DNA of 64,000 nt from Glutamicibacter soli (GCF_003309065.1 NZ_POAF01000004.1:124001-188000); one strand, 5' to 3'. Shown: positions 1 to 64,000, counted from the stretch's first letter. Numbers and translations: made by a program. The notes: generated by a model from the sequence alone, not told the origin.

Positions 1-360
1 CGGCTGGGGATCCGCGTGTTGAGCGCCAGCGAAGGGCGCGCCACCGCGGTGTTGCAGGTGGAAGCCGATATGGCCAACGGACACGGCATTGCCCACGGTG
101 GCTACGTTTTTGCCGTGGCGGATACCGCATTTGCCATGGCTGCGAACACCTTCGGCGCGGGCATTGCCACGGCCGAGGCCGATATCTCTTATCTCAGCCC
201 GGCCCATATTGGCGAAGAGCTGGTGGCGCAGGCCGAAGTGAGTTTCCATGAAGGGCGGCGAATGATTGTCGACGTCCTGGTGCGTGCCGGAAAGCGAACC
301 GTGGCGGTTTATCGGGGCAGTGGACGAGCATTGCGCACGGGGACCGAACCGACCATGTAA
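1..360 (+). CDS. PaaI-type hotdog thioesterase, 5' truncated by the window edge
   Basis: The reading frame is open from the first base, so the true start lies to the left. The visible 119 residues carry the hotdog-fold signature of phenylacetic-acid degradation thioesterases: NGHGIAHGGYVFAVADTAFA, with the N and HGG of the acyl-CoA thioesterase active site, followed by the hotdog strands LSPAHIGEELVAQAEV and RTVAVYRGSGRAL. Such proteins hydrolyse aryl- or acyl-CoA esters in the cytoplasm, often clearing stalled CoA intermediates of ring degradation. It is followed by a strong terminator and faces the convergent reductase gene. Membership of a phenylacetate operon to the left is possible but cannot be seen here. 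Confidence 0.85.
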   Translation, partial: RLGIRVLSASEGRATAVLQVEADMANGHGIAHGGYVFAVADTAFAMAANTFGAGIATAEADISYLSPAHIGEELVAQAEVSFHEGRRMIVDVLVRAGKRTVAVYRGSGRALRTGTEPTM

Positions 361-371
361 TGTCCAACGAC

Positions 372-411
372 AAGGCACCCGAGGAATGCTCAATCTCCTC
401 GGGTGCCTTTT
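372..411. terminator. Intrinsic terminator after the thioesterase gene
   Basis: A perfect 14-bp inverted repeat (372-385 pairs with 396-409) with a 10-base loop, followed by TT on the + strand. It lies between two convergent genes and can serve the thioesterase and perhaps the reductase on the other strand. Confidence 0.8.
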
Positions 412-488
412 GTACTTCAATGACCAGAAGCACATAGCAAAACTGCGCCCGAGTTCCGTCTGGAATCCGGATGCAGTTTCCTAGTGGA

Positions 489-1817
489 CTACTTCTTGGC
501 GTCCTTGGCCATCTTGGCGTTGGCCAGCTTGTCGGCAAGGCCCATCAGCGACGGCGACCCTGCTGCGGCAATGACAAAGGCATCTACCGGACGCTTCAGT
601 TTGGTAGCCAAGGATTCTTCGGCACCGGCCAGTGCCGCTTCACGACCCATGGCAGGGTTCAGGTGGCAACGAACCGGGACGTTGAGAATCAATCGACGCA
701 AGCATGAATTGTCATGGTCGCACCAGTTGATCTTTTCCTGTTGGCCTTGGAGTACCTTATTGGGGAATTCGGGGTCGGCCAGCAGCTGGCGGGCGAGCAT
801 AATTCCGTCGGCATAGCCGTCCTCGATTGCTTGCGCAGCCTGCTGCGGTTCGTAGGTGTTGCTGAGCAAGAGCGGAACATTCGGCAAATACTTGCGGAAG
901 ATCTGCGGCTCGCTGTGCGCCAGCATCTGTCCGGAAGAGGACGGGAGATTGTCGTCCATCGACTCGTAATTCGCATCGGTCAGCGCGATGTACCCGACAC
1001 CTTCCTTGACGACATAGGTCATGACCTCGGCAAAACCTTCCGGACCCTGCCCATCGGGCAGATGGTCGTTCACGCTCATGCGTACGCCCACCGGGTAGTC
1101 GGGGCCGACTTCGGCACGTATCGCTCTAATGGTGTCCGCTAGGAAGCGGGCGCGGTTCTCCGCGCTGCCACCGTACTCATCGCTGCGCCAGTTGGTGCGG
1201 GGGGAGAAAAAGGATGAGTAGAGGTAGCGCATATGGGCACCGATCTCGATCCCGTCGAACCCCGCTGCCTTGGCGCGAAGTACCGCGGCGACGGTCTCGT
1301 TCTGGACCTCGAGCAGCTCTTCCCTGGTGATTTCTTCAGGAGTTGGGTTGGTCCGTCCGCCGGGGATATACATTCCATGGGGCAAGCGCGGTGCCGCCAT
1401 GCGCACCGGCTTCGGGCTGGCGGCGCGGGTGGTGCGTCCCTCTCCCGGTACTCCCATGGCGCCGAAGGCCGGAAAGATCTGCGCGAAGAGAGGAACGCCG
1501 TACGCGTGGACCGCGTCTACCATCTTCTTGAGTCCTGGAATGAACCGGTCATTATCAAAACGCATGAGTGGCTGGAAGGGTGCCTCCGCATATCCGCTTT
1601 CGGTGGCCACGGTGCCGCCAACGATCAGCAGACCCGCGCCGCCCTTGGCGCGGGTGGTGAGGAAAGCGATGGTCTGTTCGCTGGGACTTCCGTCCTTGGT
1701 TGGCTGCAGCACTGCCATCGGGCTGAGCACAAAGCGGTTCTTGATCGTCAGCCCGTCGATTTTCCAGGAGCTGGAAAGAACCTTGGAGGCGGACACGGTG
1801 CTGGTCTCGGTAGACAT
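489..1817 (-). CDS. NADH:flavin oxidoreductase, old yellow enzyme family
   Basis: A 442-residue TIM-barrel FMN reductase. The N-terminal part has the family motif KNRFVLSPMAVLQPT, and the middle has SSFFSPRTNWRSDEYGGSAENRARF, typical of the 2,4-dienoyl-CoA reductase/NADH oxidase branch. The C-terminal part has cysteines in WCDHDNSCLRRLI and PVRCHLNPAMGRE where related enzymes bind a 4Fe-4S cluster, but the usual C-x2-C-x3-C spacing is not kept. The long FAD/NADH domain of FadH-type enzymes is absent. It probably reduces an activated C=C bond in the cytoplasm. An AAGGAG ribosome site precedes the ATG. The gene stands alone, but its promoter carries the 17-bp motif shared by the catabolic island (1876-1892). 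Substrate unknown. Confidence 0.85.
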   Translation of the reverse strand: MSTETSTVSASKVLSSSWKIDGLTIKNRFVLSPMAVLQPTKDGSPSEQTIAFLTTRAKGGAGLLIVGGTVATESGYAEAPFQPLMRFDNDRFIPGLKKMVDAVHAYGVPLFAQIFPAFGAMGVPGEGRTTRAASPKPVRMAAPRLPHGMYIPGGRTNPTPEEITREELLEVQNETVAAVLRAKAAGFDGIEIGAHMRYLYSSFFSPRTNWRSDEYGGSAENRARFLADTIRAIRAEVGPDYPVGVRMSVNDHLPDGQGPEGFAEVMTYVVKEGVGYIALTDANYESMDDNLPSSSGQMLAHSEPQIFRKYLPNVPLLLSNTYEPQQAAQAIEDGYADGIMLARQLLADPEFPNKVLQGQQEKINWCDHDNSCLRRLILNVPVRCHLNPAMGREAALAGAEESLATKLKRPVDAFVIAAAGSPSLMGLADKLANAKMAKDAKK

Positions 1818-1875
1818 TTTTCTCCTTGAAAGGACTGCAAACGTTCGGAAAGCTCATCAGTAATTGAATTCGACT

Positions 1876-1892
1876 CGTTTCGTATCGTATCG
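1876..1892 (-). promoter_or_regulatory. Shared 17-bp operator, copy A
   Basis: Read on the minus strand this is CGATACGATACGAAACG, matching the pattern CGATAC-N5-GNANCG found at five promoters in the island. It lies 58 bases upstream of the reductase ATG. The regulator is inferred, not seen. Confidence 0.65.
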
Positions 1893-2324
1893 CGTTTGTG
1901 ACCTGGCGCATATCATTTTCGAGAATTTTTCAGACTATGACCTGCTGAAGACTTCCGCTCAGCTGGCGGAAAATGGGCCAACGAATCGCCGACTTGGGGT
2001 AATGGCCTCAATTCGCCGGAGGGGCAAGGGGCCGACGTTGACAATGTGCCCTAAGCCGCTAGCCTCCACCCACTCTTTTGCGTTAACCGCCGGGGCGCAT
2101 TTGATGGAAGGATGTTTTGCCGGAGCAGGCTCATTCGACCACCGAATCAGAAACAGTGCCTTTCGCCGTGTGAGTCACCACCACAGTCGACGCCGCACAC
2201 GTGGATGTCGCCAAGGTGCAAGGCTTCTTCAAGGAAGTAGGACTGGATGCCATGCCAACGATCATCCAAACCGCTGTGACTGTCGTCCTTCTCTGCTCAA
2301 TGATGAACTTCAGAATGTGCTGAT

Positions 2325-2480
2325 GGCTTCGGTTACAACCGTGGCCGCGACGTGGCGGAAATTGCCGGGGCCAAGCATCTGGTCCTAATCCATCTTGCTC
2401 CGGTCGATACTCCGTTCTCGCTATGGGGCAAGTCTCAGCAGGGGAATTCGGGCTGCTCATCGTTGGGGCTGAACTTCATG
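2325..2480 (+). pseudogene. Remnant of an MBL-fold metallohydrolase C-terminus
   Basis: In frame 2325-2480 the translation contains GRDVAEIAGAKHLVLIHLAP, which resembles the late GxxAxxAGxKxLVLTHL motif of metallo-beta-lactamase-fold hydrolases. Nothing of the HxHxDH core is found upstream. An open stretch in another frame from about 2188 (AHVDVAKVQGFFKEVGLDA) ends at a TGA near 2322 and may be another gene fragment. I read 1900-2540 as decayed coding DNA rather than a gene. The rest of this 800-base interval holds the operator at 1876 and the terminator at 2541. Confidence 0.4.
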
Positions 2481-2540
2481 AGCTTTGGTGTGGGCTCTCT
2501 TAAGGGATCCCGCAAACCGCGGGAGTTATAGCAGACGAAT

Positions 2541-2590
2541 CAAAGCAGGCGGTTGCCCAGGCCAAATGGCCTGGGCAACCGCCTGCTTTG
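2541..2590. terminator. Strong bidirectional terminator
   Basis: A perfect 23-bp inverted repeat (2541-2563 with 2568-2590) around a 4-base AAAT loop. It lies 24 bases past the stop of the ABC permease operon, which is transcribed leftward into it. Confidence 0.85.
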
Positions 2591-2614
2591 TATTGTGCGA
2601 AAACGAGACTTTGC

Positions 2615-3634
2615 TTAGAACCTGTTGCGTACGTGCCGTTCGCGTCCATAGAGCGAAACCACGGCGAGGATGATGACGCCGAACACGATGCGGCTTTGCG
2701 CCTCGGATAATCCATTGCTCACAATGATCGTCGAAAGCAAGGTGAGAATCAGTGCGCCCAGCAGCGTGCGGGTATAACTGCCGTGGATTGAGCCGAAGAT
2801 CGTTCCACCAACCAGCACCGCCGCTAGTCCGGAAAACAGGTAGGGATCGCCGATGGTCTGTGACCAGCCCGAACCATAGGCGGCAATGAATACCCCGGCA
2901 AGGCCAGCGAAGGCACCGGAAGCGGCAAAGACCAGAACCCAGACGATTGAGGTTCGTATTCTTGTCAGTCCCGCGGCTCTGAAGTTAACTCCCGTCGCAT
3001 AAAGCCGGCGTCCTGCGGTGGTGCGGTTCAAGAAGACCCACAGGGCGACACCGAGCAGCAACACGATCAGAATGATTGGTGGGAACGGAAGCCCGAAGGT
3101 CGTTGCGCGAAGGCTGGCCAGGGAACGCAGCGAATCATGGGGTACCGAGGAATAATCGCCATCCGCCAAGAACAGCGTGGCGCCGGTTAGAGCTGCGCCG
3201 GTGCCCAGAGTGACTACCAGTGGTTGGACGGCAAAACGATGGCAGATCCAGCCAATCAGGGCGCCGATGCCGCCACACACGAGGATGGTGAGCAGTATTG
3301 CCAGCATTGGCGACAGGCCCAGTTTGCCCGTGGCATTGGCTGCCATGAAGGCGCCAAAGAGTATGTAGCCAGGCGTTGCAAGATCCAATCCACCAAGAAT
3401 GACGACCAATGTTTGGCCCATCGCCGCTAGTGCCAGCAAGGATGCGATCAACAGCAACGAGGTCACCGAACGTGGGTTGAAGATGGAGGGAATGCTGATC
3501 AATAGCCAAGCCGCCAAGACGAGCAAGACCAAGGCTTGCAATACTGGCAGCTCAACAAGTATCCGCTTGATCTTCGGGCCGAGGCGTCGTTCTGCCGAGG
3601 CCGTTTGCTTTCTGATGGTGGTGCTCTTGCTCAT
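2615..3634 (-). CDS. Ribose-type ABC transporter permease (second of operon)
   Basis: 339 residues of the RbsC/branched-chain permease family (BPD_transp_2). The N-terminal 30 residues are basic and cytoplasmic, and about eight to ten hydrophobic segments follow from LVLLVLAAWLLISIPSIF. The conserved GQTLVVILGGLDLATPGY matches the family's first-loop motif (normally GGIDLSVG), and the late segment GLAAVLVGGTIFGSIHGSYTRTLLGALIL is the usual GGTSLxGGxG region. The gene overlaps the preceding permease by 4 bases, so the two are translationally coupled and likely form a heterodimeric channel. The operon ends at the terminator at 2541. The sugar-family assignment is clear; the true ligand is unknown and may not be a sugar. 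Confidence 0.88.
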   Translation of the reverse strand: MSKSTTIRKQTASAERRLGPKIKRILVELPVLQALVLLVLAAWLLISIPSIFNPRSVTSLLLIASLLALAAMGQTLVVILGGLDLATPGYILFGAFMAANATGKLGLSPMLAILLTILVCGGIGALIGWICHRFAVQPLVVTLGTGAALTGATLFLADGDYSSVPHDSLRSLASLRATTFGLPFPPIILIVLLLGVALWVFLNRTTAGRRLYATGVNFRAAGLTRIRTSIVWVLVFAASGAFAGLAGVFIAAYGSGWSQTIGDPYLFSGLAAVLVGGTIFGSIHGSYTRTLLGALILTLLSTIIVSNGLSEAQSRIVFGVIILAVVSLYGRERHVRNRF

Positions 3635-4590
3635 GATCGAACCTTCTTTAACCGTGGAGTAAGTAACGTGGCTCCCAAGACGACACCTACGACGAGCAGA
3701 GCGCCGTAGGCGAACTGAATCAGGCTAGGTGCGACGCCGGAGGCGGTCAGCAGCTGTTGGAGCAGGTAGATGCAGATGGCCCCGAACAGTGCGCCGAGCA
3801 ACCCGCCTCGGCCTCCGGCCAGGCTGGTCCCGCCAAGCACCGCCGCCGCCAATCCCAGCAGCGCGTAGGTGGTGGCCAAGGAAGACTGTGAGGACTGCAC
3901 AATGGCAGTTAGCGCGATACCGGCGATACCGGCGAACAAGCCGCCTACCGAGTAGGCGAGAATGCGCACCGCGGTGGTATTCACTCCAGAGCCGAACGCC
4001 GAAATATCACTTTCGCCCGTGGCCAGCAGGTTGCTGACAAAGGCAGTACGGCGCAGTCCAAACCAAATCAGAGCGGCGGCACCGATGGAGATCAGTGCGC
4101 CAGGAATGATTCCAACGCTGCCTGCGAAGACCTCGGTCCAGTTATCCGGGGCTGCAATCGGGTTCTGCGCGATGGTCAGCGACAATCCGATGAGCAGGAA
4201 GAGCATTCCGGTGGTGGCGACCACGGGGTGCAAGCGCAAAACTGCGATCAGTACCCCATTGATTGCCCCGATGGCTGCGGCCAGCAATAGCACGAGGGGC
4301 GCAGCCACCTGCCAGTTGCCCAGCCCCGCGGGAATCAGGATGGCGACAAAGAAGCAATTGATGAAAGTTGCCAGCGGGCCCACCGAAATATCGATGCCTC
4401 CAGAGAGGATGGCCGGCGTTGAGGCAAACCCTACGAGCACAAACGGGGCCAGTGTGGAAAGCGTGGCGGGAAGCCGTTGCGGGGATAAGAAGGACGGGGA
4501 AATAAGGAGATTCAGTACCAGCAAAACGAGTGCAAGCAGCAGTGCAAAGGCGAAAGGCCAGCGTTGGAGGAGCTGTTGGACGCGGCTCAT
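3631..4590 (-). CDS. Ribose-type ABC transporter permease (first of operon)
   Basis: 319 residues, with a hydrophobic start (FAFALLLALVLLVLNLLI) and the family motifs TPAILSGGIDISVGPLATF and LAAAVLGGTSLAGGRGGLLGALFG. About eight to ten membrane segments are visible. The ATG overlaps the 3' end of the ATPase gene by 4 bases, and its own end overlaps the next permease by 4 bases, so all three are one transcript. Together with the lipoprotein at 6221 this makes a complete importer of the carbohydrate-uptake-2 class. In context it probably brings in the compound that the neighbouring enzymes degrade. Confidence 0.9.
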   Translation of the reverse strand: MSRVQQLLQRWPFAFALLLALVLLVLNLLISPSFLSPQRLPATLSTLAPFVLVGFASTPAILSGGIDISVGPLATFINCFFVAILIPAGLGNWQVAAPLVLLLAAAIGAINGVLIAVLRLHPVVATTGMLFLLIGLSLTIAQNPIAAPDNWTEVFAGSVGIIPGALISIGAAALIWFGLRRTAFVSNLLATGESDISAFGSGVNTTAVRILAYSVGGLFAGIAGIALTAIVQSSQSSLATTYALLGLAAAVLGGTSLAGGRGGLLGALFGAICIYLLQQLLTASGVAPSLIQFAYGALLVVGVVLGATLLTPRLKKVRS

Positions 4591-6098
4591 GAGTGCACCT
4601 CTGATTTCTGGCCGAAGTAGGCCGCGACAATTGATTCGGTGGATAGCTCGGGATGGGCGATTTCGGCAAATACTTGCTGATCGCGGAAGACCAAAACTCG
4701 GTCCGCCAGGTCAACGAGTTCGTCGACTTCACTGGAGAGCACCACTACGCTGAGCCCTTCGGCGCTGAGTCGGTCCAAGATTGCATAGATCTCCCGCTTG
4801 GTGCCGATATCTACTCCGCGAGTCGGGTCGTTCAGAAGCAATACCTTGGGGTCGGTGGCGAGCCATCGGGCGAGCAAGACCTTTTGCTGGTTGCCTCCGG
4901 AGAGGGTGGAAATCGCGTCTTTGGCGGTGCCGAAGCGAAGTGCCAGCGATTGGGCGAATGCGTTGAATCTCTGGGAGATGCTCTTAGTGTTCAGCAGCCC
5001 GCGGTGGCGATCTTGATGCAACGTGGGCAGAGCGAAATTCTCTTGGATGGACATCGACTCGAATAGCGATTCGCCGCGGCGTTCACGTGGCAGATAAGCC
5101 ACGCCGAGGCGGTCGCCATTACGAGCAGTCAGCGGTGTCTGCGTATCTTTCTCCCCGGTGCGCACTACCGTTCCCGGACCGGAGGCAACACCTGCGAGGC
5201 GTTTGATGAATAGATCTTGGCCGTGGCCTTCGAGCCCGGCCAGTCCCACGATTTCACCGGCGCGCAGTTCCAGATTGATGGCTGTCGACGTGGGCGTCAG
5301 CCGCAGGTCAAGACTTCGAAGGAGCAATTCTCCGGGCGTATGAGGTTGGCGTACCGTCACCTCGTGATCGGAGCGCCCGGTCATTTCGGAAATAAGGGCG
5401 TCGATTGACAGGTTGTCGCGTTCAACGGTGAAGACGCTGTGCCCTGAGCGCAGCACTGAGACTCGATCCGAAATTTCTGCCACTTCGTCCATCCGGTGGG
5501 AAATGAAGAGAATCGCGGTGCCGAGTGTAGTGAGTCGACGCATCTCAGCAAAGAGACGGTCCCTGGTTTGTACATCCAAGGATGCCGTCGATTCGTCCAG
5601 CACAAGAACTTTCGGGCCTCGGACCAGTGCCCGGGCGATGCACACCGCTTGACGTTCGGACAGTGAAAGTTGTCCCGCCGGCTGGTCCAAATCAATGTTT
5701 GGGACGATGCGGGTGAGTACTTCCTGGGCAAGCATGCGCTGTTTGGTGCGGCTTAATTTGTGTCGAAAAATGCCGTGTGAACCAAGCCAGACGTTGTCGA
5801 GTACCGTTTGGCTCCCGGCGGTTAAGACTTCTTGGAATACCGTAGCGATTCCCAAGTCCGCCGCTTGTTTGGGTGAGCGGCTGTAGACCGGTTCGCCATT
5901 AAAAGTCAGGGTTCCCGAATCTGGCCGGTGCACCCCGCCAATGATCTTTACGAGGGTGCTTTTGCCCGAACCGTTTTCGCCCAAGAGTGTGTGAATCTCA
6001 CCGGGTCGGAGGTGGAGCTGGCCGTCGCTCAGTGCTTGTGTAGCGCCGAAGCGTTTGCTCACCCCTTTGAGCTCTAGGCCTGCTGGCTGATGTGTCAC
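4587..6098 (-). CDS. Ribose-type ABC transporter, duplicated ATPase subunit
   Basis: 503 residues from the GTG at 6098, chosen because AGGGGACC precedes it and homology begins right after (LELKGVSKRFGATQALSD). The open frame extends 156 bases further up without support. Two ABC domains follow each other. The first has Walker A GENGSGKST, signature LSLSERQ and Walker B VLVLDES. The second has a degenerate Walker A (GLEGHGQDL), signature LSGGNQQK and LLLNDPTRGVDIG. One intact and one degenerate site is normal for RbsA/MglA-type subunits. It heads the leftward three-gene operon and is divergent from its own receptor gene, with operator B in the shared promoter region. Confidence 0.92.
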   Translation of the reverse strand: MTHQPAGLELKGVSKRFGATQALSDGQLHLRPGEIHTLLGENGSGKSTLVKIIGGVHRPDSGTLTFNGEPVYSRSPKQAADLGIATVFQEVLTAGSQTVLDNVWLGSHGIFRHKLSRTKQRMLAQEVLTRIVPNIDLDQPAGQLSLSERQAVCIARALVRGPKVLVLDESTASLDVQTRDRLFAEMRRLTTLGTAILFISHRMDEVAEISDRVSVLRSGHSVFTVERDNLSIDALISEMTGRSDHEVTVRQPHTPGELLLRSLDLRLTPTSTAINLELRAGEIVGLAGLEGHGQDLFIKRLAGVASGPGTVVRTGEKDTQTPLTARNGDRLGVAYLPRERRGESLFESMSIQENFALPTLHQDRHRGLLNTKSISQRFNAFAQSLALRFGTAKDAISTLSGGNQQKVLLARWLATDPKVLLLNDPTRGVDIGTKREIYAILDRLSAEGLSVVVLSSEVDELVDLADRVLVFRDQQVFAEIAHPELSTESIVAAYFGQKSEVHS

Positions 6099-6144
6099 TG
6101 GTGGTCCCCTTTTGTGAAAATTTGTGATGCCCGCTACATTCGAA

Positions 6145-6174
6145 ACTAGACGAACCGTACCGCGTGTGTCTAGT
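6145..6174. repeat. Inverted repeat in the divergent transporter promoter region
   Basis: ACTAGAC at 6145-6151 is mirrored by GTCTAGT at 6168-6174, 16 bases apart, immediately beside operator B and on the ATPase side of the intergenic space. It could be a second protein-binding site or a stem in the leftward leader. Function is inferred only from position. Confidence 0.4.
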
Positions 6175-6180
6175 CTTATG

Positions 6181-6197
6181 CGATACGCTACGAAGCG
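6181..6197 (+). promoter_or_regulatory. Shared 17-bp operator, copy B
   Basis: CGATACGCTACGAAGCG, 23 bases before the receptor ATG and 82 bases from the divergent ATPase start. It matches the island motif in the first half-site and the central TAC. Confidence 0.65.
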
Positions 6198-6220
6198 TTT
6201 CACTCGATGAGGAGTTCGAT

Positions 6221-7480
6221 ATGCAGAAAAACACCAAAATTCCACGAATCTCAAAGCTTGGGGCAGCGATTCTGGGAATTAGTGCCCTGGCATTGACGGG
6301 TTGTGCGGGAGGCACCAGTGCGGATCCTGCCGCCGACGGTGCGGCAGCAAGCAACCAATCCGGGCCTGTCGCAGACGGCGCATGTGGTTCGGTTCCCAAA
6401 GGTGCAGCCAATGATCCCAACGGTCTGTTGAAAGATTTCTCGCCAGAAATCGCTGATGGGTACTCCCTGCATCCGGACGAGGTACGCACGTCGGCGTGGG
6501 CCGACTATAAGTCAAAGAAGACCGAGGGCTTCACCGCCGCCGTGGTGGGGATGCCACCTGCCAGCCCCTTTATTGCCTCCATGTCCGAGTCGATTCGTGC
6601 GAGCTTGAAGAAGGCGGACGTTGAGGTTCTGGGCGAATTTGCTCCGGATGATCCATCCAACGTGCCACTGCAACTCCAGCAGTTCAATGAGGCCCTTGCC
6701 CTGAAGCCGGATGTCATCATCTATACGGCAATCGCTCCGGAACCATCGGTTGCACTGGCAAAACAGGCCTTTGATGCCGGTATCCCGTTGGTTGCCGCCC
6801 AGGTGCCTATCGACTCCGAATATGCCGTCACCGTAACGCGCAATGTGCCATTGGCGATTGCCGAAGTCACCGCCGGAACTATGCGTTCCATTGGCGGCAA
6901 GGGCGACGTGCTTCGAGTTGCCGGTATCCCAGGCATTCCAAGCTCCACCTTGGCCGATATTGGCATGGACGCCATTTTGGAGACTTGCCCGGATGTAAAG
7001 GTCGTTGGTTCGGTGACCGGATTCTTCCAGCCGGCCACCGCGCAGGCTGAGGTACAGAAGTTCCTTGCCACTAACCCGGCGGGCGTTGATGCGGTCATGC
7101 AGGCCGGAACCATGGGTGTTGGTATTCGCAATGCCTTTGAAGAAGCTGGCATGGACGTTCCACCGATTGCAGATGACGGTTCAAGCCACGGCTTTGCCTC
7201 CTGGGCCTTGGCCAATCCCGAGTACCCGTACTTTGGAACCACTACTCCATCAGTTCGCACCGGCGAAGTTTCCGTTGAGGTGGCCTTGCGCATACTGAAG
7301 GGTGAAGGCCCGAAGATCAACCAGATTGTGGAGCCTTCGGTGCTTGTGACGCGCGAGAACCTTGAGCAGGTTGCTGACGCCACGTGGGAACCTAGCGATC
7401 TGACCGATCTGGCCGGAAGCCCGGATGACTATCTGCCCACCGAGAAGCTTGACCAGTTCTTTTCGAATCCCGGCAAATAA
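6221..7480 (+). CDS. Sugar-type ABC transporter substrate-binding lipoprotein
   Basis: 419 residues. I start it at the ATG at 6221 because GAGGAG lies 6-8 bases upstream and a clean lipoprotein signal follows: basic start, hydrophobic core, then LALTGC with lipidated Cys28. The mature part is a periplasmic-binding-protein type 1 domain of the ribose/galactose class (MPPASPFIASMSESIRASLK, LALKPDVIIYTAIAPEPSVAL, and the hinge region PAGVDAVMQAGTMGVGIRNA). It should sit on the outer face of the membrane and feed the importer encoded divergently. The MFS gene follows 12 bases downstream, so the two share a transcript. The ligand cannot be read from sequence. Confidence 0.9.
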   Translation: MQKNTKIPRISKLGAAILGISALALTGCAGGTSADPAADGAAASNQSGPVADGACGSVPKGAANDPNGLLKDFSPEIADGYSLHPDEVRTSAWADYKSKKTEGFTAAVVGMPPASPFIASMSESIRASLKKADVEVLGEFAPDDPSNVPLQLQQFNEALALKPDVIIYTAIAPEPSVALAKQAFDAGIPLVAAQVPIDSEYAVTVTRNVPLAIAEVTAGTMRSIGGKGDVLRVAGIPGIPSSTLADIGMDAILETCPDVKVVGSVTGFFQPATAQAEVQKFLATNPAGVDAVMQAGTMGVGIRNAFEEAGMDVPPIADDGSSHGFASWALANPEYPYFGTTTPSVRTGEVSVEVALRILKGEGPKINQIVEPSVLVTRENLEQVADATWEPSDLTDLAGSPDDYLPTEKLDQFFSNPGK

Positions 7481-7492
7481 GGCGAACTAGGC

Positions 7493-8854
7493 ATGAATCA
7501 CGACACTGAAAATGTTGTGCCTGCTGCGCATGCACCCCGTGAGCGTCTGACTGGGCGCCACTGGCTCTACTTCACGATGATTACGCTGGTGCTGTTGACT
7601 GACGGCATGGACGTGACGATAGTCAGCCACGTTTTCCCCACGCTCATCAAAGATTGGGGAGTTTCGGTGGGCGGCGGCATCGCCTTCGTCGTCGCCGTGG
7701 GATTCCTCGCGATGGGTTTGGGCGCCATTATTTCCGGTGCCTTATCAGTGAGGTGGGGACGCAAGACTATTCTCATCCTCAGTGTCGTTATTTTCGGCTC
7801 CGCCACCGCGCTGGGAGGTACGTCCGCAGATTTTACGCAATTTGTCATCTGGCGTCTTCTTGGCTGTGTAGGAATGGGTGCTGCGATGGCCTCCGGCAAC
7901 ACCTTGCTGGCGGATCTGGTTCCGGCACGTAGTCGGGCCGCCCTGCTCGCAGCGGCCTATGCCGGTGTTGGACTGGGAACCACCATTGGCGCCACCCTCG
8001 CAGGCTTCCTGCTGCCCACCGTAGGATGGCGGGCGCTGCTGATAGTTGGCGGCGTGATTCCCCTGGTGATTATCGTTGTACTGGCCTTCGTAGTACCCGA
8101 GTCACCGGCGCGCCGTGCGGTGAAGCTGGCTGGGAATATACCGGTGAAAGTGCTGGCAAAAGATCGGGTCTCGGTCCGCAGTGACCTGGGGAAGAAGTTT
8201 GTGACCACCACTTTGCTGCTGTGGATCTTTGGCTTCTTTTCGTTGGGCACTCAGCTGCTCATTGCACAGTATCTGCCTACACTGTTGCAGTTGCCCGTTC
8301 CTGGCTTGGGCACGGTGCAAAGCAGCACCATTGTGGGTCTCTACGGGTTCACCAGCGTGCTGGGAAGCATCGTACTGGGGTTGCTCCTGGTACGCGGCTC
8401 CCGATTCACGGTGATTGGTGGTGCCTTGTGTCTGGCCGCGGTCATGGCACTGGTGGTTTCTATGGCGCGTGAACCAAGTTTTGGTTCATTGCTAGTCATT
8501 CTGGGGATTACCGGCTTTATTTTGCCCAGTTCTTTTGGGCCAACTCGTGGAGTTCTTGCGGCCATGAGCTTCCCGGAGAGCGCGCGTGGTTTGGGCATGG
8601 GAGTCACTGAATTCGGTGGCCGACTCGGCTCCGCGACAGGCGGGGTAGTTGGAGGAACACTGATCGCCACCGGTATGGGCTTGTCTGGTATCTTTTTGGT
8701 GCTGTTATTGCCTATCGGGGTCCTGCTTGGCGCGTTGGCTGGATTGCGTCAGCAGTCCCGGCACTTCCAAGCAGCGGAAGAAACATTTGATGGTTCGAAC
8801 GCTGCCAAACCAGGACCGAAAAGAAAAACACCATTGCAAAGCGTGGGGGACTGA
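7493..8854 (+). CDS. MFS transporter, aromatic-acid/H+ symporter-like
   Basis: 453 residues with about 12 membrane segments. The first segment reads ITLVLLTDGMDVTIVSHVFP, where the acidic D-G-M-D in TM1 is typical of the aromatic acid:H+ symporter (AAHS) group. The loop between TM2 and TM3 has GALSVRWGRKTIL, close to the MFS motif GxLxDRxGRR. It follows the binding-protein gene by 12 bases, in the same transcript. Having a proton symporter and an ABC importer side by side suggests either two forms of the substrate (for example glycoside and aglycone) or import plus export of an intermediate. A terminator-like stem follows at 8892. Confidence 0.85.
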   Translation: MNHDTENVVPAAHAPRERLTGRHWLYFTMITLVLLTDGMDVTIVSHVFPTLIKDWGVSVGGGIAFVVAVGFLAMGLGAIISGALSVRWGRKTILILSVVIFGSATALGGTSADFTQFVIWRLLGCVGMGAAMASGNTLLADLVPARSRAALLAAAYAGVGLGTTIGATLAGFLLPTVGWRALLIVGGVIPLVIIVVLAFVVPESPARRAVKLAGNIPVKVLAKDRVSVRSDLGKKFVTTTLLLWIFGFFSLGTQLLIAQYLPTLLQLPVPGLGTVQSSTIVGLYGFTSVLGSIVLGLLLVRGSRFTVIGGALCLAAVMALVVSMAREPSFGSLLVILGITGFILPSSFGPTRGVLAAMSFPESARGLGMGVTEFGGRLGSATGGVVGGTLIATGMGLSGIFLVLLLPIGVLLGALAGLRQQSRHFQAAEETFDGSNAAKPGPKRKTPLQSVGD

Positions 8855-8891
8855 CCCACTGATCAATGGCGCATAGTCCGAGCGAGCTTTG

Positions 8892-8947
8892 AGGCTCTCG
8901 TTGCGGCGAAATATCTTCACGATACTTCGCTGCAACGGGAGTCTTTT
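8892..8947 (+). terminator. Imperfect stem-loop terminator after the MFS gene
   Basis: A long, slightly mismatched inverted repeat, CTCTCGTTGCGGCGAA against TTCGCTGCAACGGGAG, followed by TTTTT on the + strand, 40 bases past the MFS stop. Confidence 0.65.
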
Positions 8948-9024
8948 TGCGCGCATGGCTACGCGCATCAGGCATAGCAAAAACGGTGTTCCGGCTTGGG
9001 TCATGTGTTGCTGCCACGCACTGA

Positions 9025-9082
9025 AAGCCCCCTGGAGAAGTATGCAATCCAAAGAGCTGGTTTGCGTTTCCTCAGGGGGCTT
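9025..9082. terminator. Possible terminator for the leftward aldolase operon
   Basis: AAGCCCCCTG (9025-9034) pairs with CAGGGGGCTT (9073-9082) across a 38-base loop, 31 bases past the aldolase stop. The loop is long and no U tract is obvious, so this is tentative. Confidence 0.35.
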
Positions 9083-9112
9083 ATGAACCCTCGTGCTGCA
9101 GTGCGCTGGCTG

Positions 9113-10132
9113 CTAGGCGGAGACGCGTCCGCGCATGAATTCTTCATCCGGTGAGTCGGTGACCGGAAGGCCGGAAGCTTCCAGGCTTGCGCGTAGCTGC
9201 TTCATGAAGCGGTCAGGAAGCTTGGCTGCAGGTGGACGCAGTGCACCGCCATTGAAGCCCGAAAGCCATTCCTGGTACTTCCACTGGGTGCGGTTGATCA
9301 TATTGGTACCCGGGGTGGAGGTCGCGGAAACTGCGCCGTTTGCCGCGCGAGCTGGCTGGACCTTCCAGTACAGTTCCATGGCTTCTTCCCACTTGCCGGT
9401 CCGGGCCAGCTCGAACGCGCGTGGGTAGTAGTCACCCATCCAGTTGGTATTCGCAGTACCGGAGAACTGCATGTCCAAGACGGACATCAGCGGAATGATT
9501 TCGGACTCGATGGGGCAGGAGATGACGACCTCATCACGGAAGTGGTGGTACATCTCCATGACGCCGGGAATGCCTGGGTAACCCTGTTCTGCCTTGATCG
9601 CCACGATGCTTGGCATCGCGTCCAATATGCGGCGCACAAACTCAACGCTCATGCCAGCCGGGTGGATGCGTTCAAATCCCCACGCTGGCAGTGGGAAGAG
9701 CATGGCTGCCATGTTCGTTTCATCGGTGAACTTCTTGGTGTAGTCGAACACCTGATCATAATTTGTTGGCCAGAAGGATGCTGGGTAGGCAAGCAGCGTG
9801 CGGTCTGCGCCCGCGGCTTCGGCCAGATTTGCGGCGTGGATGTTCTCTTCCAGGGTGCCGAAGATCGCGTGGAAGAACAACGCGAAGTCCGGACCGGCCG
9901 CTTCGCGGGCAATCGCGGTGATCCGCGCGTTTTCTTCCGGAGTCACATTCGCTTCGGCCACAATCAGCGAACCGGCATAACCGCGTTCCTTGAGCAGCAG
10001 GATGTCATGGCGAATTGCGTTTTCATTGATTGCAGAAAAATCTGGCGTGAAAGACGGGTGGGTCACCGCGACGGTGCCGGTGAAATTCTCTCGGGCCCAG
10101 GAACGGGCTTCGGACTTGGCGTAATCCACCAT
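9113..10132 (-). CDS. Dihydrodipicolinate synthase-family aldolase/hydratase-aldolase
   Basis: 339 residues, longer than DapA (about 290) and closer in length to hydratase-aldolases such as trans-o-hydroxybenzylidenepyruvate hydratase-aldolase. The Schiff-base lysine is visible in MPSIVAIKAEQGYPG, and the tyrosine that shuttles protons is probably in LLAYPASFWPT. The family's substrate-loop GxTGE is replaced by AEANVTPEENARI. Class I aldolases of this family split or join pyruvate-type compounds in the cytoplasm. AAGGAG precedes the ATG. It lies 41 bases after the cyclodeaminase-family gene in one leftward operon. A role in cleaving a side chain or ring-cleavage product to pyruvate plus an aldehyde is a reasonable inference, and an aldehyde dehydrogenase is encoded next door. 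Confidence 0.8.
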   Translation of the reverse strand: MVDYAKSEARSWARENFTGTVAVTHPSFTPDFSAINENAIRHDILLLKERGYAGSLIVAEANVTPEENARITAIAREAAGPDFALFFHAIFGTLEENIHAANLAEAAGADRTLLAYPASFWPTNYDQVFDYTKKFTDETNMAAMLFPLPAWGFERIHPAGMSVEFVRRILDAMPSIVAIKAEQGYPGIPGVMEMYHHFRDEVVISCPIESEIIPLMSVLDMQFSGTANTNWMGDYYPRAFELARTGKWEEAMELYWKVQPARAANGAVSATSTPGTNMINRTQWKYQEWLSGFNGGALRPPAAKLPDRFMKQLRASLEASGLPVTDSPDEEFMRGRVSA

Positions 10133-10173
10133 GAGTTACTCCTTGTTTTTGGGTTGGTGTCTTAAAAAGTTAG

Positions 10174-11187
10174 TTATTTGCGGCTTGTAACGATGCCGAC
10201 GGGCAGGGCCGTGCCTACTCCCTCAGTGCGTGCTCGGTTCAGCAGCATCTCAGCTACAACAATGTCCTGCAGGCCAGAGCCCGTTGACTTGTAAATCCTG
10301 ATCCCCGTCTCGGTGTCGATCTGCCTCTCAGCACCTAGCGCAGCTTGCAATGGCAGTACTACGGCGTCTACATCGATTCCGGCTGCGCGCGCGGCGATCA
10401 TGTCGCCGCTGTCATGGACTACTTCTTCATAGGTGTCCACCACGATGGTGCTTGCCCGGCCAATCAATTCGACGGGTAGTTCACGTTGGGTCGGGGTAGT
10501 GGAACCGATGGAGACAACCGAAGCGTTGGCGCCAACCCAGTCGGCTTGCACGGTGGGCGATTCATTGCGCGAGCGGGCGGCGCAGAGGATCAGGTCCGCG
10601 CCTTCGACAGCCTCGCGAGCCGAGCCGACAGCGAGTGCCGGAGCGTCAAAAACACCGTCGAATTCCTTCGCGAAAGCTTCGCGGTTGGCCACAGTGGGGC
10701 TGAACACGCGGATATCTGCGAACTTCATCAGGTGGGAGAAGGCGGTGAGGTGGGAGCGGGCCTCGAATCCCGAGCCGATAATGCCTACGCGCATTGCGCG
10801 CTGCGGCACGATAGTGGAAACTCCAACAGCGGTGGTTGAGGCGGTGCGCAAACCGGTTACCCGGTTGCCGTCTATCAGTGCCACCAAGTCTGCGGTGTTC
10901 TTATCGAACAAGGAGATCAGGTAGCTGACGGTGAGCCCATCGGTGAATGATCCGGCGATGGACTTAGCACCAAAGACCTTACCGCTGGCAGGGGCCGACG
11001 GCATGATGCGCAACCACTCTTGCGGGGACTGAGCAAAAATTCGTCCCGGGGTTCGCAGCTCGTCGTTGTCGGTGCTGTAGGCCTCGCGAATTGCCTCAAT
11101 AGCACTGGGCCAATCCGAGAGGTGAGCGACATCAGCGTCGGTCAGGAACAGCGGAAAGTCCTGCGGCAGATTTCCTTCTGCACTCAT
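10174..11187 (-). CDS. Ornithine cyclodeaminase/mu-crystallin family protein
   Basis: 337 residues with a Rossmann NAD(P) motif VGIIGSGFEARSHLTAF near the middle and the family motif NRVTGLRTASTTAVG just before it. The C-terminal part has STGSGLQDIVVAEMLLNRA, also typical. The family includes ornithine cyclodeaminase, ketimine and pyrroline reductases, and lysine cyclodeaminase. All handle cyclic imines or amino acids, and the exact reaction cannot be told from sequence. Good SD (AAGGAG) before the ATG. First gene of the leftward pair with the aldolase, divergent from the aldehyde dehydrogenase across operator C. Its presence hints that the pathway substrate contains nitrogen or is linked to an amino acid. 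Confidence 0.82.
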   Translation of the reverse strand: MSAEGNLPQDFPLFLTDADVAHLSDWPSAIEAIREAYSTDNDELRTPGRIFAQSPQEWLRIMPSAPASGKVFGAKSIAGSFTDGLTVSYLISLFDKNTADLVALIDGNRVTGLRTASTTAVGVSTIVPQRAMRVGIIGSGFEARSHLTAFSHLMKFADIRVFSPTVANREAFAKEFDGVFDAPALAVGSAREAVEGADLILCAARSRNESPTVQADWVGANASVVSIGSTTPTQRELPVELIGRASTIVVDTYEEVVHDSGDMIAARAAGIDVDAVVLPLQAALGAERQIDTETGIRIYKSTGSGLQDIVVAEMLLNRARTEGVGTALPVGIVTSRK

Positions 11188-11261
11188 GGGCGTTCACTCC
11201 TTTGAAAGTCTGGAACACGACGAAGCATGCTCAGTCATGTGCATCACATCACGTGGCGTTA

Positions 11262-11292
11262 GGATAGATACTATCCGATACGAATCGTATCT
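11262..11292. promoter_or_regulatory. Shared operator copy C with two abutting palindromes
   Basis: GGATAG-ATA-CTATCC (11262-11276) abuts the perfect palindrome GATACGAATCGTATC (11277-11291). The island 17-mer spans 11276-11292 (CGATACGAATCGTATCT). It lies between the divergent cyclodeaminase-family and aldehyde dehydrogenase genes, 66 bases from the latter's ATG, and so could control both directions. Confidence 0.7.
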
Positions 11293-11358
11293 CATATACT
11301 CGGAGCAACAGGTTTTCGAAAATGACGAAAACGTACCCCAGCAAAGGAACTGAAAACC

Positions 11359-12735
11359 ATGGCAATCTCAACAGTGAATCCAACCACCGGCGTCACCGAA
11401 CAAGTCTTTGAGGCCCACTCCACCGAAGAAGTGGAGCGCCGCATCGCCTCTGCCGACGAGGCAGCGAAGATCCTGCGTGGAACCAGCTACGCGCGGCGGG
11501 CCGAATGGATGAAAGCAACCGCCCAGCTCCTGGAAGCTGAAGCTGAAGAGCTGGGAAGGCTGATCACCCTGGAGATGGGAAAGCCTATCGCGCAATCGGT
11601 CGCCGAAGTGCGCAAGTCCGCGGCGTCGATGCATTTCTATGCTGATAATGCCGAAAAGTTCTTGGCCGATACTCCTTTGGAAGACCCGTCGGTTGTTGGC
11701 GCTTCAAAGGCATGGACTACTTATCAGCCATTAGGCGCCGTGCTTGCGGTGATGCCGTGGAACTACCCCATTTGGCAGGTCATCCGCTTCGCAGCTCCTG
11801 CGCTGATGGCGGGCAATACCGGTCTGCTTAAACACGCCTCGAATGTGCCGCAGTCGGCAATCTACCTGGACACTCTCTTTGAACGAGGGGGCTTCCCTGC
11901 GGGCTCATTCCGCACGCTGCTCATCGGTGGCAGCGCGGTCGCCCCGGTTATCGCGGATCCGCGGGTTAAGGCCGTGACCCTGACCGGTTCCGAACCTGCA
12001 GGGCGTTCGGTGGCTTCGATTGCTGCGGATCATGTGAAGAAGTCGTTGCTCGAACTGGGTGGCTCGGATCCGTTTGTTGTCATGGATTCGGCCAACGTTC
12101 CTGCTGCGGCGGCTACTGCAGTGAGGGCGCGGATTAGCAATAATGGCCAATCCTGCATCGCGGGAAAGCGTTTTATTGTGCATACCGATGTTTATGACGA
12201 ATTTGCTGCTGAATTTGCACGGCTGATGGGTGAGCTCGTGGTGGGCGACCCAATGGATCCGGCGACGCAAGTTGGTCCACTGGCCACCGCCGATGGACGC
12301 GACGAATTGGCCGGTCTCGTGGATGACGCGGTGGCCCTGGGTGCACAGGTGCTTGTCGGGGGCTCAGCCCCGCAGGGTGAAGGGTATTTCTACCTGCCTA
12401 CGGTAATTGCCGGGCTAAGTGACGAAATGCGGCTGGTCCAAGAGGAAGCCTTTGGCCCGGTTGCCTCGCTATACCGGGTCCGGGACCGGGAAGAAGCACT
12501 GCAGGTTGCCAACCAGACCACCTTTGGCCTCTCCAGCGCGCTGTGGACCAATGACGCCGCCGAAGAGCAGTGGTTCCTGGAGCGGCTCGAGGCGGGAGCG
12601 GTGTTCATCAACGGGATGACGGTCTCAAATCAAGAGCTGCCATTCGGTGGGATTAAGCGCTCGGGCTTTGGCCGCGAGCTGGCCGCCGAAGGTATTCGCG
12701 AATTCTGCAACCTCAAAACGCTATGGAAGGCCTAG
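11359..12735 (+). CDS. NAD(P)-dependent aldehyde dehydrogenase, succinate-semialdehyde type
   Basis: 458 residues, the length of the GabD2-like class. Visible motifs: [22 protein letters not shown] (substrate and cofactor entry), [12 protein letters not shown] (NAD loop), [11 protein letters not shown] (general-base Glu), [12 protein letters not shown] (catalytic Cys) and [14 protein letters not shown] near the end. It oxidises an aldehyde to the acid in the cytoplasm. The best-fitting class is succinate semialdehyde, but these enzymes are broad, and here an aldehyde released by the aldolase may be the real substrate. SD AAAGGA stands before the ATG. It is the first gene right of operator C and is followed after 102 bases by the hydroxylase promoter. 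Confidence 0.88.
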
Positions 12736-12804
12736 ACGGGAGCATTCATTCAGTCCTGCCGGCCTGGCCACTTGTGTGCGGTCGTGACGGGTGTTACATT
12801 TATT

Positions 12805-12821
12805 CGAAACGATACGTACTG
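12805..12821 (+). promoter_or_regulatory. Shared 17-bp operator, copy D
   Basis: CGAAACGATACGTACTG, only 16 bases before the hydroxylase ATG and directly upstream of its SD (GAAGGAG). A site this close to the start fits repression better than activation. Confidence 0.6.
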
Positions 12822-12837
12822 AACTTGAAGGAGTGAG

Positions 12838-14343
12838 ATGGCAAAGATCGTTGAAGTTGACGTGGTGGTGGTTGGCGGTGGACCGGTGGGCGTTACTGCA
12901 TTGGCCTTACTGGGTCGCGCCGGCCTGAGCGCCGTTGGGGTAGAGCGCGAGATTCAGGCGTGGCCGACGGCACGCGCCGTGCATTTTGATGGAGAGATCT
13001 TCCGCACTCTTCAATCCTTGGGAGTGGCAGAGCGCTTCGCCAAGGCCACATTGCCGATGGCCTCGATGCATATCGAGAACGAGGCGGGCGAAGTCTTGAT
13101 TGCCGTGCCAACCGGCCAGCTCGGGGCGCAGGGATGGCACGACGATCTGACCTTCCACCAGCCTGAGATCGAATGCCTGTTGCATGAGGTCGTAGAGGAA
13201 CTGCCAGGCGTTGAGCTGCGCCGCGGCATGACGGTGCTTTCAGTGCGCAATGTTGCCGAAGGCGTCGAAGTTGCGGTGCAGAACGAGGATGGCGAGGAAT
13301 CCTTGATCCGCGCCCGTTGGGCCATCGCAGCTGATGGAGCCCGCTCGCAGAGCCGCAAAGCGCTGAACATCGAAACCGAAAAAATCGGCGAGGATGCGCA
13401 ATGGCTGGTTGCCGACGGGATCCTTGAAGACAGCCCCGGATTGTCCTCGGACATGATCTTCTTGGGTCACCATACCCGCCCTGCTTTGTGGATACGGCTC
13501 CCCGGCAAACGTGTGCGCATGGAGTTTATGCTCATGCCGGGGGACGACCCCGAGGAAATTACTACCCCGGCGGGCCTTGAGCGCCTCAGCCGCGGAGTGC
13601 TGCCGGCAGGTAAATTCACTGCAGACCGCCTGGCGACCTACACATTCCGTGGACGCATTTCCCGGCGGTGGCGTGCCGGCAACATTTTCCTGGCCGGCGA
13701 TGCCGCCCACCAGGCTCCACCGCTCTTCGGACAGGGCCTGTGCGCCGGAATGCGCGACGTCGCCAATCTGGTCTGGAAGCTGGACGCAGTCAAGCGCGGC
13801 GCTGCCGATGACAGCCTGCTTGACACCTATGAGTCAGAACGCTTGCCGCACGCACGGTTCTGGGTGGAGCAGGCTGCCAATGCCGCGGGCTTCCTGCAGA
13901 CCACCGATGCAGAGGTCGCTAAGCAGCGTGATGCCTTCATCCGCGCCAATCCCGCGGCCTCGGCACCCGTCGCACCCCCACTGGGGCCGGGTCTGCACGA
14001 GGGGGAAATCGACAGCCGCGCCGGACATCTGGCCACGCAGCCGATCCTCGCCGACGGGGTGCGCCTGGATGACATGGTCGGTTCCCGCTTCTTGGTGGCA
14101 ACAACTCCGGAGATCTATTCCGCCGTGCCGGCTGGGCTGCGCAGCCAGCTCGAGGACAACGATTTCGTTGTCGTCTTGTTTGATCCTGCCAAGGCCGGCC
14201 GGATTCTTGAAGCCGCCGGTGCCAAGGTCGTGGTTGTCCGTCCGGACCGCTACATCCTGGGTCTCGGGGATACCCCCGAAGCACTCGAACGCATCGCTGC
14301 CAGCATCCCGAAGGTCGGCCACGACGTGCCGGCGAACCTCTAG
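12838..14343 (+). CDS. FAD-dependent aromatic hydroxylase (MhpA/PheA-like)
   Basis: 501 residues of the group A flavoprotein monooxygenase family. The N-terminus has the FAD dinucleotide motif VVVVGGGPVGVTALALLGRAG followed by ER. Around residue 160 is the DG motif region (AIADGARS, read AIAADGARSQSRKAL), and near residue 285 the GD motif FLAGDAAHQAPPLFGQGLCAGMRD. These enzymes use NAD(P)H and O2 to add a hydroxyl ortho or para to an existing phenol OH in the cytoplasm. It resembles 3-(3-hydroxyphenyl)propionate hydroxylase. It heads the transcript with the ring-cleavage dioxygenase 57 bases downstream, so its product is probably a catechol-like diol. GAAGGAG precedes the ATG. Confidence 0.9.
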   Translation: MAKIVEVDVVVVGGGPVGVTALALLGRAGLSAVGVEREIQAWPTARAVHFDGEIFRTLQSLGVAERFAKATLPMASMHIENEAGEVLIAVPTGQLGAQGWHDDLTFHQPEIECLLHEVVEELPGVELRRGMTVLSVRNVAEGVEVAVQNEDGEESLIRARWAIAADGARSQSRKALNIETEKIGEDAQWLVADGILEDSPGLSSDMIFLGHHTRPALWIRLPGKRVRMEFMLMPGDDPEEITTPAGLERLSRGVLPAGKFTADRLATYTFRGRISRRWRAGNIFLAGDAAHQAPPLFGQGLCAGMRDVANLVWKLDAVKRGAADDSLLDTYESERLPHARFWVEQAANAAGFLQTTDAEVAKQRDAFIRANPAASAPVAPPLGPGLHEGEIDSRAGHLATQPILADGVRLDDMVGSRFLVATTPEIYSAVPAGLRSQLEDNDFVVVLFDPAKAGRILEAAGAKVVVVRPDRYILGLGDTPEALERIAASIPKVGHDVPANL

Positions 14344-14400
14344 CCCAAAAATTCTCAAGACACACCTCCGCCCAGGCGGAAAGAACTACAGGAGAAAATC

Positions 14401-15339
14401 ATGGCCTTCAGCCCAATCACACACCTGCGTCACTTCGATATCGCGGTGCCTGATTACAAAAAACAGGTTGACTTCTACAAGAACCACTGGGGATTGACCG
14501 AGATGCAGGACGACGGCGGAGTGACCTACTTTGCCGCCGAAGGTTCCCCGGAGCAATACTCGGTCCGCGTCCGCGAGGCCGACGAAAAGCGCCTTGACAT
14601 GGTCGCGTTCGGCGCTGCCGACAATGCCGCGGTGGACCAGCTTGCCTCGGACCTCATTGCCAAGGGGGTGAAGCTCATTGGCGAACCCGATGACCTCAAA
14701 ACGCTTGGCGGGGGGTACGGCTTCCGATTCTTCGACTTGGAAGGACGAACCATCGAGGTCTCCTCGGATGTCGAGGTGCGCAAGCACCGCAAAATCGAGG
14801 AACGCGAAGCCATCCCGGTGCGCCTATCCCATGTGGTGCTCAACTCCCCGGAACCGGAGAAGATGCTCGCTTGGTATGAGCAGCACCTGGGCTTCCGGCT
14901 CTCCGACACACTGAACCACCCGCGCGTGGGGGATCTGTTCTACTTCCTGCGATGCAACTCGCAGCACCACTCCATCGCCATTGCCCGCGGCCCGCACGCC
15001 TCGCTGCAGCACGCGTCCTTCGAACTGCGCGGGATCGACGAGTACATGCGCGGCAGCGGCAAGCTGTTGCGCTCGGGATTCAAGAAAATCTGGGGACCGG
15101 GACGCCACAGCGCCGGGGACAACACCTTCACCTACTTCCACGATCCCAACGGCAACACCATGGAATTCACCACCGAACTTGATTCGATCGACGAGGACAC
15201 CTGGCACCCGAGCATTTACGACACTTCTGATCCGATGACCTCGGACCAGTGGGGCACCGGCGGGGATATGGATGAATTCATTGCCAAGGAAATGTTCAAC
15301 GACAAGGACAAAGGTCTTTTCGTCCCGCCACCGGTATAG
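14401..15339 (+). CDS. Extradiol ring-cleavage dioxygenase, two-domain VOC type
   Basis: 312 residues with two vicinal-oxygen-chelate modules, roughly 5-125 and 138-265. The second module carries all three Fe(II) ligands: His144 (RLSHVVLNSPEP), His204 (SLQHASFELRG) and Glu255 (DPNGNTMEFTTE), as in type I extradiol dioxygenases such as BphC and catechol 2,3-dioxygenase. It would open the diol made by the preceding hydroxylase by meta-cleavage. CAGGAG precedes the ATG. The C-terminal 40 residues after the module are an acidic extension. No alpha/beta meta-cleavage hydrolase or 4-oxalocrotonate enzymes follow; instead fumarylacetoacetase-family hydrolases do. Confidence 0.92.
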   Translation: MAFSPITHLRHFDIAVPDYKKQVDFYKNHWGLTEMQDDGGVTYFAAEGSPEQYSVRVREADEKRLDMVAFGAADNAAVDQLASDLIAKGVKLIGEPDDLKTLGGGYGFRFFDLEGRTIEVSSDVEVRKHRKIEEREAIPVRLSHVVLNSPEPEKMLAWYEQHLGFRLSDTLNHPRVGDLFYFLRCNSQHHSIAIARGPHASLQHASFELRGIDEYMRGSGKLLRSGFKKIWGPGRHSAGDNTFTYFHDPNGNTMEFTTELDSIDEDTWHPSIYDTSDPMTSDQWGTGGDMDEFIAKEMFNDKDKGLFVPPPV

Positions 15340-15368
15340 GCAAGAACATGATGGAACGTGGAGGAGTC

Positions 15369-16400
15369 ATGAAGGAAAATCGCATCGGCGGATTCAAGCT
15401 GGGCACCTTCGAGGATGGCACGGAGCAATTTCCCGGGGCCGTCTTTGAGGACCAGGTCGTGAACCTGCGCAGCGTGCTGCCGGGCATCACCCGGATCGGG
15501 GACCTGTTTGCCGACTGGGACAACAATCTGGACTTAATCGAGTTCCTCGACCCGGCCGCCGCAGGTGCACGCCCGCTGGCGGGGTTGGGGGTGCTTCCAC
15601 CGCTGCAGCCGGTGGGCACCATCATCGCCGCCGGGGCCAACTACCGTGAGCACGTCATTCAGATGAGCGTTGCCCACAAGCTGGGGAAAGAAGGTGCCGA
15701 CGAGAATCAGTTGGCGGCCGACGCCGCGGCCGAAATCGACGAACGTGGCCGTACTGGTGATCCGTACGTCTGGACCGGGATCCCCTCCGCTGTCTGTGGC
15801 GCATATGACGACGTGCAGTTGCCCGATGTCGGCGGCAACGTCGACTGGGAGCTGGAGCTGGGTGTGGTCATCGGTCGTAAGGCGCACCGGATTGCGGCAG
15901 CAGGTGCCATGGATTACGTCGCCGGGTACACTATCGTCAACGATGTCACTTCGCGCGCTCTCGTGCCGCGCACCGACATTGCGATGATGGGTACCGACTG
16001 GTTCCGGTCGAAGAACCAGCCGACTTTCTTCCCCACAGGGCCCTATGTGGTGCCGAAGCGGTATGTGCCGGACCCGGCAAAGCTGCGGATCCAATTGAGC
16101 CTCAATGGCACGCTGATGCAAGATGCCCTGGCCGATGACCTGCTCTTCGACATCCCGAGCCTGATCGCCTACGCATCCTCTGTCGCGGTACTGCAACCCG
16201 GTGATGTGCTGATCACCGGTTCTCCGGCGGGCAATGGTTCGCATTGGGGTCGGTTCCTGCGTGATGGAGATGTGATGGAAGCGGAGATCACCGGTCTCGG
16301 GGCCCAGCGCTCGACGGTCCGCGGACCTTCCGGGCAGTTGCCTCCCTGGTACGCAGACCGTCCGATTGCGGTTGCCGCGGCCGGTGGGGCAGCCTCGTGA
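15369..16400 (+). CDS. Fumarylacetoacetate hydrolase-family protein 1
   Basis: 343 residues from the ATG at 15369, preferred because GGAGGAG lies just upstream. An ATG at 15348 would add seven residues. The FAH fold is clear from residue 70 on (GTIIAAGANYREHV, GGNVDWELELGVVIG with the metal-binding Glu pair, YTIVNDVTSRALVPR, QPGDVLITGSPAGNG). A 40-residue insert (HKLGKEGADENQLAADAAAE) follows the NYREH motif, which is unusual. Family members hydrolyse C-C bonds of acylpyruvates or diketo acids, or decarboxylate and isomerise, with Mg2+ or Mn2+. It is 29 bases past the dioxygenase, so likely processes the ring-opened product, and it overlaps the next start by 4 bases. Confidence 0.85.
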   Translation: MKENRIGGFKLGTFEDGTEQFPGAVFEDQVVNLRSVLPGITRIGDLFADWDNNLDLIEFLDPAAAGARPLAGLGVLPPLQPVGTIIAAGANYREHVIQMSVAHKLGKEGADENQLAADAAAEIDERGRTGDPYVWTGIPSAVCGAYDDVQLPDVGGNVDWELELGVVIGRKAHRIAAAGAMDYVAGYTIVNDVTSRALVPRTDIAMMGTDWFRSKNQPTFFPTGPYVVPKRYVPDPAKLRIQLSLNGTLMQDALADDLLFDIPSLIAYASSVAVLQPGDVLITGSPAGNGSHWGRFLRDGDVMEAEITGLGAQRSTVRGPSGQLPPWYADRPIAVAAAGGAAS

Positions 16401-17227
16401 TACTGCGCCAAAGCCACTTCGTTCCGCCGGTACCCTACCTGCTGGCTACCGAGCTGGGATTCTTGGATAGCGTTGAGGTTCAGTCCACCCGGACCACCTC
16501 CAGCGCGGAGCAGCTCGCCGGGCTGCTGGACGGCACCATTGACGTGGCCATCACCGCCATGGATAACTTGTTCGAATGGGACCGGGCCGGTGCTCGGTTG
16601 CGTCTCATTGCTCAAGTCGAGGCGACCACCCCGCTGGGCATCTATGCGCGTGATGAGATGGCAACTATGGCGGATCTGGCTGGATTCAGGTTCGCCGTGG
16701 ACGCCCCGGATAACGGTTTTGCCCTACTTGCACGGCATCTGCTGGGCGGCGCAGGAATCGACGTGGATTATGTGGTGATCGGCGGGGTACGCGAACGATT
16801 TGAAGCACTGCTAGCCGGAGAAATCGACGCGAGCCTGCTCGGCCCGCCATTCGACAAGCTTGCTGAACAAGCCGGTATGAGGTGTGTGTCAGAGGTGAAC
16901 GAACTTCTGCCGCAGCTGCCGGGCCAAGGTCTGGTGGTGCGTACTGAGTTATTGGGATCTGAGGAGCTCACCGGATACATGCGTGCGCTGGCACGCGGTG
17001 CCGCGTCCGGTGAATCGATGGACGAGCAGGCCGGCGTGGCGCTGCTTGAGCGTCATGGCTATCAGTCCGCCGCGGCAACTGCATGGGCTGCGCGGGCGAG
17101 GACATTATCGGTGGATCCCATGGGCCTGGAGCTGCTCACGCAGATTCGCCGTGGACTCGGAATGCTCTCAGGCCGCAAGCCGCTGGCGGAATTGTGCGAA
17201 ACTGGGCCGCTGCTGCGGGCCAGCTGA
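16397..17227 (+). CDS. Signal-less periplasmic-binding-fold (NMT1/SsuA-like) protein, possible enzyme
   Basis: 276 residues starting with GTG inside the stop of the preceding gene (GTGA overlap), so translation is coupled. There is no signal peptide or lipobox: it begins MILRQSHFVPPVPYLLATEL, straight into the type 2 periplasmic-binding fold. The pattern LAGLLDGTIDVAITAMDNLFEW, VDAPDNGFALLARHLL and GEIDASLLGPPFD matches NMT1/SsuA-like domains. A cytoplasmic binding fold in an operon of catabolic enzymes suggests an enzyme. The fold is known for 4,5-dihydroxyphthalate decarboxylase and the Thi5 pyrimidine synthase. No ABC partner of this class is nearby. Function unresolved. Confidence 0.75.
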   Translation: MILRQSHFVPPVPYLLATELGFLDSVEVQSTRTTSSAEQLAGLLDGTIDVAITAMDNLFEWDRAGARLRLIAQVEATTPLGIYARDEMATMADLAGFRFAVDAPDNGFALLARHLLGGAGIDVDYVVIGGVRERFEALLAGEIDASLLGPPFDKLAEQAGMRCVSEVNELLPQLPGQGLVVRTELLGSEELTGYMRALARGAASGESMDEQAGVALLERHGYQSAAATAWAARARTLSVDPMGLELLTQIRRGLGMLSGRKPLAELCETGPLLRAS

Positions 17228-17268
17228 ACCATGAGTTTTTGAAGCATTGCATTTTCGTAACCTTAATG

Positions 17269-17285
17269 CGATACTATACGTATCG
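17269..17285 (+). promoter_or_regulatory. Shared 17-bp operator, copy E (best palindrome)
   Basis: CGATACTATACGTATCG: two perfect 6-base half-sites around TATAC, 25 bases before the next ATG. The site itself contains a TATAC/TACTAT core that could be part of a -10 box, so binding would block the promoter. Confidence 0.7.
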
Positions 17286-17310
17286 AATCTATTACAGAGC
17301 AGGAGAAGCC

Positions 17311-18327
17311 ATGAAATTTGGGCGCATTGCAGTAGACACCCCCGATGGTGAACAGATTCGCCTGGTTGCCGCGGAGCCGGACTCCGGCCGAGTTATCGAT
17401 CTGGCGAGGTCATACGCACTGACCTTGCAGCGCAAAGGTGCCGAACCAGAGCGCGCCCGAGAACTTGCTCTGGCGGTACTTCCCGGAAGCCTGGCCGCGG
17501 GACTCGGGGGAGGTTCTATCTTCCTTGACGCCGCGCATGACGCCTTGGGTGCAGCTGATGATGCTTCTTTCGCCATTGATGAAGTCTCTTGGCGCGCGGC
17601 CGTTGACTCCCCGGTCATCCGCGACGGGCTGACCTTCGAGAAGCACATCCAGAACTTCCACCGGATTGTTGCCAAGGCGCAGCCGGCACGCTCGATCTAC
17701 GACCGCCCGGGCTACTTCAAGGGCACCACCGCCATGTCCTACGGGCATAACCAGGAACTGCCCTACCCTGATTTCACCGAACAATTGGACTGGGAACTGG
17801 AGATCGGCTACGTCGTGGGCAAGTCCGGCAGCAACCTGACCCCGGATAACGCGATGGAGCACCTCTTCGGCATTACCGTCTTCAACGACTTCAGCGCCCG
17901 CGACATCCAGGGCGCGGAAATGCCCATCGGCATGGGCCCGCAGAAGTGCAAGGACTTCGGCTACGGCATCGGACCCTGGGTCACCACGATGGACGAAATC
18001 GACTCCCTCGAGGGACTGCACGGCCAGGTCCGCGTCAACGGCGAGGTGCTCTCGGACACCAAGGTCGAGGACTTCGTCTACACCCCCGCGGAACTGCTGG
18101 CCTACGTCTCGATCTCGGACCGCCTGCAGCCAGGGGACCTCATCGGGTCCGGCACCATGGGCTTCGGTGCCGGTGTAGAAATCGGTACGTTCCTCAAGCC
18201 GGGCGATGTCATCGAGCTCGAGGTCGAGGGCGTTGGTACGCTGCGAACCCCAATATCCAAGGAACGCGAGAAGGCTCCTTGGTGGCCAGAGCCACGCCAG
18301 TACCCACACGAAAACTGGGTTGCGTAA
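17311..18327 (+). CDS. Fumarylacetoacetate hydrolase-family protein 2
   Basis: 338 residues from the ATG at 17311, preceded by AGGAGAAG. The N-terminal 100 residues form the variable cap (MKFGRIAVDTPDGEQIRLVA). The catalytic half has DRPGYFKGTTAMSYGHNQEL, LDWELEIGYVVGKSGSN with the metal Glu residues, ITVFNDFSARDIQGAEMPIG and DLIGSGTMGFGAGVEIG. This is the branch containing true fumarylacetoacetases and 2-keto-4-pentenoate-type hydrolases. It differs clearly from hydrolase 1 encoded 1 kb upstream, so the two probably act on different intermediates. It has its own promoter with operator E and is translationally coupled to the cupin gene (TAATG). Confidence 0.88.
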   Translation: MKFGRIAVDTPDGEQIRLVAAEPDSGRVIDLARSYALTLQRKGAEPERARELALAVLPGSLAAGLGGGSIFLDAAHDALGAADDASFAIDEVSWRAAVDSPVIRDGLTFEKHIQNFHRIVAKAQPARSIYDRPGYFKGTTAMSYGHNQELPYPDFTEQLDWELEIGYVVGKSGSNLTPDNAMEHLFGITVFNDFSARDIQGAEMPIGMGPQKCKDFGYGIGPWVTTMDEIDSLEGLHGQVRVNGEVLSDTKVEDFVYTPAELLAYVSISDRLQPGDLIGSGTMGFGAGVEIGTFLKPGDVIELEVEGVGTLRTPISKEREKAPWWPEPRQYPHENWVA

Positions 18328-18935
18328 TGTCCCGCCCGCCAGTTCGCCGGATAGTTACCGGCCACAATGACCAAGGTCTCGCAGTCATACTGTCGGACGC
18401 AGACGCACCGCACCATTTCTCCTCGGACGCGATTCCAGGCTTTGGAGCCACGGTTCCGTGGATGACCAAGGCCGGCGTTATCGACCACGTCAGCGATACT
18501 GACATGGCCAGTGCTGACACGGAAATTCCAAGTTTCCCGGCCCCGGGAGAGACGATTATGCGGATCGCGGATTTTCCGCCTGATTCCGTCTACCCCAAGG
18601 AAGCAAATTCGGCGATCTTTGACGAGTTGGACGGCCATGAGGAAGCGGAAGTCGGTGCTGAACGCAGCGGAGGGAAGCACTTCTGGTTCCACCGCACCGA
18701 ATCCTTGGATTACGCGGTAGTTCTGGAAGGCGAAATCACTCTACTCGTTGATGATGGTGAGGCCACGATGCGAGCCGGAGACGTAGCGGTACAGCGAGCT
18801 ACCAGTCATGCATGGTCAAATCGAACTGACAAAACTGCCAGAGTCCTGTTTGTGTTGATTGGCACCGAACCGATCTCGGCTTCAGAGATTGCGAGTCAGC
18901 GTCGAGTAAATTCAACGTCTATGGATGCATCATGA
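18327..18935 (+). CDS. Cupin-domain protein
   Basis: 202 residues starting at an ATG that overlaps the previous stop by one base. A cupin barrel fills the second half: GKHFWFHRTESLDYAVVLEGEITLLVD is conserved motif 1 with a partial metal-ligand set, and AGDVAVQRATSHAWSNRTDKTARVLFVLIG is motif 2 with its His. The N-terminal 70 residues (RRIVTGHNDQGLAVILSDAD) resemble the leader of cupins often found with aromatic hydroxylase genes. It may be a dioxygenase, isomerase or small-molecule sensor; sequence does not decide. Its stop overlaps the next start by 4 bases. Confidence 0.8.
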   Translation: MSRPPVRRIVTGHNDQGLAVILSDADAPHHFSSDAIPGFGATVPWMTKAGVIDHVSDTDMASADTEIPSFPAPGETIMRIADFPPDSVYPKEANSAIFDELDGHEEAEVGAERSGGKHFWFHRTESLDYAVVLEGEITLLVDDGEATMRAGDVAVQRATSHAWSNRTDKTARVLFVLIGTEPISASEIASQRRVNSTSMDAS

Positions 18936-20902
18936 TTATCGATATCGCCGCAGCAGATGGTGAAATAATTTGGCAGCCGGATAGCGCAGGAATTACGCAG
19001 ACCGGTGTCGCACGGTTTGCCGAGTTCGTTGCGCAGCATGGCCATGACTCCAAAAATGACTATGATTCACTCTGGCAGTGGTCAGTTGATGAGCCTGCAG
19101 AATTTTGGGAACTTTTTGCCAAATTTGCTGGAGTGGAATTTGGGGGTGTGGCCGGTGACGTTGTAAGCCAAGACCCAATGCCCCACACAAAATGGTTCCC
19201 CGGACGTACGCTGAATTTTGCCAGGCACCTGCTTCATGGTCATGAGGGCACCGCGTTAATTGCCATTTCGGAAGATGGCGGGCGTGAGGAAACGAGTTGG
19301 GAGTCTTTGCGCGGCGAAGTTGCGGCCCTCGCACAGTACTTGCGTACGCAAGGCGTGGGTCAGGGTGATCGTGTTGTTGCGATCCTCCCGAATGTCGCCG
19401 AAGCAGTGGTGGGTCTGCTCGCCACAGCTTCGCTTGGTGCCATCTGGTCGATTTGCGCCCCCGAGTTTGGTGCCGGCGCAGTCGTTTCGCGTTTTGCTCA
19501 GCTGGAACCGAAAGTAGTGCTTGCAGCGCCTGGCTACATGCTGGGTGGCAAGGACCGTGACCGTCGGGATGAACTGAATGAAATTATCGCTCAGTTGCCC
19601 ACCGTGGAACAGCTTATCTGGGTTGAGCGACACACTTCGATTCCTACATTCGACACTAAGATCCCGGCAAGCACCTGGGAAAAGGCGGTAGCCGAACCTG
19701 CAGAACTGCGTTTTGCGGACGTTGAGTTCAGCCACCCACTATGGGTGCTGTTCTCCTCCGGTACTACGGGTATTCCTAAGGGTATTGTGCACGGTCATGG
19801 CGGAGCCTTGCTTGAGGAGCTGAAAATGCTTCTGATTCACTCTGACCTGCGGCCAGGAGATCGTTACCTAAACGTGGCCTCGACCAGCTGGGTGCTCTGG
19901 AATGCACTGGTCAGTGCTCTGGGTGTGGGAGCAACGGCCGTGCTTATTGACGGCAACCCGGTTTTCCCTTCACTGGATAGGGTCTGGCAAATTACTGCGG
20001 ACGAGCGTGTTGCGGTTCTGGGTGTGGGTGCGGGCTTTGTCCATGCATGTGCCAACACGGATTTGGTGCCAAAGAGCCAGCATGATCTTGTGTCCTTGAA
20101 GAGCTTGCAAGTTACGGGTTCTCCGCTGTCCGCGGATGGATTCCGCTGGGTCTACGCACATGTGGGAGACATCTGGCTGGCTTCTATGAGCGGCGGAACG
20201 GATATTGCTTCGATATTCGTGGGTGGATCTCCGACTATGCCTGTCCACGTTGGGTATATCCAAGCGCCAGCGTTGGGCGTGCGGGTTGAATCATGGGATG
20301 AGCAAGGCGACCCGACTACGGGCAAGGGCGAGCTAGTAGTCACTCAGCCGATGCCTTCAATGCCCCTGAGTTTCTGGGGAGATGACGGTACTAGGTATCA
20401 CGAGAGCTACTTCAGTACGTATCCTGCAGTATGGCGCCATGGAGACTTTATTGAGTTCACCCGTCGAGGCATCCTCATCCATGGTCGTTCAGACTCAACG
20501 CTCAACCGTAATGGATTGCGACTTGGCTCAGCAGATATTTATGCTGCTGTTGAATCCCTGCCTGAGGTTGTCGAAGCCTTGGTTGTTGGGGTGGAGCTGG
20601 GTACCGAGTACTATATGCCGCTTTTCGTTCAATTGACCAATGGGGCAGATCCAGAGGTAGCTAAGGATGCAATCATCGGGTCCATCCGGGAGAATCTATC
20701 GGTCCGGTACCTACCAGATGAGATTGTGTTCATGCGAGCTATTCCGCATACTCGTACTGGCAAAAAACTCGAGGTTCCGGTCAAGCGGATGCTTCAAGGG
20801 ACCCCGCTTGAGAAGGTTGCAGATCTGGGTGCAGTGGATGATCCAGAACTGCTGGAAGTGTACTCCGAGTTTGCGCTGGAGAAGCAATCGGTGAATTTAT
20901 AA
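18932..20902 (+). CDS. Acetoacetyl-CoA synthetase (acetoacetate-CoA ligase)
   Basis: 656 residues of the ANL superfamily, with the length and N-terminal ACAS region of acetoacetyl-CoA synthetases (SLWQWSVDEPAEFWELFAKFAG, then MPHTKWFPGRTLNFARHLL). The AMP-binding P-loop is LFSSGTTGIPKGIVHGHGG, the hinge is HGRSDSTLNRNGLRLGSADIY, and the catalytic lysine is in TGKKLEVPVKRML near the end. It joins acetoacetate to CoA with ATP in the cytoplasm. The last gene of the operon, overlapping the cupin gene by 4 bases. Its presence implies that the pathway releases acetoacetate, a typical product of fumarylacetoacetase-type hydrolysis. Base composition is slightly more AT-rich than the neighbours. Confidence 0.92.
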   Translation: MIIDIAAADGEIIWQPDSAGITQTGVARFAEFVAQHGHDSKNDYDSLWQWSVDEPAEFWELFAKFAGVEFGGVAGDVVSQDPMPHTKWFPGRTLNFARHLLHGHEGTALIAISEDGGREETSWESLRGEVAALAQYLRTQGVGQGDRVVAILPNVAEAVVGLLATASLGAIWSICAPEFGAGAVVSRFAQLEPKVVLAAPGYMLGGKDRDRRDELNEIIAQLPTVEQLIWVERHTSIPTFDTKIPASTWEKAVAEPAELRFADVEFSHPLWVLFSSGTTGIPKGIVHGHGGALLEELKMLLIHSDLRPGDRYLNVASTSWVLWNALVSALGVGATAVLIDGNPVFPSLDRVWQITADERVAVLGVGAGFVHACANTDLVPKSQHDLVSLKSLQVTGSPLSADGFRWVYAHVGDIWLASMSGGTDIASIFVGGSPTMPVHVGYIQAPALGVRVESWDEQGDPTTGKGELVVTQPMPSMPLSFWGDDGTRYHESYFSTYPAVWRHGDFIEFTRRGILIHGRSDSTLNRNGLRLGSADIYAAVESLPEVVEALVVGVELGTEYYMPLFVQLTNGADPEVAKDAIIGSIRENLSVRYLPDEIVFMRAIPHTRTGKKLEVPVKRMLQGTPLEKVADLGAVDDPELLEVYSEFALEKQSVNL

Positions 20903-21397
20903 GAACTAAAGCGGATCTTCAAGATTGAGAGTGTGATCAAAGAAAACCAGCCCACGGGAATCCGGGCATGTTGCCCAAGCACGAAAAAGTCGAGGTCTTC
21001 CAGAAAAATGGAAGTTACCACACTTGCCATTTTCGAGAGACCTTGACGTTGCTTACTTTACCTTCACTGCACCAGCCCTCACCGCTTTCACCGGCCTGGA
21101 GCATCTGGTCACCTGTGTGCCTGGTGCCTTGTTTATCCGTAGAAACTCACACGTAGCACAGGGTCTTAGACAGACCACCTGGCGTGTCCTTTCGAGGTAT
21201 TCACAGGCGCAGGAAGCTTCTGCAAAACTGGCGTGTCCGAATTTCTGAACGAGCAGAGGGTGCCTAAATCGGTAACTTTCAAACGATCTAGATGAGTAAG
21301 TCCTAAACTACTCCAACACAAAAGACCTCCTGAAACAGATCAAAAATCTGGTCAGGAGGCCTTTTAATGCTTAGCGGAGAGTGTTAAGAATTATGGT
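20903..21397. other. Gene-free interval with a terminator-like hairpin
   Basis: I find no supported gene in these 495 bases; the short open frames show no recognisable protein. Near the right end an inverted repeat (21320-21333 with 21352-21365) with an inner CAGAT/ATCTG stem and TTTT tail looks like an intrinsic terminator on either strand. It may terminate the catabolic operon or mark the edge of the insertion sequence that follows. Confidence 0.5.
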
Positions 21398-22296
21398 GTG
21401 AACAAAAACCTAAACACCCTCCTGACAAAACTCTACGTGTTCGTCACCGACCATGTCATCCCAACCATGCCCGCAAGGCCACGACGAGGACGACGGCAAT
21501 TACTCACCGACGCGGAACTGCTCTGCCTGGCTGTGGCCCAGCACCTGCTGCACGGGGACGCTTCCGAGTCCCGGTGGATCCGCTACGCCCGCACCCACCT
21601 GGCTGGCATGTTCCCGCATATTCCCCAGCAATCCGGATACAACAAGAGGATCCGCGCCGCCGCGCCCCTGGTGTCCCATACCCTGAGCGTCCTGGCCAAG
21701 GACGTCCCCACCTGGAACGACGTGCTGCGGCTGCTGGATTCCACCCCGGTGCCCTGCGGCCAGTCACGCGAAACGGTGAAACGCTCGGACCTGGCCGGGC
21801 AGGCCGGCTACGGGTACTGCGCCTCGCATTCACGGTATTTCTGGGGTTCCGGCTTTACCTGGTCGCCACCCCTGAGGGCATGCCGGTGATCTGGGGGTTG
21901 GCCAATCCGAAGATCGGTGAGCGTGAAGCGATCGCCACGATGCTTGATGCCAGTAGCGACCTGGTGGCCGACGGGCAGGTGATCCTGGCGGACAAGGGCT
22001 TCGCCGGCAAACAGTTCGAAGCGTTTATCAGCGGGGACCTCAAAGCGCATTTGCTGCGCCCTGATCGGAAGGATGAGAAGCCGCGGTTTGGGGATTTCGG
22101 CGGGATCCGCCAGTGGGTCGAGTCGATCTTCGACACCCTCAAAGGGCAGTTGGGTTTGGAACGCCACGGGGCCCGGACCTTGGAGGGGGTGATGGCGAGG
22201 GTGGCGTGCAAGCTGTTGGCCATGGCGGCAGGGATCTGGCACAACTGGAAGATTGGCGCCCCGCGCAAGCGCTCTCTGGTCGCGTATGACCATTGA
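21398..22296 (+). pseudogene. IS982-family transposase, single-base frameshift
   Basis: Two overlapping frames together encode one IS982-type DDE transposase of about 300 residues. The first part runs from MNKNLNTLLTKLYVFVTDHV to GYGYCASHSRYFWG; the second resumes as FRLYLVATPEGMPVIWGLAN and continues through VILADKGFAGKQFEAF to the 3' end. The joint lies in GGGGTTCCGG near 21845-21852: one extra T would restore FWGFRLYL. The DDE residues appear in LDSTPVPC, ILADKGF and the later VESIFDTLKGQLGLERHG region. Either a real inactivating deletion or, less likely, a programmed frameshift. Terminal inverted repeats were not resolved by eye. Confidence 0.8.
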
Positions 22297-22319
22297 GGAC
22301 GCGGGGCGGTCATTAGGAA

Positions 22320-22416
22320 TTAATCATCTGTGAGACTTTTCCTAGCTGGTCTGGGACTGGCTGGCAGGATAGGAACCGGCCCTCTCGCCCCTGGGAAGCG
22401 ACTCGTTAATCATCTG
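22320..22416. repeat. Direct repeat TTAATCATCTG between the two IS elements
   Basis: The 11-mer TTAATCATCTG occurs at 22320-22330 and again at 22406-22416. It lies just after the IS982-type gene and before the IS110-type leader, so it may mark an element boundary or a duplicated target. Evidence is positional only. Confidence 0.4.
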
Positions 22417-22439
22417 ACCCGCGATGGTGTCGTTCTCTA

Positions 22440-22622
22440 GACTTGCCCTTCCCGCAGGGCGGGTCGGCCGGTGCCAATCCGGCCCACGACGGTAGTTTGA
22501 TCAGAAGATTGTCCACCCCAGCCGGGGCGTGACTCGTCACAGTTCTGTTCCGTAGTGACCCTTACCCGGACTGGCACCGGCCGTTTGCGGCCATCCGCCC
22601 AGATCCAGCACAGGAAAGCACG
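22440..22622 (+). ncRNA. Candidate IS110 bridge RNA (left-end noncoding region)
   Basis: This roughly 180-base leader directly upstream of the IS110 recombinase is rich in stems. GCCCT/AGGGC pairs at 22445-22460, GGCCGG/CCGGCC pairs around the loop TGCCAAT at 22466-22484, and a GGCCG-TTTG-CGGCC stem lies near 22579. IS110-group elements are known to encode a bridge (seeker) RNA in the noncoding end next to the recombinase, with two loops that pair with target and donor. The assignment rests on position and folding only; exact ends are unknown. Confidence 0.5.
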
Positions 22623-23711
22623 GTGACCGCCTTGACTATCGTCGCTCATTGCCACCCATTTGTCGTGGGTGTCGACACTCACGCCCGCAACCACGTCTAC
22701 GCCATTGTTGATGCCGGCAATGGTGCACTCATCGACACCCAGACGTTCCCCGCCAGCGCAGCTGGCATCAGCCGGGCCATCGCCTGGGTTTCCCGCCGCA
22801 CCAACGCCGATACCCAGACCCTCTGGGTGATCGAAGGCGCCGCCTCCTACGGGGCCATCCTGGCCGGCACCGTCGATACCCGGGGCTACCTGGTCGCCGA
22901 AGCGCCGCGCATGAGCCCCAAGGCCTACCGCGGAGTCGGCAAGTCCGATGTGTTGGATGCCCACCGGATAGCCACCGCGACGCTGCCCTTGGACACGGAG
23001 AAGCTACGCCGTCCGCGCCTGAATGAAGGGATCCGGCAAAGCCTGCGCATCCTTGTCACCGCCCGGACCTCCATGAGAAAGGATCGCACCCGCTCGGTGA
23101 ACGCCTTGAACGCGTTGGTACGTACCAATAGTCTGGGCATTGACGCCCGCAGAAAACTCACCGGTAGCCAAATGCAGGAGATCAGCCGCTGGCGTGAGCA
23201 CGACGAAGAGCTGTCCTTGTCGGTCGCCCGGAGTGAAGCGGTCCGGTTGGCCAAGCATGTCCTGGAGCTCGATGAGCAACTCTCGTGCAATGAGAAGGCT
23301 CTGGATGATCTTGTTACGGTCAGCGAAGCAGCACCGCTGCTGGAAGAAACCGGCATCGGCGTGGTGACCGCAGCGAAGTGTTTCGTCGCCTGGTCCCACG
23401 AAGGACGGGTGCGAGATGAAGCGGCGTTCGCCTGTCTGGCAGGCGTCAACCCGATCCCTGCCTCGTCGGGTAATACCACCAGGCACCGGCTCAACCGCGG
23501 TGGTGACAGGGCGTTGAACAGCGCCCTGCATCTGGCTGCCGTGGTCAGGATGACCCACGATGAGCAAACGCGTGCGTACGTTGAGAAACGACGCGCCGAG
23601 GGCAAGACCGACAAGTAGATCCGGCGGTGCATCAAGCGCTACCTGGCCCGCCGGATCTTCCGCATCCTGAGCAATTCGGTCAAAAGCCAGAGGGCTCAGA
23701 ACGCAGCTTGA
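22623..23711 (+). pseudogene. IS110-family recombinase with premature stop near its C-terminus
   Basis: The open frame gives 331 residues to a TAG at 23616-23618. The same frame continues after it as IRRCIKRYLARRIFRIL and ends at 23711, which is the expected C-terminus of the family, so a GAG-to-TAG type change has cut off about 31 residues. The N-terminal RuvC-like DEDD domain is visible (VVGVDTHARNHVYAIVDAG, then WVIEGAASYG, then GKSDVLDAHRIA). The C-terminal domain has EETGIGVVTAAKCFVAW and the serine-bearing NPIPASSGNTTRHRLNRGGDRAL. GTG start. These enzymes insert DNA with guidance from a bridge RNA. Probably inactive now, but loss of the terminal helix may not abolish function. Confidence 0.85.
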
Positions 23712-23731
23712 CAGATATAGAAGAGTCTAGC

Positions 23732-24027
23732 TCAGGGTGAGGCAATCGATGGATTTCCGCTAGCGTAAAAATTCAATTGGCCATTAATGTTAATGATTTT
23801 GAAGTTGTCGCCAGTAGGCGACGAGTAGGTGAAAGACTCCCCATTTTTTAGAGACCTCATTTTTTCTGCCAGATTGTTGGTTTCAGGCTGAGAAGCTGCT
23901 GTCACAGCAGTTTCACCTGAAGCAACGACGGCAGGAGCCGCTTTTGCGGGCATGCACATCGTTGTAGCAAGTGCAAGAGAAACGACAACGGCGATTGAAG
24001 TGGAAGTAATTTTTTGAATGAGACCAT
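23732..24027 (-). pseudogene. Small secreted protein gene, frameshifted in an A6 tract
   Basis: The 75-residue open frame (23732-23959) starts in the middle of a signal peptide. Reading upstream in the same frame gives KITSTSIAVVVSLALATTMC, which has no start codon of its own. An ATG at 24025-24027 is in a different frame (MVSFKK), separated by a run of six A on the coding strand (24010-24015). With seven A the gene would read MVSFKKITSTS and encode a normal Sec signal ending near MPAKA, then a mature part of about 65 residues (ETNNLAEKMRSLKNGESFTY). The mature protein matches nothing I recognise. Composition is AT-richer than the surroundings. It could be decayed, a sequencing error, or a phase-variable tract. 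Confidence 0.55.
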
Positions 24028-24249
24028 GCTATGAGGACCACCTGATAGATTTAATCTTCATTTCGACCTTATACATGCTTAACTTGAGCTGTAAATCATG
24101 CTTTCGTAGGAGGATCAGTGACGTGCCGTTCATGAGTTGCACGTCACTGGGTGCACGTGATCGATCGACCGAATCAGGGAAACATTTGATTCGGTCCACG
24201 ATGAACTTAGAGACCGCGCCAATGGGGCCCAGCTGGTTCGTAAGGCTTT

Positions 24250-25012
24250 CGATGAGGCCTTGCATCCCACCGATGCGTCACCCACGCTTCCCCGATCAGC
24301 CTGCGGATCACGATGACACTGTTCGAGGGGCTGATCATGGCATCATTGACCCGGACCTTGCCCTTGGTGCTGATCCTTCAATCGCAACTCAGGTCGGTGT
24401 ACAGGTCCCTGGTCTTGGCGCTGTCATAATTAGCATCCAGGTGCGCGGTGATCTGCTCTGGCCGTCGGTAGCCGAAACGGGCAAGGCGTTCGAGGGTGGG
24501 ACGCAGCAACGGGGAGTCATGCCGGTTCGCGCTTACGGCGACGCAGCCGACCGGGATGCCTTTCCCGTCGGTCATCAGCGAGCTCTTGGTGACTTGCATG
24601 TCGCGGTCCACTGGGGATTTCCTAACGGCTTCGCCGTCGTAGGGTGCTTTGACCATGTAGCCATCGATGACGAGGTTCTCCAAGGTCCAGTCCGATGATC
24701 CGGCCGGAGGGCTCCAGACAGATCTGCTCCAGTTCGCGGAAGATCCCTGAGGTGATCCATTCGTCGCGGCGGCGTCGGATGGTAGTGGCCGAGCAGGTCG
24801 TGTCGCTGATTTTCTCGTAGGCAGTGCCCAAGGCGAGGACGTGGATGGGCTTGTCGAAGATGATCCGGTCGCTGATCCTGGGTTTGTGGCAGCCCAGTGG
24901 ATGGGTGCGTGGCCGTTCGGGGATCAGTGCCTCGAATTGGCGCCAGAGGGGCTCGATGTAGGACGACGGGAGGGCAGGCGCGTGACCTTCTCGTGTAAAC
25001 GGTTCCCGGCAA
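24250..25012 (-). pseudogene. IS5-family transposase remnant
   Basis: Pieces of one IS5-type transposase lie in order on the minus strand: SSYIEPLWRQFEALIPERP and RRRRDEWITSGIFRELEQIC, then after a 1-nt insertion near 24684 ENLVIDGYMVKAPYDGEAV and THLDA-like AHLDANYDSAKTRDLYTDL. A TGA follows (24378-24380), and beyond it only ISTKGKVRVNDA and the terminal VIRRLIGEAWVTHRWDA remain. The stretch that carries the last catalytic Glu is missing, so there is an internal deletion as well. Clearly dead. The 5' end merges into the sequence upstream of the YdcF-like gene. Confidence 0.75.
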
Positions 25013-25050
25013 ACCCTGCTTGACGCTGTCTGTGCCTGCTTCACTGCCTG

Positions 25051-26166
25051 ATGACGTGCCTGGCGTGGTTGATCACGCTGGCGTTAATACTTACTGCGGA
25101 TGTTTCACTCCTATTGGCGCGATCTCTAAGCTGGATCGTGATGGAAGACTTCGGCTACGACTTAATTTCCCTGGCGTTCCTCGCGGTGCTGTGGACGGCA
25201 TTCATCCTGCTGTACCGCAAGGAGCCGCGCAGGCTCGTGCTCGCCGCGGCCCTGCTGCCGCTGGTGCTGCTCACCTTGTCCACGATCTCCGAAATGCTCA
25301 CGAGCTTCGTGCCCGGTTTCGGGTTCCTGATGGCGATCCTGGTGGTGCTCATGCCGCTGATGCTGGTGGTGTTCGGCGGGGCGCTGATCTACAACGGCAT
25401 CCTGATGTGGCGGCGCGAGGGCGCGAAAATCCCCAACCTGCTCTCGCTGATCGCGGGAATCCTGGTGTTCGCGCTACCGGTGGCGGCCCTCGGCCTGGTG
25501 ATGATCTCCCAATGGTGGAGCTTGTCCCTGGCATTCATCATGTTCTTCGCCTCCGTGTTCAGCGCCAGCATCTTCGCCATGCTGCTGCTGTATTCCTGGG
25601 TGAACGCCAGGTTCCCGGCCAAGGGCCGGGGCGCCGCGGTGATCGTGCTCGGTGCCCGGACCATCAACGGCCAGGTCACCCCGCTGCTGCGCGGGCGGTT
25701 GGACAAGGGCATCGAGCTCTACCGGTCCCAGCGCGACCCGAAACCCTACATGGTTCCCACCGGGGGACAGGGGCGCGACGAGATCGAGCCCGAAGGCGTG
25801 AGCATGGGCTGCTACCTGGCGGAGCAGGGGATCCCGCAGGAGCAGATCCTGGTCGAGGACCGGGCCAAGGACACCATCGAAAACCTGGAATTCTCCAACC
25901 AGCTGGTCCGGGCACAGCGCGGTGACGGGCGCCTGTGGCTGGTCACCAGCGACTACCATGCGCTGCGCGCAGGGCTGGCCTCGCGGACGCTGGGGCTGGA
26001 CGCGCGCTCGTTCGGCGGCAAGACCGCCGCCTACTACCGTCCCAGCGCATTCCTGCGCGAATGCGTGGCGATCGCCCGCGACAACCTGAAGTTCATGCTC
26101 CTCCTGGCCCTGCCGTTCGCGCTGATGATTGTCGGCGCGCTGTTCGTCGCCACCTCGGTCTCCTAG
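25051..26166 (+). CDS. YdcF/DUF218-family membrane protein
   Basis: 371 residues: about seven membrane segments in the first 190 residues, then a DUF218 domain (RGAAVIVLGARTINGQVTPLLRGRLDKGIEL, EGVSMGCYLAEQGIPQEQILVEDRAKDTIENL, WLVTSDYHALRAGLASRTLGL), and a last membrane helix. DUF218 proteins (YdcF, ElyC/SanA) bind nucleotide-like ligands and are linked to envelope polymer metabolism; the reaction is not established. The start is uncertain: no SD precedes the ATG at 25051, and an ATG at 25141 (MEDFGYDLISL) would drop a first hydrophobic stretch. The IS5 remnant lies immediately upstream and may have replaced the original promoter. Confidence 0.82.
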   Translation: MTCLAWLITLALILTADVSLLLARSLSWIVMEDFGYDLISLAFLAVLWTAFILLYRKEPRRLVLAAALLPLVLLTLSTISEMLTSFVPGFGFLMAILVVLMPLMLVVFGGALIYNGILMWRREGAKIPNLLSLIAGILVFALPVAALGLVMISQWWSLSLAFIMFFASVFSASIFAMLLLYSWVNARFPAKGRGAAVIVLGARTINGQVTPLLRGRLDKGIELYRSQRDPKPYMVPTGGQGRDEIEPEGVSMGCYLAEQGIPQEQILVEDRAKDTIENLEFSNQLVRAQRGDGRLWLVTSDYHALRAGLASRTLGLDARSFGGKTAAYYRPSAFLRECVAIARDNLKFMLLLALPFALMIVGALFVATSVS

Positions 26167-26320
26167 GAGCCGCACCCCGAAACCCGGAGCACACCTCGAT
26201 TAATGCACCCTCGGGTGCATGGAACGGCGCCGGGGCGGATGCGGATCCTCCTTTCGAGGGAGGTCCAAGATCAGCATTCCGGGCGGTTCGCCAACCCCGG
26301 CGGGTTCCTATGCTGGATAT

Positions 26321-27247
26321 ATGATTCAGGTACAGGAACTGACCAAGAACTACGGTGCAAAAACCGTGGTCGACCACGCGTCGTTCACGGTTCAACCGGG
26401 GATCGTCACCGGATTCCTCGGCCCCAACGGCGCAGGCAAATCAACTACCATGCGAATGATCGTTGGATTGGCAAACCCCACCCGCGGGCAGGTGCTCGTG
26501 AACGGGAAGAACTTCAAGTCCTCCACCCACCCGCTGACCGAGGTCGGCACCCTGTTGGAAGCCAAATCGGTCCACAAGTCGCTGACCCCGCGCTCCCACC
26601 TGAGGGCCATGGCGGCCACCGCGGGCCTGGGCAAGTCCCGGGTGGACGAGGTGCTGGAGCTGACCGGCCTGGGGCCGGTGCAGCGCAAGAAGGTCGGCGG
26701 CTTCTCCCTGGGCATGGGACAGCGCCTGGGCATCGCCACCGCCCTGCTGGGCGACCCGCAGGTGCTCATCCTCGACGAGCCGGTCAACGGACTGGACCCC
26801 GAAGGCGTGGCCTGGGTCCGCAACCTGGCCCGCCAGCAGGCGGCCGCCGGCAAAACCGTGTTCATCTCCTCTCACCTGATGAGCGAGATGGCGCAGACCG
26901 CGGACCACCTGATCGTGATCGGCAAGGGCCGGATCATGGCCGATGCCCCGATCAGCGAATTCATCGACAACGGGCTGGCCCAGACGGTGGTCCGCGCCCG
27001 GGACATCGAACTGCTGATGAACGCGCTGGCGGCCGAGGGGGTGCAGCTGCGCCGGCTGGACGCCACCACGCTGGAGGTCACCGGGCCGGAATCCGAGGAC
27101 ATCGGCCGCCGTGCGCTGGAAGCCGGGATCGTGCTCAGCGAACTGCGTCCGCTGCAGCGCACCCTGGAAGACGCCTACATGGAACTGACTCGCGACGCCA
27201 TCGAGTACCGCTCGCAGATGTCCAACGACAATCCGGCTGGGAAGTAG
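26321..27247 (+). CDS. ABC exporter ATP-binding protein
   Basis: 308 residues from the ATG at 26321 (MIQVQELTKNYGAKTVVDHA), where homology begins; the frame is open further up without support. Walker A is GPNGAGKST, signature LGMGQRLGIA, Walker B VLILDEPVNGLDPEG, and the H-loop ISSHLMSEMA. The C-terminal 80 residues form the regulatory extension usual in ABC-2 exporters. It pairs with the permease encoded 6 bases downstream, and a two-component system follows. This set resembles drug, bacteriocin or peptide efflux modules that are switched on by the adjacent sensor. Confidence 0.92.
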   Translation: MIQVQELTKNYGAKTVVDHASFTVQPGIVTGFLGPNGAGKSTTMRMIVGLANPTRGQVLVNGKNFKSSTHPLTEVGTLLEAKSVHKSLTPRSHLRAMAATAGLGKSRVDEVLELTGLGPVQRKKVGGFSLGMGQRLGIATALLGDPQVLILDEPVNGLDPEGVAWVRNLARQQAAAGKTVFISSHLMSEMAQTADHLIVIGKGRIMADAPISEFIDNGLAQTVVRARDIELLMNALAAEGVQLRRLDATTLEVTGPESEDIGRRALEAGIVLSELRPLQRTLEDAYMELTRDAIEYRSQMSNDNPAGK

Positions 27248-27253
27248 GAAACC

Positions 27254-28108
27254 ATGAGCACCGAACTTGCGGCAGCGGCCGCACCGCGCACCGGCGGAAA
27301 GGTCACCCTGAGCGGTGTGCTGCGCAGTGAAATGATCCGCTTCTTCTCCCTGAACTCCACGCGCATCCTGATCCTGGTCTCGATCGCCGTGTACGTCGGC
27401 ATTGCCGCGCTCGGCGTATGGGGCGTGGGCTCCTTCATGCAGAGCGCACCGGATGCCGGGCAGATCCCTGGCACCGAAAGCATGGGCACCGCCGACTTCA
27501 CCGTGGAAACCATGGCCTCCGGGCTAATGTTCTCCCAGCTGATCCTCGGCGTGCTTGGCGTGCTGCTGTTCAGCGGCGAATTCACCACCGGTTCTGCGGT
27601 GAGCACCTTCCTGGCCAGCCCGCAGCGGCTGCGCGTGCTGGCCGCCAAGATCATCGTGATCACCGGGCTGAGCGCGGTGGTGCAGCTGGTATCCACGCTG
27701 GCCGCCTACCTGGTGTGCCGCCCGCTGGCCGAGAACTACTCGCTGACCCTGGACCTGGGCGGCGAGGCGTTCCAGCGCGTGCTCTGGTACGGGGCGCTCG
27801 CCGTGGTGATGGCCTCCCTGCTGGGACTGGCGCTGGGCCTGCTGCTGCGCAACTCCGCCGGCGGCATCACCAGCTTGGTGGCGGTGTTCTTCGTGCTGCC
27901 GCTGATCGCGCAGATCCTGATGGCGGTGACCGACTGGTTCAAGGACTACGCGCGGTTCATGCCGGACCAGCTGGGGCTGGGGCTGGCCCTGCCGCTGAGC
28001 TACCCGAGCACGCTGGAAAGCTGGCAGCAGCTGGCAGGGGTGGCCGGATGGATCGTGCTCCCGCTGCTGCTGGCGGGCATCCTGCTCAAGAGCCGCGATA
28101 TCAAGTAG
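27254..28108 (+). CDS. ABC-2 type permease of the exporter
   Basis: 284 residues with six hydrophobic segments: TRILILVSIAVYVGIAALG, MFSQLILGVLGVLLFSGEF, IIVITGLSAVVQLVSTLAAYL, a fourth at VVMASLLGLALGLLL, then ITSLVAVFFVLPLIAQILMA and GWIVLPLLLAGIL. The FSGEFTTGSAVSTFLASPQR segment after TM2 is the classic ABC-2 exporter motif. It lies 6 bases after its ATPase and 25 bases before the kinase, in one transcript. Substrate unknown. Confidence 0.9.
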   Translation: MSTELAAAAAPRTGGKVTLSGVLRSEMIRFFSLNSTRILILVSIAVYVGIAALGVWGVGSFMQSAPDAGQIPGTESMGTADFTVETMASGLMFSQLILGVLGVLLFSGEFTTGSAVSTFLASPQRLRVLAAKIIVITGLSAVVQLVSTLAAYLVCRPLAENYSLTLDLGGEAFQRVLWYGALAVVMASLLGLALGLLLRNSAGGITSLVAVFFVLPLIAQILMAVTDWFKDYARFMPDQLGLGLALPLSYPSTLESWQQLAGVAGWIVLPLLLAGILLKSRDIK

Positions 28109-28133
28109 GAACCGGAAAACTAGACTGGAAACC

Positions 28134-29429
28134 ATGAGCAACCTTTCGCTGCAGGAGTCGGTAGCCTCCTTCGACGAACTGGCCGCCAAGCGGATGGGCC
28201 GGGTACGCAGGTACCTGAGGACCCATCCGCGTTTGGTGTCCGTCGGCGTCGTGATCTTCTACCTGCTCGGAACCCTGCCCGGGGTGCTGTTGATGGCCGA
28301 CATGCCGGGCAACCACGGGCTGGTGCTGCTGCTGATCACCCTGGCCACCGCCGGCACGCTGCTGTTCCGCCGCCGGGCGCCCATGACGGTGCTGTGCATC
28401 GTGTTCGCCTTGGAATGCATCTCGATCCTGGACGTCGGCTCGGTCTACGGGACCGAGGGCCTGGGCATGATGCTCGCCCTGTACATGGTGGCCACCAGCT
28501 ACTCGGCCCGGCGCTCGATTCCGCTGGCCATCTTGGCCGGCAGCTTCCAGATGGTCCTCATGGTGCTGGTCGGCTTCCCCGACATGAGCGGCATGGAGCT
28601 CGACACCTCGGACGGGATCAGCGAATCCACGCTGGCCGTGATCATCATCGGGGTCTTCGCGGCGTTCCTCATCGGCTTCTACGTCACCGCCGCCGCCATC
28701 GGCGTGTACATCCGCAACGCCCGCATCCACGAGGCAGAGCTGAACCATTGGGCTTCGCAGGTCTCCCGGCTGGCGCAGGTGCAGGAACGCAACCGCATCG
28801 CCCGCGAGATGCACGACGTGGTGGCGCACTCGCTGTCGGTGATGATCGCGCTGGCCGAAGGCGCCCGCGTGGTGGGCCGCCGGGACCAGGACCGCGCCGA
28901 GGAGGTGCTCGCGGAGCTGTCCGGCACCGGACGCGCCGCGCTGGCGGACATGCGGCGCATGCTCGGCGTGCTGCGTGAAGGGGAGGGCGGGGAGCTGGCG
29001 CCGCAGCCCACCGGCGGCAGCATGGAGAACCTGCTCGAAGGCTTCCGCGCCGCCGGGCTGCCGCTGACCTACACCTACGTGGGGGAGCCGCTGCCGGAGG
29101 ACAAGGCGTTCGCGCTGACCATCTTCCGCATCGTCCAGGAGTCGCTGACCAACTCGCTGCGCTATGCGCGCAACGTCACCGACGTCCAGGTCCGCCTGGA
29201 ACGCGGCAGGCACCAGGTGCGGCTGGAGATCTTGGACAACGGGGACGCCACCCGGGTGCCCAGCGTGGGCAGCGGCCGCGGGCTGCGCGGCATGCGCGAG
29301 CGCGCCGAGCTGTTCGACGGCACGGTGGACGCCGGCCCCGTGGCCAGCGGCGGGTGGATTGTCAAGGCGATGTTGCAGCTGCCCGAGTGCAGCGCGAAGA
29401 ATGGTAACCAGAAGGCATCAAAGGGGTAG
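28134..29429 (+). CDS. NarL-type sensor histidine kinase
   Basis: 431 residues. Five or six membrane segments fill roughly residues 38-195 with no extracellular domain of size, so it probably senses in or at the membrane. A HisKA_3 dimerisation helix follows (RNRIAREMHDVVAHSLSVMIALAEGA, His phospho-acceptor in MHDVVAHS), then a HATPase with N-box NSLRYARNVTDV and G-box GSGRGLRGMRERAEL. It phosphorylates the regulator whose gene starts 3 bases after its stop. The intramembrane layout is typical of kinases guarding ABC exporters against membrane-active compounds. Confidence 0.9.
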   Translation: MSNLSLQESVASFDELAAKRMGRVRRYLRTHPRLVSVGVVIFYLLGTLPGVLLMADMPGNHGLVLLLITLATAGTLLFRRRAPMTVLCIVFALECISILDVGSVYGTEGLGMMLALYMVATSYSARRSIPLAILAGSFQMVLMVLVGFPDMSGMELDTSDGISESTLAVIIIGVFAAFLIGFYVTAAAIGVYIRNARIHEAELNHWASQVSRLAQVQERNRIAREMHDVVAHSLSVMIALAEGARVVGRRDQDRAEEVLAELSGTGRAALADMRRMLGVLREGEGGELAPQPTGGSMENLLEGFRAAGLPLTYTYVGEPLPEDKAFALTIFRIVQESLTNSLRYARNVTDVQVRLERGRHQVRLEILDNGDATRVPSVGSGRGLRGMRERAELFDGTVDAGPVASGGWIVKAMLQLPECSAKNGNQKASKG

Positions 29430-29432
29430 GAC

Positions 29433-30128
29433 ATGGACGAAAACATCAAGGTACTGCTGGTCGACGACCAACCCCTGCTGCGGATGGGCTTCCGCCTGAT
29501 CCTCGAAGGCGAGGCGGACATCCAGATCGCCGGCGAGGCGGCCGACGGGCTGGAAGCGCTGACCCAGACCGCGGCCCTGCACCCGGACGTGGTGCTCATG
29601 GACGTGCGCATGCCCAACATGGACGGCATCGAAGCCACCGAACGCATCGCCAAGGCGCACCCGGAAACCAAGATCATCATCCTGACGACCTTCGACCTGG
29701 ACGAATACGCGTTCTCCGGGCTGCAGGCCGGCGCCAGCGCCTTCCTGCTCAAGGACGTCGCTCCGGAGGAGCTGGTCTCCGCGGTCCGCCTGGTGGCCTC
29801 CGGCGACGCCGTGGTGGCGCCGCGCGTGACCGCCAGGCTGCTTGAGACCTATGTGCGCAACGCGGGGCAGGCCCCGGCGAGCACCGCCGCCCCGCAGCGC
29901 GACCCGCTGCTGGACGACCTGACCCCGCGTGAGCAGGAGGTGCTGCGCGCGCTCGCCGAAGGCCTGTCCAACGCGGAGATCGCCCATCGCTTCTTCCTCT
30001 CGGAAGCGACGGTGAAGACCCACGTGCGGCGCATCCTGACCAAGCTGCACCTGCGCGACCGGGTGCAGGCAGTGGTCTACGCCTACGAGACAGGGCTGGT
30101 CATTCCCTCGCAGGGACTGGACTTCTAG
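29433..30128 (+). CDS. NarL/LuxR-family response regulator
   Basis: 231 residues. The receiver domain spans about residues 5-120 with acidic pocket VDDQ and phospho-acceptor Asp in VVLMDVRMPNMDG, plus the conserved Lys in FLLKDVAPEEL. A 30-residue linker leads to a LuxR helix-turn-helix (LTPREQEVLRALAEGLSNAE, then SEATVKTHVRRILTKL). It probably activates the ABC exporter operon it ends. Its stop directly abuts the stop of the convergent gene (30126-30131). Confidence 0.92.
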   Translation: MDENIKVLLVDDQPLLRMGFRLILEGEADIQIAGEAADGLEALTQTAALHPDVVLMDVRMPNMDGIEATERIAKAHPETKIIILTTFDLDEYAFSGLQAGASAFLLKDVAPEELVSAVRLVASGDAVVAPRVTARLLETYVRNAGQAPASTAAPQRDPLLDDLTPREQEVLRALAEGLSNAEIAHRFFLSEATVKTHVRRILTKLHLRDRVQAVVYAYETGLVIPSQGLDF

Positions 30129-30614
30129 CTACCGGCCCTTGCGCTCGGCCCGGCGCTTCTTGCGTTCGGAGGCGCGCAGCTGGATGACGCGTGCCGCGCC
30201 GATGGCCGCGACCACCAGCGCGCCGCCCAGCGCCGCGATGAACAGAGCCAGGCCCAGGCTGATCTCGCCGCGCAGCCCGAAGTACAGCACGGTGACAGGG
30301 TTCTGGTTCTGCGCGATGAAAACAATCAGCAGGATCAGCAGCAGCACGCTGATGACGGTCGCCGTCCACAACCGGGCGAGCCTGGTCGAGTGGGCGCGGT
30401 CCTCGGAGTCCTCCACGGGCAGCGGCCGCAGCCCCTCGGGATCCGGCTCCGCCGGAACATAGGGTTCGGTCTCAACGGATGCCGGGCTGGAATCCAGCGT
30501 GGTGCCCAGCCCATCAGCCTGCTCAGGGTCTACTCCGGCCTTGGTCTCCGACTGCGGCTCGAGGGAATCACGGTGCTCCGGGAAATCTTCGGGCGTGCGG
30601 TTGGTCTTTGGCAT
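30129..30614 (-). CDS. LapA-domain membrane protein
   Basis: 161 residues from the ATG at 30614 (MPKTNRTPEDFPEHRDS); the longer open frame upstream looks non-coding. The first 85 residues are acidic and disordered. Then a two-helix LapA-like module: WTATVISVLLLILLIVFIAQNQNPVTVLYFGLRGEISLGLALFIAALGGALVVAAIG, with the family QN motif between the helices, and a basic tail RASERKKRRAERKGR. In other bacteria LapA proteins assist assembly of envelope complexes; in actinobacteria the role is not defined. The next 313 bases to its right (30615-30927) hold no supported gene. Confidence 0.78.
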   Translation of the reverse strand: MPKTNRTPEDFPEHRDSLEPQSETKAGVDPEQADGLGTTLDSSPASVETEPYVPAEPDPEGLRPLPVEDSEDRAHSTRLARLWTATVISVLLLILLIVFIAQNQNPVTVLYFGLRGEISLGLALFIAALGGALVVAAIGAARVIQLRASERKKRRAERKGR

Positions 30615-30927
30615 GATGTACTCGCTTTCTTGGTCGGCGTAGGCCTGATCACAGCATTTACGCCGTCCGCGATCCGCGTCAAGCCCGGTGGGGCAATTCG
30701 CGGGCTTTTCCCCGCCTCGCGCAGTCCAAGCCCTTCGCCGGGAGATTCCCTGCACCTTCGACCGCACTGGATCCTGCGCTAACTGACTGTCAGGCGCGCC
30801 AGTGGGTGAAGATGTTTTTTCGCGCGAGAATCACGAAACCCACCAACCTCCGATCGGTACTGGGGTTGACGGGTTTCTGACTTCATTGAAGGTTTGGGAT
30901 TGATTCCGTTGTTGGTATCCCCAGCTT

Positions 30928-31545
30928 TCAATACGCGCCCAATATGGCCAATCGCCTGAGTTGAATTTTGACTTTTTCGGCAAATTTGGGTGCCTGTGCG
31001 TCTTCAAGCGCTTCGTAGAGTGACTTAGATTTTGGGCGTTTTGCCCAATAAGGGAGCTGCCTCTGGATAACAGTACGAACGACATCAGGTCTGCGTTCGT
31101 TGATTAGGCAAAGTATCTCGTCCGCCGTGTAGATTTCAAATTCATATTCATCGGCAAATGATTGAAAATCCTTGACGTTCTCAGTGACTAGATAATCAAC
31201 GCCACCATGTTCGGCTGCAGCGACTACATGCGCATCAAATTTGTCGCGTCCGGACTGCACGAGATCTTCTCTGATCAGATAATTGGAAATTAAAGCTTCG
31301 GGGCAGGTCATCTCGATGCGCCGGCGCAGACCACCGGTTTGTTCCTCGGATGCTGAAGGATTTTTCTTGCGTAGGTGGTATACGAACTCTGCGAGAACGT
31401 CCTCGCTCCAGCGAAGTTGTATCCCCTCATGACCGGATTCCTGATCGATAAGGCAAAACCAATCTCGAAATGTTCGTGACAGGAGGATGTTCGCATCAAG
31501 AAATATTAGTGTGGGCCCCTGCTGCATAGAGCCAATGATATGCAT
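30928..31545 (-). CDS. PIN-domain toxin (putative ribonuclease)
   Basis: 205 residues with a PIN fold: the first acidic residue in LIFLDANILLSRTF, a middle Glu in WSEDVLAEFVYHL, and the last acidic cluster in RDKFDAHVVAAAEHGGVDYLVTENVKDF. These Asp/Glu residues coordinate Mg2+ for RNA cleavage. Second gene of a two-gene unit, 19 bases after the HTH protein, which fits a type II toxin-antitoxin pair. The C-terminal 60 residues (NERRPDVVRTVIQRQLPYWA) extend beyond the usual 130-150-residue toxin and match the longer PIN branch. The locus is AT-richer than its surroundings, suggesting acquisition. Confidence 0.82.
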   Translation of the reverse strand: MHIIGSMQQGPTLIFLDANILLSRTFRDWFCLIDQESGHEGIQLRWSEDVLAEFVYHLRKKNPSASEEQTGGLRRRIEMTCPEALISNYLIREDLVQSGRDKFDAHVVAAAEHGGVDYLVTENVKDFQSFADEYEFEIYTADEILCLINERRPDVVRTVIQRQLPYWAKRPKSKSLYEALEDAQAPKFAEKVKIQLRRLAILGAY

Positions 31546-31564
31546 CCAGAGCCCACTTCGATGT

Positions 31565-32026
31565 TTATGTTTCGTTCAAGTCCAAAGAATCTTCGAATTC
31601 CCGGAGTTCATCAAAGGCGCGGCGTCGGTCTTTCAATCGTTTTTCTTGAAAAGCCCGGATATCTTTGCGGGCGAAGCGCGAATGGGACCCCACCTTGTGG
31701 AACTCGATCTCGCCTTGTGCCGCTAGTTTCAGAAGCGTTGGGCGTGACATGCCCAGCATCTTGGCTGCTTCAACGCTGGTTAGATCTTGAGTAATTTGAG
31801 AGATGGAAATCGACTGTCCCGATGCAGCCATCCGAAGGATTTGCTGCAACAATTTTCCCAAGTCACTGGGAATGACGATTTCTTCGCCGGAAGTAGACTC
31901 AATACGAATCTTCAAGTTTTTTAGGTCAACTTTGTCGAGGCGACGTTCAACCTCTGCAGCTTCTTCATGCTGGGAAGAAGTCACGTCGAGGACTTGGAGG
32001 TTTTGGGTGGTGGCACGTGAGCTCAC
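31565..32026 (-). CDS. Helix-turn-helix antitoxin, excisionase-type DNA binding
   Basis: 153 residues starting at GTG with a good SD (GAAAGGAG). An N-terminal 80-residue region (EEIVIPSDLGKLLQQILRMA) precedes an excisionase/MerR-like winged helix: LTSVEAAKMLGMSRPTLLKLAAQGEIEFHKVGSHSRFARKDIRAF. The acidic C-terminus (DELREFEDSLDLNET) could wrap the toxin. It precedes the PIN gene by 19 bases. The inverted repeats at 32037-32076 are the likely autoregulatory operator. Confidence 0.8.
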   Translation of the reverse strand: MSSRATTQNLQVLDVTSSQHEEAAEVERRLDKVDLKNLKIRIESTSGEEIVIPSDLGKLLQQILRMAASGQSISISQITQDLTSVEAAKMLGMSRPTLLKLAAQGEIEFHKVGSHSRFARKDIRAFQEKRLKDRRRAFDELREFEDSLDLNET

Positions 32027-32036
32027 TACTCTCTCC

Positions 32037-32076
32037 TTTCACTTATTTTAACTATGCACCATAAGTGAAATAAGTG
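32037..32076. promoter_or_regulatory. Operator of the toxin-antitoxin unit
   Basis: TTTCACTTAT (32037-32046) mirrors ATAAGTGAAA (32061-32070), and CACTTATTT (32040-32048) mirrors AAATAAGTG (32068-32076). These nested inverted repeats lie 11 bases upstream of the antitoxin start, where autorepression sites usually sit. Confidence 0.65.
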
Positions 32077-32262
32077 CAATGCCTGCGAAGTGGTTCTTGG
32101 GGCTTTCATGACCCGTGTCTGCTGAGTTCGAAGCAAGTGCTGGAATCTACGGCTCATCACCCGAAGGACAAACCGAGCGAGCTAAGCTGGAGACTGCCCG
32201 GCAGATCCCGCCGGCAGCAGCACTTGATGACAACCGATCTCGAAAGAAGTGAGCATCCAGTC

Positions 32263-33543
32263 ATGGCACAAGCCGCGGCAATGGCACACATTGCAGATTT
32301 GGCCGAATACGTAGCGACCTCCCCGTCGAGTTACCATGCAGCCGCGAGCGCGGCGAAGCGGCTGGATGCCGCCGGGTTCACGGCGCTGGACGAAGCCGAG
32401 GCATGGGCCCTCGGGGCCGGCTCCTACTATGTGGTGCGCGACGGCGCGGTCATCGCCTGGGTGCAGCCCGAGGGCGCCACCGCCACCTCCGGCTTTCGCA
32501 TCCTCGGCGCGCACACCGACTCGCCGGGCTTCAAGCTGAAGCCGAAGCCCACTACCGGATCCAATGGGTGGTGGCAGGCAGGGGTCGAGGTCTACGGCGG
32601 ACCGCTGCTGAACTCGTGGCTGGACCGCGAGCTGGTGCTCGCCGGCCGTCTGGTGCTGCGCGACGGTTCGGTGCATCTGGCGCAGACCGAGCCGCTGCTG
32701 CGCATCCCGCAGCTGGCCATCCATCTGGACCGTCAGGTCAACGACGGGCTGACCCTGGACCGCCAGGCCCACACCAACCCGATTTTCGGGGCCGGGGACC
32801 TGGCTGACGCGGACATCCTGGCCGTGCTGGCCGCCTCGGCCGGCGTGGATCCGTCGCAGATCGCTGGCTACGACGTGCTGACCGCCCCGGCGCAGCGCGG
32901 TGAGGTCTTCGGCGAAGGCAAGAACTTCTTCGCTTCCTCGCGCCTGGACAACCTGTCCTCGGTGCACGCGGGCCTGGTTGCGCTGACCGACTACGCACGC
33001 AAGCCCGAGGGCCATCGCATCGCCATGCTGGCGGCCTTCGACCACGAGGAACTGGGTTCCGAGTCGCGTTCGGGCGCCAGCGGCCCCTTCCTTGAGGAAC
33101 TGCTGCAGCGCATCCAGGCTTCGTTCGGTGCCACGGTGGAAGACACCGCCCGCGCGCTGGCCAACTCCGTGTGCCTGTCGGCCGATGCCGGCCACGCCGT
33201 GCACCCCAACTACGCAGAGCGCCACGACCCTGCGAACCGACCTCAGGTCAACGCCGGTCCGCTGCTGAAGATCAACGCCAACCAGCGGTACGCCACCGAT
33301 GCCGTGGGCGCCGCCGCCTTCGCCGGCTGGTGCGATACTGCCGGGGTGCCCTACCAGGAGTTCGTCTCCAACAACCGGGTTCCCTGCGGATCGACCATCG
33401 GCCCGCTGACCGCGACCCGCATCGGCATCCGCACCGTGGACGTGGGCGTGGCGTTGCTGTCCATGCACTCGGCCCGCGAGATGTGCGGCGTCGACGACCC
33501 GTGGTACCTGTCGAAGGTGGCCCGCGTCTTCTTCGGGGAGTAG
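32263..33543 (+). CDS. M18-family aminopeptidase
   Basis: 426 residues from the ATG at 32263 (MAQAAAMAHIADLAEYVA); the open frame extends 189 bases upstream but lacks family sequence. Zinc-ligand motifs of the M18 dinuclear peptidases are present: ILGAHTDSPGFKLKP (His and Asp), AAFDHEELGSESRSGASGPF (catalytic and zinc-binding Glu), LSADAGHAVHPNYAERHDP (Asp) and LLSMHSAREMCGVDD (His). Length fits the family (about 430). Cytoplasmic; removes N-terminal, often acidic, residues from peptides. Stands alone, with a terminator 9 bases past the stop. Confidence 0.92.
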   Translation: MAQAAAMAHIADLAEYVATSPSSYHAAASAAKRLDAAGFTALDEAEAWALGAGSYYVVRDGAVIAWVQPEGATATSGFRILGAHTDSPGFKLKPKPTTGSNGWWQAGVEVYGGPLLNSWLDRELVLAGRLVLRDGSVHLAQTEPLLRIPQLAIHLDRQVNDGLTLDRQAHTNPIFGAGDLADADILAVLAASAGVDPSQIAGYDVLTAPAQRGEVFGEGKNFFASSRLDNLSSVHAGLVALTDYARKPEGHRIAMLAAFDHEELGSESRSGASGPFLEELLQRIQASFGATVEDTARALANSVCLSADAGHAVHPNYAERHDPANRPQVNAGPLLKINANQRYATDAVGAAAFAGWCDTAGVPYQEFVSNNRVPCGSTIGPLTATRIGIRTVDVGVALLSMHSAREMCGVDDPWYLSKVARVFFGE

Positions 33544-33551
33544 CCGCCCAA

Positions 33552-33598
33552 AAGGCCGCGACCGGAGCCTCCGTTGGAGGACATCCGGTCGCGGCCTT
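33552..33598 (+). terminator. Terminator after the aminopeptidase gene
   Basis: A perfect 15-bp inverted repeat (33552-33566 with 33584-33598). A second short hairpin, CATATGCC/GGCATATG, lies at 33610-33631; its role is unknown. Confidence 0.8.
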
Positions 33599-33786
33599 CG
33601 AATTTAACGCATATGCCGTATCAGGCATATGAAATTCGCGCGGAGTGCCACCATGCCGAGCAGCTTCCAGGAAAACCCGGCCATAGGTCTTCCGAAGCCG
33701 AAAATACGCGGTGACGTGACATTGTCGGGTAGCTGTCGGGAGAAAGTCGTGGTGCTGTCGTGTCCTTCATGGCTAGTGTGAACTGC

Positions 33787-34278
33787 ATGAACGAATCACG
33801 AATATCGGAAATTCGCCGCACCGTGGGATGGACGCAGGAACGCCTCGCGACCGAAAGCGGAGTCACCGTTAGAACAGTCCAACGTCTGGAAGCTGGCCAG
33901 GATGCCAGCATGGATACGCTGTCGAGAATCGCCGGCGCACTGCAAGTGCCGGTGGGAGATTTATTTGCCCGGGTGGAAACACCGCAGTTCCAAGCCTCGG
34001 TCGATGGGCTGGAATACCGCGTTGCGCAGCAACAGGAAAAGCGTGACTCGTACACCAAGGGCGTGGTGCTGGTCTATCGGGGTTTGGGGATCGCTGTCCT
34101 CTTTGCCACGCTCATCCTCGCCCTCACCATGGATTGGGGATGGTACATATGGCTGGCGATCCCGGTGTACTGGGGCGTCGGACGGCTGCTGCTCGAAGCA
34201 TTGTTCCGGCTGGCACTGGATCCGAAACTGGATGAACGGTATCCGCTGTCCAAGGCCGACCGCGGCATCCTGGGATGA
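33787..34278 (+). CDS. XRE-family regulator with two membrane segments
   Basis: 163 residues from the ATG at 33787 (MNESRISEIRRTVGWTQERL). Residues 3-60 are a Cro/CI helix-turn-helix (LATESGVTVRTVQRLEAGQDASMDTLSRIAGAL). After a linker two membrane helices follow (GLGIAVLFATLILALTMDW and WYIWLAIPVYWGVGRLLLEA), so the DNA-binding head is tethered to the membrane. No SD is visible. The next gene, a LURP-one-like protein, starts 49 bases downstream in the same direction. Target unknown. Confidence 0.82.
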   Translation: MNESRISEIRRTVGWTQERLATESGVTVRTVQRLEAGQDASMDTLSRIAGALQVPVGDLFARVETPQFQASVDGLEYRVAQQQEKRDSYTKGVVLVYRGLGIAVLFATLILALTMDWGWYIWLAIPVYWGVGRLLLEALFRLALDPKLDERYPLSKADRGILG

Positions 34279-34327
34279 GCCCACGCGCTGGGCCGGGGCC
34301 GCAGGTGCCGGTGGCATAATCGCAGGC

Positions 34328-34876
34328 ATGACGATCTTCGAACCTGACGTGCTGGTCATCCAGCAGACCAAGAACCTCATGAAGAACGATTTCTCCATCA
34401 TGGACGGCGAGGGCGTGCAGGTAGCCCACGTGGAGACCGGAGGGAGCGCACTGGGACGCATGTTCGCCGGGTCCCGGCAATTGACGGTGTTCGATGGACC
34501 GGACAACCCGGTACTCCAGGTGAAGGACACCATGAGCGTGGGGCGCGACCGCATGGAGATCATGGACGGCCAGGGCAACCAGATCGCGACCCTTGTCAAG
34601 CGGATCACCTTCTTCAAGACCAAGGTCACCGTGAATTTCCAGGGCGAAGAGATCGACCTGGATGGAAATCTCTGGGACTTCGAATTCCAGATCAGCGCCC
34701 GCGGCCAGGTCATCGCCACCGTTTCGCGCAGCTGGTCGGGCCTGGGCAACGCGCTGATCGGCAAGTCCACCTACGCGGTGCGGCTCGCACCGAACCTCAG
34801 CCCGGGGCACCGCCTGATGACCGTCGGCGCGGTGCTGGCCTTGGACCTGATCCGGGAGAAGCAGTCCCGCGGTTAG
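34328..34876 (+). CDS. LURP-one-related/phospholipid scramblase-like protein
   Basis: 182 residues from the ATG at 34328. The tubby-like barrel pattern is visible: LVIQQTKNLMKNDFSIMDGEG, LTVFDGPDNPVLQVKDTMSVGRDRMEIMDGQGNQIATLV and a final helix LMTVGAVLALDLIRE that fills the barrel. Such proteins are common in actinobacteria, and a binding or lipid-related function is suspected, not shown. Its stop overlaps the convergent oxidase gene by 4 bases. Confidence 0.75.
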   Translation: MTIFEPDVLVIQQTKNLMKNDFSIMDGEGVQVAHVETGGSALGRMFAGSRQLTVFDGPDNPVLQVKDTMSVGRDRMEIMDGQGNQIATLVKRITFFKTKVTVNFQGEEIDLDGNLWDFEFQISARGQVIATVSRSWSGLGNALIGKSTYAVRLAPNLSPGHRLMTVGAVLALDLIREKQSRG

Positions 34877-36081
34877 GCGATGCTCCTGGAGACCAGCGAA
34901 TCTACGATGTACTCGGCGATGGCCAGGGAGCTGGTGGCGCCGGGAGACGGCGCATTGCGGATATGCGTGGCATGATCGCGGTAGTCGATGGCGAAGTCGT
35001 CCAGCAGCTTGCCGTCGGCGTCCATGGCCTGCGCCCGGATGCCGCGGGTGAGGCGGGTCGCCTTGGCTCCTTCCAGCGACGGAACGTACTTCGCAGCTTC
35101 CCTGAGGAAAAACTGTTCCGAGACCACGGTGCGGATCTCGCGGACAGCCGTGGGCAAGTTCCGCGACGCGAACTTCCAGAAACCAGGGTTGGCCATGACC
35201 TCCCCGAGATCCTTGAAATCCAGTCCCAGGCCGTGGTACTTCTCCCGCGACAGGGAGAGGAAGGCATTGGGTCCGACCATCATCTGGCCATCCACGCGCT
35301 TGGTCAGGTGGACGCCGAGGAAAGGGTATTTCGGATCCGGGACCGGATAGACGAGCCCGTTGAGGATGGTGCGGTAGCTTTCCTCCAACTGGAAATACTG
35401 GCCGAAAAACGGCACAACACTGGGCTGGGCGTTGGCCCCGGAACCGCGGGCCAGCCGGTCGGACTGGGATCCTGCGCACACGATGACGTGGTCTGCAAGG
35501 AACTGCCCGGTGCTGGTATGAAGGCGCACCCCGGTGGCTAGTTCCTCGATACGCTCGACGGCGCAGCCGAAACGCACTTCTCCGCCTGCCAGCCGCACTT
35601 CGTCGAGCAGGGCTTCGGTCACCGCGGCATAGCTGATGATCGCCGTACCTGGGGAGTGCAGGGCCATCCGCCCCACCGCGTTGGGTTCGATGTCTTTGAT
35701 GCCATCCGGACCGAGCATCCCCACCCCGGGAACACCGTTGGCTTGCGCCCGTTCGAAGATGTTCTTCAGCCGCTGTTCCTCGTCGGCTTCCAGCGCCACC
35801 ACCAATTTGCCGCATTGCTCATAGGGAAGAGACCTGGCCTGGGCAAGGTCTTGGAGCAGTTCAACGCCGCGTCGGCACAGCTTGGCCTTGAGGCCTCCCG
35901 GCTCGTAGTAGAGCCCGGCGTGGACTACCCCGGAGTTGTGCCCCGTCTGGTGCCCGGCTGCCGCCTGTTCCTTCTCCACGACGGTGACGCTCGATCCGGG
36001 ATATCTGGCCAGCAGCTCCCGGGCCACCGCGGCGCCGATGATCCCGGCACCTACCACTGCAAACGACTTGGCTTGGGGCAT
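34873..36081 (-). CDS. lhgO: L-2-hydroxyglutarate oxidase
   Basis: 402 residues from the ATG at 36081 (MPQAKSFAVVGAGIIGAAVAREL), chosen because the FAD motif begins there; the frame is open 105 bases further up. The DAO-fold FAD motif GAGIIGAAVARELLARYPG, then EKEQAAAGHQTGHNSGVVHAGLYY, the latter a hallmark of LhgO/L2HGDH enzymes, and near the end LTRGIRAQAMDADGKLLDDF with the second FAD segment NAPSPGATSSLAIAEYI. It oxidises L-2-hydroxyglutarate to 2-oxoglutarate, passing electrons to the quinone pool or O2. Single gene, overlapping the convergent gene at its 3' end. Confidence 0.92.
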   Translation of the reverse strand: MPQAKSFAVVGAGIIGAAVARELLARYPGSSVTVVEKEQAAAGHQTGHNSGVVHAGLYYEPGGLKAKLCRRGVELLQDLAQARSLPYEQCGKLVVALEADEEQRLKNIFERAQANGVPGVGMLGPDGIKDIEPNAVGRMALHSPGTAIISYAAVTEALLDEVRLAGGEVRFGCAVERIEELATGVRLHTSTGQFLADHVIVCAGSQSDRLARGSGANAQPSVVPFFGQYFQLEESYRTILNGLVYPVPDPKYPFLGVHLTKRVDGQMMVGPNAFLSLSREKYHGLGLDFKDLGEVMANPGFWKFASRNLPTAVREIRTVVSEQFFLREAAKYVPSLEGAKATRLTRGIRAQAMDADGKLLDDFAIDYRDHATHIRNAPSPGATSSLAIAEYIVDSLVSRSIA

Positions 36082-36261
36082 TGCGGGTCCTAACGTCGGG
36101 CAGCGCGGAAGATCACGGGAACATCTGGAAACGCTACCGATGAACGGCTTGCGAAACAATTGAATTACGCCAGCCTTTTCAGTCATTTCAGACGCGCAGT
36201 TTCTGCGCCCGTTGATTGGCGCTCACCGGATGTTTACCCGGGGCTGATTCGATCAAGCACT

Positions 36262-38328
36262 ATGAGTTCGTTTGCCGCCCCGATCAGAAACTTCCGGCCC
36301 GAAATCCAGGCGTTGCGCGCACTGGCGGTCCTGCTGGTGGTGGTCTACCATCTGGAACCGCGGATCCTGCCCGGCGGGTATATCGGGGTGGATATTTTCC
36401 TTGTCATCTCCGGGTTCCTCATCACTTCCCATCTGCTCCGCGAAGCCGACCGCACCGGCCGCATCGACCTGCTGTCCTTTTACGCCGGGCGGGTGCGGCG
36501 AATCCTGCCTGCGGCGCTGCTGGTGATCGTGGTGGTCGTGGCGGGAACGCTGCTGCTCCTGCCCAGCACCTTGTGGGAATCGCTCGGCATCCAGGCCGTA
36601 GCCTCCGCCCTGTCGGTGCAGAACTGGGTGCTGGCCGCGTCGTCGGTGGACTATCTCGCAGCCGAGGAAGCCCCGAGCGCGCTGCAGCACTTCTGGTCTC
36701 TGGGTGTGGAGGAGCAGTTCTATCTTTTCTGGCCGCTGCTGGTGGTGGCCGCCTTTGCCGGACCGCTTCGCCGCTGGAGAACCAGCGCCTTGTGGATCGG
36801 TTTCTCGGCCACCGCGCTGGCTTCGCTGGCCTATTCGGCCTATTTGGGTTTCTCAGGTGATCCCAGCGGATATTTTGTCACCACCACCCGGGTCTGGGAA
36901 CTGGCGGCTGGCGGTCTGCTGGCCCTGGTTGCCGCACAGCGGGCGCAAACCGGACGGCGGATTCTGGAAGGAATTCCCGCCGTGCTGCGCAATGTCCTGG
37001 TGCTTTTTGCGCTGGCCGCGCTGGCCGGCGCGGCATTCACATACAGCGGGGATATCGTTTTCCCCGGTGTTGCCGCCCTGGTCCCGGTCCTCTCCACGGT
37101 GCTGATCATCGCCGCGGAGCGCACCGAAGGACTGCTGTCGCTGCACCCGGTGGTGGACAGCGGACCGATCCAGTGGGTCGGCGCAGTGTCCTATTCCCTG
37201 TACCTGTGGCACTGGCCGTTGATCGTCTTTGCCGCGCAGCTTACCGGCGGTGATCCCGGCCCGCTGGAATCCGTGGGCCTGCTTGCCCTGTCGCTGCTTT
37301 TGGCGCAGCTCAGCTTCCGCTATGTCGAGAATCCGGTGCGCCGCTGGCCGACCTTGTCGCGCGGAGCCGGCCGCACCGTGCTGGCCGGGGCAGCTGCCGT
37401 AGGTCTTGTCGCGACGCTGGGATTCGTCCCGCAGCAGGCGCAGTCCGCCCTCGCTGAGAAGCAGAACAAGCAGGCGGCCGAACTGACCAGCAACCCGCCT
37501 CCCGGTTTCGGCGCCGCCTCGCTGGCGCAGGGCATGCCGGCCTATCTGGGCGAGAACCGTCAGATTGTTCCCACGCTCAGCGAAGCCAGCGGTGATTTTC
37601 CGCAGCTCGGGGACTGCGTGCAAAAACCCCAGTCCACGCAGGCCAAGGAATGCGAATTCGGCAACCCGTCAGCAAAGACCACCATTGCGCTGGTCGGCGA
37701 TTCGCACGCCACGCACTGGTACCAGGCCGTGCAGGCGCTGGCTGATGCCAACGACTGGAAGCTGGTTACCTATCTGAAGGACTCCTGCCCGTTCTCCAAG
37801 GCGCAGCGCACAGCGGAAGCCGACGGGTCGATTTCCTGCAGCGAGGCGAACAGGGAAACCGCGCGGCGTTTGGCCGAGCGCGGCGACATCGACGTGGTGC
37901 TGACTGCCAATTGGGCCGAACCGTCCTACACTTCGGACGCTGCACGGGGATTTGCCGAGGCCTGGTCAGAGCTCGAAGATGCGGGGATTGACGTCATCTC
38001 GCTGGTGGACACACCCCGTCCGGCGCTCAAAGGCTACGCCAGGGACTGCCTGGCCGAGAATCCCGAGAATCCCCAACGGTGCGTCACCCCGCGGGACAAG
38101 GCCCTGCCGCCGGGGGATGTCACCGGAGAAGCAGGGAAGCTGGAGCCGCGTGTGCAGGTCCTGGATCTCACCGATCAATTCTGCACCGAGGAAACCTGCC
38201 CGTCGCTCGTGGGCAACGTTCTGGTGTACCGGGACAAGCACCATGTCTCAGACACCTACATGCGCACCCTTGCCCCGGACTTCATCAACCGGATCCAACC
38301 GCTGATCGACCGCGACCTGGAGGGCTAA
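36262..38328 (+). CDS. Acyltransferase-3 membrane protein with SGNH domain (OafA-like)
   Basis: 688 residues. Residues 8-375 are an acyltransferase-3 domain with about ten or eleven membrane helices: RPEIQALRALAVLLVVVYHL with the catalytic His, GGYIGVDIFLVISGFLIT and HFWSLGVEEQFYLFWPLL. After an extracellular linker comes an SGNH esterase-like domain: block I IALVGDSHATHWYQAV (Ser), block II/III VVLTANWAEPSY, and the terminal VYRDKHHVSDTYMRTLAP with the Asp-x-x-His pair. Such fusions O-acetylate cell-surface glycans, moving acetyl groups across the membrane. Start at 36262, where homology begins. Single gene, just upstream of the rpsF leader. Confidence 0.9.
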   Translation: MSSFAAPIRNFRPEIQALRALAVLLVVVYHLEPRILPGGYIGVDIFLVISGFLITSHLLREADRTGRIDLLSFYAGRVRRILPAALLVIVVVVAGTLLLLPSTLWESLGIQAVASALSVQNWVLAASSVDYLAAEEAPSALQHFWSLGVEEQFYLFWPLLVVAAFAGPLRRWRTSALWIGFSATALASLAYSAYLGFSGDPSGYFVTTTRVWELAAGGLLALVAAQRAQTGRRILEGIPAVLRNVLVLFALAALAGAAFTYSGDIVFPGVAALVPVLSTVLIIAAERTEGLLSLHPVVDSGPIQWVGAVSYSLYLWHWPLIVFAAQLTGGDPGPLESVGLLALSLLLAQLSFRYVENPVRRWPTLSRGAGRTVLAGAAAVGLVATLGFVPQQAQSALAEKQNKQAAELTSNPPPGFGAASLAQGMPAYLGENRQIVPTLSEASGDFPQLGDCVQKPQSTQAKECEFGNPSAKTTIALVGDSHATHWYQAVQALADANDWKLVTYLKDSCPFSKAQRTAEADGSISCSEANRETARRLAERGDIDVVLTANWAEPSYTSDAARGFAEAWSELEDAGIDVISLVDTPRPALKGYARDCLAENPENPQRCVTPRDKALPPGDVTGEAGKLEPRVQVLDLTDQFCTEETCPSLVGNVLVYRDKHHVSDTYMRTLAPDFINRIQPLIDRDLEG

Positions 38329-38526
38329 TACAGGTACGGGTCGCGAGCGCGGAGCGCATTTCATGATCTGCGACACCTTGACTACTACAAGGCGGGCACC
38401 CTCGGGTAAGCTTGGAAGGTCTGTGCTACCGCACGCCCGAAACTTGGGTGTGTCCGGCTCAGGCAACGCAAGAACCTCCTGTTGCGGAAAGGCCGCGACC
38501 GTTTAGCCCAAAGGAGGTGGGTTCAC

Positions 38527-38823
38527 ATGCGTGCTTATGAACTTATGGTCCTCATCGATCCAGAGGTCGATGACCGCACCGTAGAGCCAACCATCGAGAA
38601 GTACCTCGAGGTTGTTCGCTCCCACGGTGGCACCATCGACAAGGTTGATGTCTGGGGTCGTCGCAAGATGGCTTACGAGATCAAGAAGAAGGCAGAAGCC
38701 ACCTACATCGTGGTGAACTACACCGCAGATCCAGCTACTTCGGCTGAGCTTGAGCGTCAGCTCAAGATCAACGAACTGATCCTGCGCCACAAGGTCACCC
38801 GTCCGGAAGAGGCTCGCGTTTAA
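38527..38823 (+). CDS. rpsF: 30S ribosomal protein S6
   Basis: 98 residues, [20 protein letters not shown] through [12 protein letters not shown], the usual length and sequence of bS6. A strong SD (AAAGGAGGTGG) precedes the ATG. It heads the conserved rpsF-ssb-rpsR-rplI operon; S6 pairs with S18, encoded two genes downstream, on the 30S platform. The roughly 200-base leader likely holds the promoter, but I could not place convincing -35 and -10 boxes. Confidence 0.97.
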
Positions 38824-38878
38824 TTACGCAAGTACTTCCGTCGTAGGACAAACGTTCAAACTTTTCTAAGGAGAGTCA

Positions 38879-39439
38879 ATGGCAGGCGAGACTGTTATTA
38901 CCGTTATCGGAAACCTGACCGCCGATCCGGAGCTGCGTTTCACGCCGTCCGGCTCAGCCGTAGCGAACTTCACGATCGCTTCGACTCCTCGCACCTTTGA
39001 CCGCCAGACCAATGAATGGAAGGACGGGGAAGCCCTGTTCTTGCGTGCATCGGTATGGCGCGAGGCTGCAGAGAACGTTGCAGAAACGCTGACCAAGGGC
39101 ATGCGCGTCATCGCCCAGGGTCGTTTGCGCTCGCGTTCTTACGACACCAAGGAAGGCGAACGTCGCACCGTTATGGAGCTCGAGGTCGATGAAATCGGCC
39201 CGTCGCTCCGCTTTGCGTCCGCCAAGGTAACCCGCACCCAGCGCTCCGGCGGTGGCGGCGGCGGATTTGGCGGTGGAGGCTTCTCCAACGCACCACAGCA
39301 AAATGCACCACAGCAGCCGCAGCAACAGCAGCCGCAGCAGGGTGGTGGCTGGAACGCTCCAGCCAACGACCCGTGGAGCACTGGCGGAAACAACGGTGGC
39401 GGCTGGGGCAACCCGGGCAACGACGAACCGCCTTTCTAA
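38879..39439 (+). CDS. ssb: Single-stranded DNA-binding protein
   Basis: 186 residues. The OB fold occupies residues 1-115 ([20 protein letters not shown], then [28 protein letters not shown]). A flexible Gly/Gln/Pro-rich linker follows ([14 protein letters not shown] and a [10 protein letters not shown] stretch), ending in the acidic tip NDEPPF that docks partner proteins. It coats single-stranded DNA during replication and repair. Good SD (AAGGAG). Second gene of the ribosomal operon. Confidence 0.96.
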
Positions 39440-39501
39440 CCACTATTTATTCACCATCCCGCAGAATAATCTGCGGGCTCCCAAACTAAAGGAGCTCCAC
39501 G

Positions 39502-39741
39502 ATGGCTAAGGCTGAAATCCGTAAGCCCAAACCAAAGTCCAACCCCTTGAAGGCCGCTGACATCACCGTCATCGACTACAAGGACACCGCATTGCTGCGC
39601 AAGTTCATCTCCGATCGCGGTAAGATCCGCGCTCGTCGTGTGACCGGCGTTTCCGTGCAGGAACAGCGCAAGATCGCACAGGCAATCAAGAACGCACGTG
39701 AAGTTGCCCTGCTGCCTTACTCCGGCGCTGGCCGAGGCTAA
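39502..39741 (+). CDS. rpsR: 30S ribosomal protein S18
   Basis: 79 residues with the bS18 core [19 protein letters not shown] and [28 protein letters not shown]. It binds S6 and 16S rRNA. No zinc-ribbon CxxC motif is present; this could be the zinc-independent form or the normal actinobacterial copy. Confidence 0.95.
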
Positions 39742-39759
39742 GGAAGAAGGGATAGCAAA

Positions 39760-40218
39760 ATGGCAAAGATCATTCTGACTCACGAAGTATCCGGTCTCGG
39801 TGCTGCTGGCGATATTGTCGAGGTAAAGAACGGCTACGCCCGTAACTACCTGCTGCCACGCGGTTTCGCAATCGTTTGGACCCAGGGTGGTGAGAAGCAG
39901 GTTGATTCCATCAAGGCTGCTCGCGCTGCTCGCGCCGTTGCAAACCTTGAGGAAGCTCAGGCTCTTGCAGCATCGCTGAAGTCCCAGCCGGTCAAGGTTA
40001 CCGTCAAGGCTGGCGCCAACGGCCGCCTGTTCGGCACCGTGAAGACCGCAGACATTGCTGCTGCTGTTGCAAACGCTGGTCTGGGCAAGATCGACAAGCG
40101 CAACATTGAGGTCAGCGACCACATCAAGTCGACTGGCAACTACACCGCAACCGTTCGCGTTCACGAGGACGTTGTTGCAAACCTGCGCCTGCAGGTTGTT
40201 GCTGCTGCAAAGAAGTAA
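39760..40218 (+). CDS. rplI: 50S ribosomal protein L9
   Basis: About 150 residues: N-terminal rRNA-binding domain with [35 protein letters not shown], a long connecting helix ([20 protein letters not shown]) and a C-terminal domain ([18 protein letters not shown]). It is 18 bases after rpsR. In most relatives dnaB follows closely; here pyridoxal kinase and then 18 kb of other genes lie between. Confidence 0.96.
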
Positions 40219-40243
40219 GTCCTCCAGACCTGCTTCCTGTCCG

Positions 40244-40283
40244 ACGGGTGGGGCACTCTCCGCGAGGGGAGCGCGCCACCCGT
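40244..40283 (+). terminator. Probable terminator of the ribosomal operon
   Basis: ACGGGTGG (40244-40251) pairs with CCACCCGT (40276-40283), with an inner CTCTCC/GGGGAG pairing. The T tract is poor. Confidence 0.5.
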
Positions 40284-40338
40284 TGGCGTTTAATCAAAGC
40301 ACTCCGAAAGAACGGCAGGGGCTCCCTCTCGTTAAGAT

Positions 40339-41187
40339 ATGGGTGTGGAACAACAGGATGAAAACAGCGCATTGTCGCGTGAACGGTGGGAACTGGATTC
40401 CTGCCCGGTGGATATCATTGCCATCGGATCCCAAGTGGTTTACGGCACGGTCGGCCTGAGCGCTTCGGTGCCGGTGTTGACGGAGCGCGGCCTGAAGGTC
40501 GCGGCGCTGCCCACCGCCATGCTCAGCAACCTGCCGCACTACCCGCAGGTGCACGCCGCCGACCTGTCGGGCCCATGGGTTGCGGACGCGCTGCATGACC
40601 TCACCGCGCTCGGCATCGCAGATGAGGTCTCCACCGTCTACACCGGGTACTTCGCCGGCCCGGCCCAGGTGGTCGCCGTAGCCAGCTGGCTTCGCATGCT
40701 GCTCGAACGCCGCCCGCAGCTGCGCGTCGTCGTCGATCCCACGCTTGGGGATTACGACGTGGGCGCCTACACCGATCCCGAGGTCGCCGCTGCCCTGCGC
40801 AAGGAGCTGCTCCCGCTGGCTACCGGGATCGTTCCCAACCTCTTTGAACTGCAGCACCTGCTTGAAAGCCCCCCGGCGCGCGAGCAACCCGTCGACCAGA
40901 TCATCAAGGACGCGCGCCGTCTGCTGTCCGGACGTTGCCAATGGGTGGTTGCCAGCGGCTTGGAGGGGCAGGATAGGCAGCACGGCGAGGATCTCGTCGT
41001 GACAGCAGATGAGGCCGCCGGCATCGGCTACGAGCGCCTGGACGTGCGTGTCAAGGGAACCGGGGACGTCATGGCCGCCTCGATCGTGGCAGGGCTGCAC
41101 CAAGGTCTGGGCATCGCCGACGCCGTGGAACAAGCCGGATCCGCAGTACGCCGACGGCTCGAAGCGCGCCGAATCGGCCGTATTTAG
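40339..41187 (+). CDS. pdxY: Pyridoxal kinase (PdxY type)
   Basis: 282 residues of the ribokinase-like fold. VDIIAIGSQVVYGTVGLSASVPVL is the typical N-terminus of PdxY, with the substrate Ser and Val; then VVDPTLGDYDVGAYTDPEV, GIVPNLFELQHLLE and the anion-hole motif VKGTGDVMAASIVAGLHQG, where Asp is the catalytic base. It phosphorylates pyridoxal with ATP to make PLP. No SD is visible and TTAAGAT sits right before the ATG, so the mRNA may be nearly leaderless. Single gene. Confidence 0.9.
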   Translation: MGVEQQDENSALSRERWELDSCPVDIIAIGSQVVYGTVGLSASVPVLTERGLKVAALPTAMLSNLPHYPQVHAADLSGPWVADALHDLTALGIADEVSTVYTGYFAGPAQVVAVASWLRMLLERRPQLRVVVDPTLGDYDVGAYTDPEVAAALRKELLPLATGIVPNLFELQHLLESPPAREQPVDQIIKDARRLLSGRCQWVVASGLEGQDRQHGEDLVVTADEAAGIGYERLDVRVKGTGDVMAASIVAGLHQGLGIADAVEQAGSAVRRRLEARRIGRI

Positions 41188-41316
41188 AAACACGACGGAC
41201 ATCACGGACCATCCTGCCCAGCTGCCGAAGCGAGCAACCGATGGTTCCTCCCGTGGCCTTGTTGATAGTTCGCGTGCATCGAGAAAGCCGAATCTCTTGT
41301 GTACCGTTCTCCCCGA

Positions 41317-41664
41317 ATGATCGAAAATCTGGCTAAGGAATCCCAGAAGAGGCGTGCCAGATTTCCCAAGGATTGCGACGGATATACCTAGCTGGCGCAG
41401 CTTCGCGAAGTGGCAGGTTTGAGCACCAAGGATCTCGTCGGAAGCCCTAAGGTCAGCGCCGACCGGGTCAAGAAACTTGAATCAGGAGATCTGGACCGCG
41501 TCCAGCTGGCAACCCTGCCTCGGCATGCGGAGGCCATCGGCTGCCGCTTGGAGTTGCGCTACGTCGCCGAAGGCACCCCACGCGGCATTCAACTAAGCGG
41601 CTGGTTCGGATGCATCCCAGCGCTGGGACATCTCACGGAGCTGGGCGAGCCAATTGGCACCTGA
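41317..41664 (+). pseudogene. XRE-type (antitoxin-like) regulator with internal stop
   Basis: From the ATG at 41317 the frame reads 24 residues (MIENLAKESQKRRARF) to a TAG at 41389-41391, then continues in the same frame as LAQLREVAGLSTKDLVGSPKVSADRVKKLESGDLDRVQLATLPRHAEAIGCRLELRYVAEG. The whole is a helix-turn-helix protein of the antitoxin type, typical length about 110. One nonsense change splits it. No toxin gene is adjacent. A downstream GTG restart at 41410 would give 84 residues missing the first HTH helix, so I treat it as dead. Confidence 0.7.
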
Positions 41665-41677
41665 ACAACTAAAAAAA

Positions 41678-41723
41678 CATTGCCTGGGCTCCGGATCGCC
41701 AATCATCCGGAGCCCAGGCAATG
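41678..41723. terminator. Strong bidirectional terminator
   Basis: A perfect 19-bp inverted repeat (41678-41696 with 41705-41723) with an 8-base loop. An A7 run on its left gives U's for the leftward transcript, so it mainly serves the SPW-protein gene on the minus strand. Confidence 0.88.
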
Positions 41724-41750
41724 TGAATGCACTGGTCTTTCAAGAGGAAT

Positions 41751-42116
41751 CTAGTGTGCGGTGCTTGAGCCGCCTGTTGCGTGGCGCATTTCCATGGCCG
41801 GGGCCAAGGCCATCAAGCCCGCTGCGATGCCAACGGCACCGCAAATCCATGACACCCATGTGCTCATGGCGTAGCTGGTGAACTGTCCCATCCACGGCGA
41901 GGCAAAAAGCAGTGCACCGGAAATGGCAAGTGCCCATTCCATCGAAACGAGACGCGGCATCGCAACGCTCCACACTGCGGTGACGACCATCAGCAAACCG
42001 AAGACCATCATCAGCGTCATGGATGTTGTCGTTCCATTGAGCCAGATAGATGCGATTGCGGCATACAGACCTGCCGCGACACCGACCCAGTCTTGCCACC
42101 GAGTCCATTTCTTCAT
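41751..42116 (-). CDS. SPW-repeat membrane protein
   Basis: 121 residues from the ATG at 42116. Four membrane helices as two repeats: WQDWVGVAAGLYAAIASIW and LMMVFGLLMVVTAVWSVAM, then LAISGALLFASPWMGQF and SWICGAVGIAAGLMALAP. WQDW and ASPW are the family marks. The role of SPW proteins is unknown; they are common in actinobacteria. The strong terminator lies 27 bases past its stop. The 260 bases to its right hold no supported gene. Confidence 0.82.
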   Translation of the reverse strand: MKKWTRWQDWVGVAAGLYAAIASIWLNGTTTSMTLMMVFGLLMVVTAVWSVAMPRLVSMEWALAISGALLFASPWMGQFTSYAMSTWVSWICGAVGIAAGLMALAPAMEMRHATGGSSTAH

Positions 42117-42378
42117 TTGAATCCGACCTCCAACATGAATTTTCAGAGGGCCCCCGACGGGAGTCACCTTAAATGTAGGAGCGACCCCATGACGGGTCAA
42201 CGGCAATTCGGGGACAAAACGGTAACAGCCAGATTTCCTTAGGAATTTGGCGATTTTCGCACCAAGCGAGCGTCTCGAAGCTCCGGAACTCGGACGTGGC
42301 GACGTTCATGGGCCCATGCCCACACCGGTTCGGCACGCAGTGTACTGCCGTGCCGAACCAGGTGAAGGGGAGCCGGTC

Positions 42379-43020
42379 CTAGACGACCTGCATGGTCGTC
42401 AGACAGGTGGCGTCCTCGGACTCTGCCGTGGAGATGGACTGCGTCGAGGTTTTGCCGCCGGCGGTGATCGTCAGTTCACCGGTGACTCCGCTGGGCAGCC
42501 AGAGACCGACGAAGCCGTTGTCATTGGTTGCCAGCTGCTTGCCGTCCAGGACCTTCGTGCCATCGTTTGTCGTGAAATCGACGATGACGTCAGCATTCTG
42601 CAGCTCCCCGAGGCAGGTGGTGAGACTGTGGAAGTGGCAGTCGTGGGTCTGGCTCTCGTAGGGAGCGACGGAAAGGTAGAATTTGTCCGCAGGCAGCTGC
42701 ATGGCGGCCTGGCGACCGGCTTCGTCGCTGAGCACCAGCTGCCCGGGGCGGACCGAGGCCATCAGATTGGCCGGGCGTTCGGCAACCGGTAGCTGCTCCA
42801 GCTGGTCGATGATCTGCGCCGCGTTCAATCCCTGCAGGCCGAACCGTTCAAGCAGTTCGACTGAATCTGCGGTAGATTCGGCGTCGGACTGGGATGCCGG
42901 AGCAGGTGCTGGGGCCGGTGCCTGCGAGCAGCCGCTGAGCACCATGGCAAGCATGGCCAACGGAGCGGCGAGCCGCACCGCTTGGCGGCTCCAGGCGCTT
43001 GGTTTTTCGGTGGAGTTCAT
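42379..43020 (-). CDS. cueP: CueP-family copper-binding lipoprotein
   Basis: 213 residues. A lipoprotein signal ends at MLAMVLSGC; a Pro/Ala-rich spacer follows. The CueP core is clear: ELLERFGLQGLNAAQIIDQL, then YESQTHDCHFHSLTTCLGEL with the two cysteines and histidines that bind copper, and a late DATCLTTM. CueP of Salmonella is a periplasmic copper carrier; here the lipid anchor keeps it on the outer membrane face. SD GAAGGAAG. Third and last gene of the copper operon, 14 bases after the DUF305 gene. Confidence 0.88.
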   Translation of the reverse strand: MNSTEKPSAWSRQAVRLAAPLAMLAMVLSGCSQAPAPAPAPASQSDAESTADSVELLERFGLQGLNAAQIIDQLEQLPVAERPANLMASVRPGQLVLSDEAGRQAAMQLPADKFYLSVAPYESQTHDCHFHSLTTCLGELQNADVIVDFTTNDGTKVLDGKQLATNDNGFVGLWLPSGVTGELTITAGGKTSTQSISTAESEDATCLTTMQVV

Positions 43021-43034
43021 TGCTTCCTTCGGGC

Positions 43035-43640
43035 TTAGTGTGCGGAAAGCAGATCATTCATCTGCTCAATTTCTGCGGTTTGGGTGTCGACGATGCGCTG
43101 GGCCATGTCCTTGGCTTGGGCGAAACGTCCTTCTGAGAGCTCTTGTTCTGCCATCTCAACGGCACCTTCGTGGTGGGTGATCATCTGCTCCAGATACAGC
43201 GTGGTGCCTTCCTCTGTCGTGGCCTGGCGCAGCTTCTCCAGATTCTCGTCGCTGACCATTCCGTCATCCTCGCCCATCGAATGGGGCTGGTTCGACGGGA
43301 CGTTCCACTGTTCCTGCCAGGTTCGCAGAGTCTGGATTTCTGGGCCCTGAGCCTCCTTGATGTCCTGCGCCAGCTGCTGGATTTCCGGGGCCAGTCCCTG
43401 CTTTGACAGCAGGATGTCGCTCATCTCAATGGCCTGTTCATGGTGTATCACCATCATCGAAGCGAACATTTCGTCGGCCTCGTTCTGCGCGACGTTCACG
43501 GATTCGTTCGAAGGCGGGGCGGCACTCATGTCGTGGGTTGAATGCTCCGCCGGGTCGTTTGGTTCTGGCGCGGAACAGCCTGCCAGGGCCAGCGCAGCCG
43601 CCGCCCCGAGGGCGCTGAGAGTCAGAGGGGTGGACTTCAT
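43035..43640 (-). CDS. DUF305 (CopM-like) metal-binding lipoprotein
   Basis: 201 residues from the ATG at 43640, after CAGGAG. Lipobox LALAGC. The body has two DUF305 repeats with metal-like His/Met pairs: MFASMMVIHHEQAIEMSDIL and LYLEQMITHHEGAVEMAEQEL. DUF305 proteins are ferritin-like helical bundles; CopM of cyanobacteria binds Cu(I) outside the membrane. Flanked by cueP and a DUF6153 gene on the same strand, which supports a copper role. Regulation is not visible; no CsoR or CueR gene is in the window. Confidence 0.88.
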   Translation of the reverse strand: MKSTPLTLSALGAAAALALAGCSAPEPNDPAEHSTHDMSAAPPSNESVNVAQNEADEMFASMMVIHHEQAIEMSDILLSKQGLAPEIQQLAQDIKEAQGPEIQTLRTWQEQWNVPSNQPHSMGEDDGMVSDENLEKLRQATTEEGTTLYLEQMITHHEGAVEMAEQELSEGRFAQAKDMAQRIVDTQTAEIEQMNDLLSAH

Positions 43641-43739
43641 GGAAGATCTCCTGTGTTGTTGTCGAGGGCGCGCAAAACGCGCCGGATTACCGGGAGGCGG
43701 CCAGGGAATCGGCGAAACGCTTCCGGCCGCCACCGGTCA

Positions 43740-44216
43740 TCACGTGCGACTAATACACAGGCTGATTAGGCTCGGCGCGCGCAGCACGCTCCAGTTTGCC
43801 CGGGAACATCGCGGCCCGGCCCGCGACGGGGAGACCCGGCGGACCAGTACGCTGCCGCGGCGCGGCAAGAGCAGGAAAAAGAGGATGAACGCGAGGACGC
43901 ATCCGGCGGCGGCCGCCTGTGCGCCCTGCTCATCGCAGTCGGTGCAGGCCAGCGCGTTCGGCTGGCCGACAAGATGCTGGGTTCCCGTGGCGACGAGTCC
44001 CGATCCCGGCGCCAGGGGTCCTGCCGCGTGCCCGTGGGCGCTCTGGGCGGGAGCCGCGGCGCCAGTACCGGCCGCATGCTCGTTGTGCAGGTTCATCCCG
44101 TGCATCAAGAGCAGGCCGAGAATCAGCAGCAGGGAGAGAAGCACTGCGCGCGGCAACAGGACCAGCGCCGCAGTGAGGCGGTGCCGGGGTGCGGCGGCTC
44201 GTGCTGTAGTCATCAC
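43740..44216 (-). CDS. DUF6153-family membrane protein
   Basis: 158 residues. One N-terminal helix (LPRAVLLSLLLILGLLLMHGM), a His-containing outside loop (MNLHNEHAAGTG, SAHGHAAGP) with CTDCDEQG, and a second helix (AAAGCVLAFILFFLLLP), then a basic tail. The CxxC and His residues outside the membrane suggest metal binding. This family is repeatedly seen next to DUF305 genes in actinobacteria. First gene of the copper operon, 99 bases ahead of the DUF305 gene. Confidence 0.75.
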   Translation of the reverse strand: MMTTARAAAPRHRLTAALVLLPRAVLLSLLLILGLLLMHGMNLHNEHAAGTGAAAPAQSAHGHAAGPLAPGSGLVATGTQHLVGQPNALACTDCDEQGAQAAAAGCVLAFILFFLLLPRRGSVLVRRVSPSRAGPRCSRANWSVLRAPSLISLCISRT

Positions 44217-44480
44217 TACCCAACCTAGCCACCGAGCCTGTCAATGGACTTAGAACGAGGTTGAAACTGCACCGCGCACGGTGTTCGGGAGAATACTAGT
44301 CGCACGCGGTGAATTTCCGGCGACCGGTCACCGCAAACTCTGGACAGGTCAGCGCTTTGCCCCTGCTTTATTCGGCATTGGGCCTAGAAGCTGGCCCCGG
44401 ACGGTCGAAAGCGACACTAGAGTAGTAGGTTGAGATACTCGTTACAGACGTGGATCACAAAGAAGTGAGAAAGGGCTATT

Positions 44481-45998
44481 TTGCACCAGCGTATCCACCA
44501 TCGCGCCTTCACCGAACGACTGATGAGCGCAGAACAGGCTGCCACTTTCGTTAAGCCGGGCATGACCGTGGCCATGAGCGGCTTCACCGGCGCCGGCTAC
44601 CCGAAAGCCGTGCCAGGCGCTTTGGCAAAGCTCATCGGCGACGAGCATGACGCCGGCCGAGACTTCAAAATCAACGTTCTGACCGGTGCCTCCACCGCTC
44701 CGGAACTGGACGGCGTACTGGCCAAGGCCGAGGGCATGAACCTCCGCCTGCCGTACATGTCCGACCCGGAGCTCCGCCGCCGTATCAACGAGGGCAACAT
44801 GGAGTACATGGACATCCACCTGTCCCATGTCGCCCAGCACGCTTGGTTCGGCTTCTACGGCAAGATCGACCTGGCCATCGTCGAGGTTGTCGGCGTCACC
44901 GCCGAGGGCGACCTGATTCCTTCCTCCTCCGTGGGCAACAACAAGACCTGGCTGGAAATGGCCGACAAGGTCATCATCGAGGTCAACTCCCAGCAGTCCG
45001 CCGCCATGGACGGCATGCACGACGTCTACTACGGCACCGCCCTGCCTCCGCACCGCAAGCCGATCGACCTTACCACCGTGCGCGACCGCATCGGCCAGAA
45101 GTACCTGAACGTCGACGTGAACAAGATCGTCGCCGTCGTGGAGACCGACGCCCCGGACCGCCTGAGCCCGTTCGCCCCGGTCGACGCCACCAGCGAGAAG
45201 ATCGCAGACCACCTGCTGGGCTTCCTGGACTACGAGATCCGCGCCGGCCGGCTGAGCGAGAAGCTGCTGCCACTGCAGTCAGGCGTGGGCAACATCGCCA
45301 ACGCCGTGCTCGCGGGCCTGGCCCGCGGCGGTTACAAGGGCCTGACCGCCTACACCGAGGTCATCCAGGACGGCATGCTCCAGCTGATCAAGGACGGTAC
45401 CATCGAGTTCGCCTCCGCCACCAGCTTCTCGCTGTCCGAGGCAGGCATCGCCGAGTTCAACAAGAACGTCGACCACTACCGCGACCGCATCCTGCTGCGC
45501 GCCCAGGAGATCTCCAACCACCCGGAGATCATCCGCCGCTTGGGCTGCATCGCCCTGAACGGCATGATCGAAGCCGACATCTACGGCAACGTGAACTCCA
45601 CCAACGTGCTCGGCTCGCACGTCATGAACGGCATCGGCGGTTCGGGCGACTTCGCCCGCAACGGCTACCTGTCGGTATTCATGTCCCCGTCCACCGCCAA
45701 GGACGGCAAGATCTCGGGCATCGTCCCGTTCGCCTCCCACGTGGACCACACCGAGCACGACACCATGATCCTGATTACCGAGCAGGGCCTGGCGGACCTG
45801 CGCGGCCTGTCGCCGAAGCAGCGTGCCCAGATGATCATCGACAATTGCGCGCATCCGGACTACCGTCCGCTGCTGCAGGACTACTTCGACCGCGCCCGCA
45901 AGGAAAGCTACGGCAAGCACACGCCGCACCTGCTGGGCGAGGCATTGTCCTGGCACGAGCGCTTCCGCACCACCGGGGACATGCGCCCAGCGCAGTAG
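44481..45998 (+). CDS. Acetyl-CoA hydrolase/succinyl-CoA:acetate CoA-transferase (Cat1 type)
   Basis: 505 residues starting at TTG, preceded by AAAGGG at good spacing. The two-domain CoA-transferase family I fold is visible: PGMTVAMSGFTGAGYPKAVP, LPLQSGVGNIANAVLAGLARGGYKGLTAYTEVIQDGML (catalytic Glu in YTEV, oxyanion loop GVGNI), NVNSTNVLGSHVMNGIGGSGDF and VDHTEHDTMILITEQGLADLRGLSP. These enzymes exchange CoA between acetate and succinate or another acyl-CoA. In corynebacteria the homologue supports acetate formation. Codon use is strongly biased to C-ending codons, which fits high expression. Single gene. Confidence 0.92.
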   Translation: MHQRIHHRAFTERLMSAEQAATFVKPGMTVAMSGFTGAGYPKAVPGALAKLIGDEHDAGRDFKINVLTGASTAPELDGVLAKAEGMNLRLPYMSDPELRRRINEGNMEYMDIHLSHVAQHAWFGFYGKIDLAIVEVVGVTAEGDLIPSSSVGNNKTWLEMADKVIIEVNSQQSAAMDGMHDVYYGTALPPHRKPIDLTTVRDRIGQKYLNVDVNKIVAVVETDAPDRLSPFAPVDATSEKIADHLLGFLDYEIRAGRLSEKLLPLQSGVGNIANAVLAGLARGGYKGLTAYTEVIQDGMLQLIKDGTIEFASATSFSLSEAGIAEFNKNVDHYRDRILLRAQEISNHPEIIRRLGCIALNGMIEADIYGNVNSTNVLGSHVMNGIGGSGDFARNGYLSVFMSPSTAKDGKISGIVPFASHVDHTEHDTMILITEQGLADLRGLSPKQRAQMIIDNCAHPDYRPLLQDYFDRARKESYGKHTPHLLGEALSWHERFRTTGDMRPAQ

Positions 45999-46016
45999 CG
46001 CCCGAGGTCATATCGG

Positions 46017-46052
46017 CGGCCGGCACTTCCCCTGACGGGGCGGTGCCGGCCG
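46017..46052. terminator. Convergent terminator
   Basis: CGGCCGGCAC (46017-46026) pairs perfectly with GTGCCGGCCG (46043-46052) between two convergent genes. No T tract is obvious. Confidence 0.6.
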
Positions 46053-46077
46053 TCGGCGTTTGCAGGGTGGAAGCCCG

Positions 46078-47229
46078 CTATCCGGTCCCTGACGGCGGGA
46101 GGGAGATCAGCCGGTCGTCTTGCGGGCCCGGGTCGCCGCGCCCGTCGGTGTTGTTGGTCAGCACCAGCAGCCGCCCATCCGGCCCCGGGACCACGTCGCG
46201 CAGCCTGCCCAGCTCGTTGACCAGCAGCTCCCGCTGCTTTTCCGGGTCGTCCAGCTGCACCGCGCGCAGCCGCTGCCCGCGCAGGTTGGCCAGGTAGAGC
46301 ACGGAATCGATGATCGCGATGCCGCTGGGGCTGGCCTGGTCGGTGCTCCACTGGGCGACGGGGTCGGTGAACTCCCCGGTGCCGCCGGTGCCTTCCACTT
46401 CCGGCCAGCCGTAGTTGCCGCCTGCGGTGATCTTGTTCAGCTCGTCCCAGGTGTTCTGCCCGAATTCGCTGGCGTACATGGCGCCGTCGGCGTCCCAGGC
46501 CAGCCCCTGCACGTTGCGGTGGCCGTAGCTGTACACGTAGGAATCCGGGAACGGGTTGTCCGCCGGAACGCCTCCCTCCGCGTCCATCCGCAGGATCTTG
46601 CCGCCCAAGCTGCCCAGATCCTGCGCGCTCGCCGGCCGCGCCGCATCCCCGACGCTGGCGTAGAGCATGCCGTCCGGTCCGAAGGCCAGCCGCCCGCCGT
46701 TGTGGTTGGAGGCTGAAGGCAGCCCGTCCAGCAGCGTCCTGGGCTCGGACAGCGAATAGCTTCCTACCGCCCCGGCCAGCGTGAAACGCTGGATCCGGTT
46801 GCCGTTCGGGCCGGTGGAATACGCGTAGAGCCGGTCCGGGGTCTTGAAGGCCAGGCCCAGCAGCCCGCCCTCGCCGCCGAAGTCCACATCGGGCAGCCGG
46901 CCGACCTCGCGCACGGCGCCTGAATCGAGGATCTCCAGGACGCGCCCGGAGTCCCGTTCACTGACCAGTAGCGCATCCCCGGCATCCGCCACCGACCACG
47001 GAGCGTTGAGATTCGAGGCCAGCGTTTGGAAGCTTGCGCCCTGGGTGTTTTCCGCCCCGGAGGGCGAGCCGCTGGTGGGTGCATCGCTGGTGGGAACGGG
47101 GCCGGCCGGCGCCGGGTTGTTGGGAGTCGAGCAGGAGGCCAGCGCCAGCGCCCCGGCCGCTAGCAGCCCCAGGGCGCGCAGGGAAAGCGTGGAACGCGTG
47201 CGGTGCGCCGGTGCGCCCTTCCTGGCCAC
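46078..47229 (-). CDS. PQQ-dependent sugar dehydrogenase-like lipoprotein
   Basis: 383 residues from the GTG at 47229 with SD GAGGAGG. Lipobox LALASC near residue 33, then a Thr/Pro/Ser-rich spacer. The glucose/sorbosone dehydrogenase beta-propeller follows: LNAPWSVADAGDALLVSERDSG, DFGGEGGLLGLAF, SNHNGGRLAFGPDGMLYASVGD, YSYGHRNVQGLAWDADGAMY and the terminal RLRDVVPGPDGRLLVLTNNTDGRG. The His in SNHNGG matches the catalytic His of soluble PQQ glucose dehydrogenase. Extracellular, membrane-anchored. The substrate is not known. The DHFR-like gene lies 29 bases upstream, possibly in the same transcript. Confidence 0.9.
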   Translation of the reverse strand: MARKGAPAHRTRSTLSLRALGLLAAGALALASCSTPNNPAPAGPVPTSDAPTSGSPSGAENTQGASFQTLASNLNAPWSVADAGDALLVSERDSGRVLEILDSGAVREVGRLPDVDFGGEGGLLGLAFKTPDRLYAYSTGPNGNRIQRFTLAGAVGSYSLSEPRTLLDGLPSASNHNGGRLAFGPDGMLYASVGDAARPASAQDLGSLGGKILRMDAEGGVPADNPFPDSYVYSYGHRNVQGLAWDADGAMYASEFGQNTWDELNKITAGGNYGWPEVEGTGGTGEFTDPVAQWSTDQASPSGIAIIDSVLYLANLRGQRLRAVQLDDPEKQRELLVNELGRLRDVVPGPDGRLLVLTNNTDGRGDPGPQDDRLISLPPSGTG

Positions 47230-47258
47230 CTGGACCTCCTCTCAGCCGCCGGGGGCGG

Positions 47259-47837
47259 CTAGCCGTGCCGGGTCGGGCGGTAGGTGAATTCCTGGATGCT
47301 GCCATCCAGCAGCCGGGAGTCGACAAGCTCCAGGTCGTAGTCGTCCACCCCGGCGAACACCGGCGAAGCGCCGTTGCGGCCGGTGAGCACCGGGAACACG
47401 GTGACCTGGATGAAGTCCACCAGGCCGGCGGCCAGCAGCGAGTGGTTCATCGCCAGAGAACCGTGGGAACGCAGCGGCACCGCGGATTCGGCCTTGAGCC
47501 GGGCCACCACGCACAGCGCGTCCTCGCGTTCGAGCACCGCGTCGGGCCAGTCCAACGGCTCGGACAGGGTGGTGGAGATGACCGTGGCGGGCTGCTCGTG
47601 CATGGCGATGCCCCAGGGGTCCTCGACTTCCGGGTTGTCCGCGATCTCGTTCCAGAAGCGCTCGAAGAGCCGGAAGGTGTTGGCGCCGTAGACCATGCGG
47701 CAGGCCGGGGTGTAGAGCTGCAGCCGGCGCTCGAGCAGCTCGGGGCCCTGCTTGCCCCAGTAGCCGCCCCAGTCGCCGCCGGCGCTGCCGAAGCCGTCCA
47801 GGGAGCTGAAGACGTCGAAGGTATAGGTTGCGGGCAT
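47259..47837 (-). CDS. Dihydrofolate reductase/RibD C-terminal domain protein
   Basis: 192 residues. MPATYTFDVFSSLDGFGSAGG is the start of the single-domain RibD-C family, followed by MVYGANTFRLFERFW and a NADPH-binding stretch LDWPDAVLEREDALCVVARLKAES, then IQVTVFPVLTGRNG. SD GGAAGG. These reductases resemble DHFR but the substrate of the stand-alone form is unknown. Confidence 0.85.
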   Translation of the reverse strand: MPATYTFDVFSSLDGFGSAGGDWGGYWGKQGPELLERRLQLYTPACRMVYGANTFRLFERFWNEIADNPEVEDPWGIAMHEQPATVISTTLSEPLDWPDAVLEREDALCVVARLKAESAVPLRSHGSLAMNHSLLAAGLVDFIQVTVFPVLTGRNGASPVFAGVDDYDLELVDSRLLDGSIQEFTYRPTRHG

Positions 47838-47915
47838 CGCGGACCTTCCGGCCGGTAGGCTATGCGGTGCGCCAACTCTACGCCGTTGCGGTGCGCCGCG
47901 GAACCCCGCCGGGGC

Positions 47916-49520
47916 TTATCCGGCGGCCTCTTCCAGCGCCTGCGCGCGCAGCACGTTCTTCTGCACCTTGCCGGTGGAGGTGCGCGGCAGATCCTGCGGG
48001 AACACGATGGTGCGCGGCACCTTGTATCCGGCCAGGCGCTCACGGGCGAAACTGATCAGCCCCTCGGCATCCAGCTGCGAGCCGCTGGCGCGGATCACGT
48101 AGGCCACCGGGCGTTCACCCCACTTTTCGTCCTGCACGCCGACCACCGCCAGATCCAGCACCTCGGGGTGTGCGGCCAGCGCCTGCTCGACCTCGATGGT
48201 GGAGATGTTCTCCCCGCCGGAGATGATGATGTCCTTGGCGCGGTCGCGGACCTGGATGTAGCCGTCGGGGTGCATCACGCCCAGGTCCCCGGTGTGGAAC
48301 CAGCCGCCGGCGAAGGCCTGCTCGGTGGCCTGCGGGTCGCGGTAGTAGCCGATCATCACGTTGTTGCCGCGCAGCACGATTTCTCCCATGCTTTCCCCGT
48401 CGGCGGGCACGTCGTTCATGTCCAGGTCCACCACGCGCGCGGATTCGGCGGTGATCATGCCGACGCCCTGGCGGGAGAGCCGCTCGGCGCGCTCGGCCGG
48501 CGCCAATTCGTCCCAGGCGTCCTGGTATTCGCAGATGGTGTACGGGCCGTAGACCTCGGTCAGCCCGTAGACGTGCACCACCTCGATGCCCAGCTTCTGC
48601 AGCTTGGAGATGATGGCAGGCGAGGGCGGGGCCCCGGCGGTGGTGATGCGCAGCGGCTCGGCCAGCTCGTGGGCGCGTTCGGCGTCGGCGATGATCGAGC
48701 AGACGGTCGGGGCGCCGCACAGGTGGGTGGTGCCCAGGTTCTCGATGGCGTCCCACACCGAGTCCTCGCGCACCGCGCGCAGGCACAGATGGGTGCCGCC
48801 GGCGGCGGTGACCGCCCACGGGGTGCACCAGCCGTTGCAGTGGAACATCGGCAGGGTCCACAGGTAGCGGGTGGCGGAGTTCATGCCCTGGTGCATGGCC
48901 TCGCCCAGCGAGTTCAGGTAGCTGCCGCGGTGCGAATAGAGCACGCCCTTGGGTTTGCCGGTGGTGCCGGAGGTGTAGTTCAGCGTGATCGGCGCGCGCT
49001 CGTCCTCGACGGAATAGGGCAGCTTCACTTCGCTGGCCTCCGCCAGCAGCTCGTCGAGCACCGCGTCCACCGCCACGTCGGGGCGCCGCCCGGTGAACTG
49101 GTCGTCGGTGAGCTCGATCAGCGCCTGCAGCGTGGGGTTCTCGGCGCGCAGCATCTTGGTGTTGCCCAGCAGCTCGGTGTCGGCGAAGAGCAGCTTCGCC
49201 TCGGAGTGGTCCATGATGTACTGCAGCTCGTGGGCGGACAGCCGGGTGTTCAGGGCGATCAGCACGCCCCCGGCCAACGGCACGGCATAGTGCGCCATGA
49301 GCATCTCAGGGGTGTTGGGGGCCAGCACGGCCACGCGGTCGCCGGGGGTGATGCGCTCGCGGATGACCTGGGCGAAACGATGGATCCGGGCTTCGAGTTC
49401 CGCGTAGGTGTAGCTGCGGGTACCGTGCAGGACTGCCTGCTTGGACGGGTAGACCTCGGCGGAGCGCTCCAGGAAGCGCAGCGGGGTCAGCTCGGAGTGG
49501 TTAGCGTGAGTCATGGCCAT
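47916..49520 (-). CDS. Acyl-CoA synthetase (AMP-forming, fatty or aryl acid ligase)
   Basis: 534 residues of the ANL superfamily: P-loop ITLNYTSGTTGKPKGVLYSHRG, A5 VYGLTEVYGPYTICEYQDAW, A7 WFHTGDLGVMHPDGYIQVRDRAKDIIISGGENIS, and the C-terminal lysine in PRTSTGKVQKNVLRAQ. It adenylates a carboxylic acid and transfers it to CoA. The sequence type is that of medium-chain or aromatic acid ligases (AlkK/DMSP-demethylation-like), about 540 residues. It is divergent from a GAF-domain regulator, which probably controls it. SD AAAGGA. Confidence 0.9.
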   Translation of the reverse strand: MAMTHANHSELTPLRFLERSAEVYPSKQAVLHGTRSYTYAELEARIHRFAQVIRERITPGDRVAVLAPNTPEMLMAHYAVPLAGGVLIALNTRLSAHELQYIMDHSEAKLLFADTELLGNTKMLRAENPTLQALIELTDDQFTGRRPDVAVDAVLDELLAEASEVKLPYSVEDERAPITLNYTSGTTGKPKGVLYSHRGSYLNSLGEAMHQGMNSATRYLWTLPMFHCNGWCTPWAVTAAGGTHLCLRAVREDSVWDAIENLGTTHLCGAPTVCSIIADAERAHELAEPLRITTAGAPPSPAIISKLQKLGIEVVHVYGLTEVYGPYTICEYQDAWDELAPAERAERLSRQGVGMITAESARVVDLDMNDVPADGESMGEIVLRGNNVMIGYYRDPQATEQAFAGGWFHTGDLGVMHPDGYIQVRDRAKDIIISGGENISTIEVEQALAAHPEVLDLAVVGVQDEKWGERPVAYVIRASGSQLDAEGLISFARERLAGYKVPRTIVFPQDLPRTSTGKVQKNVLRAQALEEAAG

Positions 49521-49607
49521 GGGGGTGACGTCCTTTGATCTCTGTACCTGTCACGTAGCACCGCCCGCGATCCTGTGAGCTGGCGCACGTCCAACAAATA
49601 TCGTGGC

Positions 49608-49645
49608 ATGAAACGCAGGTTCAATTCAAGAAACGTAGTTTCATG
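49608..49645. promoter_or_regulatory. Inverted repeats upstream of the acyl-CoA ligase gene
   Basis: CATGAAAC (49608-49614 region) mirrors GTTTCATG (49638-49645), and GAAAC-GTA-GTTTC at 49630-49642 is itself a palindrome. They lie about 90 bases upstream of the ligase start and 120 before the GAF regulator, a likely binding site for that regulator. Confidence 0.5.
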
Positions 49646-49654
49646 TCGGTAAGC

Positions 49655-49719
49655 GGAGGCAATGCCGCGCCGAACGCACCACCGCGCTCTGGGCGCTATG
49701 GAAGCAATGCCGCGCCGAA
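49655..49719. repeat. Tandem 20-mer direct repeat in the ligase/regulator intergenic space
   Basis: The 16-mer GCAATGCCGCGCCGAA occurs at 49659-49674 and 49704-49719, 45 bases apart; the match extends to 20 bases with one mismatch (49655-49674 and 49700-49719). It lies directly upstream of the regulator gene. Confidence 0.6.
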
Positions 49720-49763
49720 AAACAAGTCTTTTCCTGCGCATGAATGCGTGTCATCCTCTATGA

Positions 49764-50936
49764 ATGACACCTGCCCGCCCTCCGGCCGCTCCGAGCCTTC
49801 AGGCAGCGCTTGGCGCCGGCGTGGATCCGCTGGGTTACGCCCGCCAGCTGCTGCCGCTGCACCGCAGCTGGTCCGAAGGAGCGCGCATCCAGCGCGAAGT
49901 TCGCCCGGTCATCGCGCGCTCCTGGGAGCGGGCGCAGGGCCGCGGCGGCGAATCCCGCCCGTTGCCGAGCGGCGAGCTGGCAGCGCGCCAACGGGAGAAT
50001 AATGAGCTGTCGATCCTCGGCGAGCTGCTGAGCGACCGGCTGCTGCCGATGGCGGGTCAGGCAGAGAACCAGCTGGTCATCGCCGACGGCGAGGGCTACA
50101 TCCTCACGGTGCTCGGACCCCGCGCGGTGCGCAGGCAGAGCGATGGGATCGGATTCGTGGCTGGCGCGCGCTGGCGTGAAGCGGATGTCGGGACCAACGG
50201 CATCGGCACCGCCATGGCCGAGCGGATTCCCGTGCAGGTTTTCGGCCCGGAGCACGCCCGCGAGGAACAGCATGCCTGGGTGTGCACCTCGGCGCCGATC
50301 GTCAGCCCGGCTACCGGAATGCTCACTGCCACCGTCACACTAGCCGGTTCATTCCGCACTGCGCACCCGCACACCCTCGCGTTGGTGTCCGCGACCGCCC
50401 GCGAGGCGGAGGGTGAGCTGCTGCGCGTGCACCAGTTGAAGCTGAACGAACTGCGCGACGCAGTGGACCAGCCGGCCGATAACTACGTGCTGGTTGACGA
50501 GCAGTACGCGGTAGCTGCCAGCCGTGGTTTCGACTGCCCGGTGCGGCTTTCGGCGATCGGCGGATTGCACGAGGGAAGCGTCTGGGTGCGCGGGCTGGGC
50601 GCCATGCACGCGGCACCGGTGCCGGGCGGATGGATGTTGCGCCCCATCGCCGAGCAAACCGTCTTGGAATTGTGTCCCAGCCCGATGCCGCGCGCGGTGA
50701 TCTGGGTGGGATCAGAGCGTACCGAGGTGCCGCTGAACTCCCGGCATTGGCGGATCCTGCAGCTTCTGGCCCGCCGGGAGCAGGGGGTGGATGCGGCCGG
50801 GTTGCGCCAGCTCTGGCAGGAACCGGTAACCCCGGTAACCGTGCGTGCCGAGGTCTCGCGGCTGCGGGCCAAGCTCGGCGGGATCATCGCCGCGCGCCCT
50901 TACCGGCTGACCGTTCCAGTGGTTTTACCTGGTTGA
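49764..50936 (+). CDS. GAF-domain transcriptional regulator (AcoR-like head, no AAA+ domain)
   Basis: 390 residues. The N-terminal region SWERAQGRGGESRPLPSGEL and the GAF core EVNQLVIADGEGYILTVLG-like segment (ENQLVIADGEGYILTVLG), then GARWREADVGTNGIGTAMAE and EEQHAWVCTSAPIVSPATG, match the AcoR-type sensor module. The central AAA+ ATPase is missing; the C-terminal 70 residues look like a winged helix (SRHWRILQLLARREQGVDAAGLRQLW, VTVRAEVSRLRAKLGG). So it is a one-component sigma70-type regulator, common in actinobacteria beside aldehyde or CoA-ligase genes. The ATG at 49764 is chosen; no good SD. Confidence 0.82.
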   Translation: MTPARPPAAPSLQAALGAGVDPLGYARQLLPLHRSWSEGARIQREVRPVIARSWERAQGRGGESRPLPSGELAARQRENNELSILGELLSDRLLPMAGQAENQLVIADGEGYILTVLGPRAVRRQSDGIGFVAGARWREADVGTNGIGTAMAERIPVQVFGPEHAREEQHAWVCTSAPIVSPATGMLTATVTLAGSFRTAHPHTLALVSATAREAEGELLRVHQLKLNELRDAVDQPADNYVLVDEQYAVAASRGFDCPVRLSAIGGLHEGSVWVRGLGAMHAAPVPGGWMLRPIAEQTVLELCPSPMPRAVIWVGSERTEVPLNSRHWRILQLLARREQGVDAAGLRQLWQEPVTPVTVRAEVSRLRAKLGGIIAARPYRLTVPVVLPG

Positions 50937-51430
50937 GAAGAAGTTGGGATCGTACCTGCCAGCCGCGGCCGCGATCGGATGGGTGGTCGCTTCAGGCGCG
51001 GGAGAGCCGGTTCCGACCGGCTCGCAAGTCGGCCAACGAAACTGCTGGCTATCTGGGCATGGGCCGCAACCGGGGGAACAAGATGTCTACCTGTTGGCGT
51101 TCGCAGCGGTTGATAGTGACGCGTTCCGTCTTATCGGCAACGGGTAGCAAGCAGCTACGGTGTTTTGAGGCCGCATCGCGGCGCGCGTTGGGTCCTGAGG
51201 GCGAACGCCGCGGAGCGTGGATCCGTCGTCGGCTCGGGGGCTGGTCACAGGGTTTCGCAATCATGGAAGACATTTGGTTGCAGCAGAAATCGGCGTATTT
51301 TTCCTTAGACTGCTAGGGGATCGCTTGCTTATAGGATGGTGCTGGGTAAATCCTGAAATCCTTGACCTATACCCATTGCCGAGGAGTAGGGTCGAAGGGA
51401 CTTGCTATCTAGTGAACAATCCTGAAACTT
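50937..51430. other. Gene-free interval
   Basis: About 490 bases without a supported gene. Short open frames show no recognisable protein and no SD. Base composition falls toward AT from about 51250 rightward, the left edge of the AT-richer island. Confidence 0.5.
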
Positions 51431-51736
51431 ATGACAAATAGACCTCGTAAAGACATCCATCTTTCCCTTACTGGCGACCAATATGACGATCTGACTAGTG
51501 CCTTAGAAACACAGAGGAACAGCTTTGAGCAGTTCGCTACCGACGCGAATAACGGATTTGGGTATCTTGATACCGCGTATTGGACTCAGCGGGTTACCGA
51601 GGTGCAACAATTGCTTGATACAGTTCGCCGGCTGGCCCTGGGGGCGAATCCGGAGGTCGTGAGGCACGAGGCGCAAGAAAACGCGACCAAGCACGCGAGT
51701 CCGGATTCCGGGACCGAGATCGGCCCGCAAGGCTAG
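51431..51736 (+). CDS. Small hypothetical protein
   Basis: 101 residues (MTNRPRKDIHLSLTGDQYDD). It is hydrophilic, predicted mostly helical, with a middle segment DTAYWTQRVTEVQQLLDTVRRLAL that could form an amphipathic helix and an acidic, flexible tail. No signal peptide or membrane segment. No SD before the ATG. I do not recognise a family. It sits alone at the edge of the AT-richer island. Confidence 0.5.
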   Translation: MTNRPRKDIHLSLTGDQYDDLTSALETQRNSFEQFATDANNGFGYLDTAYWTQRVTEVQQLLDTVRRLALGANPEVVRHEAQENATKHASPDSGTEIGPQG

Positions 51737-51915
51737 AGGCTAAGGACGGTGGCGGGGAATACTTACCGCCAGCCAGCCTGCAAAGCTGCGAGGGGGTAGC
51801 GCATGGGGCCGGCATTCCAGCACCTCGCGGTAATTGCCATGGCAGAACCGATAACAAGTCTTGATGTCCGCAGGCATAAGTGTCGCAGTTCGCAGGCTTT
51901 TAACTGCCTTGGTGA

Positions 51916-52350
51916 CTAACCACTGAAACGGTGTGCGTAGGTGGGGCTCTCGGTGGCCGGACGGAACGCAGGGATCGGGTGCGCCACTGAGCTCGCATCC
52001 CAGTACTTGGCTCGGAAGGTGACTAGCCCATCTTCTTCGGCGCGCTCGAACAGATCTTGGATGTGGGTCGAATCTTTCTCGACCGCGGCGTTTCGCAGGG
52101 CTGGGTTGGGGGTCGAGACGTAGAGGAACTTCAACTCATCGAGCTTGGCACTGAGCATGGCTACCAAGACCGGGCGGCCGTGCATGGAGACTAGGCCCAT
52201 AACATCATTGAGAGGCTCCGTGGGAATCGACATCACTATTGGCATTCCCTGGACCCATCCGTAGTTCGTCAGGTGTTGGCGCCCCTCGCGGGAACCGAGC
52301 AGTTCACTCACGCGCTCGGCGGTTTTGGTGCGTACGATACGTCCTGGCAT
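51916..52350 (-). CDS. Uncharacterised protein, paralogue 1 of a local pair
   Basis: 144 residues from the ATG at 52350, chosen because GGAGGTAG precedes it; a GTG 15 bases upstream would overlap that SD. The core reads RQHLTNYGWVQGMPIVMSIP, DVMGLVSMHGRPVLVAML, ELKFLYVSTPNPALRN, HIQDLF and FRAKYWDASSVAHPIP. The same layout is found in the gene at 52761 (RHLTSYGWMEGMPVVF, DIMGLVSVHGRAVLLV, LWHISVPSP, TIQDLC, FRVAFWSHSAAIHEIP). I recognise no known family. No signal peptide or membrane segment. The mix of short strands suggests a compact alpha/beta fold. Confidence 0.7.
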   Translation of the reverse strand: MPGRIVRTKTAERVSELLGSREGRQHLTNYGWVQGMPIVMSIPTEPLNDVMGLVSMHGRPVLVAMLSAKLDELKFLYVSTPNPALRNAAVEKDSTHIQDLFERAEEDGLVTFRAKYWDASSVAHPIPAFRPATESPTYAHRFSG

Positions 52351-52760
52351 TGGTACTACCTCCACTGTGTTCTTGAGTCTTCCGAGTGATCCCCATCAAC
52401 TTGGAACAAGTCACCATGCAAACCGGCTACCTTTCATCCTGCCTGTTTGCGGTGTTATTTCTACCCTAAAAGATTAGGCCACTGAAGGATAGTTCGGCTT
52501 TATCGCTTAATAAGCATTCGTGAATGCGCCAAGGATCTTCCGTGGCCATACCGCTTTAAGAATGGAGGAGTCCCTGGTTTGATCGACGCGCGTAGCGCCT
52601 AGTCAGTAGATACTTCAGAATATGAGAGGCTTACGGATTAGGGGTGTGGTTTTACCATTCTTACGCGGCGCAACCCTTATCAGGATTCGCGCAGGTTAGG
52701 AATGATTTCGTTCTTCGTAATCTAATTGTGATAAGACGAAATTAATTTCCGCAAGTCATG
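52351..52760. other. Gene-free AT-rich interval between the paralogues
   Basis: 410 bases with no supported gene. It is distinctly AT-rich for this chromosome and probably holds the promoter of the gene at 51916, but I see no clear boxes or repeats. Confidence 0.5.
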
Positions 52761-53162
52761 TCAATTGGTATAGGGATGGAGTGGAATTTCATGGATGGCA
52801 GCACTGTGTGACCAGAATGCCACCCGGAACGGAGTGAGCCGGCTTTTGGGATGTCTGACGCAAAGGTCTTGAATTGTCGACTCAGGAGAGACCGGCTCCA
52901 CGCGCGTGAAGATCGGACTCGGCACACTGATGTGCCATAACTGCAGATCATTGTTTTGGCCATCAATGCGTACCAGAAGTACAGCGCGCCCGTGCACGGA
53001 GACTAGCCCCATGATGTCTTCCACACGTTCACAGGCGTGGGCGAAAACTACTGGCATGCCTTCCATCCATCCATATGAGGTGAGATGCCTCCTGGCTTCG
53101 GGGCATCCGAAGAGTTCTTGCATGCGCTGGGCAGCAGGGGTGTGAAGTTCTGGGATATTCAT
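52761..53162 (-). CDS. Uncharacterised protein, paralogue 2 of a local pair
   Basis: 133 residues from the ATG at 53162 (MNIPELHTPAAQRMQELFG), preceded by GGAGGAAC at ideal spacing; the open frame runs 108 bases further up but lacks an SD and has no match in the sister gene. It shares with paralogue 1 the block HLTxYGWxxGMPxV, then DxMGLVSxHGRxVLL, then VSxPxP, xIQDL and FRxxxWxxSxxxHxIP. About one third of positions look identical by eye. Unknown function. The two are same-strand but 410 bases apart, so probably separate transcripts. Confidence 0.7.
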   Translation of the reverse strand: MNIPELHTPAAQRMQELFGCPEARRHLTSYGWMEGMPVVFAHACERVEDIMGLVSVHGRAVLLVRIDGQNNDLQLWHISVPSPIFTRVEPVSPESTIQDLCVRHPKSRLTPFRVAFWSHSAAIHEIPLHPYTN

Positions 53163-54292
53163 TTGTTCCTCCGCCGACGGCAGCTTGCCGAGAAAGTGGT
53201 CGTTCACGAAGTCCGCTGTGAAGTTGCGGAAAGGTTCCCCGTGTTTCGCTTTTCGGCGCTCGGTGATCATCGTGGAGTTTCTCTCTGAGGGTACCGCTTA
53301 AGTTTATAAAATGAGATACCACGCCCTGGTGAATCACCTATGCCGTCTTGCCCGTAGGGCTCCGTCCTTTCCTGTAATACTGGGCGGTGGCGACGTGACG
53401 ATGCCACGCAGGCCGAAGCGAGAATATACGCGGCGTAGTTGCCATCTGTGCACCCCGTCACCGACCGTGTCCAGCGCGGCTATCACGGAATTTTTCAATG
53501 CCTCAGCTGGCAGCGCGGCAGGGGTCTTTCGGCAGACTCCATCACCGTCACCCCGTGGCCCGCGATGATTGCATGATCTGTGCCTGCGCCCTCTTCGGGC
53601 CCTGGATTTCTGGTATCAGTGCTGGCGGCGTATTTGCGATGATCAAACTCCGTCCGGGCGAGATGGTCATTCCGGCGAAGCCAGGGCTGAAATCCCGTGG
53701 GCGAGCGCCCTGATCCACGCTCTTGCGGTTTCCTGCGCGCCGTCACGTTGCTTGGGGCAGACCGTGGATCCGCCGGAGTCAGATTGGCGCCCGGCCAGGG
53801 GCGCCAGTTGGCTGTGGAAAGTAAGCCGAGACCGGCTCTGGCGGCCCCGGGGCATTCAGCATCCGCGAGTACTGCCGGTTTTTCCAAGTCCTTGAATCCT
53901 TGGCGTGGCCATCGTTTTGGCCGGAGGAGCCACGCGACTGCTGGTGTCATGATTGTGCGGCCAAACGACGAGCAGCATCGCGGTCACTGCGCGGGGCAAC
54001 ACTGGCCCCGCGGGCGGTGTTCGCGCTCCGCCGACGAGCAGGAAACTGCTTGATGGATCTAGGGTGCCCTGTACCCGACCCGTCGGTGCTGCGTCGTTGG
54101 CTGCATGGTTTTCTGCGCTTGAACGAGACCAACGATTTGCCATCCATGAAGCCAATGGTCGCGAACGAGAGCCCTTCGGCGCGGTTGCAACCTTTTGCAA
54201 CCCTTTCGAATTGTGATCCACCTCATATTCTGGATTCCACGCGGCACAGCTGGCGCCGCACCATCCCAATGGTTCCAGGAAGAAATGAAGTG
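53163..54292. other. Long interval without a supported gene
   Basis: About 1.1 kb. Several open frames exist (for example 53495-53950 on the minus strand and one running into 53900 on the plus strand), but none shows a recognisable protein, an SD or sensible codon use. The last 60 bases are the leader of the monooxygenase gene. This may be decayed coding DNA at the right edge of the AT-richer island. Confidence 0.45.
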
Positions 54293-56089
54293 ATGACGAT
54301 GGCTGAGAACTCCCCGGAAGTCCAGGCGCAAGCATGGCTGTCCAAGTTGCAGCAGGCGCTGGAGGCCGACGATTCCGCCGCCGCGGCGCAGTTGTTCGGC
54401 GAGGAATCCTATTGGCGCGATCTGACCGCGCTGACCTGGAATCTGCACACCGCCGAGGGGCGCGACGGCATCCAATCCATGCTGCTGGGCATCGACTCTG
54501 GCGCCTGGCCGCGCAACCTGCAGGTCACCGGAGCTTCGGAAGCCGACGGCATCATCGAGGCGTGGTACACCTTCGAGAACAACGCGATGCAGGGCAAGGG
54601 CCTGTTCCGGCTGCGCGACTCGCTGGGCTGGACTATGCTTTCCACCGCTCAGAGCCTGCGCGATTTCCCCGAACCCTCCGGCCCGCGCCGCACACTGGGC
54701 GCGGACCACGGCGCGGCCATGGTCTCGGAGAACTGGCTTGACCGGAGAAAGAAGGCGCAGCAGTCCCTGGGCGTCACCGAGCAGCCCTACGTGCTGGTCA
54801 TCGGCGGCGGCCAAGGCGGCATCGGCCTGGGAGCACGGCTCAAGCGCATGGGCGTGCCCGCGCTGATCATCGACAAGCACCCCAAGCCCGGCGACCAGTG
54901 GCGTTCGCGCTACCACTCCCTGGCCCTGCACGACCCGGTCTGGTACGACCATATGCCGTACATCGAGTTCCCCGACCACTGGCCGGTGTTCACGCCGAAG
55001 GACAAGATGGGGGACTGGCTGGAGTGCTATACCAAGCTCATGGAACTGGACTACTGGTCCCTGACCGAGGCCGTCAGCGCGCGCAAGGACCCCGAGTCCG
55101 AAGGCTGGATCGTCCAGGTTCTCCGCGACGGTCAGCCGCTGACCCTGCGCCCTACGCACCTGGTCATGGCCACCGGCATGTCAGGCATCCCGAACCTTCC
55201 GCAGTACCCGGGCCAGGAGATCTTCGCCGGGGAGCAGAACCACTCCTCGACCCACCCGGGCGGCGAGTCCTACCGTGGCAAGAACGTCGTGGTGATCGGC
55301 GCGAACAACTCCGCTCACGACATCTGCGCGGACCTGGTCCACAACGGCGCCAAGCCGGTGATGGTCCAGCGTTCCAGCACGCACATCGTGCGCTCCGAAT
55401 CGCTGATGAAAACCGTGCTCGGGCCGCTGTACTCGGAGGAGGCGCTGGCCAACGGGATCGATACCGATACCGCGGACCTGATCTTCGCCTCGATCCCGTA
55501 CAAGGTGCTGCCCGAATTCCACAAACCCGCCTTCGCCCAGATCAGGGAGGACGACGCGCAGTTCTACCAGTCGCTGACCGACGCCGGGTTCGACCTGGAC
55601 TTCGGCGACGACGACTCGGGGCTGTTCCTGAAGTACCTGCGCCGCGGCTCAGGCTACTACATCAACATCGGCGCCTCGGAGCTGGTGGCCGACGGGTCCA
55701 TCGCGCTGGCCAAGGGCGAGGTCTCGCACCTAACCGAACATTCAGTGGTGCTGGCCGACGGCACCGAGCTGCCCGCCGACGCGGTGGTCTACGCGACCGG
55801 CTACGGCTCCATGAACGGCTGGGCCGCGCAGCTGATCTCCCAGGAAGTCGCCGACGAAGTGGGCAAATGCTGGGGCCTAGGCTCGGGCACCACCAAGGAT
55901 CCCGGGCCGTGGGAGGGGGAGTTGCGCAACATGTGGAAGCCGACCAGGGTCAAGAACCTGTGGTTCCACGGCGGCAACCTGCACCAGTCCCGGCACTACT
56001 CCAAGTATCTGGGGCTGCAGCTCAAGGCACGCTACGAGGGGTTGGACACTCCTGTGTACGCGCTCGCCGAAAGCTTCCACCGGCTCTGA
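54293..56089 (+). CDS. Flavin-containing monooxygenase with N-terminal NTF2-like domain
   Basis: 598 residues from the ATG at 54293, with AGGAAG upstream. Residues 10-130 form a SnoaL/NTF2-like domain (LQQALEADDSAAAAQLFGEE). The FAD motif VIGGGQGGIGLGARL starts near 171, IIDKHPKPGDQWRSRYHSLALHDP is the FMO/BVMO-type segment, and the NADPH motif is VVVIGANNSAHDI. Between them FAGEQNHSSTHP at about 311 matches the F-x-G-x3-H-x3-(Y/F/W) fingerprint except that His replaces the last aromatic. The family oxidises soft nucleophiles (N, S) or performs Baeyer-Villiger reactions. Single gene with a terminator after it; the nearby regulator (49764) might or might not control it. Confidence 0.9.
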   Translation: MTMAENSPEVQAQAWLSKLQQALEADDSAAAAQLFGEESYWRDLTALTWNLHTAEGRDGIQSMLLGIDSGAWPRNLQVTGASEADGIIEAWYTFENNAMQGKGLFRLRDSLGWTMLSTAQSLRDFPEPSGPRRTLGADHGAAMVSENWLDRRKKAQQSLGVTEQPYVLVIGGGQGGIGLGARLKRMGVPALIIDKHPKPGDQWRSRYHSLALHDPVWYDHMPYIEFPDHWPVFTPKDKMGDWLECYTKLMELDYWSLTEAVSARKDPESEGWIVQVLRDGQPLTLRPTHLVMATGMSGIPNLPQYPGQEIFAGEQNHSSTHPGGESYRGKNVVVIGANNSAHDICADLVHNGAKPVMVQRSSTHIVRSESLMKTVLGPLYSEEALANGIDTDTADLIFASIPYKVLPEFHKPAFAQIREDDAQFYQSLTDAGFDLDFGDDDSGLFLKYLRRGSGYYINIGASELVADGSIALAKGEVSHLTEHSVVLADGTELPADAVVYATGYGSMNGWAAQLISQEVADEVGKCWGLGSGTTKDPGPWEGELRNMWKPTRVKNLWFHGGNLHQSRHYSKYLGLQLKARYEGLDTPVYALAESFHRL

Positions 56090-56111
56090 CGCGGGGATGC
56101 GTCTGGAGGGT

Positions 56112-56154
56112 CCTCGGCCCGCCCGGTTCGATGGTGCGACCGGGCGGGCCGAGG
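56112..56154. terminator. Convergent terminator
   Basis: A perfect 16-bp GC-rich inverted repeat (56112-56127 with 56139-56154) between the convergent monooxygenase and EamA genes. Confidence 0.8.
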
Positions 56155-56178
56155 GCTGCGTGCCAAAGGTCTGCGGGC

Positions 56179-57114
56179 TTATTCGGTCAGGGCGTCCTGA
56201 TTCGGAGCCTGAGCCTGATCCCGTGTCGTGTCCTCCGGTCTCGGTCGGATCTCGCTGAGCAACGTCCCGGCCACGATGACCGCCGCGCCGAGCAAGGCCA
56301 AGGCAGGCATCCGGTCACCGGCCATGCGGCCGAAGATTCCGGCCCAGACCGGTTCCCCGGCATAGATAATGGTGGCCCGGGCGGGGGAGACGGACTTCTG
56401 CGCCCAGTTCATGGTCGCCTGGATCAGGAAACTTGCGGCTCCCAGGCCAATGGCAGGGGCGGCCCAGAGCCAGGAGAACTCGGGGACGGATTCACCGGCT
56501 GCCGGCATGGCGGAGAATCCGAGGCCGCCGGCAACAAGCAGCTGGATGACGGTGACCCTGCCCAGGTTGACCTTGCCGGCGTAGAAGCCAATCAACAGGA
56601 TTTCTGCGGCCATAGGCAGGGTGCTCGCCAAGGTTGCGATCTCTCCAGGGCCCAAGCCCAGGGTGACGGCACCCGGTCCAGCCAGCAGCAGTAGTCCGAC
56701 AAAGGCGAGACCCGCCCCGAGCAAAACCATCGTGTGGGGGCGCTGGCGAAAGACCAGCCATTGCAACAGCGGAACCATCGGCACGTACAGCGCTGTCAGG
56801 AACGCCGAAGTGCTGCTATTGATGGTTTGAAGCCCTTGGGTCTGCAGCCCATAACCCAGGAAGATCATCACGCCGATGGCCGTTCCGGCCCATAACTCCC
56901 TGCCGGTGATCCTGCGGAGCGACTTCGAGAAAATGGCCGCGGCGACCAAGCCTGCGATGACAAATCGGACGCCGACAAAGAACATCGGTCCGCTGTGGCG
57001 CATGGCCAAGTGAATCAGCAGGAAAGTTCCGCCCCAAACGGACGTGATGGCAAGGAGGGCGGCTTCTTGCCTGCTGAGTGAAAAATTTTCCCGTATGGCA
57101 GAAATGTGCACCAT
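56179..57114 (-). CDS. EamA/DMT-family transporter
   Basis: 311 residues from the ATG at 57114. Ten membrane helices in two EamA halves: first half from LLAITSVWGGTFLLIHLAMR to INSSTSAFLTALYVPMVPLLQWL (typical end-of-half motif), second half through TIIYAGEPVWAGIFGRMAGDRM and LALLGAAVIVAGTLLSEI. Such proteins export amino acids or other small metabolites. No SD; the start codon lies inside the palindrome it shares with the divergent XRE regulator, so the mRNA may be leaderless and the regulator would block it directly. Confidence 0.9.
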   Translation of the reverse strand: MVHISAIRENFSLSRQEAALLAITSVWGGTFLLIHLAMRHSGPMFFVGVRFVIAGLVAAAIFSKSLRRITGRELWAGTAIGVMIFLGYGLQTQGLQTINSSTSAFLTALYVPMVPLLQWLVFRQRPHTMVLLGAGLAFVGLLLLAGPGAVTLGLGPGEIATLASTLPMAAEILLIGFYAGKVNLGRVTVIQLLVAGGLGFSAMPAAGESVPEFSWLWAAPAIGLGAASFLIQATMNWAQKSVSPARATIIYAGEPVWAGIFGRMAGDRMPALALLGAAVIVAGTLLSEIRPRPEDTTRDQAQAPNQDALTE

Positions 57115-57146
57115 TCTGCACATCATATAGTGCAGAATAGTGCACA
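57105..57146. promoter_or_regulatory. Large palindrome covering both divergent starts
   Basis: Left arm TGTGCACCATTCTGCAC (57105-57121) and right arm GTGCAGAATAGTGCACA (57130-57146) are inverted copies with one mismatch around an 8-base AT-rich centre (ATCATATA). It overlaps the ATG of the exporter gene and the first base of the regulator ATG. The expected operator of the XRE-cupin regulator. Confidence 0.78.
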
Positions 57147-57700
57147 TGCAAGATTCCAGTGACTCTCCGGTTCTCCGCAACGTTGGATCCAATCTCCGCG
57201 ACTTCCGAAAACGCGCGGGACTGAGCCAGGCAATTCTTGCGCAGCGCTCGGGGGTCAGCCGACGCACGATCATCAACCTCGAAGCCGGCGAGGCGAATAT
57301 CAGCCTGGCGGGACTCGACCAATTGGCGGAAGCGCTGGGAATTCGCTTCGTTGATCTGGTGACCGCGCCTACTGCGGCCCGTTCCGAAATCAATGAACTG
57401 GCGTGGAAGGGGAGTAGTCCGCAGAGTCGGGCGATGCTGCTGGGGTCGGCCCCCGCCAGCGAAGAGGTGCAATTGTGGACGTGGGTGCTTGCGCCCGGCG
57501 AACGATATGACGCCCAGCCCGATCCCCAAGGCTGGTCGGAAATGATCTTGGTAGTTCACGGCAAGCTGCTCATTGAGTTCGCCTCGACGGTCCTGGACCT
57601 GAACGCGGGGGAACATGCAACCTACCCCAGTTCGCAGTCCTATTCCTACGTGAATGCCGGCGCGGAACCGGTGAAGTTCGTTCGAAACGTCATTTCGTGA
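57146..57700 (+). CDS. XRE regulator with C-terminal cupin sensor
   Basis: 184 residues from the ATG at 57146. A Cro/CI helix-turn-helix occupies 12-68 (LRDFRKRAGLSQAILAQRSGVSRRTIINLEAG), and a cupin barrel the rest (TWVLAPGERYDAQPDPQGWSEMILVVHGKLLIEF, then NAGEHATYPSSQSYSYVNAG). This architecture controls amino-acid or metabolite exporters in many bacteria; ligand binding in the cupin relieves repression. Divergent from the EamA gene across a palindrome, so it most likely represses that exporter and itself. Confidence 0.9.
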   Translation: MQDSSDSPVLRNVGSNLRDFRKRAGLSQAILAQRSGVSRRTIINLEAGEANISLAGLDQLAEALGIRFVDLVTAPTAARSEINELAWKGSSPQSRAMLLGSAPASEEVQLWTWVLAPGERYDAQPDPQGWSEMILVVHGKLLIEFASTVLDLNAGEHATYPSSQSYSYVNAGAEPVKFVRNVIS

Positions 57701-58046
57701 CGGGCGGGCTGGCCGCCAGCGCGGCGGTACTTCTGGCGGAAGAATCGCTGTGGACCGCCCGGGGGTGTCCGGGGAGTCGGGTTCTGCAAGTCTGTGGGGG
57801 CTTGGGCGACGCCTGCCCTCGGCATGGCAGATGTACGAAGCCAGCGGCTTGATTGCCTTGGCCCGCTGCATTCTTTGAAATCAAACCGCACAAGTTGGCT
57901 GGAGATGCGTGCAAAATGACTGAAACTTCCGAATAAAAGGATGATCGAAACACGGAAATTACCGAAGGAGTCGAACAATTTCTTGAATATTGCGATTTGA
58001 GAAGTGAAATGTTTGACCGTGCGGCGTAACGAGCAATATGGTTTTA

Positions 58047-58135
58047 ACCAGAATCAAGAGCGTCAGCTATAAGCCCTGGCTTGCTGGCCGGCAACCCTCT
58101 CAACGGTAGTGGGGTGCTCCAGGTGAGGATTCGGT
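58047..58135 (+). promoter_or_regulatory. SAM riboswitch (SAM-I/SAM-IV type aptamer)
   Basis: The aptamer core GCTTGCTGGCCGGCAACCCT and the downstream GTGGGGTGCTCCAGGTGAGGA match actinobacterial SAM riboswitches. The closing stem P1 pairs ACC(A)GAATC at 58047-58055 with GATTCGGT at 58128-58135. A short hairpin CCACGC/GCGTGG at 58137-58154 may belong to the expression platform. It precedes a flavin reductase gene by 130 bases, implying that the gene is shut off when S-adenosylmethionine is plentiful. The 345 bases between the XRE gene and this element hold no supported gene and probably its promoter. Confidence 0.82.
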
Positions 58136-58265
58136 CCCACGCAAGAACGCGTGGCACAAGTACCGCACATCGAGTGTGCAAACATCTGGCAGCGCGCAGA
58201 AGTGAACTCCACGGGCTGTTGCCGGACGTTCCCGCTCGTTGGGCACGACCCGAAGGAATCGAGCC

Positions 58266-58766
58266 ATGTCTTTGAATCAGGATCTTGACCCGCTGACCCT
58301 GCGCAAGGTTTTCGCGCAGCACCCATCAGGCGTCGCCGCACTCTGCGCCGTCATCGACGGGGAGAAAACCGGCCTCGTCGCGTCGTCCTTTACCGTCGGA
58401 GTATCGCTGGAGCCAGCCCTGGTCATGTTCGCGGTGCAGAAAACCTCCAACACCTGGCCCAAGCTGCGTGCCGCGGAGCGTATCGGCGTCTCGGTGCTCA
58501 GCGAGCGCAACGACGGGATTTGCGGGCAGATCGCCTCAAAGCACGGCGACCGCTTTGCCGGCGTAGATACCCATGAGACTGAGCAAGCCGCACTGTTCAT
58601 CCAGGAATCCACCCTCTGGCTGGAGACCTCGATCTACAACGAAGTGGAAGCCGGCGACCATTGGGTGATCTTCCTGGAGGTCCACGGTCATGACTTCTCC
58701 AACCATTCCCCGCAGATCTTCCACGATTCGCGATTTCACTCACTGCCAGTGCCCGAACTCGTTTAA
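58266..58766 (+). CDS. Flavin reductase-like (FMN-binding) protein under SAM control
   Basis: 166 residues from the ATG at 58266, preceded by GAAGGA. Flavin-reductase-like fold: LRKVFAQHPSGVAALCAVIDGEKTGLVASSFTVGVSLEPALVMFAVQ is the canonical FMN-binding start, then RIGVSVLSERNDGICGQIA and the late HWVIFLEVHGHDF. Such enzymes supply reduced flavin to two-component monooxygenases. With a SAM riboswitch upstream, the partner is probably a sulfur-scavenging monooxygenase (organosulfonate or similar) encoded elsewhere; none is adjacent. A strong terminator follows. Confidence 0.88.
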   Translation: MSLNQDLDPLTLRKVFAQHPSGVAALCAVIDGEKTGLVASSFTVGVSLEPALVMFAVQKTSNTWPKLRAAERIGVSVLSERNDGICGQIASKHGDRFAGVDTHETEQAALFIQESTLWLETSIYNEVEAGDHWVIFLEVHGHDFSNHSPQIFHDSRFHSLPVPELV

Positions 58767-58779
58767 CTGACATCACCAG

Positions 58780-58823
58780 ACGCTGCGGCGCGAAGAATCA
58801 TCCTTCGCGCCGCAGCGTTTTTA
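58780..58823 (+). terminator. Terminator after the flavin reductase gene
   Basis: A perfect 16-bp stem (58780-58795 with 58803-58818), 7-base loop and TTTT tail. Confidence 0.9.
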
Positions 58824-58926
58824 ATTCCAAACCGCGCAGCTTCGGGCCCGGATGCCCGGTATCCATGGACTGGAGTTCGCCGACCTGCGGGTTTCCACCG
58901 CTCATCACGCGATTATGACGGAGCTG

Positions 58927-59264
58927 CTATCCACAGCACTATCCACAGCTTTGTGGATAGCCTGTTGATTGGGGTTGATAACTTGTGAAAAACACCTTGA
59001 TTCCGGGATTTTGGCTGTTGATAACGCTTTCGGAGCCTGTGTGCAGTGGAAAAAATTAACTCTCTATCCACAGCTGTGAAAACATAAATACCCAAGTCAA
59101 GTTCTAATGTCTGGCATTTAAGTGGGGTAATCCACAGGATTATCCCCACGTAGTGAACAGGGGAATCCACAGGAGGTTGTAGGTTATCCACATATTCTGT
59201 GGATATCAGGGTTTACCTCTGTTAATAACCCACCTAGTGTTGGCACTGGGAAAGACTATCCACA
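58927..59264. promoter_or_regulatory. Cluster of DnaA boxes upstream of dnaB (origin-like)
   Basis: Nine or ten 9-mers close to the DnaA box TTATCCACA lie in 340 bases: CTATCCACA at 58927, 58939, 59064 and 59256; its complement at 58952-58960; a perfect TTATCCACA at 59184-59192; TGTGGATAT at 59198-59206; and weaker TAATCCACA (59128), TTATCCCCA (59140) and GAATCCACA (59163). AT-rich patches lie among them near 59050 and 59085-59125. This density is like a chromosomal origin. dnaA and dnaN are not in the window, so it may instead be a titration site or DnaA-controlled promoter of dnaB. Confidence 0.7.
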
Positions 59265-59367
59265 AGGGCTCCGGGCCCAACTGTCGGTTGGTGCTGACAC
59301 GATGGACAGTTGCCGACATGGCAAAAGTGGTTTCCCGGCGGTTACATAGGGGATGGAAGTGTCTGTA

Positions 59368-60723
59368 ATGAGCGCAGAGCCGATCTACGAAGAGCGAGCA
59401 TCGGATGCGGGGCGCAAGCCGCCGCAGGATATCGAAGCCGAGATGTCGGTTCTTGGCGGCATGATGCTCTCCAAGGACGCCATTGCCGATGTCGTCGAAG
59501 TCCTTCGCGGCACCGACTTCTACCGTCCCGCCCATGAAGCAATCTACGAGGCGGTCATCGACCTGTACGGCCGCGGCGAGCCCGCGGATGCCGTGACCGT
59601 GGCCGACCTGCTGACCAAGCGCAACGAGATCGCTCGCGTCGGCGGAGCCGCCTACCTGCACAATCTGATCCAGCAGGTGCCGACCGCCGCGAACGCCGGC
59701 TACTACGCGGAAATCGTGCGCGAACGCGCCGTGCTGCGCCGCCTGGTGGACGCCGGAACCCGTATCGTCCAGATGGGCTACTCGCCCGACGGCGAGGTGG
59801 ATGCCATCGTCAACGAGGCGCAGGCCGAGGTCTACAAGGTCTCCGAGAACCGCGGCAGCGAAGACTACGTGCGGCTGTCCGAAATCATCGAGGGTACCGT
59901 CGACGAGATCGAGAACGCCGCCAACGCCGGCGACGGCATCACCGGCGTGCCCACCGGCTTCTACGAGTTCGACGAGCTGACCCAGGGCCTGAAGGGCGGC
60001 CAGATGATCATCATCGCGGCCCGCCCCGCCGTGGGCAAGTCGACGTTCGCGCTGGACTTCGCCCGTTCCGCGGCTATCAAGCACAACATGGCCACCGTGT
60101 TCTTCTCCCTGGAAATGGGCCGCAACGAGATCGCAATGCGCCTGCTCTCGGCGGAAGCATCCATCCAGCTGCAGGACCTGCGCAAGGGCTCGGTGGAGGA
60201 CGCGCAGTGGACCAAGATCGCGACCACCATGGGCCGGCTGAACGAGGCCCCGCTGTTCATCGACGATTCGCCGAACATGTCCATGATGGAAATCCGCGCC
60301 AAGTGCCGACGCCTGAAGCAGCGCAACGAGTTGCGCATGATCATCCTCGACTATCTGCAGCTGATGAGTTCGGGCAAGCGTGTGGAATCGCGCCAGCAGG
60401 AAGTCTCCGAGTTCTCGCGTAACCTCAAGCTGCTGGCCAAGGAGCTCGACGTGCCGCTGATTGCGCTGTCGCAGCTGAACCGTGGTTCCGAGCAGCGTAC
60501 CGATAAGCGGCCCATGGTCTCGGACCTTCGCGAATCGGGCTCGATCGAGCAGGACGCCGACATGGTCATCCTGCTGCACCGCGACGATGTGTACGACAAG
60601 GAGAACCGTCCGGGCGAAGCCGACGTGATCATCGCGAAGCACCGTGCAGGTCCCACCAAGACCATCACCGTGGCATTCCAGGGACATTACTCGCGCTTCA
60701 GCAACATGTCCTCGGAAGGGTAG
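59368..60723 (+). CDS. dnaB: Replicative DNA helicase DnaB
   Basis: 451 residues from the ATG at 59368 (MSAEPIYEERASDAGRKPPQ), for which GGAAG lies at good spacing; an ATG at 59353 would add five residues. N-terminal primase-binding domain with QDIEAEMSVLGGMMLSKDAI, linker, then the RecA-like domain: Walker A IIIAARPAVGKSTFALDFAR, FFSLEMGRNEI, Walker B LRMIILDYLQLM, LIALSQLNRGSEQR and the terminal EADVIIAKHRAGPTKTI with the arginine finger region. No intein, although dnaB often hosts one. It unwinds DNA at the replication fork as a hexamer. Its leader contains the DnaA-box cluster. Confidence 0.96.
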   Translation: MSAEPIYEERASDAGRKPPQDIEAEMSVLGGMMLSKDAIADVVEVLRGTDFYRPAHEAIYEAVIDLYGRGEPADAVTVADLLTKRNEIARVGGAAYLHNLIQQVPTAANAGYYAEIVRERAVLRRLVDAGTRIVQMGYSPDGEVDAIVNEAQAEVYKVSENRGSEDYVRLSEIIEGTVDEIENAANAGDGITGVPTGFYEFDELTQGLKGGQMIIIAARPAVGKSTFALDFARSAAIKHNMATVFFSLEMGRNEIAMRLLSAEASIQLQDLRKGSVEDAQWTKIATTMGRLNEAPLFIDDSPNMSMMEIRAKCRRLKQRNELRMIILDYLQLMSSGKRVESRQQEVSEFSRNLKLLAKELDVPLIALSQLNRGSEQRTDKRPMVSDLRESGSIEQDADMVILLHRDDVYDKENRPGEADVIIAKHRAGPTKTITVAFQGHYSRFSNMSSEG

Positions 60724-60784
60724 CCCCGGCCGGCATTTCCAGGGCACCTACTGGGTTGGCTGACCGCCAACTATAGTGGGTGTC

Positions 60785-61525
60785 ATGTTCGTCTCCCTCC
60801 AAGCGTTGCTCTGGGGAACCGTGGCCGGATCAGCGCTGCTGATCGGGGCCGTAGCGGCCTGGTGGCTGCGAATTCCCCGGGTCTGGGTCTGCGCCGTCAT
60901 GGCGTTCGGCGCCGGCGTGCTGGTCAGCGCGCTGAGCTTCGAGTTGGTGCTGGAGGCCTTCACCATGGGCGGGCTGGCGGCCACGGCCGCCGGGGTCGCT
61001 GCCGGCGCCCTGCTCTACTTCGGCGCCAACGCGCTGCTGGCCAAGCGCAGCCGCAAGAGAAGCCGCACCCAGGCAGGCAGCTCCGGATCCTCCTCCGGAT
61101 CAGCCATCGCCGTCGGCGCGCTGATCGACGGCATCCCGGAATCCGTGGCGCTGGGCCTGGGGCTTGTCGCGGGAGCCAGCGTGAATCCGACCATGCTGAT
61201 CGCCATTTTCGTCTCCAACATTCCCGAGGGGCTGGCTAGTTCGGCGGATATGAAGGCCTCCGGGCGCAGTAGCCGGTCTATCTTCGCCCTGTGGGGCTCG
61301 ATCGTGCTGGCCAGCGGTCTGGCCGCCTTCATCGGGGCGATTGCCTTGGAGGGCATGCCTGCCGAGGTGCTGGCCTTCACCACCGCCGTGGCCGCGGGAG
61401 GCATCCTCACGATGATCGCCGACACCATGATTCCCGAGGCCTACGCGGTGGACCACGACTACACCGGGCTGCTGGTCACCGCCGGATTCCTCAGCGCCTT
61501 TTCGCTGCACGCACTGGGCGGATAG
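60785..61525 (+). CDS. ZIP-family metal transporter
   Basis: 246 residues, eight membrane helices. The two metal-binding helices are visible: ALIDGIPESVALGLGL (H replaced by D-G-I-P-E in helix 4, the usual bacterial variant lacking the first His) and IAIFVSNIPEGLASSADM (N-x-P-E-G in helix 5). The loop between helices 3 and 4 is Arg/Ser-rich rather than His-rich. It probably imports Zn2+ or another divalent ion. ATG at 60785; no strong SD. The next gene follows 53 bases later. Confidence 0.85.
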   Translation: MFVSLQALLWGTVAGSALLIGAVAAWWLRIPRVWVCAVMAFGAGVLVSALSFELVLEAFTMGGLAATAAGVAAGALLYFGANALLAKRSRKRSRTQAGSSGSSSGSAIAVGALIDGIPESVALGLGLVAGASVNPTMLIAIFVSNIPEGLASSADMKASGRSSRSIFALWGSIVLASGLAAFIGAIALEGMPAEVLAFTTAVAAGGILTMIADTMIPEAYAVDHDYTGLLVTAGFLSAFSLHALGG

Positions 61526-61578
61526 CCGCCGATCCCACGGGTGGACTGAAGCCGCCGCGGTTCTGCGAGAATGATTCC

Positions 61579-62961
61579 ATGCCCCAGAACAAAAGCTCTC
61601 GTACCGGTGCGCCCGGCGTCGAGACCATCTACGCGCCGCAGTACCTGTCCACGACTCTGGGCATGTTCATCCTGGTGTTCCTGGTCGCGTTCGAGGCCAT
61701 GGCGGTGACCACGGTGATGCCGCTGGTCAGCGAGGTGCTGGACGGGAAGCGGCTGTTCGCCCTGTCCTTCGCTGCGCCCATGGCCAGCGGCATGCTGGGC
61801 ATGGTGGCGGCCGGCGAAATCACCGACCGCTGGGGGCCGAAGATTCCGCTGTTCGCCTCGGTGGCGGTATTCCTGGCGGGCCTTCTGGTGTGCGGCACCG
61901 CGGGCAGCATGGAGATCCTGATTTCAGGGCGCATCCTCCAGGGCATCGGCGGCGGCGCGATCACCGTGGCGATCTACGTGCTCATCGCGCGCGCGTACCC
62001 CGGCAGCCTGCATGCGAAGATCTTCGCGCTCTTCGCCACCGCCTGGGTGTTGCCCGCGCTGATCGGCCCCTGGCTGGCCGGGCTGATTGCGACGTTCATC
62101 GGCTGGCGCTGGGTGTTCCTGGGTGTCATGGGGCTGGTTGCCCTCGCCTTCTGCGCCATCATCCCGGCGCTGGACCGGCTGCCTCGGGAGTCCCACTCCG
62201 AGCTGGGCCCGGTCTCCTGGAAACGCCTGCTGCTGGCCGGGTTGGCCGGAGCGGCTGTCATCGCGATGAACCTGCTGGGCAACAGCGGCGGCGCCTGGTC
62301 GCTGCCAGCCCTGCTCGCGGCCTTGCTGCTGGCGCTGCTGACCATCCGCCCGCTGTTGCCCAAGGGTACCTTCAGCGTGCGCCGCGGGCTGCCCGCCACC
62401 ATGAGCACACGCACGCTGGTCGCCGGCGCGTTCTTCGGTGTCGAGGTGTACCTGCCCTACCTGTTGCGCGAGGACTACCAGCTGAGCCCGGACCGGGCCG
62501 GACTGGTGCTGACCGCTTCGGCGCTGAGCTGGTCGGTGGGTTCGTGGCTGCAGGGCAAGCTGGGCGACAAGCTCTCGAATTCGCACAGCATCACCCTCGG
62601 AGCCCTGGCCAGCACGGTCGCGATCTCCACGGCGCTGCTCACCGCGGTGTACCACCCGCCGGTGGCGGTGCTGATCTGCGGCTGGGCCGTGGGCGGCTTC
62701 GGCATGGGGATGATCTACCCGCGCCAGAACGTGAATATGCTCAAGCTCTCGGCCGAGCATGAACAGGGATTCAACTCCTCGGCCATGACGCTGGCCGATT
62801 CGCTGGGTACCGCCGGCGCCACGGCGCTGGGCGGCGTCATTTTCGCCACGGCGGCCGCAGGGTGGGGCTTCATCTCGGTGTTCAGCTTCTGCCTGGCCCT
62901 GGCGCTGGTCCTCATCATCGTTTCGCCGCGCACCAAGCCTGCTGCCCGGCCAGCGGCTTGA
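61579..62961 (+). CDS. MFS multidrug-type transporter
   Basis: 460 residues from the ATG at 61579. About 12-14 membrane helices; motif A after TM2 is GEITDRWGPKIPLF, and the TM4 region has GRILQGIGGGAITVAIYVLIAR (motif B of the DHA2-like branch, R in GRxLQGxGGG). The late FGMGMIYPRQNVNMLKLS fits the same group. It probably exports drugs or metabolites with protons. Followed after 13 bases by a small HhH gene. Confidence 0.88.
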   Translation: MPQNKSSRTGAPGVETIYAPQYLSTTLGMFILVFLVAFEAMAVTTVMPLVSEVLDGKRLFALSFAAPMASGMLGMVAAGEITDRWGPKIPLFASVAVFLAGLLVCGTAGSMEILISGRILQGIGGGAITVAIYVLIARAYPGSLHAKIFALFATAWVLPALIGPWLAGLIATFIGWRWVFLGVMGLVALAFCAIIPALDRLPRESHSELGPVSWKRLLLAGLAGAAVIAMNLLGNSGGAWSLPALLAALLLALLTIRPLLPKGTFSVRRGLPATMSTRTLVAGAFFGVEVYLPYLLREDYQLSPDRAGLVLTASALSWSVGSWLQGKLGDKLSNSHSITLGALASTVAISTALLTAVYHPPVAVLICGWAVGGFGMGMIYPRQNVNMLKLSAEHEQGFNSSAMTLADSLGTAGATALGGVIFATAAAGWGFISVFSFCLALALVLIIVSPRTKPAARPAA

Positions 62962-62974
62962 CTACGCTGGGGGC

Positions 62975-63163
62975 ATGGATACGCAGCTTCCGAAGACCAG
63001 CAATCCCGCCGTCAGGGCTTTCGAGCAGGCCGGCATCACCAGCCTCGAGCAGGCGGGGCAGGCCGGCGCCGCCGCGCTGCTCGCGCTGCACGGCGTCGGA
63101 CCGAAAGCCATTCGCATTCTCCGCGAGGAGCTGGCCGCGCGCGGCCTGGAGATGAAACCCTGA
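62975..63163 (+). CDS. Small helix-hairpin-helix protein
   Basis: 62 residues. GITSLEQAGQAGAAALLALHGVGPKAIRILREELAARGL is a helix-hairpin-helix DNA-binding motif with the LHGVGPKA hairpin, as in the C-terminal domain of RNA polymerase alpha and in stand-alone actinobacterial proteins annotated as DNA-binding or DUF. It is 13 bases past the transporter stop, so probably co-transcribed. Role unknown. Confidence 0.75.
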   Translation: MDTQLPKTSNPAVRAFEQAGITSLEQAGQAGAAALLALHGVGPKAIRILREELAARGLEMKP

Positions 63164-63173
63164 AATCCCCGGT

Positions 63174-63506
63174 TTAGCTGCGCGGAAGGATTTCCAAGTG
63201 GCTCGGGGTCGGCTGCACCAGATGCGCCTGGTATTCCGGATGCTTCGCGACATATCCCTTGACGTACGGGCAGACTGCCACGATCTTCGCGCCGCTGGAG
63301 ATGGTGTTGTCCAGCGCGAACTTCACCATGACGCTGGCCAAGCCCTGTCCGCCGTACTCCTCGTCCACGGTGGTGTGGAAGAAAATGCGCTCCACGCCGT
63401 CGGTGCCGTCGTAGTCGCGGTAGTGGGCCGCGCCGATGCGCTTGCCGTTGTCGTCCAGGGAGAAGCGCTGGCGCTCGGGGAGGAATACCGGCTTGATCTC
63501 ACTCAT
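63174..63506 (-). CDS. GNAT-type N-acetyltransferase (COG2388/YidJ-like)
   Basis: 110 residues from the ATG at 63506 (MSEIKPVFLPERQRF), with AAAGGAAAC upstream; an ATG two codons earlier is too close to that SD. The small GNAT fold is visible: RFSLDDNGKRIGAAHYRDYD, RIFFHTTVDEEYGGQGLASVMVKFAL with the acetyl-CoA pyrophosphate loop EEYGGQGLA, and KIVAVCPYVKGYVAKHPEYQ. Substrate unknown. The pirin gene ends upstream on the same strand, 18 bases from the open frame, so they may be one transcript. Confidence 0.88.
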   Translation of the reverse strand: MSEIKPVFLPERQRFSLDDNGKRIGAAHYRDYDGTDGVERIFFHTTVDEEYGGQGLASVMVKFALDNTISSGAKIVAVCPYVKGYVAKHPEYQAHLVQPTPSHLEILPRS

Positions 63507-63530
63507 GTTCATGTTTCCTTTGCAGATGTA

Positions 63531-64000
63531 CTAGGACGGGTTGACGCGCGGGCGCAGCTTGACGGTCGGCAGCGCTGGCGCCGGCAGCGCCGCGGGGGTG
63601 TTCGGAGGGAACGGCCCGAAGCGGTCTTCGCTGGCATCGCCGGGTTCGGCGCCGATTTCCGCCTGCCACTGGGCGCGGAAGGCCAGGACCTCCTCGTGGG
63701 ACCGTCCCACGAAATTCCACCACATCAAGATGTCTTCATTCAGCGGTTCACCACCGATAACCAGGGCGAGGACTGGTTCATTCCCGGCCTTGAGGCGCAG
63801 GCACCTGCCGCCGGCCCGAACGTAGCCCAATTCGCGAGCCTCCAGCTGGTGCCCGTTGACTTCCAGGCTTCCGGAATCCAGCAGCACGCCGTGTTCGTGA
63901 TGCTCCGGAACCACGATCTCGATCTCGGCGCCCGGTGCAAGGCGCAGCTCCGCGCCTGACAGCTCCGTGTGGGTCTTGACCGGCGAGGTCGAGCTCTGCG
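63531..64000 (-). CDS. Pirin-family protein, 5' end beyond the window
   Basis: The C-terminal 156 residues of a pirin. The frame runs to the window edge, where it reads TSPVKTHTELSGAELRLAPG, so the start and the N-terminal cupin lie to the right. The C-terminal cupin domain is seen in VVPEHHEHGVLLDSGSLEVN, LVIGGEPLNEDILMWWNFVGRSHEEVLAFRAQW, where GGEPLNE and MWWNFVGRS are pirin hallmarks. Pirins bind Fe and some act as quercetinases. The tail (PALPTVKLRPRVNPS) is Pro-rich. Confidence 0.9.
   Translation of the reverse strand, partial: QSSTSPVKTHTELSGAELRLAPGAEIEIVVPEHHEHGVLLDSGSLEVNGHQLEARELGYVRAGGRCLRLKAGNEPVLALVIGGEPLNEDILMWWNFVGRSHEEVLAFRAQWQAEIGAEPGDASEDRFGPFPPNTPAALPAPALPTVKLRPRVNPS

Follow-up and report, generated by a model that had tools for sequence, protein, structure and literature searches.

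Oxidative degradation of flavonoids by bacteria shapes the root microbiome. In the literature searched, genes for the A-ring route are defined only in the fde and ifc clusters, both from Proteobacteria. The ifc isoflavone cluster of Variovorax sp. V35 encodes a flavin hydroxylase, a VOC dioxygenase and a cupin, with a gap after ring fission, where the step from X2 to X3 has no assigned gene (PMC11069340). The naringenin pathway (fde, Herbaspirillum seropedicae) leads to protocatechuate (PMC11303751). Two other clusters resemble the locus described here in part: hcdABC of Pseudomonas mandelii 7HK4, in which a flavin hydroxylase, an extradiol dioxygenase and a C-C hydrolase act on a resorcinol-type ring (PMC6222606), and the ipp cluster of Rhodococcus sp. 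D-6, in which an extradiol dioxygenase, an FAH-domain protein and an acetoacetyl-CoA synthetase (AACS) are co-induced (PMC12442392).

The locus analyzed is an island in the soil bacterium Glutamicibacter, studied in a window of 64,000 nucleotides (Table 1). The original prediction placed eight genes of an unassigned ring-degradation pathway at 9113-20902; ORF calls in the window and profile searches find all eight there, with family assignments well beyond chance level (728 bits for AACS, whose cut-off is 521; 204 and 179 bits for FAA_hydrolase; 444 bits for Aldedh). It overlooked the NMT1-like protein, the cupin and the flanking genes. The set runs past that segment and past the window edge: to the left within the window lie a PaaI-type thioesterase, an ene-reductase and an ABC importer, and upstream of the window are a thiolase, a TetR gene, a P450 system and a vanillyl-alcohol-oxidase (VAO)-type enzyme. 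The island is IS-flanked, the transposases being assigned by inspection, and its roughly 25 genes apparently form a co-regulated, transferable set.

Table 1. Genes and operator-like sites of the island, in window coordinates
Feature	Position	Strand	Basis
PaaI/hotdog thioesterase	1-360 (start 66 bases before window, directly after thiolase gene)	+	TIGR02286
Ene-reductase, NADH:flavin oxidoreductase (OYE) family	489-1817	-	PF00724, 175 bits
Operator-like palindrome upstream of OYE	1871-1892		CGATACGNNNCGTATC family, 2 mismatches
ABC importer: permeases 2615-3634, 3631-4590; ATPase 4587-about 6098	2615-6098	-	PF02653, PF00005
Operator-like palindrome between importer genes	6181-6201		2 mismatches
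Importer solute-binding protein (Peripla_BP_4)	6221-7480	+	PF13407, 90 bits
MFS transporter	7493-8854	+	PF07690, 147 bits
DapA-fold enzyme (DapA), 339 aa	9113-10132	-	PF00701, weak, 27 bits vs cut-off 22
Ornithine-cyclodeaminase/mu-crystallin family reductase (OCD)	10174-11187	-	PF02423, 134 bits; adjoins DapA
Perfect palindrome CGATACGAATCGTATC between divergent OCD and ALDH	11276-11292		Sole perfect match in genome
Aldehyde dehydrogenase (ALDH), SSADH-like	11359-12735	+	NF006915, 707 bits vs cut-off 730
Operator-like half site upstream of hydroxylase	12806-12821		GAAACGATACG; beyond 2 mismatches in genome search
Class A flavin hydroxylase, MhpA-type subfamily	12838-14343	+	NF004829, 438 bits vs cut-off 390
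VOC-superfamily extradiol dioxygenase (VOC)	14401-15339	+	PDB 3b59, 240 bits; H144, H204, E255
FAH1, proposed acylpyruvase	15348-16400	+	PDB 8gsr, 126 bits; FAHD1, 101 bits
NMT1-like protein, cytosolic, no signal peptide	16397-17227	+	PF09084, 41 bits
Operator-like palindrome upstream of FAH2	17269-17289		1 mismatch
FAH2	17311-18327	+	PF01557, 179 bits
Small cupin	18327-18935	+	PF07883, 39 bits
AACS (beta-keto acid CoA ligase)	18932-20902	+	TIGR01217, 728 bits, above cut-off 520.9
Two IS transposase genes, right island border	21398-23618 (ORFs 21398-22296, 22623-23618)	+	By inspection

The island has in common with ifc a group A flavin hydroxylase, a VOC extradiol dioxygenase and a cupin, here proposed to act after ring fission, and the formulas of the ifc intermediates fit its enzymes; its hydroxylase and dioxygenase belong to other subfamilies, however, and the ifc description has no ending with AACS, thiolase and thioesterase (PMC11069340). 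The A-ring hydroxylation and extradiol fission proposed for the island, and the presence of an FAH, are also features of the fde operon and of the fde-like operons of Azospirillum (L070), Burkholderia (L071) and Diaphorobacter (L072), the last two having a cupin as well. The island core lacks, however, the Rieske protein, prolyl-oligopeptidase-type hydrolase and cyclase of these fde-like operons, as well as the NAD-epimerase often encoded there. The hcd cluster has three genes only, with no DapA, OCD, ALDH, cupin or AACS (PMC6222606), and ipp differs in its two-component monooxygenase, its alkyl-hydroquinone substrate and its lack of DapA, OCD and cupin (PMC12442392). No published cluster with this gene list was found in the literature search, and no flavonoid-specific genes (chalcone isomerase, glycosidase) were seen among the genes annotated. 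Plasmids of legume-root Variovorax carry DapA, OCD, SSADH, cupin, FAH and epimerase; they are not claimed as the ifc cluster itself because they have no FdeC-type VOC.

The gene set recurs in synteny in Arthrobacter, Corynebacterium, Salinibacterium and others, as a block conserved across genera and yet rare, being present in 10 of 295 Micrococcaceae. Orthologs of DapA, OCD, the cupin and one FAH lie beside fde/ifc-type (flavonoid A-ring) genes in Bradyrhizobium clusters with FdeC/FdeD/FdeE-type genes, where the downstream module is matched at 55% (FAH), 46% (DapA), 46% (cupin), 37% (OCD) and 36% (ALDH); the FAH and cupin values are those of FAH2 and the island cupin against cluster L051. The cupin, of a broad family, is also 36-41% identical to those of L041, L071 and L072, the values for the fde-like operons being 36-38%. 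Because this downstream half is common to fde/ifc-type flavonoid clusters, the set is not wholly unassigned.

By sequence, the ring-opening half is not orthologous to fde/ifc, since BLAST at 1e-3 does not match the hydroxylase to the FdeE-type enzyme of Bradyrhizobium, and the VOC shares only 31% identity, across 217 residues, with the FdeC-type one, which is itself about 60% identical to the VOC of the fde-like operons; the island's two enzymes are thus not of the FdeE/IfcA and FdeC/IfcB types. The iron ligands of the VOC are as first predicted, residues 144, 204 and 255 being His, His and Glu. The original judgment that the genes match neither classic meta-cleavage nor the homogentisate pathway is also upheld. 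The VOC scores 123 bits against a cut-off of 320 for catechol 2,3-dioxygenase and 109 against 321 for HpaD, and FAH2 scores 67.6 bits against the fumarylacetoacetase cut-off of 375; there is no downstream hydratase or HOA/HpcH aldolase among the block's annotated genes, and neither homogentisate 1,2-dioxygenase nor maleylacetoacetate isomerase among the block proteins scanned by profile search. As to the cupin-fold homogentisate enzyme reported absent, a cupin is in fact present, though it is not a homogentisate dioxygenase.

DapA is proposed to be a hydratase-aldolase that would release pyruvate and an aldehyde from the side chain of the ring-fission product, the aldehyde then being oxidized by the ALDH. 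Its Schiff-base lysine, K180, is invariant in 11 homologs and sits in the region aligned with the IK motif of DHDPS, as in a class I aldolase, and ALDH and OCD adjoin DapA in the homologs of > 40% identity whose surroundings were read. The early suggestion that the aldolase takes off a side chain fits well. The hydratase-aldolases NahE and PhdJ, which have the DapA fold, act in the degradation of polycyclic aromatic hydrocarbons. The island enzyme is like them in fold and in its proposed retro-aldol cleavage of an arylidene-pyruvate to pyruvate and aldehyde, followed by an aldehyde dehydrogenase, but a profile search against solved structures recognizes no sequence kinship with them: neither is named among the best 60 hits, which are only of DHDPS and N-acetylneuraminate lyase types. 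The AlphaFold model of DapA (mean pLDDT 59.6) was unusable for a fold search. A DapA match occurs in 3 of 369 genomes of a Gammaproteobacteria sample. The OCD family consists of NAD(P)H-dependent reductases or dehydrogenases acting on many substrates; the island member has no role in the proposed scheme.

The two fumarylacetoacetase-family proteins are, as first noted, dissimilar (25% identical). FAH1, whose best PDB match is the L-2,4-diketo-3-deoxyrhamnonate hydrolase 8gsr, has the E-x-E plus D metal motif of the FAH fold, with DWELELG and the next Asp aligning with acylpyruvase FAHD1 and its relatives; it is thus a putative acylpyruvase, and FAH2 is proposed to be a beta-diketone/keto-aldehyde C-C hydrolase. 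The NMT1-like protein, modeled by AlphaFold at pLDDT 92 with a PBP-II fold and matching SsuA, Thi5 and DszB, is a candidate decarboxylase or lyase. The cupin, likened to IfcD via the Bradyrhizobium and fde-like cupins, may be the pyrone-opening enzyme. Its family includes PDB entries 8x0u and 8x0v.

At the CoA end of the pathway, the PaaI-type thioesterase matches the hydroxyphenylacetyl-CoA thioesterase family TIGR02286 at 102.5 bits, below the cut-off of 118.9, this being the sole family matched at E <= 1e-20. It is 75% identical to that of Arthrobacter L006. The adjoining thiolase is matched at 77%. A sequence of ring opening and FAH steps toward an acetoacetate-type beta-keto acid, as originally envisaged, is the best reading, and it gains strength from the presence of both genes in what is probably the same regulon. 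In Streptomyces aurantiogriseus the block of hydroxylase, VOC, FAH2, cupin, AACS and FAH1 is followed ~2 kb later by an operon of HpaB, HpaG-like, HpaE and HpaD genes, above curated cut-offs. HpaD in the island's own genome was dropped as a sign of a 4-hydroxyphenylacetate product, since the gene is present in 263 of 290 Micrococcaceae.

In a 26-kb stretch here, seven intergenic sites carry the palindrome CGATACGNNNCGTATC. A genome-wide search (3.84 Mb) at 0-1 mismatch finds four such loci, of which three lie inside the island, which has four further intergenic sites at 2 mismatches. At the OCD/ALDH site, GATACG and CGTATC, nine bases apart, are retained in L004-L009. Because the palindrome recurs at these island sites and is rare elsewhere in the genome, the operons bearing it are probably one regulon, with a predicted operator function.

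From what is established (the genes, the conserved gene set, the shared operator, the downstream module's homology with fde/ifc-type clusters and the formula balance), we infer the substrate and every individual reaction. We hold with moderate confidence that the island degrades a plant phenolic of the aryl-chromone type, with an isoflavonoid the likeliest substrate, via extradiol opening of the A ring. After optional O-demethylation by the P450 and ene-reduction by the OYE, the MhpA-type enzyme would hydroxylate the ring and the VOC would open it. With 5-deoxy compounds this would leave an ene-pyruvate side chain on a pyrone, to be cut by DapA to pyruvate and an aldehyde for the ALDH; with 5-hydroxy compounds it would leave an acyl-pyruvate, to be cut by FAH1, and the choice between aldolase and acylpyruvase suggests a match to the absence or presence of the 5-hydroxyl. 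The pyrone-carboxylate would be decarboxylated, perhaps by the NMT1-fold protein, and the cupin and FAH2 could open the 4-hydroxy-2-pyrone and shorten it to a 3-keto acid, for isoflavones 4-(4-hydroxyphenyl)-acetoacetate. AACS and thiolase would convert this to 4-hydroxyphenylacetyl-CoA and acetyl-CoA, and the thioesterase would release 4-hydroxyphenylacetate to the homoprotocatechuate pathway. The formulas match the published Variovorax intermediates exactly: X2 plus H2O, less pyruvate, oxidized and less CO2, is C11H8O4, which is X3, and opened X3 gives C10H10O3 (less CO2) or C10H10O4 (plus H2O, less formate), both formulas of IfcD products (computed against PMC11069340).

Tentatively, this may be an undescribed actinobacterial isoflavonoid-mineralizing route, in which the DapA-type hydratase-aldolase and ALDH carry out the missing X2-to-X3 step and the 3-keto-acid CoA ligase, thiolase and thioesterase lead the aryl fragment to 4-hydroxyphenylacetate. 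The island offers named candidate genes for the ifc gap, and would add Arthrobacter relatives, Corynebacterium, Rhodococcus and Streptomyces to the bacteria that have the route. Its later enzymes are held in common with isoflavone- and naringenin-type clusters, and plant flavonoid-type compounds are the most likely substrates.

By the same logic a 2-aryl chromone (flavone, flavonol or flavanone) would give a 6-aryl-4-hydroxy-2-pyrone, opening to an aroyl-acetoacetate that FAH2, acting like a fumarylacetoacetase, would split into an aryl carboxylate and true acetoacetate, which AACS and thiolase would turn into acetyl-CoA. The AACS score, far over its acetoacetate cut-off, suits this, as do a balanced formula (4-hydroxybenzoate plus acetoacetic acid), a pcaGH-type intradiol dioxygenase pair in the genome and the protocatechuate end of the naringenin pathway (PMC11303751); we nevertheless consider it unlikely, the conserved thioesterase and the adjacent Streptomyces 4-hydroxyphenylacetate operon fitting an arylacetyl-CoA better. 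A simple resorcinol-type phenol (orcinol, an alkylresorcinol or umbelliferone-derived dihydroxyphenylpropionate), whose trihydroxy ring would open to a 2,4,6-trioxo acid for FAH1 to cut into pyruvate and a 3-keto acid that AACS would take up, is an improbable substrate. The MhpA-type hydroxylase, the HcdABC (PMC6222606) and ipp (PMC12442392) precedents and a Streptomyces core with no DapA, OCD or ALDH in the flanks seen are consistent with it, but it has no need for DapA, ALDH, cupin, second FAH or NMT1-like protein, all conserved here, and leaves the sharing with fde/ifc-type clusters unexplained. That the island instead gathers several independent peripheral pathways, with the VAO-type oxidase, an SDR and the P450 serving other phenols of eugenol or guaiacol type, is decidedly improbable: the VAO-type enzyme is closest to eugenol/allylsyringol oxidases, the nearest match of the P450 is an Arthrobacter P450, followed by GcoA, and neither enzyme was seen in every carrier, but the operators are common to the island's operons and the core is conserved as a unit. 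A nitrogen-containing ring, as hinted at originally, with an amine or imine as the substrate of OCD, takes its support from the family name only and is scarcely credible, as in a curated-model search the specific OCD models all stay below their cut-offs, the genes read include no linked amidase, deaminase or aminotransferase, and the Arthrobacter 4-hydroxypyridine kpi cluster, rejected as a match, has a different gene set (PMC7356986).

Some flanking genes travel with the core elsewhere. The ABC importer is syntenic in L005, L007, L009 and L013 and partly so in L004, the MFS transporter is matched at 66% in L004 and 48-53% in L008, L011 and L037, and the OYE is linked to the set in L006, L008, L009, L037, L042, L085 and L086.

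Gene calls and profile models placed every gene of the original prediction where it had been put and in the family it had been given, and the residues named there as the iron ligands of the extradiol dioxygenase (VOC), 144, 204 and 255, do read His, His and Glu. Two further genes of the block, encoding an NMT1-like protein and a cupin, had not been listed. The DapA-fold enzyme matches its family weakly (27 bits with the profile model); its Schiff-base lysine, K180, is invariant among 11 homologues. Alignment inspection found no signal peptide on the NMT1-like protein, whose confident model (pLDDT 92) shows a periplasmic-binding fold that matches the enzymes Thi5 and DszB as well as transporter proteins; it is a candidate decarboxylase or lyase.

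Positions of the features discussed, in the window (C20:124001-188000 of the source Glutamicibacter genome) unless a locus or contig C20 is named
Feature	Position	Strand	Remark
OYE-type reductase	489-1817	-	442 aa
DapA-fold enzyme	9113-10132	-	
Ornithine-cyclodeaminase-family protein (OCD)	10174-11187	-	
SSADH-like aldehyde dehydrogenase (ALDH)	11359-12735		
FAH1	15348-16400		FAH family
NMT1-like protein	16397-17227		
FAH2	17311-18327		FAH family
Cupin	18327-18935		
SAM-IV riboswitch	58052-58168	+	90.7 bits
Palindrome, 2 mismatches	C20:115416		intergenic
Palindrome, 2 mismatches	C20:117734		intergenic
Palindrome, 2 mismatches	C20:125871		intergenic, precedes OYE
Palindrome, 2 mismatches	C20:130181		intergenic, precedes importer
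FAH1/NMT1-like fragments	L051:3766-5316		Bradyrhizobium sp. 2S1
FAH1/NMT1-like fragments	L040:4801-5379		Bradyrhizobium
Malonate decarboxylase region	L069:2260-8343		Variovorax boronicumulans plasmid
Acetoacetate--CoA ligase gene	L045:9983-12067		Rhodococcus qingshengii plasmid NZ_CP089607.1
Genes beside hydroxylase/VOC copy	L016:455-6223		Streptomyces sp. LUP47B

The region directly upstream of the window (L088) carries genes for an SDR, a VAO-type flavoprotein (eugenol and allyl-syringol oxidases are among its closest relatives), an MFS transporter, an MBL-fold protein, AraC, LysR, a P450 (nearest 6g71, then GcoA) with a ferredoxin reductase behind it, TetR, and a thiolase 77% identical to the linked Arthrobacter thiolase; the PaaI-type thioesterase gene that comes next crosses into the window. 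ORFs resembling transposases flank both sides of the island. Allowing 0-1 mismatch, the 3.84 Mb genome contains just four copies of the palindrome CGATACGNNNCGTATC, three of them in the island (OCD/ALDH, TetR/thiolase and FAH2), which also has the four weaker sites tabulated above. The 954 intergenic bases of the block hold 7 of the 20 GATACG/CGTATC words of the window (0.3 expected), and the OCD/ALDH site is conserved in Arthrobacter (L004-L008) and Salinibacterium (L009). Since such sites recur across the island, its genes likely form one regulon, as predicted from these motifs, which bears on the joint induction that the original prediction called for. The OYE-type reductase has about 100 aa more than one OYE domain, and its tail carries cysteines and resembles the iron-sulfur portion of 2,4-dienoyl-CoA reductases; the closest NCBIfam model for the protein, mycofactocin OYE 2, scores far under the cut-off. 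The riboswitch is the only Rfam match above gathering score in the window.

Two Bradyrhizobium plasmid clusters (L040, L051) combine OCD, DapA and SSADH with genes for a VOC, a Rieske protein and an FAD hydroxylase, arranged like FdeC/FdeD/FdeE of the naringenin pathway (FdeE and FdeD, PMC8552027; fdeC, PMC11069340). L051 further encodes a beta-keto acid cleavage enzyme, a cupin (46% identical) and an FAH that shares 55% identity with FAH2. In both clusters, fragments resembling FAH1 and NMT1 adjoin the fde-like genes and may represent a degraded copy of this module. An FdeC-type VOC adjoins DapA in Roseomonas and lies within about 25 kb of it on one plasmid of Paraburkholderia hospita. Homologues of ifc, the Variovorax isoflavone cluster, are reported from Bradyrhizobium (PMC11069340), and the Bradyrhizobium genes are taken as putative fde/ifc orthologues on that report and on gene order. 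The island is proposed to work like the fde/ifc pathways; it is not classed as a member, because its own MhpA-type hydroxylase and VOC failed the orthology test with fde/ifc. On the Variovorax boronicumulans plasmid, an operon for malonate decarboxylase lies about 10 kb past an OCD/DapA/SSADH/cupin/FAH cluster; cleavage of this type of 3-keto acid could plausibly yield malonate.

In Variovorax V35, IfcA gives 8-hydroxydaidzein and IfcB gives X2 (m/z 301.035); X3 is 2-hydroxy-5-(4-hydroxyphenyl)-4H-pyran-4-one, with no gene assigned to the step from X2, and C10H10O3 and C10H10O4 are the products of the cupins IfcD1/D2 (PMC11069340). By our own reasoning, opening the 7,8-diol between C8 and C8a would yield a pyrone bearing a -CH=CH-CO-COOH side chain. 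Hydration, a retro-aldol step that frees pyruvate, oxidation of the aldehyde and a decarboxylation would follow. The computed balance for X2 after pyruvate release, oxidation and decarboxylation is C11H8O4, exactly X3; on pyrone opening, losing CO2 would give C10H10O3 and losing formate would give C10H10O4. Such a balance is necessary and not sufficient; other routes could reach the same formulas. C10H10O4 fits 4-(4-hydroxyphenyl)-acetoacetate. DapA and ALDH would supply the first part (pyruvate release, aldehyde oxidation), and acetoacetyl-CoA synthetase (AACS), thiolase and the PaaI-type thioesterase the last. Fission of 5-hydroxy compounds would instead leave an acyl-pyruvate side chain, a fitting substrate for FAH1; the acylpyruvase FAHD1 and L-2,4-diketo-3-deoxyrhamnonate hydrolase are among the best solved relatives of FAH1.

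A 4-hydroxyphenylacetate end is suggested by a single genome, Streptomyces aurantiogriseus, where HpaB, an HpaG-like fused FAH, HpaE and HpaD follow the block in the same direction (638, 745, 680 and 387 bits against cut-offs of 480, 444, 638 and 321); HpaD in our own Glutamicibacter genome was given no weight. The substrate could also be a 2-aryl (flavone) compound, an alternative with which the pcaGH-type intradiol pair of that genome is compatible.

The VOC of the source genome is 99% identical to that of G. ardleyensis. Synteny of the block extends to Arthrobacter (L004-L008) and Glutamicibacter (L012), and the block is reduced or rearranged in Salinibacterium (L009), Corynebacterium (L011/L037), Micromonospora (L013), Nocardia (L014), Rhodococcus koreensis (L042) and further Micrococcaceae (L085/L086). 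It is rare: the VOC is in 2 of 18 Glutamicibacter genomes, and DapA in 10 of 295 Micrococcaceae and 3 of 396 Actinomycetota, two of these three at only 31-33% identity. Streptomyces L036 has the hydroxylase, VOC, FAH1, FAH2, cupin, AACS, NMT1, thiolase and PaaI; the flanks covered there lack DapA, OCD and ALDH, which thus look like a separable module. In Streptomyces, Kitasatospora and Lentzea (L017-L032 and others) a second conserved order, FAH1-like, other genes, VOC (64-68%) and FAH2-like (33-38%), lacks a window-type hydroxylase, DapA, OCD and AACS, and probably serves a related but different pathway. The Rhodococcus qingshengii gene annotated as a ligase matches the VOC in its N-terminal part (51% over 260 residues), an apparent VOC-AACS fusion or recombination. 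Next to the hydroxylase/VOC copy of Streptomyces sp. LUP47B lie genes for a flavin hydroxylase, an amidohydrolase and a protein that fuses an iron-alcohol-dehydrogenase with an intradiol dioxygenase, which suggests a hydroxyquinol route nearby.
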